Shown: piece by piece, positions 1 to 32,518 of the stretch | How the letters are laid out: the number at the start of each line of letters is the position of its first letter | Position numbering within the stretch: position 1 is the stretch's first letter | Source of the DNA: Gammaproteobacteria bacterium | Lineage (GTDB): Bacteria; Pseudomonadota; Gammaproteobacteria; Arenicellales; Poriferihabitantaceae | Direction of reading: 5' to 3' | NCBI GenBank assembly: GCA_011523765.1 | Contig: WTGA01000026.1 | Span: 6,353 to 38,870, forward strand | DNA: 32,518 bases | Made by a program: the position numbers and the translations under genes | Notes under the pieces: generated by a model | What the model saw: the letters and a program-made list of their open reading frames with translations, nothing else | Told to the model about the DNA's origin: nothing | Databases searched by the model: none

Positions 1-56
1 TGAGGGAACTTCAGGTGCTGAGGGAACTTCATGTGCTTCAGGTGCTGAGGGAACTC
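1..56 (-). repeat. Direct repeat coding for VPSAPE units
   Basis: On the minus strand the 18-base unit GTTCCCTCAGCACCTGAA occurs twice and starts a third time at the window edge. One copy is followed by a 9-base insertion that adds residues AHE. All copies are in frame in the overlapping partial gene. Such repeats can change copy number by slippage. Confidence 0.8.
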
Positions 57-309
57 CGTCTTCATGATCGGTATGCCCCGTCTCGGCGGTTTCTTCTTTG
101 TCGTGGGCCATGAGCCTGGCCACCATTTCCACCGTTTCGGGAGTCACCCCGTTCACTCCCGCTTGGGAGGGATCCCCCGTCTGCATGCGGAAGGTGATGG
201 TGTTCCTCACCGGATCCACGTAGATGGAAGGCGACCTGTAGGGGCTCTCTTTTTCATGCAAGGTGAACCCGTCAACCTCGCTTAAATTTTTCAATCGTTC
301 GATGTACAT
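1..309 (-). CDS. Hypothetical protein, 3' end outside window
   Basis: An ATG at 309 opens a minus-strand frame that stays open for 103 codons to the window edge, so the C-terminus is missing. The start codon shares one base with the stop of the upstream gene (TAATG), and AAAGGAGA stands in front of it, so translation is probably coupled. The N-terminal part (MYIERLKNLSEVDGFTLHEK) looks like a small soluble domain with alternating strand residues (SIYVDPVRNTITFRMQ). After about residue 85 the protein becomes a low-complexity tail repeating VPSAPE. I do not recognise the family. It is the last visible member of the small-gene block. A plus-strand frame over the same bases has no ribosome site and is taken as a shadow. 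Confidence 0.7.
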   Translation of the reverse strand, partial: MYIERLKNLSEVDGFTLHEKESPYRSPSIYVDPVRNTITFRMQTGDPSQAGVNGVTPETVEMVARLMAHDKEETAETGHTDHEDGVPSAPEAHEVPSAPEVPS

Positions 310-1091
310 TATCTTTCTCCTTTAAGTTGTTCGAGAGTTTCTATGATGAGGGCGTACAGGTCGGGGTCGTTATGGCCCCGCTGCGTACACTCCGCTATGC
401 GTTCGTTGATGACGGAGACAGGCTGTTCCGTTTTGAAGCAGGTCAACAGACGTCTCCAGAAGTGCTCCGCCCCCTTGTTGAAGGTCTCGGTGGAGTGCCT
501 CCGTATCTTGGACTCGATGAACGCGATCACCCCCGTCTCTTTCTTTTGTACGGGAGGTTCGGGAGCGGGACGGCACGAGTCCAGTTCAGCCACCACCGAT
601 GCGTCGGAGTCGAGAGGCCCGTAGGACTTGCACCGGTTATAGACGAGATGATACAGATGTGACAGCCTCAATTCCCCCACCCTCTTGCCGTAATCCAAGA
701 AGAAGTCGTGTATCCAACGGGGAAGGTATTTGTTCGGACGGGGATGGATATGGTTGATCTTATGGAAGTCCGCCTTGGTCAGCACCCGTTCCAGCAGCTT
801 GCGTATGCGCATGACCTCCTCCCACCACATGACCTCGTCGGAGCGTTCCTTGCGCGCGGACTCCTCCTGTACGGGCGGAGGAGGTAACGGAGTATCCCGT
901 ACGGTTTCCGTCTTCAACGGAGGCTCCGTTCCGTAGTCGATCAGGGCGCGCACTTCCGCCGCGTTCCGTTTCAGCTTGTCGATGAGACCGGGATCACCCC
1001 CGTCCCGCTCCAGAGCGTAGATGTTGTCGTCGAGGGAGGTAAGGGTCTCCTCCAGTTCAGTCAGCAGTTTCGTCTTTTGATCCGGTGTCAT
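309..1091 (-). CDS. Hypothetical protein, 260 aa
   Basis: The start at 1091 is preceded by AAGGAATT. The first 35 bases overlap the end of the 62-residue gene upstream. Residues 1-50 are predicted helical (LLTELEETLTSLDDNIYAL), residues 60-80 form a proline-rich linker (TPLPPPPVQ), and the middle (WWEEVMRIRKLLERVL, then HPRPNKYLPRWIHDFFLDYGK) is a conserved-looking basic and aromatic domain. A second short linker (PAPEPPVQKKE) precedes a helical C-terminus with EHFWRRLLTCF. I see no catalytic motif and do not recognise the family. The linkers suggest a two- or three-domain protein, perhaps an adaptor. It is soluble, with no signal peptide or membrane segment. Confidence 0.75.
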   Translation of the reverse strand: MTPDQKTKLLTELEETLTSLDDNIYALERDGGDPGLIDKLKRNAAEVRALIDYGTEPPLKTETVRDTPLPPPPVQEESARKERSDEVMWWEEVMRIRKLLERVLTKADFHKINHIHPRPNKYLPRWIHDFFLDYGKRVGELRLSHLYHLVYNRCKSYGPLDSDASVVAELDSCRPAPEPPVQKKETGVIAFIESKIRRHSTETFNKGAEHFWRRLLTCFKTEQPVSVINERIAECTQRGHNDPDLYALIIETLEQLKGER

Positions 1092-1245
1092 GATAATTCC
1101 TTTTTGATTTGCGTAAATCTTCCAGGACGTCCCGCAACGAGCGTATCTTGGTCTCGATGCGTTCGATCTGTCTTTTCCGTTTCGCGATCTTGTTTTCGAT
1201 ATGCGCTATATGTTCGTCGTCGCCGTACACTCTAGGCTCCGTCAT
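1057..1245 (-). CDS. Small coiled-coil protein, 62 aa
   Basis: The 62 residues are almost entirely heptad-like and charged (HIENKIAKRKRQIERIETKI, then RSLRDVLEDLRKSKRN), so a coiled coil of about 45 residues is likely, with a short acidic tail. The start at 1245 overlaps the end of the upstream gene by 14 bases and has only a weak ribosome site, so it probably depends on translational coupling. The 3' end overlaps the next gene by 35 bases. The family is not recognised. A role as an oligomerising accessory factor is only a guess. Confidence 0.65.
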   Translation of the reverse strand: MTEPRVYGDDEHIAHIENKIAKRKRQIERIETKIRSLRDVLEDLRKSKRNYHDTGSKDETAD

Positions 1246-1447
1246 GCAGACCGTTATAATTGATGTGCTTGCTGCGCGCCTGTACCGCTTCGGTGAACTC
1301 CTCGGAGCCTCCCTTCAGACCTTTCAAGGCGATCGCCTTTTTCTGGGCCAGGAGAACGCTCATCACCTGGGTGATGTTGAGTTCGGGCGTTCCTTTGCGC
1401 GACTTCTGGAACCGGCATACTCTCGCGGCGTATTCTCTTAATTTCAT
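1232..1447 (-). CDS. Small basic protein, 71 aa
   Basis: The gene opens with ATG at 1447 behind an excellent ribosome site (AAGGAGG, 5-6 bases upstream). It is the first gene after the promoter at 1514-1542, with a leader of about 60 bases. The protein is basic and helical (MKLREYAARVCRFQKSRKG, later AQKKAIALKGLKGGSEEF). The family is not recognised. Being first behind a palindrome-covered promoter, it heads the transcript that runs out of the window on the left. Confidence 0.75.
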   Translation of the reverse strand: MKLREYAARVCRFQKSRKGTPELNITQVMSVLLAQKKAIALKGLKGGSEEFTEAVQARSKHINYNGLHDGA

Positions 1448-1512
1448 GATTTCCTCCTTGTATGGTGGGGAAGGTCGGAGTCAAGGTCCGCACTCCCCCG
1501 TGGTTATGGTCA

Positions 1513-1527
1513 TACCGTATCACGGTA
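1513..1527. promoter_or_regulatory. Palindromic operator candidate over the -10 box
   Basis: The 15 bases form a perfect inverted repeat, TACCGT-ATC-ACGGTA, which covers the -10 box of the leftward promoter. A repressor bound here would block the polymerase. The binding protein is unknown. Confidence 0.45.
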
Positions 1528-1542
1528 CGGGCAAGATGTCAA
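1514..1542 (-). promoter_or_regulatory. Sigma70 promoter, leftward
   Basis: On the minus strand a perfect -35 box TTGACA (1537-1542) is followed by a 17-base spacer and TACGGT (1514-1519), which keeps the three most conserved -10 bases. Transcription would start near 1507 and read the gene that starts at 1447. The site sits in one of the few gaps of the window. Confidence 0.65.
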
Positions 1543-1574
1543 TGCTTTTTTTATTGAAAAACGATACGCTTTTC

Positions 1575-1745
1575 TCATATCAGCACCCGCTTGCCGCTGC
1601 AACGGGACTCTATTTCCAGTTTCCTGAGATCGGCTTCACGTTGGGTCATGTTGCAATGAAGGAATCCGTACACTATGATGGCGCAGATGAATACGTATGA
1701 CAGCATGGACGTGATACTGTCGATGATGGCTTCGAGATGACTCAT
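1575..1745 (-). CDS. Small membrane protein, 56 aa
   Basis: I place the start at ATG 1745, where it overlaps the stop of the upstream small membrane gene by ATGA. An ATG 27 bases further upstream is possible but would sit inside that gene. Residues about 14-30 (MLSYVFICAIIVYGFL) form one membrane helix, preceded by a short amphipathic stretch (LEAIIDSIT) and followed by a charged tail (MTQREADLRKLEIESR). The tail has no obvious enzymatic motif. Size, single helix and pairing with another one-helix protein fit a holin- or spanin-like lysis accessory, but no lysin is visible nearby, so that is only an inference. Confidence 0.6.
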   Translation of the reverse strand: MSHLEAIIDSITSMLSYVFICAIIVYGFLHCNMTQREADLRKLEIESRCSGKRVLI

Positions 1746-1825
1746 AGCAGCTTCCGCATGAGGAACACCCACAGACAGGTGATGGCGAATACGACACCCG
1801 TCACGAATCCGTATAGAAAAATCAT
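1742..1825 (-). CDS. Tiny membrane protein, 27 aa
   Basis: The gene starts with ATG at 1825 behind GAGGAGG and overlaps both neighbours by ATGA, which strongly supports it despite its size. Nearly the whole protein (FLYGFVTGVVFAITCLWVFL) is one membrane helix. It ends with the basic residues MRKLL, which would place the C-terminus in the cytoplasm by the positive-inside rule. The function is unknown. It forms a coupled pair with the 56-residue membrane protein downstream. Confidence 0.6.
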   Translation of the reverse strand: MIFLYGFVTGVVFAITCLWVFLMRKLL

Positions 1826-2052
1826 TTTTCCTCCTCGTATCTGAACTTCCTGAACGGAGGGAATGCGTAGCAATTGCGGCAATAAAACGCGTCGAACTCG
1901 TGGTTTCCCTTGGTGGGGTGGTTTATGGTCGGACGCTCCCCGAGAAGCTCGTCCCCCCTGACGAAATATGCGTTGCAGTCGATGCATTGATCCCTTCCGT
2001 CGCGGCGCTCAGGGTCGGCGGGTCCGGGATAAACGCACTTGTACAGCTTCAT
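1822..2052 (-). CDS. Small Cys-rich, probably zinc-binding protein, 76 aa
   Basis: Two CxxC pairs, QCIDC (residues 22-26) and YCRNC (57-61), are 31 residues apart, as in a treble-clef or zinc-ribbon fold. Cys6 and His45/His51 are further possible ligands. The protein ends in an acidic tail (RYEEEK). The start at 2052 overlaps the upstream stop by ATGA, and the 3' end overlaps the tiny membrane gene in the same way. Zinc binding is inferred from the cysteine spacing. The biological role is unknown. Another Cys4 mini-protein lies near terL but is not similar in sequence. Confidence 0.75.
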   Translation of the reverse strand: MKLYKCVYPGPADPERRDGRDQCIDCNAYFVRGDELLGERPTINHPTKGNHEFDAFYCRNCYAFPPFRKFRYEEEK

Positions 2053-2276
2053 TTCCTCGACACCTCATCCGGATAATTCCTCCAAAGAATTTTACGGTAT
2101 TCGACTTCCGAATCAAACTCCATGTATTTCAGAGGCGCTCTTAGGATTCGGCGCCTGTCCTGTTCGACCAATGTGCCAAGCTCTTTACGCGCCTTTTTGA
2201 GTCCCTCGATCCCGTCATGCCGGAAACAATACTTGGTTCCGTCCGGGAATGTTTCTGATTTTATTGTCCGTATCAT
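2049..2276 (-). CDS. Hypothetical protein, 75 aa
   Basis: A small charged protein with an N-terminal strand region (MIRTIKSETFPDGTKYCFRH), a central basic helix (GLKKARKELGTLVEQDRRRI) and a C-terminal aromatic part (YRKILWRNYPDEVSRK). The start at 2276 overlaps the preceding stop by ATGA, and the stop overlaps the next start the same way. No family is recognised. Its fixed place in a coupled chain shows it is a real gene. Confidence 0.7.
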   Translation of the reverse strand: MIRTIKSETFPDGTKYCFRHDGIEGLKKARKELGTLVEQDRRRILRAPLKYMEFDSEVEYRKILWRNYPDEVSRK

Positions 2277-2446
2277 TCCCTGTACCTCAGATTGTCGATA
2301 CGGTTGTCAAGTTCCGCCACCCGTCTGACATGGCGGTTCTGCTTGTCGATGTTCTTGGACTCCGACTCCCTGCGGTGCTTCTCCTTGCGGATCATCTTCG
2401 CTTTCTCCTCTTCCAGCCGTTTTATTTCGTTCTGCTTGTCGCTCAT
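2273..2446 (-). CDS. Small highly charged helical protein, 57 aa
   Basis: ATG at 2446 follows AAAGAGGAATC, a good ribosome site. The frame runs 57 codons and its TGA overlaps the next start by ATGA. The protein begins MSDKQNEIKRLEEEKAKMIR and stays helical, rich in Lys, Arg and Glu, to its end (RIDNLRYRE), so a coiled coil is likely. This frame, not the longer one that overlaps it from upstream, fits the coupled-gene pattern of the block. The function is unknown. Confidence 0.7.
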   Translation of the reverse strand: MSDKQNEIKRLEEEKAKMIRKEKHRRESESKNIDKQNRHVRRVAELDNRIDNLRYRE

Positions 2447-2648
2447 GATTCCTCTTTCTCCTTGTTTTTAACAACTCCACCGCCTCTTCAGAATTTTCAA
2501 AACATCCTATCTGGACAAAAGTCTGTTCGGATTCCCCTACGGCTTGAAAAACCAACCACCAAGAGGCGTTGTCGTCGGTGTCGAAAATTTGTGTGAAAAA
2601 ATAATAATCGTTTCCAAATAAATAGCTCGTGTCTTTCATTAACTTCAT
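2307..2648 (-). CDS. Hypothetical protein with a probable 3' frameshift
   Basis: The likely start is ATG 2648, directly after GGGGGAGGAATAGA, which also contains the upstream stop. An ATG 54 bases further upstream would overlap that gene. The first 60 residues look like a compact domain (TSYLFGNDYYFFTQIFDTDD, then WWLVFQAVGE and FVQIGCFENSEEAVELLK). After that the literal frame runs antiphase through the next gene and gives shadow-like sequence. One extra A in the A5 run (2465-2469 on the plus strand as T5) would make it end ...LLKNKEKEES at a TGA overlapping the next ATG (ATGA), exactly as its neighbours do. The true gene is therefore probably 2443-2648. The family is not recognised. Confidence 0.6.
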   Translation of the reverse strand: MKLMKDTSYLFGNDYYFFTQIFDTDDNASWWLVFQAVGESEQTFVQIGCFENSEEAVELLKTRRKRNHERQAERNKTAGRGESEDDPQGEAPQGVGVQEHRQAEPPCQTGGGT

Positions 2649-2649
2649 T

Positions 2650-2961
2650 CTATTCCTCCCCCTTGTTGACGAGTCTGTCGTAGTCCATTGCGTTATATTC
2701 ACTCACCACCGGTTCGTAAGTCCGGCGGAAAATATCATCCTTGCAAGGGTAAAATTCGCCCTTGACCCCCTTGATTACCCAGGAGCCGCGGATGACGTCC
2801 ATAGAACCCTCCATAGTCGGGATGTGCCAGACGATATTGCCGCCAAAATCCGGACATTTGTACATATTCCCCACCCAGGTACGGATGGCATCCTCGTTTT
2901 CCGGCAGCCATTGCGCCGCCTCGATTACGACGGGCTTTTTCCTGAACTTTGCAATACTCAT
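2650..2961 (-). CDS. Phage protein of the 'GVKGEFYPC' family, 103 aa
   Basis: The opening FRKKPVVIEAAQW (residues 6-18) and the block WVIKGVKGEFYPCKDDIF (61-78) followed by TYEPV are the signature of a small protein found in very many tailed phages and prophages. Its function has not been established to my knowledge. The usual form has the same order, with a variable middle, and about this length. ATG at 2961 follows AAGGAGG. The stop TAG lies within the ribosome site of the next gene. It belongs to the accessory block behind the promoter at 3313-3341. Confidence 0.85.
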   Translation of the reverse strand: MSIAKFRKKPVVIEAAQWLPENEDAIRTWVGNMYKCPDFGGNIVWHIPTMEGSMDVIRGSWVIKGVKGEFYPCKDDIFRRTYEPVVSEYNAMDYDRLVNKGEE

Positions 2962-2984
2962 ATTACGTCCTCCTTTTCGCTCAT
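2958..2984 (-). CDS. Possible 8-codon minicistron (MSEKEDVI)
   Basis: Between two genes a frame ATG...TGA of eight codons overlaps the upstream stop and the downstream start, each by ATGA. A purine-rich GGGGAAGGGA precedes it. It also carries the AAGGAGG ribosome site of the next gene inside it. Translation of this peptide could carry ribosomes across the 20-base gap and keep the chain coupled. It may equally be chance. Confidence 0.3.
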   Translation of the reverse strand: MSEKEDVI

Positions 2985-3283
2985 AATCCCTTCCCCTTGT
3001 TGATCGTCTCCATGTCCATGCCGTCTTTTTGTTCCGGGTCGTAAGGGAGGTCTTTCAGATGGGCGTAGTCGCCCCGTACGGTTCTTTCGCACTCGATCAG
3101 GAACGTATCCACTGCCATTTTCTCTTTGGGGACGTCTTGGAAATCGGCGCAGGACTGCCATCGTATGCACGCCCCCTTGTGGTTCTCCACGATCACCTGC
3201 ATGTTGTTGTCCTTCCAGTTCTTGATCTTGACCGAGATACCGTCGGCGGTCAGGTGGGCGTGGAGCTGGTTTATATTCTTCAT
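2981..3283 (-). CDS. Hypothetical protein, 100 aa
   Basis: First gene of the accessory block, 23 bases downstream of the predicted transcription start near 3306, with a strong ribosome site (GGGGGAGGA) before ATG 3283. The protein has a strand-rich first half (HLTADGISVKIKNWKDNNMQ, VIVENHKGACIRW) and a helical second half (KMAVDTFLIECERTVRGDYA). The alternation suggests a small alpha/beta fold. I do not recognise it and see no catalytic motif. A longer overlapping frame in another phase is a shadow. Confidence 0.75.
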   Translation of the reverse strand: MKNINQLHAHLTADGISVKIKNWKDNNMQVIVENHKGACIRWQSCADFQDVPKEKMAVDTFLIECERTVRGDYAHLKDLPYDPEQKDGMDMETINKGKGL

Positions 3284-3312
3284 TCCTCCCCCCCTTTAGC
3301 TTCCATATTCCC

Positions 3313-3341
3313 CTTAAACCACACTTTCCACCGTCTGTCAA
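3313..3341 (-). promoter_or_regulatory. Sigma70 promoter, leftward
   Basis: On the minus strand TTGACA (3336-3341) is followed by a 17-base spacer and TTTAAG (3313-3318). It lies just downstream of the fibre stop codon (3349-3351) and would start transcription near 3306, ahead of the accessory small genes. No clear palindrome covers it. Confidence 0.6.
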
Positions 3342-3348
3342 CCCCGGA

Positions 3349-5235
3349 CTAACCCCGCCGTCTTCGATACGCCCTGGAGTCCATGCCCCTGTTGCCCCAG
3401 CCTATTGTATGCAGGGAGTTACTGTTGGGGTACAACTCGAATCCCTGCAATATCTCCCTGTTGTTGTTGTTGCCGTACTGCAACGGACGGATGAAGGAGT
3501 CGTCGCCGACCCGTGTGCGGAAGAGCCTGTGCTCCACCCCGAGGAAGTCCTGCGTCTGGCTGTTCATCTCGGAGCTGAACCTGACCACGTCCTGTGTGTC
3601 GCCGTCTATGTTGCGATCCGCCCAGAAATGCAACCTGGTGTCCGCCCGTTGTGCCTCCGTGAGCGTCGCATAAGGGGTTCCGCCGGAGGTGATTTGCAGG
3701 TTCGACACGTTTCTCAGGCGGAGCAGTTCCTTTATCCATGCGTTCAGGTGGTAGCTCCCGATGCCGTCGTGCACTGTGAAGATCGCCGCAACAGCGTCCG
3801 ACATATTGTGGGGCAGCGACCCGAGCAGGTTGTTGCCGAATACGTTGGCGAGGGCGATCACGCCCCGCACATGATATTCATTGGCCCCGTCGTCGCTGAG
3901 AATGGCATCCATCATCCTGATGCGGTTCTTGTCGGTCGGCTCGAAATTCGCATCGGTGCGTGAGGTGGGTTTGGGATTCTCGGGTGTCCCGTCGGGGGAG
4001 GTCTTGTCGTACACCCCCGAGGCGTATATGATACCGCCCGGGTTCTTCGCCGCACCCGTTTGCGTCAGCACCAGCGAGTCGGGGCTGGAGGGAAGCTCGG
4101 GGTCGGGGATGGAGGGCAGGTGCTCCGTCACCGACGGGGCGATGGCGATTGCCAGAGCGTCCAGCCTGGCCTCGAGTTCCCGCTGCTTCCGTTCCGTCAG
4201 AACCTGCTTCCTGAACAGGGCGTAATTGGAGGGTGCGATATGTCCGGGGATGGTGTACTCGGCGCACCCTGCGAACACGTGGTACCGGTTGTCCGAGTCG
4301 ATGGTCGCCCCGACGTGCACCTCCTCGGCATCCGCCACGAGTTGCCCCACCCAGTCGTTTTGGGAGGTGTTCGCCCGGTAGATACGGTAGGTCATCCCGA
4401 GGATGGTACGGGTCTCGTTCTGTCGCAGGAACGCCGCCCCCCCGTTGGATTGGAGAACACGGTGGGCGTCTCCCACCGGCACCCTGAGGGAGGGCTTCAC
4501 CCCCGTATGGTCGGGCATGAAGGTCTGGGGGTTGGCGCTGGAGTAGGCTATATGCGGATCGGTTGCGCTGGTGGTGGGGGGTCGGTTCTTGGGGTGCTGC
4601 CCCGACCCCGTCGGGCGTGCACCGTAAAAGTTCATCGCCGCCGGATCGGCGGGCAGCTTCCCGTCCGCCCGTACCCAGTCCTCGGAGAACCACCCGAGCC
4701 GGGTGTCCAGCACGAGCCTGTCCTGAATCCATATCTCGTGGGTGAACGTCCCGTCGTCGTTCTCGTAGGAGAAGTAGGCGGCGAGTCCCAGCCCCCTGAC
4801 GTTCGCCTTGATGGTTCCGAAGTCGGGGAGGGGGTTGCCCATGGCCTGGCCGGCGGAAACCCCCCAATATCTCCTTCCGTTGATGGTGGTTGCGGCGGGG
4901 AGGATGGTCACCCTGTCGCCTATGTTGCCGCTGGAGCGGTGGATGGCGCGGTATTCATATAGATGGGAGGGGTACCTGCTGTTGTCGGGTTTGAGGGCGT
5001 TGAGCGCCGGTGGGGATGCCTTGGAGTAGGCGGTGTATCCGGGGTCGTCGTAATTCCACTGGTCGGGAGGGTCGTTCTCCTCCTCCGTCTCGTCCACCCA
5101 GATATTCAGGTGGCGCACTCCACCGCCGTCCCTCGGCGGACGGTCGTGGGAGACCTGCACGTTCCCCGGTATCTCGGGGGGCGGCTCCTGTTCCAGTGCG
5201 TCCAGCCTGGCGTCGATGCTGTCCTCGTCGCTTGA
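3349..5235 (-). repeat. Duplicated tip module of the fibre
   Basis: The C-terminal 620 residues contain two related units. Unit A begins at coil DARLDALE (near residue 1742) and has AAYFSYENDDGTFTHEIWIQ (near 1886) and ILGMTYRIYR (near 2017). Unit B begins at coil EARLDALA (near 2090) and has AAIFTVHDG...HLNAWIK (near 2215) and FLGVEHRLFR (near 2298). Around the coil the DNA itself is nearly identical (GCGTCCAGCCTGGC plus flanks at about 4157 and 5198). Confidence 0.55.
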
Positions 5236-8200
5236 TATATCCCCTATCTGTTCCTCTATCTCCTCGATCCTCGTCTCGTGGTTGGTCAGTATCCCTTCCT
5301 CCTCCACATTGGCGGCTTTGAGTCCTTTGAGGATGTTCTGCACGGATGCGTCGCTGCCGTAGGGGACGAGGAGTTTCTGGCTCGGGATGAACGCCGTGCC
5401 TGTCATTGATATTTCAATTTTGGCGGCGGAGGGTATTTCGGTGTCCAGTTGGTCGGCACCTTTCTGGGTGCGGAAGAAATATTCGCTCCCGGCAACCACC
5501 GCCTGGGTGCCGGTCATGTCGGAGGTGTTGTCCTCCTTGATTGTGATGTTCCGTTGTACGATGCCGGAACTCAAGACCCCGTTGGAGGTGTACGCCCCTA
5601 TGACAAGTTCCACGCCCGTGATGTCCGCATTGGTGGAGTTCACCAGGTCGGGGAGGGTCACGGTAAGATTGCCCGCCACCTTGGGTTTGAATATATTGTT
5701 CTCTATCTTGTAGAGGGGGTTGTCGGAGTCGGGAAGCCTCCATACGTCCGAGACCGTCCTGGCGGGGGTGGTGGTGGTGCGCCCACTATTGGTGCTGGTG
5801 GGATTCTCCAGTTCCGCCGTCCTCGTCGCCTCCTTGACCGACCCCTCGGTGAAGGCGGCTATCCTTATACCCCCCACCGAGCGGACGTTGCGGGCGGGGG
5901 TTATCCTGTCGAACACCACCCGGAAGGTCTTGTTGGCGGGTATCTCCGTCTCGATCTCTATGTCCGAGGTGTCGTCCTCCTTGACCGTGACGTTCGCCCT
6001 CTGGGCGTAAACGGTGGTGTTGTTGATGTCCAGAATCTGTACGGTGGTGGTGAAATCGACGTTGCTTGCCGTGGTCAGGTTTTCCAGCGTCACCCTGATT
6101 ATCACGGGATTTCCTTTGGTGGTTATACGGTTGTTCAAGGCGGTGAGGGTTATGGCGCTCCCGTCGTAGTCCTCCCGTATCCCCACGATCTGACGGAAGA
6201 AGGGGGTGCTCCCCACGACATACGGTTCGATCCCGGAGTTTTGCGCCCCCTGATCCCTGTTGTCCGCAAGCGTCCTCCGCTCCAACTCCACCCTGTGGAT
6301 GTGCCCCTCCACCTCCACATGGCGGAAGAGCTTGAGTTCGTCTATCTGCTCCTGGGTGGGTTGGGAGTCGAAGTAGCGTAACAAGGGTTGCTTGCCGATG
6401 TCGAGGATGGATACGTTGTCGGAGAGTTGGAGGAAGCAGGCCTGGAATATCGATCCCGCCAGGGGGGTGTACCTCACCGAATTTGGCCCTATATTGTCCA
6501 CTGTGAGTTGGGCGGAGAAGTCTATGGGGTTGGCGAGGTCTTCCTCCGTCAGCGTGTAGTTGTTGCCGTTGTCCAGCCTCACCATGGAACCGACATTAAC
6601 CACCGATGGGGCGGGGGTCAACGGGGCCAGATTTATGTTGTATGTCTCCTGCTTGTCCAAGGAGGTGCGGCGTATCTTCCTCGTGTGGGTGAACACCTTG
6701 TCCTTGTCCTTGCCCACATAATGGGTGAACTCCACGGCTATCTCGATATCGGTCAGCCCGTTGTTGCCCGAGAAGTTGCTGGTGGAGAAGTTGAGCGTTC
6801 CTGAGTAGCTGGTTATGAAAGGTCTTCCCGGTATGAGAAGCGTGTTGAACGCCCTCTTTGCGATGAGGGTGAACCGTTTGAGAGTGTTCCAGTTCTGGCT
6901 GTTCCCGGTACCGAAAGCCGTAAGGGGGATGGGGACGTTGAATTTCTCGCTGATATGGTAGGGATCGACGAACTCCCCCGCCGCCTCCTGGAACCCTATG
7001 ACCTCCTTCTTCGCCCTCGGAATGTCGATGCATACCTCGTTGGCGGGGAGGGACAGGGGGGACGTGGCGTTGACTCCCACCGTCAACGAGAGGACTGTCA
7101 GGGTGGACGGGTTGTCCCGTACCAGCACATACCATTGTCTATTTTTGAGGGTTCTTTTGGGTATGTTGAAGGTCAGAGAGGTGCCGAGTAACGCATTGGT
7201 TTCGGCTGCGAAGGACAGTGTCTGTGGCTGCATGTACTCCACCACTTCACCCTCGGCATCGTCGTATAGCGCCAAAGCCATTGTCACCGTGGTCGCGGCC
7301 GAGGCGGTGTAACGTACGTCGAAGCGTATCGTCATATCGACCTCCGTCTCCGCAGGGAGAAAATTGGCGACCACCCCTGAAGAGGCCTTTATAGGCTTCC
7401 CGCTTGAGGAGCGTGAAGAAATCGCATTGATGAGCAAGCCGTCCGCATCGAATGGCAGGAACCCCACATCCCTCGTGTACTCGCTGTCGTAATTGAAGGT
7501 ACGCAAGCTCCAATTTCCCTGACGCGTCAGGGAAGTCTCCGGTGCGATGGCCAAGGACTTGTACTTGACCCCCGTGACCTTGGGGACTTTGAACGGTTCG
7601 GGGGTGTAGTCGATGAAGTTTTCGGAGAAAGGGCCAAGAAACGTTTCCAAGGGTTTTTCCAGAAGATCCACTTGATAGGAAGCGAATCGAACATGGTTCT
7701 CGGGGACACCCGACGTAGACGCCGCTAATACGTAAATTCGCATGGTGACGTCGGTGCTTTTTGCGTCTAAAGTTACTTCAGTCTTGAATGTGGAGGATGA
7801 AAGATCCAAGTTGATCTGGCGTCCCCCAGAATCCGGGAGCTGTGGTTTAAAAACAGTTCTACTTAACCTGGCATCAGTAGATCCGTCCCGGAAATTTATT
7901 TGAGGTACTACAGTGTATGAGCCGGCGCTTGAATGGTTGAAGGTCAGACCCGTTAATATTATCCGTATCTTTTTCTTGGTGGATCCTCCCTTGAATGTGA
8001 TGATGTTGTTGGTGATGGAGAACGCTCCACCCGTATCTGCAAGTGTCAGATCGGGAAACGTTAATTGTCGTGAACGAAACCCTCCACTACCTGTAGTGGC
8101 GGGGAGGGTTGTCTGTATTCCCGAGGAGTACACCGCCCCTCCCAGCCCAATCACCACGGGATCGGGAGTCACTTCCTCTTCCCTCTCCGTCAAGTCTGCA

Positions 8201-10443
8201 TCGGCGTCGAAGAAGACGGCGTCCCCCTCGACCTCGGGAGTGAAACACGCTTCCGTCGCCCCGTCCGTCTCTTCGGCCACCAAACCCCTTATCTCCGCAA
8301 GGGCGGCGTTCTCCGCAGTGTCTATGGCGCTCAAGGCGGCGCTCCTCGCCTGCCCCACGGCGGTGACGGATTGCCCCTGCTGCGAGACAACCTCGCCCAC
8401 GGCGGCATCCCCCGCCTCCTCGATGTCACCGTCACCGTGATCCGTCCCCGCCAAATCCGTGCCTCCGGTAAAGGTCTTTCCCGCTACGTCTATATCAATC
8501 AAAGCCGTGTGCATGTTGTCGTCGATGTCCGTGATGGCGAACCTCTGCGCAGCAGTAATCTGCAAGATGGAGGAGGGCAACACCCCCGTGGCGGTGGGTG
8601 GGGTGGCCTGCGCTTTGTCTCTGATCGCCGACACGGAGGAGGGCACGGTATCCAGGGTGTCGTCCTCCGTGTCGGTGTCGTCGTAGATCGCCTTGTAAGC
8701 CTTCCTCGCCTCGTCCCTCGCTTCCTCGGCCTCGTCCCTCGCTTCCTCGGCCTTCATCACAGACGCAGATACGTTTTCCACCTTGGCCGCCTCGACCCGT
8801 ATCGCCCTCACTGCGTCGGGCAGCACCCCCGTGATTGCGGCGGGCAGCGTGGAGGGGAAGGGGTCGGGGATGCCCTCGGGCGCTCCCTGTCTCGTGTCGT
8901 CGTAAACGGTGTCCGTGATCCTCCCCACCTGCTTGTCCCCCTCGTCCGTGACCCTCTTCACCTGCGCGTTTCCGGCGGAGGGGAGGGTTCCCGGATTGAC
9001 CACGGTCGTTCCGTCCGTCTTCGTCCCTCCGACAATATCCGTGGCGGCGTCCTTGACCCGGTTGACCTGCGTGTTCCCGGCCGCTGTGACCTTCGTCACC
9101 TCCCCCGCCGTGGTCGACGTAATACCGGCTATCGCCGACTCCGTGTCGTCATGGAATTTCTTGGTCGCCTTGTAGAACTCGTTCGCCGCCACAAGCAGAC
9201 CCCCCGCTCCGGACGTGATGCGTCCGCTGATGGCTGCGGCTTTCTGTTCGGCGGTCAGGTCGGCGGAGTCCTTGCTCCCCGATGGACCGTTGAGCAGCAC
9301 CTCGGCCGTCTGTGCGGTTATCCTCACGGCAGCGTCCGCCGCATCGGGATCGTACATGGCGTCGAGCAGGAGGTTGAACGCCGCCGTCCGGTTGGCGACC
9401 GCTTGAGTCACCTGCTCGGATATGTCCGTCCCCGTCTCCACGCTCGCCAGATAGCTGCGCGTACGCCCCATCCTCACCACCGACTTGCCCGCAGCATTGG
9501 TGTAGATCAGGACGAACACGTGGGCGCTGTACTGCTCCTGTCCGGACGACGGTTTCGTGGCGTCGAACGTCCAGTCCCCGTGCGTCCCTCCCGTGGGGGG
9601 AAAATACCTGTGTTGCTCGAAGTCCCACCAGCCGTGCTGCGCGTCCCCGTAGGTCTCCCCCGACGTGGCGGTGACGGTTTCCTTCGTCTGCATGGGAAGC
9701 TGTACATCGTAGGACGGCAGATCCCCGTCGGGCACGGGGGAGTCGGTACCCACGACGAACTCCTTCTCGTCCACGCCCGCGGCGGCGGAGTTGGAGTTCT
9801 GGAAGATGAGATAGTTAAGTCCCTCGGGTCGGGCGGGGATGGTCTTGGTGGAGCCGTCGAACCGCTTGAGGACGATATTCGCCCTGTCGGGGTTGCTTAC
9901 GTCGTAGAACGCCCCCATGTTTCCCAGTATCCTGTTGATCACGGTCTGTATGTTGTCGGAGTCGGTCGGCAGGGAGTTGTCCGCCCCACGCCCCACGTCG
10001 GCGCCCACCTGCGTCCGCAGGTCCTTCAGTTTCTCCTTCTCGGCATCGACCGTCGTCTCCAGCCTGTCCCCGTCCCCCCGTACGTCCTGGATCGCCCTGC
10101 CCTGCTTGGTGAGCTGCACGTCCACCCTTTGCATCTTTTCGGACACGTCGGTGAACGAGTCGCTCGTCCCCAGCGACATGTCGTACTCCACGGCGGTCTC
10201 CCTGCGGAAGGTGTAGGTCCCCGCCACGGGAACGGTCACCTTCCACAACCCTCCGGTATCCGTCGGAGGGGTGAAAGCCGACTCCGTGAGAGGAACCACG
10301 TCACCGTCGGAATCCGTCACGATGAACTCCGTCCACGCCCTCGCATGGAGGATCTGCTGGTTGTCGTTCCTGAGGGGCACCACCTGGTTCGCATTTTCGG
10401 TGGTGATGGTCAGGGTGTTGCCGTTCAATATGGATACTGTCAT
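3349..10443 (-). CDS. Giant tail fibre / receptor-binding protein, 2364 aa
   Basis: This last gene of the morphogenesis block starts at 10443, overlapping the upstream stop by ATGA, with GGGGGAGGA in front. Residues 1-110 form a beta-rich head that probably binds the tail, followed by helix (EKMQRVDVQLTKQGRAIQDV). Residues about 330-760 are a helical, Ala-rich stalk with short repeats (AGNTQVNRV/AGNAQVKRV, EEARDEAEEARDEA). Residues about 765-1685 hold roughly five diverged beta-sandwich modules. Two coiled-coil segments containing ARLDAL (near 1743 and 2091) each introduce a related C-terminal module ending in an LG...YR or LG...HR motif. Length and layout fit a trimeric fibre. No chaperone, peptidase or depolymerase motif is visible. 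Calling it the host-recognition protein rests on place, size and architecture, not on a recognised binding domain. Confidence 0.8.
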   Translation of the reverse strand: MTVSILNGNTLTITTENANQVVPLRNDNQQILHARAWTEFIVTDSDGDVVPLTESAFTPPTDTGGLWKVTVPVAGTYTFRRETAVEYDMSLGTSDSFTDVSEKMQRVDVQLTKQGRAIQDVRGDGDRLETTVDAEKEKLKDLRTQVGADVGRGADNSLPTDSDNIQTVINRILGNMGAFYDVSNPDRANIVLKRFDGSTKTIPARPEGLNYLIFQNSNSAAAGVDEKEFVVGTDSPVPDGDLPSYDVQLPMQTKETVTATSGETYGDAQHGWWDFEQHRYFPPTGGTHGDWTFDATKPSSGQEQYSAHVFVLIYTNAAGKSVVRMGRTRSYLASVETGTDISEQVTQAVANRTAAFNLLLDAMYDPDAADAAVRITAQTAEVLLNGPSGSKDSADLTAEQKAAAISGRITSGAGGLLVAANEFYKATKKFHDDTESAIAGITSTTAGEVTKVTAAGNTQVNRVKDAATDIVGGTKTDGTTVVNPGTLPSAGNAQVKRVTDEGDKQVGRITDTVYDDTRQGAPEGIPDPFPSTLPAAITGVLPDAVRAIRVEAAKVENVSASVMKAEEARDEAEEARDEARKAYKAIYDDTDTEDDTLDTVPSSVSAIRDKAQATPPTATGVLPSSILQITAAQRFAITDIDDNMHTALIDIDVAGKTFTGGTDLAGTDHGDGDIEEAGDAAVGEVVSQQGQSVTAVGQARSAALSAIDTAENAALAEIRGLVAEETDGATEACFTPEVEGDAVFFDADADLTEREEEVTPDPVVIGLGGAVYSSGIQTTLPATTGSGGFRSRQLTFPDLTLADTGGAFSITNNIITFKGGSTKKKIRIILTGLTFNHSSAGSYTVVPQINFRDGSTDARLSRTVFKPQLPDSGGRQINLDLSSSTFKTEVTLDAKSTDVTMRIYVLAASTSGVPENHVRFASYQVDLLEKPLETFLGPFSENFIDYTPEPFKVPKVTGVKYKSLAIAPETSLTRQGNWSLRTFNYDSEYTRDVGFLPFDADGLLINAISSRSSSGKPIKASSGVVANFLPAETEVDMTIRFDVRYTASAATTVTMALALYDDAEGEVVEYMQPQTLSFAAETNALLGTSLTFNIPKRTLKNRQWYVLVRDNPSTLTVLSLTVGVNATSPLSLPANEVCIDIPRAKKEVIGFQEAAGEFVDPYHISEKFNVPIPLTAFGTGNSQNWNTLKRFTLIAKRAFNTLLIPGRPFITSYSGTLNFSTSNFSGNNGLTDIEIAVEFTHYVGKDKDKVFTHTRKIRRTSLDKQETYNINLAPLTPAPSVVNVGSMVRLDNGNNYTLTEEDLANPIDFSAQLTVDNIGPNSVRYTPLAGSIFQACFLQLSDNVSILDIGKQPLLRYFDSQPTQEQIDELKLFRHVEVEGHIHRVELERRTLADNRDQGAQNSGIEPYVVGSTPFFRQIVGIREDYDGSAITLTALNNRITTKGNPVIIRVTLENLTTASNVDFTTTVQILDINNTTVYAQRANVTVKEDDTSDIEIETEIPANKTFRVVFDRITPARNVRSVGGIRIAAFTEGSVKEATRTAELENPTSTNSGRTTTTPARTVSDVWRLPDSDNPLYKIENNIFKPKVAGNLTVTLPDLVNSTNADITGVELVIGAYTSNGVLSSGIVQRNITIKEDNTSDMTGTQAVVAGSEYFFRTQKGADQLDTEIPSAAKIEISMTGTAFIPSQKLLVPYGSDASVQNILKGLKAANVEEEGILTNHETRIEEIEEQIGDISSDEDSIDARLDALEQEPPPEIPGNVQVSHDRPPRDGGGVRHLNIWVDETEEENDPPDQWNYDDPGYTAYSKASPPALNALKPDNSRYPSHLYEYRAIHRSSGNIGDRVTILPAATTINGRRYWGVSAGQAMGNPLPDFGTIKANVRGLGLAAYFSYENDDGTFTHEIWIQDRLVLDTRLGWFSEDWVRADGKLPADPAAMNFYGARPTGSGQHPKNRPPTTSATDPHIAYSSANPQTFMPDHTGVKPSLRVPVGDAHRVLQSNGGAAFLRQNETRTILGMTYRIYRANTSQNDWVGQLVADAEEVHVGATIDSDNRYHVFAGCAEYTIPGHIAPSNYALFRKQVLTERKQRELEARLDALAIAIAPSVTEHLPSIPDPELPSSPDSLVLTQTGAAKNPGGIIYASGVYDKTSPDGTPENPKPTSRTDANFEPTDKNRIRMMDAILSDDGANEYHVRGVIALANVFGNNLLGSLPHNMSDAVAAIFTVHDGIGSYHLNAWIKELLRLRNVSNLQITSGGTPYATLTEAQRADTRLHFWADRNIDGDTQDVVRFSSEMNSQTQDFLGVEHRLFRTRVGDDSFIRPLQYGNNNNREILQGFELYPNSNSLHTIGWGNRGMDSRAYRRRRG
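8708..8749 (-). repeat. 21-base tandem repeat in the fibre stalk
   Basis: Two perfect in-frame copies of a 21-base unit encode EEARDEA twice. They extend an Ala/Glu/Arg coiled coil and look like a slippage duplication. Confidence 0.8.
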
Positions 10444-13400
10444 TCTTCCTCCCCGGGGGAGTAATATCCCCTCTTGAGTTCGTCCATGCCGGGAGAGTAG
10501 CGCATCACCGCCGATGCCATCTGTCCCGCCATACGGTAAAAGTTATTCATGATTGTAACACGGGCGTGGCGTTCCGCCATCTCCCGTATCTCGTCGTCGG
10601 TTATGTCGGAGAGGTCGGAGTTGAGCCGTCTCGCCTCCGTCCCCTGCAATATCATCGCATTGGCGAACAGGCGGAAGGAGTCCCTCACCATGGGGGTCTG
10701 GTCGGATACGTCGCCCGTCCCCAGCCTGTGTAGCACGTCGGACAGACGGGTGGAGGAGTCCGCCCCGCCGTAATACATCCGGATCGTGTCCTTCATCCCC
10801 CTCCAGGACAGGAACCGGCGGGCGTTCTCCATCACCTCCGCCGCATGCCGATCCTCGCTCTCCATCCCCTCCACCGTTTGACGGGTGTCGTAGTGCAATG
10901 CGTACCTGTCCAGAACCTTTTCTATCGCGTCCCAATCCATGCTCATCATCGTGATCTTGTCGTTGTACTCCCTCGGGGACAACGGATAACGGTACGTACG
11001 CCACGAAGACGACCTCATGGGACTGTTGATCTTGACCGGCTTGAACCCGAACAACGTACGGAACATCCTCCCCGGTATCCTCTTGTTCCCCACCAGCACG
11101 TCGTCGCTCTTCAACGCTCCCGACGCCAGCATGAAATCCCTCGTCTCCGTGCTCTTGGGGGTCTCCCCCCTCTTCAACGGGTTGATAATGAATATGAGCC
11201 TGTCCATGAAATCCACCGAAGCGCGCGTGCCGTCCCTGTCCTCCCCCGCGCTCATCGGAACGCCCAGCATGTCCCTCCACGGCTCCACCGTGTCCAGCCC
11301 CGCGACCGCTTCCGCAAACTCCTTGACCGCTTCCACCGTTCCCGCCATGGCCGGTTCCGAACGGGGCAGTCTCGCCCCCCTGACCCCCGTGGCGACCCTC
11401 TCGACGAATCCCTTGCCCGGACTGGTCATGCTCGACGCCACCTCCTTGGCGTAGTTCTCGACGATACCCGGACTGCCCGAAAGCATCCCGTACAGCACCG
11501 TGGTCATCCCCCTCTCGAAGAACGAATCGTCCGATATGTGACGGCTCAACTCCAGAAACGCCTTGGACGCCCTCCCCCCCGGACTCTCCGCCGACATGTC
11601 CTCGCCGAGTCCCAGGGCGTTCATCGCCTCGCCCGTCCCCGGAGTCAACTCCAATATGTTATGGAAACGGTACATCGCCCCCATTCCTATCCCCACCGGT
11701 CCCAGGGCGTCCCAACGGAAGAACCTGCCTCCAATCTCCACTCCGCTGCGTCCGCCCCACTTCCTGAACGAATCCTCGTCGGTGGACGAATCGATCACCC
11801 TGAATCCGGGAACATGCCTGTCCGCCGCCACGGTGGAAAGGAACACCCCCGTACCGAAGATACGCCTGGACGACTTCATCGCTTGTAGAGGGTTCCTCCG
11901 TATCGCTCCCACGGGGGTGAAATGATCCACCGCCATCATCATGTTCGCCCATACCCTCGGAAACGGCATCAACACCGTACCCGTAAGCTGCATGCCCGTG
12001 TTGGAACTGTAATGGAACGTCCTCGTGGCGTGCTTGTATATCTTGAGTCCCAACGAACCGAACATCCCCGCATCGGGATAGTCCTCCGGATTCGCCCTCA
12101 ACAGGTTGGCGTCCGCCCTGAAATCCACCTCCGACATGTAATTGGAGATGAAGTTGGGGTTGTCCCTCAGCACCTTTTCGGGATTCTTTTTAGCCTCCTC
12201 CAGCACCCTGGCCAGACGGGCGACCGACCTCTGCTTGTCCTTGAGGGATACGACCTGTCCGGGACGCGCCGCGGGGAGGGCTGTGTCCATTATAATCCGT
12301 TCCATCGCACCCACCTGCGCTATCCCCTCGTGGAACGCCGTAAGCAACTCGTCCGCCATGTGCAGGGGCATGCGGGCGGTTCCCGTTGCAATGTTGAGTC
12401 CCTTCTCCCACCATTGATCCGATACGTACGCCCTTTGATAACCGTACTTGTCATAACGACGGGGCAGCTTCGTACCCAGCCATATCCCTTTGAGTTCCTT
12501 GCGTCCTTCCTTCCCCGCCATGTCCTTCATACGGGCGGCGACATTTCCCAAAGTCCTCCTCGGAAACGACCTTAACAGTTCCCGCGATACCCCCGCCCAT
12601 GAACGCCTGCCCCTCGCAGCCGCCGTGATGTTCCTTCCGTAATGGTACGCCGTCTCGGATACCATCGAAAACAGTCCCGAAACCCCCGCTATCGCCAAAG
12701 CCATGTTACTCAGCATGTTGTCGTAATGCGCCCTCATGGCGTACTGCCCCGTAACGGACAGCCAACCGTCCTTCTCCGTCAGCAGCTTGTCATATAACTT
12801 GCTCCACGCCTTCTGCGTCTTTTTCAGAACCGCCTCGTCCGACGGGGACAGTCCTCCCGGAAGGAATCTCTTGGCGTAGGTACGCTCCAGGGCGTGTTCC
12901 AGTTCCGACGCCTGCGACAGCGTCGCTCCCAGCGCCTCGTGCGCCCTGACCTTGACCCCTTGACGCAATAACTGCGCCTCCGCCATCAACGTAGTGTACT
13001 CCTTCGCCGCCTTCAACGCCCGGTCAAGAGGCGCGTCGAACGTCTTGAACTTGGAATCGAATATCTTTTCCGTAAGGAATTTCCTGCGCCGTAGCAGTTC
13101 CTGTACCGTTTCGTCCAGCACCGGAGAGGCGGCTTCCACCCCCGTCCTGCCGGCTTCCACTTTCATCTCGTCCAGCGTCCCGTGGAGATGCGCCATGTAC
13201 CGCTTCAATCCGTCAACCGAAGTGTCCTTCTCCACCGCACCCCACGCCCTGTTCATGGCCAAGGCATGCCCCTTGTCCCCCTTGGGTACGGGATACTCGT
13301 CGAATTTCACCATCCCCTTGACCGTGTTTCTCAGCATCTGCGTACGGGTAACGAACTGGTTGACACGGGCGGGGTCGATGTCCAGCGCCTCCCTCGCCTT

Positions 13401-14573
13401 CTTCATCTTCCCCAGGGCTTCCAGCAAGGCTTGATCGGTCGATGCCCTGTCCGCCAGACCCTTCGTGTACGCTTCAAGCTGCTCGTCCGTGGTCGCCGCC
13501 ATGATACGGGCTTCCTCGTCCCCCACGGCGGTCATCTTCCTCGGATCGTATCCAAGCCCCTCCGCCTGTTCCCTCAGTATGTTCCGCCCGGCCTCGTCGG
13601 TTCCGTCGGCGAGCTTGATCATGATCGCACCCGTCTCGTCCATGCCCTTGACGCCTTTATACGCAGCCCTGCCTCCCTTGGCGATGAGTTTCCCCACAGC
13701 CCCTCCCGTGAGTATGTCCACGGAGTCGGCGAGCCATATGCGGAAGCCCTTTTCCCATCGGGACGCCTCGTCGATGTCGTCGCCTATGAATCCTTCCCAT
13801 CCGAGCAGGTCGAATACGACGGAATCGTACTTCTCCAGCTTGTCCGGGTCGTCGTAGGAGGACACGGTGGAATGGAGCAGGGAGACTCCTCCGCCTACGG
13901 CGAGGGCGGCGTAAACGGGCATCCCCGCCAGCCCTATCCCCACGCCCGCTCCTATGGGCAGCAGGAACGCCCCCATCTCGATCAGTTCGGAGTCCTGCAG
14001 GGAACGTATCTGTTCCATCTCCTCCATGTTGGTTCCCAGGATGGAGTTCATCGCCCTTATACCGTTGTTGGCGCCCTTCTTCACCATGCCCTCGACATGG
14101 TCGAAAAAGTCCGGTTCCTCTACGTTTCTCGGGGCGAGGTTGCGCACCAGCGGCTTGTAATCGTCCACCCTCGGACGGGGGTTCGCTGCGTAGGAAGCCT
14201 CCCTGGAGTCCGCTTCGGCGGAGGATACCACCCTGGCGAACATCTCGTCCGCTCCGGGAGGCAGCTTCCCCTCCTCGTCCACGTTGGATTCAAAAAACGA
14301 TTGGAGTTCTCCGGGAAGGTCGTCCCCTTCCTCTACATCGTCGGGGGAGCCGCCACCGGAAGTCCCTTCATCGCCTTCTTCGCTTCCCGATACATCTTCC
14401 CCCCCTGATATATCGACAACAGAATCACCATCCTCGCCAAGGTCGGGGTCTTCTGACAAGTCCTCCCCAATCTCTTCCTCCCCCACTTCATCGTCGAGCA
14501 GACCCGGTTTTGATGGGTTTTCCGAGGACTCTTCTTTTCGGTTTCGCCCCTTCTTCGATTTTTCTAATGGCAT
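10440..14573 (-). CDS. Large internal virion (ejection) protein, T7 gp16 position, 1377 aa
   Basis: Place and length match the largest internal core protein of T7-like phages, which is ejected into the cell envelope to conduct DNA. The first 110 residues are very acidic and probably disordered. Residues about 200-234 (GAFLLPIGAGVGIGLAGMPV and onwards) and about 620-645 (MALAIAGVSGLFSMV) are hydrophobic and Gly-rich, suited to membrane insertion. The rest is long, mostly helical sequence. The N-terminal lytic transglycosylase domain of T7 gp16 is not seen. ATG 14573 follows GAGGGAACGGG but overlaps the 99-residue gene by 86 bases, so a later start is possible. The assignment is by synteny and features, not recognised homology. 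Confidence 0.6.
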   Translation of the reverse strand: MPLEKSKKGRNRKEESSENPSKPGLLDDEVGEEEIGEDLSEDPDLGEDGDSVVDISGGEDVSGSEEGDEGTSGGGSPDDVEEGDDLPGELQSFFESNVDEEGKLPPGADEMFARVVSSAEADSREASYAANPRPRVDDYKPLVRNLAPRNVEEPDFFDHVEGMVKKGANNGIRAMNSILGTNMEEMEQIRSLQDSELIEMGAFLLPIGAGVGIGLAGMPVYAALAVGGGVSLLHSTVSSYDDPDKLEKYDSVVFDLLGWEGFIGDDIDEASRWEKGFRIWLADSVDILTGGAVGKLIAKGGRAAYKGVKGMDETGAIMIKLADGTDEAGRNILREQAEGLGYDPRKMTAVGDEEARIMAATTDEQLEAYTKGLADRASTDQALLEALGKMKKAREALDIDPARVNQFVTRTQMLRNTVKGMVKFDEYPVPKGDKGHALAMNRAWGAVEKDTSVDGLKRYMAHLHGTLDEMKVEAGRTGVEAASPVLDETVQELLRRRKFLTEKIFDSKFKTFDAPLDRALKAAKEYTTLMAEAQLLRQGVKVRAHEALGATLSQASELEHALERTYAKRFLPGGLSPSDEAVLKKTQKAWSKLYDKLLTEKDGWLSVTGQYAMRAHYDNMLSNMALAIAGVSGLFSMVSETAYHYGRNITAAARGRRSWAGVSRELLRSFPRRTLGNVAARMKDMAGKEGRKELKGIWLGTKLPRRYDKYGYQRAYVSDQWWEKGLNIATGTARMPLHMADELLTAFHEGIAQVGAMERIIMDTALPAARPGQVVSLKDKQRSVARLARVLEEAKKNPEKVLRDNPNFISNYMSEVDFRADANLLRANPEDYPDAGMFGSLGLKIYKHATRTFHYSSNTGMQLTGTVLMPFPRVWANMMMAVDHFTPVGAIRRNPLQAMKSSRRIFGTGVFLSTVAADRHVPGFRVIDSSTDEDSFRKWGGRSGVEIGGRFFRWDALGPVGIGMGAMYRFHNILELTPGTGEAMNALGLGEDMSAESPGGRASKAFLELSRHISDDSFFERGMTTVLYGMLSGSPGIVENYAKEVASSMTSPGKGFVERVATGVRGARLPRSEPAMAGTVEAVKEFAEAVAGLDTVEPWRDMLGVPMSAGEDRDGTRASVDFMDRLIFIINPLKRGETPKSTETRDFMLASGALKSDDVLVGNKRIPGRMFRTLFGFKPVKINSPMRSSSWRTYRYPLSPREYNDKITMMSMDWDAIEKVLDRYALHYDTRQTVEGMESEDRHAAEVMENARRFLSWRGMKDTIRMYYGGADSSTRLSDVLHRLGTGDVSDQTPMVRDSFRLFANAMILQGTEARRLNSDLSDITDDEIREMAERHARVTIMNNFYRMAGQMASAVMRYSPGMDELKRGYYSPGEEE

Positions 14574-14787
14574 CCCGTTCCCTCACCGCCAATAAACGGG
14601 GTCCGTAAAGTTTGATCTGTGCCGGATTGTGTCCCTTCCGTATCAGTTCCCGTATCACTCCGGCCTTGTCGCTCTTTCTGAACTCCGCGGCTTTTTGTTT
14701 CTCGATTTCGTCGTCGTCGTCAGGCTCGAAGTCGTTGACGTACCAATCGACGATACCTTCCTCATCTTGATTGTTTTCCTCCGACAT
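14488..14787 (-). CDS. Small structural-block protein, 99 aa
   Basis: ATG 14787 follows AAAGGAAGGAGA. The gene overlaps the end of the preceding gene by 26 bases and the start of the next by 86. The first third is acidic (NNQDEEGIVDWYVNDFEPDD), then comes a basic helical part (KAGVIRELIRKGHNPAQIKL) and a basic tail (KPKRRVLGKPIKTGSARR). Placed between two internal virion proteins, it may be a virion or assembly component. No family is recognised. The large overlap with the next gene is unusual for this window. Confidence 0.65.
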   Translation of the reverse strand: MSEENNQDEEGIVDWYVNDFEPDDDDEIEKQKAAEFRKSDKAGVIRELIRKGHNPAQIKLYGPRLLAVRERDAIRKIEEGAKPKRRVLGKPIKTGSARR

Positions 14788-16285
14788 TATCGTCTCCTTC
14801 CTTTTTTATTGTCTCCTTTTCCGTCCCTCCGGTCAACCCCTTCCACAGGGGCGCTATCCAGTCGAACATCCCCCCTTTCTTGGGCGGAGGCTTCCCCGTC
14901 AGCTTGTCGAGTCCGTACCGCTCCCTCATCATGTTGACCCCGTCCTTGTCCAGTCCCCACCACGCCGACGGGCGGTTCGGAAGACGGCGGAGGGCGCTCT
15001 CCACGGTTCCCGTCCTTTCTCCCGGAGAGGCGACGAGTTCCCTCGCCAACGCTTCCGGACGCATCCCCAGCGCGCGCGACATGCGCAGGTAAACGGCGGC
15101 GTCCCTGGCCTCGAGTCCGCCCGTATAACCGGCTACCGCCTCCCTCCTCCGCTCGGGGGTCAGCTGTCCGAAGTCCTCCTTCTGCTCCGTCCTATAACGC
15201 TTTGCAGCCTCCTTGTACGCCGCATCCGTGAACCGACGGAATCCCGGCAGCCCCGTAGGCAACGTTATCCTGCCCTTCACGGGACGCCCCGACGCATCTA
15301 TACCCTTTCTCTCGTGCGTCCCCCATACCGACCTGTCTATGTCCCTGTCCACCTCCCTGCGCACGGCATCGCTCTTCATCCTCAGTTTCCAGTTGCTCGG
15401 AGACACTTCCGCGAACTCCGACGTATCGGACGTCCCCGACATTATGGACGAAACGTCCGCCATCATGCCCCTCATGATCTTGTCGTCGCTCAACGCCTCG
15501 CCCTTCAACATCATGTTCTGCTCCATCAGCTGCATCGACTTCTGCATCTTGGTGTATCCCATGACGGTCTTGTACAGCCTCCTGCGGGTCTCCGCCGTCT
15601 CGTTCTTGTCGAACACCCCCTGCTTCCTCAATACGTCCAGATCGCGGTTCACGCCCTTCAAGGACGGTATCCCCGACGGAGAGGTGTTCCTGTCCAGTAT
15701 CCTGTGCATGGTGGTCTTCTTCATCACCCCCTGCGCCGCTGTCATCTCGGCATCGGTCATGAAGGTGGAGACGGGTCTCCCGATCCATGTCTTCGACCAA
15801 TGGTCAAGATCAACCGTCTTCGCCTTGCCTTTCTCCCACACGGCGATGCCTCCCTGTCCGTCGTTCACCCTGGCCATGAAGGCTTTTTTCGCCCCCTCGT
15901 CCAGCTTGAACACGCCGGATATGCTCCCCTTTTCCTTCAGATCCTCCTTCCACGCCTCGAACTGCGACGAGGTGAAGCCGGGGGAGCCTTCATATCGCTC
16001 CGCCACATCTTCATATGTCAGTCCGTCCAGCCATTCCACGACGGACGACCTCTTGTACCTGTCCTTGTCATCGATACCGGCATCGGAATTTCTCATCTTG
16101 TTGACGGCGGAGCCTATGTCGCTGAACTTCCTCCTGTCCTTCTTCTGATCCCCCGCGACCGCCTTGACTATGTCCTGCGCCGTATCCAGCAGTCCCGCCT
16201 GAGAAGCGTACTTCGCCGCTTCGGGAGACTCCTTTTGGATGGGCTGCGCCACATCCGCCCTTTTCCTTCTCCGTTGGGTGACCAT
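14762..16285 (-). CDS. Internal virion protein, T7 gp15 position, 507 aa
   Basis: The start at 16285 shares one base with the upstream stop (TGATG). The protein is soluble, predicted helical and rich in Lys, Arg, Asp and Met, with a basic N-terminus (TQRRRKRAD). It has no membrane segment and no recognised enzyme motif. It lies between a gp14-like protein and the largest internal protein, the place of gp15 in T7-like genomes, so it is probably part of the ejected core. T7 gp15 is longer (about 750 residues) and I see no direct similarity, so the assignment is by position only. Confidence 0.55.
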   Translation of the reverse strand: MVTQRRRKRADVAQPIQKESPEAAKYASQAGLLDTAQDIVKAVAGDQKKDRRKFSDIGSAVNKMRNSDAGIDDKDRYKRSSVVEWLDGLTYEDVAERYEGSPGFTSSQFEAWKEDLKEKGSISGVFKLDEGAKKAFMARVNDGQGGIAVWEKGKAKTVDLDHWSKTWIGRPVSTFMTDAEMTAAQGVMKKTTMHRILDRNTSPSGIPSLKGVNRDLDVLRKQGVFDKNETAETRRRLYKTVMGYTKMQKSMQLMEQNMMLKGEALSDDKIMRGMMADVSSIMSGTSDTSEFAEVSPSNWKLRMKSDAVRREVDRDIDRSVWGTHERKGIDASGRPVKGRITLPTGLPGFRRFTDAAYKEAAKRYRTEQKEDFGQLTPERRREAVAGYTGGLEARDAAVYLRMSRALGMRPEALARELVASPGERTGTVESALRRLPNRPSAWWGLDKDGVNMMRERYGLDKLTGKPPPKKGGMFDWIAPLWKGLTGGTEKETIKKEGDDNVGGKQSR

Positions 16286-16950
16286 CAGCCGAACAACTCC
16301 TCTCCGATACGCCCCATCAGGTTGCCCTTGGTGCGTTCCTCGGCGGCTCTCTCAGTGGAAGCTGCCGCCCTGTCATACTCGCTCTTCTGCCGTCTCGCCT
16401 CGGTCATGATGTCGTTGGCGAGGGACTCCGCCGCCTTGCGGTTGGCGGCGAACACCGAGGAAACCCCCGTGCCTCCGGAGATGGATTCGCTTCCCGTGAG
16501 AAACCCCACGTTCCTCGTCTCCTCCGCCTCCTCCGCCGCCTTGAACCGTTCCTCCTCCTTCACGTCATCGGCATGCCTTCCCGCCTGCCTCATGACGGCT
16601 TCCCCCTGCCTGCGCTGGTATCCCGCCCTCTCGGCGGCTTCAGCCCGTATCGCCTTGTTCTGCTGCATCGCCCCGAATATCTTGAGTCCCACGGAAGCCC
16701 ATCCGGCCGGTCCGGTAAGACCTCCCGACAGCAACGGCAGGACTCCTCCCAAATCCCCTCCCTTGGTGGTGAACGACTTCCATACCGAATCCCCCACGTC
16801 CCCGAAAACCTCTCCCAAGGCGTTGACCACGCCCTGCTGCCCGGGATCGTCAACCTTCAGGTCGGTGTCGATGAGATGCGCCCCCACGGTCTCCCTGACC
16901 TTCTCCCCCAAAGCCCATTCCCCTGAACCGTCAAGCGTAGGATCCGTCAT
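16285..16950 (-). CDS. Internal virion protein, T7 gp14-like, 221 aa
   Basis: The sequence has the pattern of the gp14 and P22 gp7-like ejection proteins. A Gly-rich hydrophobic stretch (VLPLLSGGLTGPAGWASVGL, residues 70-89) is followed by long helices starting AMQQNKAIRAEAAERAGYQR (94-113). Next comes the small-residue loop GFLTGSESISGGTGVSSVFA (149-168), which resembles the SG..GS motif of that group, and a final helix. Length is close to T7 gp14 (196 residues). It overlaps its upstream neighbour by ATGA. The protein is expected inside the virion and, on infection, in the outer envelope as part of the DNA conduit. Confidence 0.65.
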   Translation of the reverse strand: MTDPTLDGSGEWALGEKVRETVGAHLIDTDLKVDDPGQQGVVNALGEVFGDVGDSVWKSFTTKGGDLGGVLPLLSGGLTGPAGWASVGLKIFGAMQQNKAIRAEAAERAGYQRRQGEAVMRQAGRHADDVKEEERFKAAEEAEETRNVGFLTGSESISGGTGVSSVFAANRKAAESLANDIMTEARRQKSEYDRAAASTERAAEERTKGNLMGRIGEELFG

Positions 16951-19900
16951 TCGGTGACCTCCATATGGATTGAATCAACCTCTATCTTACGGGCTTTGAA
17001 GGAGAATTTCAACCCGTCCCTTATCGAGTGCATGTTGACGTGCCCGAACTCCGTCTCGGTGATGGAACGGGAGGTGGACTCCGTCCCGTCCCTGTGATAC
17101 GTCCCTATCCTCACTTCCTCGGGGGTGGCGTCGTCCGCCTTGAACGACCCCAGCAGGTGCCCCGTCTTGTATTTCGCCGTATCGAAAGAACTCATCCCCT
17201 TGTTCGCTCCGGCCATCACATAGGACGCCGGATGCTTGAGGGTGAGGGACAGCTCCGCCCCCTGTTCTATGGGGGTGTCGTCGTTGATCCTCAGCACCAC
17301 CGTCCTGTCCTCCAATGTGAAAAATATCTCGTCGGTTATCCTGGCCATCTCCCGTACGGGGGAACCGAACGAAAGCTCCGTCCACCGTACGTCGCCCGAC
17401 GGCTGGAGCAGCCCCGCATACGTCCTTCCCTTCTCCGTGACGAACACTATCCGTCCCGTGTCGGCGAGAGCGGTCATGCTCTTGATGTCGTCGTCGAAGA
17501 GGAAGTCGCTTATGCTGCCTGTAACGCTACGCCATGTGTTCCGTTCCCGTTCGCGGGAGCGCTCCAGGGCGTAGATATGTTTCCTGTCCAGCATGACCTG
17601 GTAGGTGAGGTCTTGCAGGACGAGCGGAGGCACGGGGGAGGGGATGTCGGAAGGATCGAGGACGGCGTTCTGCAACGACTCCAGTCCCAGTCCGTCCATA
17701 ACTATACGTCCCTTGGAGGTGCCTATGATCGTGTCCTGTCCGATGGCAGTCACCCAGTACACTTCGATTCCTCCCTCGTCGGTCAGGGGTTGCGTGTATC
17801 CGTATGGAATCAAGGACGGAGGATTGTCCCTCGCAGGCAGTACGATGCGTTCTATGGTGGAAAATGAAAACACGCCTTGCTCCGGCCCCTTGATAACGTC
17901 GGAGGTGGTGGAGGTGACGTCCAATATGTTACGTCCTCCGCGCGCACCCGCAAACAGGTACCTGTTGGAATCCGCCGTCACGGAAGAATAATAGTAATCG
18001 GGGGACAACCCCACCACGGGGGGACCTATGAAGTCGATGTAATAAAGCTCCGGAGAGACTTCCTTCTCTCCCAGGAACGGTTGGGAAACGACGGCATCGG
18101 CGAACGCCGTTTTCAACGCGGAGTCGATATTGTCGTCCGAGAACCGTAAAGGCAGCATGGCGACTCCGGGTCTCCTTTGCGTGACTTTCTCCTTCACTAC
18201 CACGACATCAATACAATTGGATACGGGATTTATATTCCGATCATCAACGGCATAAATTCCCTCCAAATCACATATCGTTTCTATCTCCGTAAAAGTAGTT
18301 TCCGTTCCCGCCTCCAGAACATATGAAGCGATATACAGATACGCCTCCCTGTTGGCATAATACCACGATGGAATTTTTATGTTACGCGCTACTTCCCCTT
18401 TTTTCGCCATATCTCTCCATAACGCCCGCTTGTCCCACAGTCGTTTATCTTCATCCGTATCCTTAGGAGGCGGAAGAAACTGCGCGGTATCGGTGGATGC
18501 CCTGTGTCTTAACGAAAGATTCTCGTATTCCACCACGGGGAACTGTTCAAAGTACGGGGTGGCTTCTATGCTGGCGCCTCCCATCGCACGGGTGAAGTCC
18601 TCCGTAGCCGTCTTCTCGGTCGAATATCTCAGGATGCAGTTTCCGTAGGTGCTCCATTCGAACGCCGTCGCTACCGGAAACTCCCGTTTACGTTCACTGG
18701 CTTGTAGCAGGGAGTTGACCGCTTCCGTATCCTTGGGCAGGGTAAGGGAACTCCTGTCCATGGGGGGAAAATCCCCCACGGTACGTTGGACGGCGTACTG
18801 CCTGAAAAACTTGTTGTATTGGGTTCCATTGTTGTTCCACGCCCTGAAGTCTATCTCCTTCAGGATATTGTCCAACCGGGTGGAATTGGCGGTGGTCAGC
18901 AGGGCGGTTCCCGGACGGGATGTGAACTCCGCCGGCGAGGGGAATCCGACACCTTTGTCGTCCTCGAACAGACGATTGAACGGGTTGTAAGGTTTCATCC
19001 ATAAATCGTAACGCCCCAGTTCTCTCGAAGACAGTATGGACGGGAAGTAATGCAGACGCTGTCCCGTCCCCTTGAATTTGACGGCAAGCTCCTGCATGAC
19101 GAACTGCGATCCGTCGGGGGTTCCTTCCAACACCAGCGGAGGCATCCGCCCCGAACGATCCACCGCTACGAAGTTGTTCACCCCCTCGATCAACTCGTAG
19201 GAAGGAAGGGGGTTGCGTATGTCGTCGAACAAGCCCTCGCGGGACGGAACGTCCGCAAGGTAACGGCGTATGTCCGATGAAAAAATCGCCAAATCACGTA
19301 CGGATGCATTGTTCACTCCTATGACCGGGAGTCTTCTTGACGAGTAAGTGAAATTTCTTATGTCGTACGTGGCTTGTGCGAGGACGCCGGGGTCGTTGAC
19401 GGCTTTTCCCGGACGGTATGTTCCCGGCATCGCCCTCGTGCATCCGTTTCCCACCACTTTTCCGGATCTATTTACTACCAGAAACCTGTGCCAGAAATGT
19501 CCCATGGACCATCTGCATTGCAGCCGTCGTATGGTACTCCCGGTGAGACGATCCGCCTCCCTTCCCGTGGAATACGGCACCCCTACATGGAAGGGACGCA
19601 GTTCCCCCATGGCCAGGGAAAGAAGATAATAAAGGTCGTACGAGTGACGGTTCTGTTGTACCACCTCCCTCCATAACCACAGTCCCAGTCCGTTACGGGT
19701 GATGGTGCCTGTTATCGCTTCCGCGGGAGCTGAAGCGGCGAGTATCCATGCGGTGGCGTTCAGAACTTGCTGCGAGGGAGAGTTTCCACTCCAAATACCC
19801 GTCTCCCCCAGTAACCGGACGAAATCGTAACGGGAACCGATCCGTTTCTGGTCGTACATCCCGCTGTCCGACGATCCCGTCCATTTGGACGGTTCCGCGT

Positions 19901-20165
19901 AAGCGTCGTTTACTCCCCACTCGAACTCGTACAAGGGATCGTAGATGAAGAAATAACTGTTTCCGTTCCACTCGAACGGTATGACCCTGTCCGTGGGAAG
20001 AACCTCTATCGGGAGGTCTTCCGTGGCTGGACGGTTGCGGAGGTACTCCCCCCGTTCATGGATGAGGTTCTCGGCGTGGAGAAAGTCGTTGTCTTCGGAA
20101 GCCCGGTACTGCCCCCTCGGTCCCCTCATGCTCCCGTCCAGGGGAGTGGTGACTATGCGTCCCAT
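16947..20165 (-). CDS. Tail tubular protein B (T7 gp12-like), 1072 aa
   Basis: The N-terminus carries the typical gp12 start: a short ligand-binding strand, then AENLIHERGEYLRNRPATED (residues 31-50), which matches the 'EN...G..RRPG' signature of tubular protein B. The rest is beta-rich, as expected for the nozzle's propeller fold. At 1072 residues it is longer than T7 gp12 (794), so it probably has inserted domains. The gene follows tubular protein A with a one-base overlap (TGATG) and precedes the gp14-like gene by ATGA. The product should form the lower part of the short tail, below the adaptor ring, and carry the fibres. Confidence 0.75.
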   Translation of the reverse strand: MGRIVTTPLDGSMRGPRGQYRASEDNDFLHAENLIHERGEYLRNRPATEDLPIEVLPTDRVIPFEWNGNSYFFIYDPLYEFEWGVNDAYAEPSKWTGSSDSGMYDQKRIGSRYDFVRLLGETGIWSGNSPSQQVLNATAWILAASAPAEAITGTITRNGLGLWLWREVVQQNRHSYDLYYLLSLAMGELRPFHVGVPYSTGREADRLTGSTIRRLQCRWSMGHFWHRFLVVNRSGKVVGNGCTRAMPGTYRPGKAVNDPGVLAQATYDIRNFTYSSRRLPVIGVNNASVRDLAIFSSDIRRYLADVPSREGLFDDIRNPLPSYELIEGVNNFVAVDRSGRMPPLVLEGTPDGSQFVMQELAVKFKGTGQRLHYFPSILSSRELGRYDLWMKPYNPFNRLFEDDKGVGFPSPAEFTSRPGTALLTTANSTRLDNILKEIDFRAWNNNGTQYNKFFRQYAVQRTVGDFPPMDRSSLTLPKDTEAVNSLLQASERKREFPVATAFEWSTYGNCILRYSTEKTATEDFTRAMGGASIEATPYFEQFPVVEYENLSLRHRASTDTAQFLPPPKDTDEDKRLWDKRALWRDMAKKGEVARNIKIPSWYYANREAYLYIASYVLEAGTETTFTEIETICDLEGIYAVDDRNINPVSNCIDVVVVKEKVTQRRPGVAMLPLRFSDDNIDSALKTAFADAVVSQPFLGEKEVSPELYYIDFIGPPVVGLSPDYYYSSVTADSNRYLFAGARGGRNILDVTSTTSDVIKGPEQGVFSFSTIERIVLPARDNPPSLIPYGYTQPLTDEGGIEVYWVTAIGQDTIIGTSKGRIVMDGLGLESLQNAVLDPSDIPSPVPPLVLQDLTYQVMLDRKHIYALERSRERERNTWRSVTGSISDFLFDDDIKSMTALADTGRIVFVTEKGRTYAGLLQPSGDVRWTELSFGSPVREMARITDEIFFTLEDRTVVLRINDDTPIEQGAELSLTLKHPASYVMAGANKGMSSFDTAKYKTGHLLGSFKADDATPEEVRIGTYHRDGTESTSRSITETEFGHVNMHSIRDGLKFSFKARKIEVDSIHMEVTE

Positions 20166-20869
20166 CAGCGTCCCGTCCGCATGCGGGAAAGGATCGACGG
20201 CTCCTTGAGCCTGTGTCCCTTGCGGTTCTCCACCGCCGCCTGTGTCTCCATTTTTTTCTTGTCCCGCCTGTGCATGGCTATGTACGGGACGCTCACCTCG
20301 GCATCAGTCGAAAGACCCTGCTCCAGCGCCACCATCAACTCCTTCTTGACGTACTCCCTGAACTGGATGCTCCACGAGGATATGTCGGCGTTCACCAGCC
20401 CCCTTTCTCCGTCGTCCTCGGGAGGACGGGGGATGTACAGGGCGAATATCTCCGAACAATCCGAACGGAACTCGTTCCCCACTATCCTCCCCAGCTTGCC
20501 GTACTCCGCATCGTATCCCGTCAACGGGTAGGTGAACGGCTGGTAATGGTCGCTGAAGTTGTAGGAGTACGGGTAGGACGGACGGCTCCTGTCGAGATGA
20601 TCGTAGAACTCGAAGATGTACAGGTAGTCGGACGGCAGGGCGAATCTGTTCCGGTACTCCCTGTAGATGTCGTCGGTGCCTCCGGCTGGTTCGAGTGTCA
20701 CCGTCTTCGTCAGAAAAGGCCAGGGGTACAGCCCCATGGAAGTCCTGACTATGTCGGCGTACAGATCGAACGCCGCCAGAGCGTTCTTCGACGTATCATC
20801 GGTGGAGGTGACCCGCCCGTTGCGCGTGCGCAGCATGGCGGGATTGATTAACTCGGAGACGACCCCCAT
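20165..20869 (-). CDS. Tail tubular protein A / head-tail adaptor (T7 gp11-like), 234 aa
   Basis: The sequence shows the adaptor signature: an N-terminal helix, then YPWPFLTKTVTL (residues 48-59), Tyr-rich text, and FALPSDYLYIFEFYD (76-90), matching the 'PW.Fa...LP.D.l.i' pattern of gp11 and P22 gp4-like proteins. Size is slightly above T7 gp11 (196). A 12-mer of such proteins forms the ring between portal and nozzle. The start at 20869 follows TAAGGTG, nine bases after the second capsid gene, and the stop is coupled to tubular protein B. Confidence 0.75.
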   Translation of the reverse strand: MGVVSELINPAMLRTRNGRVTSTDDTSKNALAAFDLYADIVRTSMGLYPWPFLTKTVTLEPAGGTDDIYREYRNRFALPSDYLYIFEFYDHLDRSRPSYPYSYNFSDHYQPFTYPLTGYDAEYGKLGRIVGNEFRSDCSEIFALYIPRPPEDDGERGLVNADISSWSIQFREYVKKELMVALEQGLSTDAEVSVPYIAMHRRDKKKMETQAAVENRKGHRLKEPSILSRMRTGR

Positions 20870-20878
20870 CCATACACC

Positions 20879-22306
20879 TTACGCCACCGCTACAGCGGTC
20901 ATGGAGTCCAAATCACGGGGAGTGAAATACAATTCCCGTACCAGAGGATCCCATATCCGTATCCCTTCCAAGTGATACTCCTTGTAGAGAAACTTCTCGT
21001 AACTCTGCGTGAAGTCGTCCGTGGATTTCAGCCTCACGTTCATGTTGGTGGGGGACAGGAACTGGAAGCCCTTGGGGTCGAAAACTATCGCCCGGTACAT
21101 CCCGTTAGCGTCGATGTAACTGGAGGCGGTGACATCCGTATTGGCGGTCGCCGTGTTGAATCCGCCCGAATTGGTCGCCAGAGACTGGTCGGCGGTTCCA
21201 AGCAGACTCAACGAGGACGCGATGTGCTTCGATCCCGTGAAAGTGAGATGGTTCGCTATGAGTTCGCCCGCCGTGTTACCTGCACGCTTGTTGTTTGATC
21301 CGATGGTCTGGGACACCTTGCCTGAACTGTCGATGGTGATGTCTCCGTTCCGGGTAGCTCCGTTCCATGTGAAGTCCCTCCGCAGGGTCTCCGACCCGAA
21401 AATCTCGTCGGGTACCGTAAGGAACTGGTAATTCTGGAACTCGTGAATCTTCCCTTTTCCGAGTATGATGCTCGAACCCATGTAGTCCCGGTTACCGATC
21501 TTGTCCTGGTTGATGTCCTTCCACATGGCGTACACGGTGTTGGTGGTGAAGATGGTGCATTTGCCCTTCAACGCCTCTTCCGATCCCGTGTTCCTGTTGA
21601 TGGACGATTCCGTTTCCGAGCCGAAGGTGCTGTTCTGGAGATCGGCGGTCAGGTAGAAGAACCTGCTCACCTCCAACGGACAGGACACCCTGGTATTGGA
21701 CGCATTGGCCTTTCCAAGGAGACAGTTACGGTAACGGTCGGGAAGGGTCACTTCCTTTCCCCGTCCCGCCTCGGCTCCGAATCCCGCGATTCTGGGGTTC
21801 TCGATGACGGGAGCCGTCAACAGTTCCTTGAACATGGAGAGGGTTTCCGTCTGGAACCACTCATTGAGCCGTTCCGTATATTTGTTGACTAGGAAATCGT
21901 GATTGTGACCCGTCACCTGCGCATCGGCGCGGGGTACGGACACGTTGAGCACCCGTCCCACTCCGTCGCTGGAACGCCGTCTCCATCCCAACTGTACGGG
22001 ATTGGGAGTCGCCCTGTTACGACGGTAACGGTGATCGACCGTATTGGTGTTTCCGCTGGTGAAGTCGGGATCGCCCCCCTTCAACTTGTAAACCTTCTTC
22101 TCGTCCGAACCCGGTGAATCCGACAGTCCCGCAAGCGCGATGGCTTCCGCGTCGATTTTCCCGAGAAAATCCATGGTCTGGTTCGCCTTGGTGTTGGGTC
22201 TTACGTTGAAATATTTTTTCAACACGTTCATCGAGACCGCGAAGTCTTTTTGAACCCTCCCGAAAGCCACCTGGGCTACATTTTCAAAAGTGTGGTTCAA
22301 TGGCAT
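20879..22306 (-). CDS. Second major-capsid-type protein (paralogue), 475 aa
   Basis: It is clearly related to the 576-residue capsid protein just upstream. Both have HTFEN.../LTFEN... with following helix (residues 5-33), WRRRSS (108-113), RADAQVTG (126-133), ENPRIAGFG (169-177), NMNVRLK...DF (421-432) and IWDPLVRELYFTPRD (451-465). ATG 22306 follows AAAGGAG, which overlaps the stop of the first capsid gene, so both should be made in quantity from one mRNA. In T4 a similar pair (gp23/gp24) forms hexamers and pentamers. Here a penton, a minor shell component or an alternative subunit is possible. The HK97 fold itself is inferred from position and the paired homology. Confidence 0.75.
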   Translation of the reverse strand: MPLNHTFENVAQVAFGRVQKDFAVSMNVLKKYFNVRPNTKANQTMDFLGKIDAEAIALAGLSDSPGSDEKKVYKLKGGDPDFTSGNTNTVDHRYRRNRATPNPVQLGWRRRSSDGVGRVLNVSVPRADAQVTGHNHDFLVNKYTERLNEWFQTETLSMFKELLTAPVIENPRIAGFGAEAGRGKEVTLPDRYRNCLLGKANASNTRVSCPLEVSRFFYLTADLQNSTFGSETESSINRNTGSEEALKGKCTIFTTNTVYAMWKDINQDKIGNRDYMGSSIILGKGKIHEFQNYQFLTVPDEIFGSETLRRDFTWNGATRNGDITIDSSGKVSQTIGSNNKRAGNTAGELIANHLTFTGSKHIASSLSLLGTADQSLATNSGGFNTATANTDVTASSYIDANGMYRAIVFDPKGFQFLSPTNMNVRLKSTDDFTQSYEKFLYKEYHLEGIRIWDPLVRELYFTPRDLDSMTAVAVA

Positions 22307-22317
22307 AAGTTTCTCCT

Positions 22318-24048
22318 TTAGGCGGTCGTGTAGGTACCTATCTTGTCCCCCGACCTGGTAAAAAACACCTGCCTGACCAGAGGGTCGTATAAACGCAAGG
22401 TGTCAAGATAAATTTCAGAATAAAGTCTATAATTATGGGAATTTTGGAAGTCCTCCGCAATCTTGAACTTGACGTTCATCTCCTTGGGAAGACCGTAATG
22501 CATCGCCCTGCGATCCACTATGTATGCCATGGAGAGGTTGCTTGCGTCGGCAAACCGTTCGTTGGTGTGGAGTAACGCATTACCCGACACTCCGTTGTAG
22601 TTCTGCGCTCCCGCGGAGGCGTTCTTGGTGGTATCGGAACGGAAGTCCTTCGCCTTGTCCTTCACGGTATCGACCGTGTTGGGGTCCTGGAAGTTCATGT
22701 TCTCGGGATACAGGTCTCCGGCCTGGATTCTTACAATCTCCACCGTCTTGCCCCGGAATACGACCTGCCCCGTGCTTTGTGCCAGATTGAATGCCAGACT
22801 GGTGAAAGTGAAGTCGTCCACGACGGTGTTCCCTTTCCTGACCGTGACTGCGGCGCTCGACGAGTCGGATACCACGGACACCCTCCATGTACTGGAAGAC
22901 CCCCCCGTCCCTGTCAGTCCCACTCCTTCACCGCCCGGAACCAACGCCCTTACGCGGAACCGTTTCCTTCCGGAAGTATTGGACGCCTTCTGTACGAAGT
23001 CGATCCGTCCCCTTTCCGCTCCCGAACGGGGGACGGCGGACATGACCGGGTTGGCTGCATGCTGCCATGTAAGGGGATCGGGAAACGAGGTCCCGAACCG
23101 GTTGGAAGCCAGCGCGTCCGGTACCGAAACGAACATGTATTTGTCGTAACGCCTTACATAGGCGTGTCCCAGAAAATTTTTCCTGTCATGGAACAGCTCG
23201 GAACGGCTCAATACGTCCCTGTTTTCCTCCTTGAACCGGGCGAACGCCGTGTGTCCCATGACCACGATTCGTTCCGCTTCAGCCGCCGCGTCCCCGAGAC
23301 GGGGGTTGCTGCCGTCGTAAACGTGCGTGTCGGAAGGGTTTCCCGTCTCCAAATCTATGGGGGATTGGGATCGGTCGGCGGGGTTAAGGTATCCCGCATC
23401 CCTGCAATTCGCCATCTCGGAGTCTATGTAATCCAGACCGTCGATGGTGAACGGGGCTTCGTACGTTCCCTTCTTGTTCTGTGCGGCGGTGAATTTCCCC
23501 ACCATCATGTGACGGAAGGAATCCAGGAACTTGACCTCGAATCCTTTTCCCTCGTCTCCGGAACCGCCTCCGCTGCCCAGTCCTCCCATGACGGGGTTTT
23601 CCCTCATCGGCATGGTGAATCCGTTTATCATCATCGCCAGCATGTCGTAATTGTAGGCGTCCACCATCCTGTCCTTGAGAATGTCCACCAGCTTCTCGAA
23701 CGAAATGCCTGTGAGTTGCGCCTGCGTACGGTCGCAGGTGATTCCCACCTCGCGTCCCTGCCGGGCGGATTGGCTGGAGCGTCTGCGCCATACGGGTTCG
23801 TCCGTGTCGGGAGTGGGTCTGTTCCTGCCGGCGTAGTTCTCGCCTGTGGTACGGGACGAACCCGTTCCCAGCCTGCCCAAGGGCACCTCTTTCGATGAGA
23901 TGGGACCCAGCATGGATTTCATGTCCGTACCGCCACTGAACGGCTCGGGCTTCCAGAACTTTTCCAACGTATTCGTGGAGACCGTGATCTCCTTCTGCGC
24001 CTTGGTCTGCGCAGTTCTTACAGCATTTTCAAAGGTCAAATCGGTCAT
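22318..24048 (-). CDS. Major capsid protein, 576 aa
   Basis: It follows the scaffold gene with an 11-base gap and a good site (AGAGGTGG), the usual place of the major capsid gene. The N-terminal helix (FENAVRTAQTKAQKEITVS), WRRRSS (88-92), RTQAQLTGISFEKL (107-120) and the C-terminal YDPLVRQVFFTRSGD (554-568) are shared with the paralogue next door. Relative to that paralogue it has an extra beta-rich block at about residues 362-470 (RFRVRALVPGGEG, then STWRVSVVSDSSSAAVTV), perhaps a surface domain. Which of the two is more abundant in the particle is not visible. The WRRR...D...Q...G block loosely recalls the Phage_capsid_3 (DUF4043) group, but I am not sure of that. Confidence 0.8.
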   Translation of the reverse strand: MTDLTFENAVRTAQTKAQKEITVSTNTLEKFWKPEPFSGGTDMKSMLGPISSKEVPLGRLGTGSSRTTGENYAGRNRPTPDTDEPVWRRRSSQSARQGREVGITCDRTQAQLTGISFEKLVDILKDRMVDAYNYDMLAMMINGFTMPMRENPVMGGLGSGGGSGDEGKGFEVKFLDSFRHMMVGKFTAAQNKKGTYEAPFTIDGLDYIDSEMANCRDAGYLNPADRSQSPIDLETGNPSDTHVYDGSNPRLGDAAAEAERIVVMGHTAFARFKEENRDVLSRSELFHDRKNFLGHAYVRRYDKYMFVSVPDALASNRFGTSFPDPLTWQHAANPVMSAVPRSGAERGRIDFVQKASNTSGRKRFRVRALVPGGEGVGLTGTGGSSSTWRVSVVSDSSSAAVTVRKGNTVVDDFTFTSLAFNLAQSTGQVVFRGKTVEIVRIQAGDLYPENMNFQDPNTVDTVKDKAKDFRSDTTKNASAGAQNYNGVSGNALLHTNERFADASNLSMAYIVDRRAMHYGLPKEMNVKFKIAEDFQNSHNYRLYSEIYLDTLRLYDPLVRQVFFTRSGDKIGTYTTA

Positions 24049-24058
24049 AATCCACCTC

Positions 24059-25264
24059 TTATCCGTCGACCAGACCCCGTTTGTTGATCTCGTCCAGGAC
24101 CTTGTTTAGTTTTATTGTAGCAGATTTTAATTTCTTCTGCATATCTTTTCTCGATCCGTCATTTTTATACGGCATGTACTTCTCCCGGCGTTCTATCAGG
24201 GCGTCCCTCATCTTCTCCAGTCCGGAGGGGGTGAGGCTCTGGATGCTTACCGCCGCCTGTTTCAGCTGCAGGCGTTCGGGGGCTGCACTGTCGTTCAATG
24301 CCCTGTTTATCATGCGGATGAAGGCGGAGGAACTCTTGATTTTTTCACCATGGTATTCCACGTCAAACTCGGGGCCGTACTTCTTTATGAAGGCGATAGC
24401 GTCCTTCATCACCGCACGGGTGTCCTCCCCGTATTCCTTCTCGATGGCGGCTCGTTCTTGAGCGATATAGTCATTCTTCTCCTGTATCTGTGAATCATGG
24501 TAATTCCGACGATAATCATCGTATTTCTCTATCATCGCGTACGCCTGTTCCTCCGAGAACATGTTGTCGTGGAACATCTTCCTCAAATCATCCCGGTCGT
24601 CCTTGAACTCTTCACCGGCCAGGTAGGTCTCGGCGAACAGGTCGTCCTTGTACCCCTCCGCTTCCTCGGGCACGTTGAACCCCTCCTTGAGAAACGCCCT
24701 CCATTCCTCCTCGTTTTCCGTGGAGGGAACCACCAGCCGGTCGGGGTCCTGGTTCTCCCTCAGACCCTTCATGTACGAGTACATGTCCCCCATGTCGAAT
24801 ATGCCGTTCTCCACCAGCATGGACGAATCTATGCGGTTCTTGCCCACCATCGCGGCGAACTGGTCGTCGGGCACCCTCCCCTCGGCCTGGGCGGCTTCCA
24901 GCCATCCCTCGTAATCGGAACTCTGATAGACCGCCATGGCGATCTCCTCGTCGGTTATCTTGTGGGGATCGACCTCGCCGGAGGCTTCCTCCTCCTCGTC
25001 CTGCTCGTCCCTCAGATCGAGCAGTCCTTCAAGCTCGGGGTCCCTTTCCTCTTCTTCGTCGGCATCCTCCTCTTCGGTTTCCTCTTCGGGTTCTTCCTCT
25101 TCGGATTCCTCCAGATCATCCCGTTCCTCGTCGGTGTAACTGTCGTCGGTGTAGTCGTCGTCCCCCAGAATGGAGTCGATCAGATCGTCCTCCGACGGCT
25201 CGGAGGAATCTTCTTCGTCGTCCACTTCTTCGTCGTTCACTTCTTCTTCGATTTCATCGGACAT
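24059..25264 (-). CDS. Head scaffolding protein, 401 aa
   Basis: The first 120 residues are extremely acidic (runs of Asp and Glu, for example ESEEEEPEEETEEEDADEEE). Then comes a region typical of scaffolds (NEEEWRAFLKEGFNVPEEAE, then FKDDRDDLRKMFHDNMFSEE) in which a 'VP' segment is followed by helices ending in a gLs.eQA-like motif. The C-terminus is a basic helix (KDMQKKLKSATIKLNKVLDE), the usual coat-binding end. It lies between portal and capsid genes, behind AAAGGAAGG at ATG 25264. The protein would fill the procapsid and be released before packaging. No protease domain is seen. Confidence 0.8.
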   Translation of the reverse strand: MSDEIEEEVNDEEVDDEEDSSEPSEDDLIDSILGDDDYTDDSYTDEERDDLEESEEEEPEEETEEEDADEEEERDPELEGLLDLRDEQDEEEEASGEVDPHKITDEEIAMAVYQSSDYEGWLEAAQAEGRVPDDQFAAMVGKNRIDSSMLVENGIFDMGDMYSYMKGLRENQDPDRLVVPSTENEEEWRAFLKEGFNVPEEAEGYKDDLFAETYLAGEEFKDDRDDLRKMFHDNMFSEEQAYAMIEKYDDYRRNYHDSQIQEKNDYIAQERAAIEKEYGEDTRAVMKDAIAFIKKYGPEFDVEYHGEKIKSSSAFIRMINRALNDSAAPERLQLKQAAVSIQSLTPSGLEKMRDALIERREKYMPYKNDGSRKDMQKKLKSATIKLNKVLDEINKRGLVDG

Positions 25265-25289
25265 ATGTACCTTCCTTTAAGTTGTCTCC

Positions 25290-25496
25290 TCAATCACGAT
25301 TATCGTTCAAATGTTCCAAAATGAAAAGCCCTATGCTACGCCTTCCCATGAAATGCTCCATGTCCTGTCCTTTAACGGGGCGTTGCATCCATACCTGCGA
25401 ACATTGGATCAGCGTGTCGAGTACTATCTTTCCTTGGGGGGTGCATCCTATCACCTTCAACGCCTTACGGAACTCCCGTTCCCGCGTCGGGGACAC
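25290..25496 (-). CDS. Bbp19-like small phage protein, 68 aa
   Basis: The block FRKALKVIGCTPQGKIVLDTL followed by GRRSIGLFILEHL resembles the Bbp19 family of podophages, where 'F..TP.G..VL..L' is followed by 'GRRSV...L', and which is often found beside the portal gene. I choose GTG 25496 because AAGGAGG lies 11 bases before it and the overlap with portal is then 32 bases. An ATG at 25640 would need 176 bases of overlap and adds Ser/Pro-rich sequence that looks like shadow. The function of the family is unknown to me. Its place between portal and scaffold suggests a role in head assembly. Confidence 0.65.
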   Translation of the reverse strand: MSPTREREFRKALKVIGCTPQGKIVLDTLIQCSQVWMQRPVKGQDMEHFMGRRSIGLFILEHLNDNRD

Positions 25497-27225
25497 TTCC
25501 TTGTCCGCCTCCTTCGGTCGCTCCCGGTACCGCTCCAAGTGCCTGCGTACTTGCTCCAAGCGCGTTAGCCGCAGCGGTGTCGTCGGCGATCCGCTGCCTT
25601 CCGAGTCTGAGCTTTTCCCTGGTGAGCCTGTCGGCTTCATTCCTCAATACTCCCGTCTCCCCCGCTTTCATCATAACGGACGAGAAATAATTAGGCAAGT
25701 CCGCCACGTCCAGCATCGGATTGTCCTCCGCCAGTACCTCGGCGAATCCTCCTATCATGTTGGCCATCCTCATAATCTTGTTGAACATGCTGTTCTTGTT
25801 GGCGAACGCTATCTCGCTGGTGTAGGTCGCCTTGAGCACCTCCTCGCCCAACGGGTCGTCCTTCCCGATCTCCTGATGGATGAGATAGTTGATACTCAGC
25901 ACCAGCGGATTGAGGTCGTCCGCCTGATCCTGCACCACGAACGCCGTCAGCTTGCGGTAATCGTCCGTGTCCCTCGACTGCACCTCCGCCTTGGTCATGC
26001 GCGACTTGTTCAGCAGCTCGAACACGTCCAGATAAAAGACCCTGTCCAGCATCATCTGGAGATACTGGGAGTACTCGATGGGAGCGCGTAAATCCGCCCC
26101 CAGAGACAACGGCTTGGGTTCCTGCGTCCCCGCCTCGATGAAATTTATTCCGTCCGGCGACAGGTCCAGCGCGAGCCGCTGGTTGTCGTCGGTCATCGCC
26201 CAGGCCGGGTCGAACGTGCGCTCGAACGCCTTGACCGTCTTCTCAAGCCCGTGACTCAACGCCATGAGCAACGGCAGGGACTTCTCCGCCTGTCCCCTCG
26301 CAAAATGCATCACCTTGAACGGAGGCGACGCCTTGTTCACCATGATGGGGCGGTAGTCCTTGATTTCCACGGACATCACCCTGTCGATCGTGAACCATAC
26401 GTCCGCCCATGCGGACGCTCCCGGATACATGTTCTCGGTCTTGTCGCGCGGGAGAAGCGCCCTGATCATCTTCATGCGCTCCTTCTCCTCCAATATGCTC
26501 CTACGCAGGTGGTCGTCCAGATGCTGTCGCAAGACGGGCACCGGCACGTTCAACCTGTAATACTTCCTCTTCTCGGCGGCGAACACCCCCGCCATGCTCC
26601 GTTCCTTCCAGTAGTCCGGCTGTCCGAACGGCTCGGGAAACCGTCTCCTTGCGTTGAACTCGTTGAGTTCCTCGCACACCAGATGGATGTCGGTGCTCTT
26701 GCCGTCCGACGTACCCACCCCCAGCATGTCGTACGGGTAGTACTGGAGCTTCGCCACCATCAACGGGTCCGGGTCCACCGTCTTCGCCGCAAGCCCTATC
26801 TTGAGCTTCTCCCTGGACGCCTGTCCCATGATGGAGAAATTCTCCGGATCCTGGATGATGCTGTGGATGTGTTTCGTCCGTTCCGTCAACGCCTTGATGA
26901 CGTCCACCAACGGAGCTTTTTTCTTCTTCTTAACCCTCAAATGACGCAACGGATGGAGTCCGAAAAATTCCTCGGTGGGGGAGAGGTGGTACGAAAGAAC
27001 CCCCGACAACGCCCTTTCCAGACTGTTCTCGGGCGAGGGATTGTACATGTTGCACTCCACCTCGTCGTTGTGTCCGTATTTTCCCCCGTGTCCCGGAGTG
27101 TAGAACGACGTGATGAGGTCGTACATCGCCTTGTTCCCGTCGTCGTTGCACAGCATGCACTTCTTGAACTCGATGAACGGCTCCCTCAACAGGGGTTCCA
27201 GCATGGCTGCGTCTTGCGGTTTCAT
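25465..27225 (-). CDS. Portal (head-tail connector) protein, 586 aa
   Basis: Length, place and motifs fit the T7 gp8-like connector family. The second half has the recognisable order: PPFKVMHFARGQAEKSLPLL (portal-core helix), then SLGADLRAPIEYSQYLQMML, then RMTKAEVQSRDTDDYRKL at about residues 410-427. This last block matches the 'MTAtEv..R...l..L' motif of the family. A dodecamer of this protein forms the vertex through which DNA is packaged and leaves. The C-terminus is a Gly/Ala-rich tail (GAVPGATEGGGQGSVPDAG). It starts directly after the stop of the small basic gene (TAAATG), so translation is coupled, with only a weak ribosome site (GGCGGA). Confidence 0.85.
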   Translation of the reverse strand: MKPQDAAMLEPLLREPFIEFKKCMLCNDDGNKAMYDLITSFYTPGHGGKYGHNDEVECNMYNPSPENSLERALSGVLSYHLSPTEEFFGLHPLRHLRVKKKKKAPLVDVIKALTERTKHIHSIIQDPENFSIMGQASREKLKIGLAAKTVDPDPLMVAKLQYYPYDMLGVGTSDGKSTDIHLVCEELNEFNARRRFPEPFGQPDYWKERSMAGVFAAEKRKYYRLNVPVPVLRQHLDDHLRRSILEEKERMKMIRALLPRDKTENMYPGASAWADVWFTIDRVMSVEIKDYRPIMVNKASPPFKVMHFARGQAEKSLPLLMALSHGLEKTVKAFERTFDPAWAMTDDNQRLALDLSPDGINFIEAGTQEPKPLSLGADLRAPIEYSQYLQMMLDRVFYLDVFELLNKSRMTKAEVQSRDTDDYRKLTAFVVQDQADDLNPLVLSINYLIHQEIGKDDPLGEEVLKATYTSEIAFANKNSMFNKIMRMANMIGGFAEVLAEDNPMLDVADLPNYFSSVMMKAGETGVLRNEADRLTREKLRLGRQRIADDTAAANALGASTQALGAVPGATEGGGQGSVPDAGTGVP

Positions 27226-27453
27226 TTAACGGTATCCGCCGAACCTCTGCCGGTTGGTGCGCTTGTTCATCTGCATCTGTCCTTCCGCCGACATGGAAGC
27301 GGGGGTGGTGTCCTGGAACGGTTTCTCCCTCAATCCCGCGTCGAGCAGTCCCGCCATCTTGATCCGATCCTGTCCCGCCGTCGGAGGGGTGTACACCCCC
27401 ATGCTCAACCTGCGGGAAGCCCTCTTCTTGCCGTAACCTATGTTTCCGGGCAT
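27226..27453 (-). CDS. Small basic protein, 75 aa
   Basis: Starts at ATG 27453 behind AAAGGAG, after the terminator, and ends immediately before the portal start. The sequence begins MPGNIGYGKKRASRRLSMGV and ends MNKRTNRQRFGGYR; both ends are basic, and the middle is neutral with low predicted order. It is too small for an enzyme. Together with the basic genes between terS and terL it suggests DNA- or RNA-binding or a head-filling role, but no family is recognised. Confidence 0.65.
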   Translation of the reverse strand: MPGNIGYGKKRASRRLSMGVYTPPTAGQDRIKMAGLLDAGLREKPFQDTTPASMSAEGQMQMNKRTNRQRFGGYR

Positions 27454-27476
27454 ATTTCACTCCTTTCCCCCCCTTG

Positions 27477-27513
27477 AAAAACGACCGCAGTTCCTCCATG
27501 GAACCACGGCCGT
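27477..27513 (-). terminator. Rho-independent terminator behind terL
   Basis: On the minus strand ACGGCCGTGGTTCC (27513-27500) and GGAACTGCGGTCGT (27494-27481) form a 14-pair stem with three G-U pairs around a 5-base loop. T5 (27481-27477) follows. It lies between the terL stop and the next start. Because no clear promoter follows, it may stop only part of the transcription towards portal and capsid genes. Confidence 0.75.
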
Positions 27514-27535
27514 CCAACCAAGGAAGGCATAATCT

Positions 27536-29011
27536 CTATCTCCTATCGTACCACACCGAACCCCTTCCGCCAACCAGATTCCCCTTGTTCACCATCATCG
27601 GACTCCACGGCTTGTACCGGGCGCCCTTCTCAGTCACCCTGACGCCCCCCGACCGCTTGTAGGTGAAGTCCCTCTTGATACGACCCCCGTCGATGTTCAG
27701 ACCGTTGTACAGCGTCCTCAGCGCGTCCGCGGCGTGGTCAACCCCCCTCGACTTGTCTATGGCGTCCATATGCGCTCCCGTCAGGGGGTCTTTTTTCCGA
27801 CTGAACTCCCCCAGCATACGCAGCCCCCTGTGGGCGTCGGTTCCCGTAGCGTCTTTCTCGGGAAACCGCAGCAAATGGAGGTTGTCGTTGATACGGGAGA
27901 TGTCCGTCATCAACTCCACCGTCTTCTTCTGCGGCTTGACGAGGCACTCGGGAAACACCTCCCTGAACCTCTGCTTCGGCGTGTCCTTCCTGTGCGTCCC
28001 CAGCGTCCTGTTGCCGCCGTCATGGGGCAGGAAAAACACATCCGGGACGAACCCGTCGTCGTGCATGTCCCTCCTCAAGTCCATCAGGTTGTCGTATCCC
28101 GTATAAAAATCCTGTATGTTGACCGTATGGTTCAGGCAATCCGCCTGCGCCGTCCATGCGGCGAAACCCTCGCCCACTCCTATGTCAACTCCGACAACAT
28201 TGGTCAGGGAAGGATCGTATTCGCTCATGTAGAACCACGGCTCCCTCTTCATCTCCTCGATTTTATGATGGAAGAACGTTCCCGGTATCTTCGCCGTGAA
28301 GTCCAGCTCGTACTCCCTTTCAAACGCCCCGTCGGGGTTGTCCTTCCTCAATTCCTCTATCTCCTCCGGCGTGAAAACATTCGTATGCCACACGGGGAAC
28401 AACCTCACGGGGTGTCCGTTCCTGATGGCGTTCACCGTCATGTTGTACAGGTGATCCTGCCCCTTGGCCGTCCCGAATGCATTGAATACTCCCCTGGAAT
28501 CCGCCAAAGTAGGCATTATCGACCTGTATATGGCTTCCTCGCTCGCATCCTGCGCCTCATCGACATTCACCTCCCTGTACTTCATCCCCCTGATACGGTC
28601 ATGGTTCTTCGACGCCATCAACTCCACCGTGATCTGATCCCCCAGCGACGGACGGGGGATCGTCGCCTTCAAAAGACTGTTGTTGAACTTCACCCCCTCG
28701 AACTCGGACAGGAAATCCTTGTAATAATCCCAGATAATCCCCCTCGCCTGCAACTTCGTCGGGGCCATGAACGCTATCGACGGATAACTCGAATCGACAT
28801 CCGCCCTCAGCTTGAATATCTTCTCCTCCGCCAGATACTGCCTGATCCTCACCGTGTCCTTCATGGCGCATCCCTGGCTTTTCCCTCCCCTCCGATGTAC
28901 CAGCAGGATCTTCATCTTGATCTTCTTTTCCTCGTCGAAATACGTAGTATTTTCGTCAAAGAATGGTATCTGAGGGATTCTAAGTTTAAAGTCTTTCTTA
29001 CGTCCGGACAC
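27536..29011 (-). CDS. terL: Terminase large subunit
   Basis: The packaging motor and nuclease. The ATPase part shows Walker A HRRGGKS (residues 39-45), Walker B VNVDEAQD (148-155) and the coupling motif FGTAKG (179-184). The RNase H-like nuclease part shows three acidic sites: VVGVDIG (Asp276), LPHDGG (Asp331) and GVDHAADALR (Asp425). At 491 residues it is of normal size. The start codon is GTG 29011, behind GGGGTGGATT, and overlaps the upstream mini-gene by 14 bases. Its product acts with TerS on concatemeric DNA at the portal. Unusually, four small genes separate it from terS. A strong terminator follows. Confidence 0.93.
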   Translation of the reverse strand: MSGRKKDFKLRIPQIPFFDENTTYFDEEKKIKMKILLVHRRGGKSQGCAMKDTVRIRQYLAEEKIFKLRADVDSSYPSIAFMAPTKLQARGIIWDYYKDFLSEFEGVKFNNSLLKATIPRPSLGDQITVELMASKNHDRIRGMKYREVNVDEAQDASEEAIYRSIMPTLADSRGVFNAFGTAKGQDHLYNMTVNAIRNGHPVRLFPVWHTNVFTPEEIEELRKDNPDGAFEREYELDFTAKIPGTFFHHKIEEMKREPWFYMSEYDPSLTNVVGVDIGVGEGFAAWTAQADCLNHTVNIQDFYTGYDNLMDLRRDMHDDGFVPDVFFLPHDGGNRTLGTHRKDTPKQRFREVFPECLVKPQKKTVELMTDISRINDNLHLLRFPEKDATGTDAHRGLRMLGEFSRKKDPLTGAHMDAIDKSRGVDHAADALRTLYNGLNIDGGRIKRDFTYKRSGGVRVTEKGARYKPWSPMMVNKGNLVGGRGSVWYDRR

Positions 29012-29105
29012 AATCCACCCCGCAGATCAATGGTCTTTTCCGCTTGGGTCCCCAATACTTGAATTTAACGGTACATCCCTCCGTCGCACATTCGTACGTC
29101 TTCAT
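28998..29105 (-). CDS. Cys4 mini-protein, probable zinc knuckle, 35 aa
   Basis: I take ATG 29105, 16 bases after the preceding stop. The frame stays open further upstream to 29279, but that part lies inside the previous gene and reads like its shadow. The short protein, beginning MKTYECATEGCTVKFKYWG and ending ICGVDCVRT, has Cys at residues 6, 11, 28 and 32 separated by basic and aromatic residues, so it can bind one zinc ion and perhaps nucleic acid. No clear ribosome site is seen, so coupling is likely. It overlaps the GTG of terL by 14 bases. Confidence 0.55.
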   Translation of the reverse strand: MKTYECATEGCTVKFKYWGPKRKRPLICGVDCVRT

Positions 29106-29121
29106 CTTGTCGGGACTGAAC

Positions 29122-29595
29122 TCAGGCGTACGCTTTCGTCCGCCTTTTCGGCTTCTTGTTCCTTTCGTGGGTTCTCTTTTTCCGCTGGAACTCTTTCTGC
29201 TCTTTCTGATAATTTTCATAAAAATCAAACGACGGGTTCTTTTTCTTCTTCCAATAAAGCTCCCGTCCCCTCGACTCATCGTTCCGCTTCTTCATGGCGG
29301 ACTCCTCACGGGAGATACTAGCACGGATGTTCTTTCCGATGTAATCTTTTATCGACGACGGCTTCCTGTCCTTACGCTCCTTCATATAATTCTCGTAAAA
29401 ATCAAACGACGGCTCCTTCAACGGAGGACGCACCGATTCCCTACGCCTGGCGTACAACGCCTTTCCCCTCTCATGCGCTTTCCGTGCGGCACGGGCGGCG
29501 TCCTCCCTCGACCTGCGGGCGGAGTGTTTCCATCCCCTCCGCCGCTCCATCATGTTCCAATCCTCGCGCGGAGTCCCCTTGCGTCCTTTTACCAT
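29122..29595 (-). CDS. Highly basic protein with a duplicated PSFDFYENY motif, 157 aa
   Basis: ATG 29595 is preceded by GGAGGTGAC, which contains the stop of the upstream gene. The protein is extremely rich in Lys and Arg. It contains PSFDFYENYMKERKDRK (near residues 62-78) and again PSFDFYENYQKEQKE (near 121-135). The two motifs share nine residues exactly, and the DNA is also similar (around 29215-29243 and 29391-29419). The arms around them are basic helices (REDAARAARKAHERG). A nucleic-acid or procapsid-binding role is likely from charge and place, but there is no family match. The repeated aromatic motif looks like a docking site. Confidence 0.7.
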   Translation of the reverse strand: MVKGRKGTPREDWNMMERRRGWKHSARRSREDAARAARKAHERGKALYARRRESVRPPLKEPSFDFYENYMKERKDRKPSSIKDYIGKNIRASISREESAMKKRNDESRGRELYWKKKKNPSFDFYENYQKEQKEFQRKKRTHERNKKPKRRTKAYA

Positions 29596-29596
29596 G

Positions 29597-30859
29597 TCAC
29601 CTCCGGCGCACGGGCTTCCTCAGCGCAGCCATGCCCCTGCTCACCTTGGTGGAAGCCTTCGGTCCGCTCCCCTTGCGGTGCCTCGCCAACGCCTTGGCTA
29701 TCAGATACACGCTGCCCGCCGCAAGTCCCGCCATGCCCAACGGCTTCAGGTTCTTGCCCAAAAATCCCGAGATGTCGTTCGCCGTCTTGTTGATGCCCGG
29801 TACCTGTCCCGCTATGGCCGTGGCGAACGCCGCCGCAGCAGCCTCCCTGGCCTGGATGCCGTCGGAACCCCCCAACCCCTCGGCTTCCTTCATCCTCCGC
29901 CTCGGAGCGGCGAAAGTCCTCACCTTGACGGGCGACTTGCCCGGCGTGACGGTCACCGCCTTCTTGCTTACCACGGGTTTCTTGACCGGAGCCTTACTGA
30001 CCGGAGCCTTCCTGACCGGAGCCTTCTTCGCCACGGCAGGTTTCGCTCCCATTTTCTCTTTTATCTTCGCACTCTGACGGTCGAACAGGGACGACTTTTT
30101 CTTCGCTTTCGCCGCCTTGTCGAACCGTTCGGTCTGCTTCTTCTGCATCAGACCCAATCCGCCCAACGCAGCCGCTCCTCCCGCAGCTATCAGACCCAGC
30201 TTCCCTTTGGAAAGCCCCTTGGCCGCTTTGGTCCCCTTTCCACCGTATTTCACCGCCAACCTCGCCTTGTCGGCGGCGTCGGCTTTCGTCTTGCGTACGG
30301 CGGGACGGGTGTCCCCTTGCGCCCTCAACGGAAAGTCCTTCTTCTCGGGAAGCGTCCGCTTCCGTTTCACCATCGCTTTCGACTTCGACACGGTCTTCTT
30401 CCGCCCGGACGGACGCTTCGCTCCCCGTTCCCTTGCGGCGGCGGCTTTCTCCTTGCGGGACGGAGCTCCGACCGTACCCCCTTTCATCTGCCCCCGTATC
30501 TCCTTGATGCGTTTAGCTAATATCCGTCTCGACGATGGAGAGGTGGACGTCCTCAACGCGTTTATAAGTTTCTTCAATTCGGCTTCGAGCCGTTTCCTGC
30601 CCGCTACCGCGGGGTTTTTCTTCGGTTTCTTCGGTGCGGCCATGCGCCCCTCCTTTTTCGTTTGTTTGCGGAAGGTCTCCGGATGGATTTTTTCCGCCTT
30701 CTTGAATCCTTCGGATATGTATCTCTCCGCCCGTTCCTTCAAACGGGGGTCTTTGGTGGACAGGAACGCCCTCACGATCCGCATCTTGTGCGGATCATCC
30801 AGACCGGCGGCTATCCGCCTCAACTGCGCCTCGTTGAACTCTCCCTTTTTGCGGGCCAT
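29597..30859 (-). CDS. Lys-rich histone H1-like protein with two hydrophobic segments, 420 aa
   Basis: The first 75 residues are a helical domain (EAQLRRIAAGLDDPHKMRIV, then RAFLSTKDPRLKERAERYI). After that the protein is very rich in Lys, Ala and Pro, with KKAPVRKAPVSKAPVKK (278-294), a composition like histone H1 and bacterial H1-like proteins. Two Gly/Ala-rich hydrophobic stretches (LGLIAAGGAAALGGLGLM, 221-238; LGMAGLAAGSVYLIAKAL, 374-391) could enter a membrane, as in phage ejection proteins. It may condense DNA in the head, or be a virion protein delivered with the DNA. It starts two bases after the upstream stop with GGAG, in the same unit as terS and terL. Confidence 0.7.
   Translation of the reverse strand: MARKKGEFNEAQLRRIAAGLDDPHKMRIVRAFLSTKDPRLKERAERYISEGFKKAEKIHPETFRKQTKKEGRMAAPKKPKKNPAVAGRKRLEAELKKLINALRTSTSPSSRRILAKRIKEIRGQMKGGTVGAPSRKEKAAAARERGAKRPSGRKKTVSKSKAMVKRKRTLPEKKDFPLRAQGDTRPAVRKTKADAADKARLAVKYGGKGTKAAKGLSKGKLGLIAAGGAAALGGLGLMQKKQTERFDKAAKAKKKSSLFDRQSAKIKEKMGAKPAVAKKAPVRKAPVSKAPVKKPVVSKKAVTVTPGKSPVKVRTFAAPRRRMKEAEGLGGSDGIQAREAAAAAFATAIAGQVPGINKTANDISGFLGKNLKPLGMAGLAAGSVYLIAKALARHRKGSGPKASTKVSRGMAALRKPVRRR
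29983..30027 (-). repeat. 15-base tandem repeat coding for KAPV units
   Basis: Three consecutive 15-base units, written TGACCGGAGCCTTNC on the plus strand (the third drifting at its end), encode KAPV-type pentads of the H1-like protein. They are likely slippage-prone. Confidence 0.8.
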
Positions 30860-30861
30860 GT

Positions 30862-31089
30862 TCAGCTCCGGTAGCGGTTGAGGTCGTAGTTCCGCTTGCG
30901 CTTCCTCATCCTGTCATCGACGGATCGTACCGCCGCCTTCGTCCCCCTCACGGAAGACCCCGCCAGCGATGAACGCGCCCCGACCAGTTCCGATCTCGTA
31001 CGCGCCTTGGACGACTTCCTCACCAGGGCGAGTCCGTCCCGTACGGATGCGAAGCGTTTGTTCCGCTTGTGCGGACTGTTTATCGGCAT
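30862..31089 (-). CDS. Small basic protein, 75 aa
   Basis: First gene after the strong promoter at 31108-31136, with ribosome site AAGGAG before ATG 31089 and a leader of about 12 bases. The protein is rich in Arg, Lys and Ser (MPINSPHKRNKRFASVRDGL at the start; DDRMRKRKRNYDLNRYRS at the end) and predicted partly helical. It is followed after two bases by the H1-like gene. The sequence has no recognised family. Composition points to nucleic-acid binding. Confidence 0.7.
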   Translation of the reverse strand: MPINSPHKRNKRFASVRDGLALVRKSSKARTRSELVGARSSLAGSSVRGTKAAVRSVDDRMRKRKRNYDLNRYRS

Positions 31090-31102
31090 ATCGTTCTCCT
31101 TA

Positions 31103-31117
31103 CCCCCATTATGGGGG
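31103..31117. promoter_or_regulatory. Palindromic operator candidate over the -10 box
   Basis: The 15 bases CCCCCATTATGGGGG are a perfect inverted repeat around one central base and cover the whole -10 box of the leftward promoter. They could bind a repressor or form a hairpin at the start of the transcript. Confidence 0.45.
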
Positions 31118-31136
31118 AGGAAGCCGTCCGTGTCAA
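31108..31136 (-). promoter_or_regulatory. Strong sigma70 promoter for the packaging and head genes
   Basis: On the minus strand a perfect TTGACA (31131-31136) is followed by a 17-base spacer and CATAAT (31108-31113), five of six -10 bases. Transcription would begin near 31101, just before the ribosome site of the gene at 31089. The -35 box contains the TGA stop codon of terS. Confidence 0.8.
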
Positions 31137-31861
31137 GCCCCGTCCTTTTCCGCCTCCTCCGGTACGGGCAGTCCTTTGACGGTCAGCGCCCCGTCGTTTT
31201 GAATCTCGGGGGTGAAAGCCTCCTTTATCGCCCGTGCGTACTCGTCGGGTATGTCCACGGACAGGTTCATCACGGAACCGTCGGACCGGGTCTCGACGAC
31301 CTGTTTGGAGACGCCGAAGCGGTTGGGCGCGTCCTCCTTGACGAAGGCGCGGAGGAGACCCTGCTTCTTCTCCAGCACCCTGAGCGCCCCGAGCCTGGCC
31401 TTGTTGCGTTCCGCAGCCTCCGCCAGTTCCGGAGCGTCCATGCCGTCCATGTCGGCGAAGGAGTCCTTCGAGGGGGAGGCGACGGAGGCGAGTTCCTCCG
31501 CCATGGACTCGTGGACGGCTTCGGCGCGGAGCCTGCGTCCGGTCTCGACGACGGAGACGAAGTCGGGGCGTTCCCTCCGCCAGGCGAGGTAGGTCGTATA
31601 CGGCAGCCCGGTCTCCTCCAGGGCGCCCTTGACGGTCATGCCCTTGGCGATGCACTGACCGACCAGCAGGGCGGCGCTCCTGTCGTAGGGACGGTAGTAC
31701 CGTTTGTCGCCGGGGGAGTCCACGGGGGAGCCGTCCTCCGCCCGGTACCACCGCACGGAACCGTCGTCGCAATGGACGGGAAACACCTTCCCCGCCTCCT
31801 TCTCCTTTTCCGACGGAAGGATGCGCGCCTTCCCCCGTCTCCTCATGTCCGAAGGCTTCAT
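31133..31861 (-). CDS. terS: Terminase small subunit-like protein, 242 aa
   Basis: Residues 73-97 (KGMTVKGALEETGLPYTTYL and AWRRE) form a helix-turn-helix with the wording of Sf6-type small terminases. It is followed by the typical helix (DFVSVVETGRRLRAEAVHES) and the block ERNKARLGALRVLEKKQG...P.RFG (151-183), matching their 'R...P..FG' end. Such proteins form rings that select the packaging site and stimulate TerL. The C-terminal 60 residues are less conserved. ATG 31861 opens the gene. A predicted promoter would start transcription almost on this codon, giving a leaderless message, but GGGGGG just before it may serve as a weak ribosome site. It lies at the head of the structural block, as terS usually does. 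Confidence 0.75.
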   Translation of the reverse strand: MKPSDMRRRGKARILPSEKEKEAGKVFPVHCDDGSVRWYRAEDGSPVDSPGDKRYYRPYDRSAALLVGQCIAKGMTVKGALEETGLPYTTYLAWRRERPDFVSVVETGRRLRAEAVHESMAEELASVASPSKDSFADMDGMDAPELAEAAERNKARLGALRVLEKKQGLLRAFVKEDAPNRFGVSKQVVETRSDGSVMNLSVDIPDEYARAIKEAFTPEIQNDGALTVKGLPVPEEAEKDGA

Positions 31862-31867
31862 CCCCCC

Positions 31868-31896
31868 ATCCTACACCGTACGGGGGGTTGACGCAA
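31868..31896 (-). promoter_or_regulatory. Possible leftward promoter for terS
   Basis: On the minus strand TTGCGT (31891-31896), a 17-base spacer and TAGGAT (31868-31873) resemble a sigma70 promoter. The start point would fall near 31861, on the terS ATG. The match is moderate, and the site overlaps the rightward promoter. Confidence 0.4.
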
Positions 31897-31898
31897 CC
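31886..31898. promoter_or_regulatory. Inverted repeat between the divergent genes
   Basis: GGTTG-ACG-CAACC is a perfect 5-base inverted repeat lying on both proposed -35 boxes. A protein bound here would control terS and the Fis-type gene together. Confidence 0.45.
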
Positions 31899-31917
31899 GC
31901 CTCCTCCGGTGCACGAT
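31888..31917 (+). promoter_or_regulatory. Possible rightward promoter for the Fis-type gene
   Basis: TTGACG (31888-31893), an 18-base spacer and CACGAT (31912-31917) resemble a sigma70 promoter with a weak -10. The start point would be near 31924, on the ATG itself, so the message would have little or no leader. Confidence 0.4.
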
Positions 31918-31923
31918 GGAACC

Positions 31924-32232
31924 ATGGACCCCTTCGGAGAAGAACTATCCTCGCTCGACAAGCCCTCCCTCATGAAACGGTGGGCGGAGGCGCACTTGAA
32001 GCGTTCCCGGGGAAAACTGTCCGTAGCCGCCCGCAACATGGGAGTGTCCCCCAGGACCCTTTACCTGCTCCGCAGGAACCACGGCATCAAACTCAACAAA
32101 CAACGCCTCCCCCGCATCGAATCCAATACGGAAGAGGACGACGCCTTCGGAACGAAGGACGACTTTCCCGGAATCGAACGGGCGATGGAAATCACGGGAC
32201 TCACGAAAGAAGAACTGCTGAACGGGGTGTGA
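31924..32232 (+). CDS. Fis-type helix-turn-helix DNA-binding protein, 102 aa
   Basis: The only clear plus-strand gene. Residues 31-54 (KLSVAARNMGVSPRTLYLLR then RNHGI) are a Fis/NtrC-type helix-turn-helix, matching the usual 'n.s.AA..LGisr.TLyr.l+..GI'. Residues 15-30 (SLMKRWAEAHLKRSRG) are the helix that precedes it in this family. The acidic middle and C-terminal ERAMEITGLTKEELLNGV could be an oligomerisation arm. I choose ATG 31924. A TTG at 31888 would add 12 residues but lies within the promoter. It is divergent from terS, across a palindrome, and upstream of the repeat array at 32268-32518, so it is probably a phage regulator acting on one or both. Confidence 0.75.
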   Translation: MDPFGEELSSLDKPSLMKRWAEAHLKRSRGKLSVAARNMGVSPRTLYLLRRNHGIKLNKQRLPRIESNTEEDDAFGTKDDFPGIERAMEITGLTKEELLNGV

Positions 32233-32267
32233 CCCCCCGGGTGTCCCTTGCAACCTTGTTTCCAATA

Positions 32268-32418
32268 AAACACCGTTATTCATAAAGGAAAACACCGTTA
32301 TATGGCCGCGGATACCCCTTTTTCAGGTGGTTTAATAACACTGTTATATGAAAAACACCTTCTTCAAACCTAAAATACTAACACTGTTATATGAAAAACA
32401 CCTTCTTCAAACCTAAAA
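32268..32418 (+). repeat. 43-base tandem repeat and four TAACACYGTTA-type sites
   Basis: Two identical 40-base copies (32336-32375 and 32379-32418) stand 43 bases apart. Each begins with the perfect palindrome TAACA-C-TGTTA. Two relatives, AAACACCGTTA, lie at 32268-32278 and 32290-32300. The four sites are spaced 22, 46 and 43 bases apart, roughly two and four helix turns. This looks like a multi-site operator or origin iterons. Confidence 0.75.
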
Positions 32419-32441
32419 ATATCGTTTTCAGGAGCAACGCG

Positions 32442-32518
32442 TCATAGGGGGGTGGGGGTTTTTGGTTATTCAAAAGGGTAGTCATAAGGGTACTCAAAAG
32501 GGTTGAATATTCATAGGG
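32442..32518 (+). repeat. 12-base iterons, TCAWAAGGGTNN
   Basis: Three adjacent 12-base units (32470-32481, 32482-32493, 32494-32505) follow the pattern TCAAAAGGGT or TCATAAGGGT plus two bases. Shorter relatives, TCATAGGG, stand at 32442 and 32511. A G-rich tract (about 32446-32456) and the palindrome TGAATATTCA (32504-32513) lie between and beside them. No gene is seen in the 286 bases after 32232. The array may continue beyond the window. Confidence 0.65.

Follow-up and report, generated by a model that had tools for sequence, protein, structure and literature searches.

Two tandem genes occupy the capsid position of a T7-like head module

In most tailed phages hexons and pentons are made from one protein, phage T4 with its vertex paralogue gp24 being the textbook exception. 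The locus described here raises the question of whether a T7-like phage could also build its head from two paralogous capsid proteins. The window analysed (32,518 nucleotides) spans bases 6353-38870 of a 46,612-base contig from a draft genome of 3.09 Mb in 177 contigs; positions given below are those of the window unless the contig is named. A sequence-only reading had described two duplicated major capsid genes lying behind a scaffold gene in a podovirus-type head module.

Both genes were found intact on the minus strand exactly where that reading had placed them, at 22318..24048 for the upstream member of the pair (paralogue A, 576 aa) and at 20879..22306 for the downstream member (paralogue B, 475 aa). 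The same strand carries a terminase large subunit (27536..29011, minus; phrog_2, E 5.6e-23), with Pelagibacter HTVC-type phages among its closest matches (about 25% identity), and a portal or head-tail connector (25465..27225, minus; PF12236, E 1.3e-15; phrog_332, E 4.6e-19). An acidic 401-aa protein (24059..25264, minus) is the probable scaffold, judging from its place between the portal and capsid genes and its acidic N-terminus; it gave no family match in Pfam or PHROG and no phage relative. Directly downstream of B lies a T7 gp11-like tail tubular protein A (20165..20869, minus; phrog_394, E 1.2e-11). The pair fills the slot between the scaffold and the tail tubular protein, with no other gene there, and the PF12236 portal together with the gp11-like protein identifies the module as T7-like, in agreement with the podovirus-type head that had been proposed. 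A weak T7 gp14-like match (PF24072, under cut-off) was also present on the contig, as were replication-type ORFs outside the window, these judged by eye.

Along the whole contig, ORFs and family matches are phage-like, and no exact terminal repeat of at least 20 bases was detected on it. Since the family and order relatives of the source genome are without the portal and capsid genes, a separate phage contig in the bin would fit better than a shared prophage. Several other features of this contig deserve mention. Two very large proteins of 2364 and 1377 aa are encoded downstream of the tail genes (3349-10443 and 10440-14573, minus); they gave no Pfam and no convincing PHROG match and may serve in the tail, in ejection or in adsorption. 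Near the packaging genes there are two small ORFs (27226-27453 and 30862-31089, minus), each encoding a basic protein of 75 aa and preceded by a good ribosome site. To the right of the window, four paralogous genes stand in tandem (contig 43184-45970, plus), encoding proteins of about 156-179 aa; with a mutual identity of 42-58%, they form a second tandem paralogue family of the same phage. At the window's left edge, a short-period tandem repeat (translated LKFPQH / EVPSAPEV) is found beside an N run (contig about 5900-6660).

Gene spacing and ribosome sites suggest a shared transcript

The genes of this module are tightly packed, with gaps of 10 bp between the scaffold gene and A, 11 bp between A and B, and 9 bp between B and the tail gene, and each gene's Shine-Dalgarno sits at the stop codon of the preceding gene. 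Good ribosome sites had been described for both paralogues, and we located one for each: that of A, AGGTGG (AGAGGTGG), at 24052..24057 (minus), just past the scaffold stop codon, and that of B, AAGGAG (AAAGGAG), at 22313..22318 (minus). The latter begins within the A stop codon, a position that suggests coupled translation. On the coding strand, no terminator-like sites were found between scaffold, A and B. Given the gaps of 9-11 bp, the Shine-Dalgarno sequences at stop codons and the lack of terminator-like sites, it is likely that scaffold, A and B are carried on one transcript with coupled translation. The single mRNA proposed earlier is thus retained as apparent cotranscription, read from the sequence only.

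A and B arose by an old tandem duplication

We then compared the two proteins with each other. BLASTP aligned A and B with 91.3 bits (E 7e-24; 25% identity over 379 aligned positions) and returned a second, collinear C-terminal segment (36% identity, 70 aa, E 2e-13), while the top score of 1000 shuffles of B against A was 27.7 bits. The overall identity of about 25-28% is unevenly spread, being 31% in the N-arm, 35% over the next 94 positions, 24% in the middle and 33% at the C-terminus. Seven motifs are common to both proteins in the same order: TFEN, RNR.TP, WRRRSS, R..AQ.TG, ENP...G.G, MNV+.K..DF and DPLVR..[FY]FT. Three of them (WRRRSS, ENP...G.G and MNV+.K..DF) are as the sequence-only reading had given them. 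Two others, present in both proteins, had been worded too narrowly: R.QAQ.TG takes the true form R..AQ.TG, as B has D before AQ, and in DPLVR..FFT the FFT is found only in A, B having YFT. By the criteria of similarity and collinearity, an old tandem duplication of one gene is established, as had been claimed, and since both frames are open over their full length at 25-28% identity, both copies have been retained for a long time.

The main length differences between A and B fall at A 313-490. Aligned with A, B has gaps of 28, 14, 10 and 34 residues against residues 313-489 of A (22582..23112, minus), a segment with no counterpart in Phage_capsid_2 proteins in the diverse E-INS-i alignment. This segment is a possible inserted surface domain.

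Weak comparisons converge on a T7-like capsid

A and B both remained below threshold in searches of Pfam, PHROG, NCBIfam and the PDB. The 25-bit cut-off of Phage_capsid_2 (PF19821) was not reached, with no match to A or B at E<=1 and none genome-wide at E<=10, nor was there a Pfam match of either protein to the T7 Gp10A-like family (PF21703), on which P-SSP7 gp10, taken as a yardstick, scores 244 bits. Below these thresholds, the top PDB match of B (phmmer, 177,635 PDB sequences) was the T7-like capsid of P-SSP7, 2xd8, at a sub-threshold E of 0.14, with B 246-299 aligned to 203-258, in the A-domain block. When B was searched by tblastn against 50,697 phage records, five records passed E<=10, three of which were P-SSP7 gp10 in the same block; the PDB and tblastn matches to P-SSP7 count once, as both rest on one alignment.

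Profiles were built from 39 Phage_capsid_2 sequences and from 8 Gp10A sequences and scored on 400 contig ORFs. The Phage_capsid_2 profile ranked A first (E 0.025) and B third (E 8.3), and the Gp10A profile ranked B first (E 0.066) and A only 17th. With an earlier Phage_capsid_2 profile, one of 2000 shuffles of A outscored A, and B alone was indistinguishable from its shuffles. The A/B alignment was then compared by hhalign with a joint Gp10A and Phage_capsid_2 profile, giving a score of 31.5 (E 0.0025) over B 248-462; 40 column-shuffled controls reached at most 20.7, ten other contig proteins at most 23.3, and two reversed controls were also lower. Against Phage_capsid_2 the hhalign scores were 26.7 and 25.0 (shuffles at most 22.5), and against the Gp10A profile alone the shuffles were not beaten. 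In the reverse direction, 1,177 ORFs of the fetched loci were ranked with the A/B profile, leaving out the loci that had been obtained with this profile or the A/B motif (L018, L019 and L012), and Phage_capsid_2 capsids came out on top; since these capsids are closely related to each other, the top matches amount to only a few independent observations. In the PDB, the Phage_capsid_2 profile recovers phage capsid proteins of solved structure.

Aligned with a diverse set by E-INS-i, the proteins correspond in order over an N-terminal helix, TP....P..RRR, an A-domain block and a C-terminal block, and A and B have a long stretch between the A-domain and C-terminal blocks that is absent from the known families. 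This alignment is an illustration rather than independent evidence, the mode having been chosen after L-INS-i misplaced the middle block. AlphaFold2 gave pLDDT values of 29 for A (two sequences) and 39 for B (19 Phage_capsid_2 rows), too low for a fold search, so that the structure prediction put forward as a check yielded no usable model. In the low-confidence B model two paired strands lead into a long helix, like an HK97 E-loop and spine, but the model carries no weight.

Taken together, these weak comparisons agree in identity and position and indicate that A and B are probably T7-like HK97 capsid proteins of the T7 gp10A / Phage_capsid_2 type. The proposed capsid nature of the duplicated gene therefore draws on convergent comparisons, all of them sub-threshold. 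The pair marks a capsid lineage missed by present family models.

The pair has no relative in the collections searched

IMG/VR contained no relative of A or B, whether the query was either protein alone, their alignment or one of two degenerate motif patterns; seven loci from this search were rejected as unrelated. No relative was found in GenBank phages or plasmids, in GTDB genomes by motif pattern, or by a search of the family, the order and samples of the phylum and the class (several hundred genomes). Two marginal matches near E 0.005 in the genome-sample search covered short stretches only. Using the portal as bait, we recovered one distant genome; its head module carries a single, different capsid gene and lacks a tandem pair. 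The suggested search for the pair in related genomes is neutral on its retention, because no relative of either gene turned up in any collection searched.

Capsid copy number was also counted in known phages. A Phage_capsid_2 capsid was found by tblastn at 72 places in 72 phage records, the Phage_capsid_2 profile gave 99 matches in the 99 loci examined, and Gp10A was found at 1321 places in 1316 phage records; these counts show the absence of close duplicates only, as a second copy as diverged as A and B would be missed. Known phages of either type appear to carry a single capsid gene. In the literature, of which our coverage was partial and is no proof of absence, we found no paralogous or duplicated capsid genes in podoviruses.

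Possible roles of the two proteins

Our tentative model, which may quite possibly be right, is that A and B descend from a single HK97-type major capsid gene, that the two copies have diverged and both been kept, and that most likely both are part of the shell with divided roles. One old tandem duplication would have given two capsid genes lying between those of the scaffold and the tail, both retained and each translated, probably from a shared transcript. The longer A, with its extra inserted region, would be the hexon subunit, and the shorter B would be a specialised subunit, most plausibly placed at the vertices as T4 gp24 is. We infer this assignment by analogy with T4, which the gene order and relative lengths fit. 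A more specific claim, which we regard as possible but rather doubtful, is that a T7-like podovirus with a genome of about 46 kb or somewhat more has separate hexon and penton HK97-type proteins, from a duplication independent of T4 gp23/gp24 and in a capsid lineage without a sampled relative. If true, this would be a second, independent two-role capsid split, in a small T7-like phage, making such a split a repeatable step for which a large head is no prerequisite, and the benefit of a penton-specific subunit could then be tested in a simpler system.

It is unlikely, though deserving of consideration, that both proteins are capsid-derived while the shell is built from just one of them, probably A, and B is a minor, decoration or head-completion protein with a partial capsid fold. 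Phage_capsid_2 phages have small uncharacterised genes at B's place, between the capsid and tail tubular A genes, and the divergence of A and B to 28% identity would be consistent with such a role. However, core blocks are kept in both proteins and the N- and C-terminal segments stand at 31-35%, for which there would be less reason in a minor protein, and the middle block of B matches known capsids better than that of A does.

That A and B are mixed in the same capsomers or are interchangeable, giving heteromeric hexons or alternative heads and no hexon/penton split, seems distinctly improbable to us. Strong ribosome sites and one apparent transcript fit comparable amounts of the two proteins better than a 60:11 capsomer ratio, and codon bias marks neither gene as far stronger, but ribosome sites are poor predictors of protein amount and no precedent was found in the literature searched.

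We give very little credence to A and B being paralogous virion proteins of a non-HK97 type, with another protein serving as the phage capsid. The missing family match and usable structure model would agree with this, whereas the pair alone occupies the usual capsid slot, from scaffold to tail tubular A, and the T7-like capsid matches converge.

Finally, it is scarcely credible that either gene is a duplicate in decay or an artefact of assembly, even with the pair seen in one genome only and in a draft assembly of 177 contigs: recent decay was rejected because both full-length frames are open, at 28% identity and each with its own ribosome site, the window has no N runs, and A and B are too divergent for misassembly to have produced them.

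Comparison with known capsid systems

The two-role model can be set beside three known arrangements. In phages of the T7 gp10A type, such as the Prochlorococcus phage P-SSP7, the capsid gene is followed by those of the tail proteins gp11 and gp12, an order similar to that found here, but there is a single capsid gene instead of two. The second capsid form of T7, gp10B, arises by a frameshift on the same gene and is not a paralogue; one gene read in two forms in the T7 style was rejected for A and B, which have two separate starts and different sequences.

Phage_capsid_2 phages (Pelagibacter HTVC010P and Vibrio VP2-type podoviruses) have a portal and terminase related to those described here, and their capsids may resemble A and B in the succession of the TP....P..RRR motif, an A-domain block and a C-terminal block, a likeness that stays sub-threshold. 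They differ in having one capsid gene, of about 285-325 aa, against two here (475 and 576 aa), and their capsids are without the inserted stretch of A and B.

In T4, the genes of gp23 and gp24 are adjacent, with the longer one first. The T4 shell contains about 960 copies of gp23; the paralogous gp24, with 55 copies, sits at the vertices, and the prohead protease trims both (PMC5694885). Our scan of the head-module proteins gave no family match to a prohead protease, a result of little weight given how divergent this phage is, and PDB searches gave no similarity of gp23 or gp24 to A or B. T4 is a large myovirus, whereas the module here is T7-like and lies on a 46.6 kb contig. The likeness to gp23 and gp24 is that of two adjacent paralogous capsid-type genes in a head module, the capsid assignment here being sub-threshold, and by this analogy a two-protein shell is plausible.
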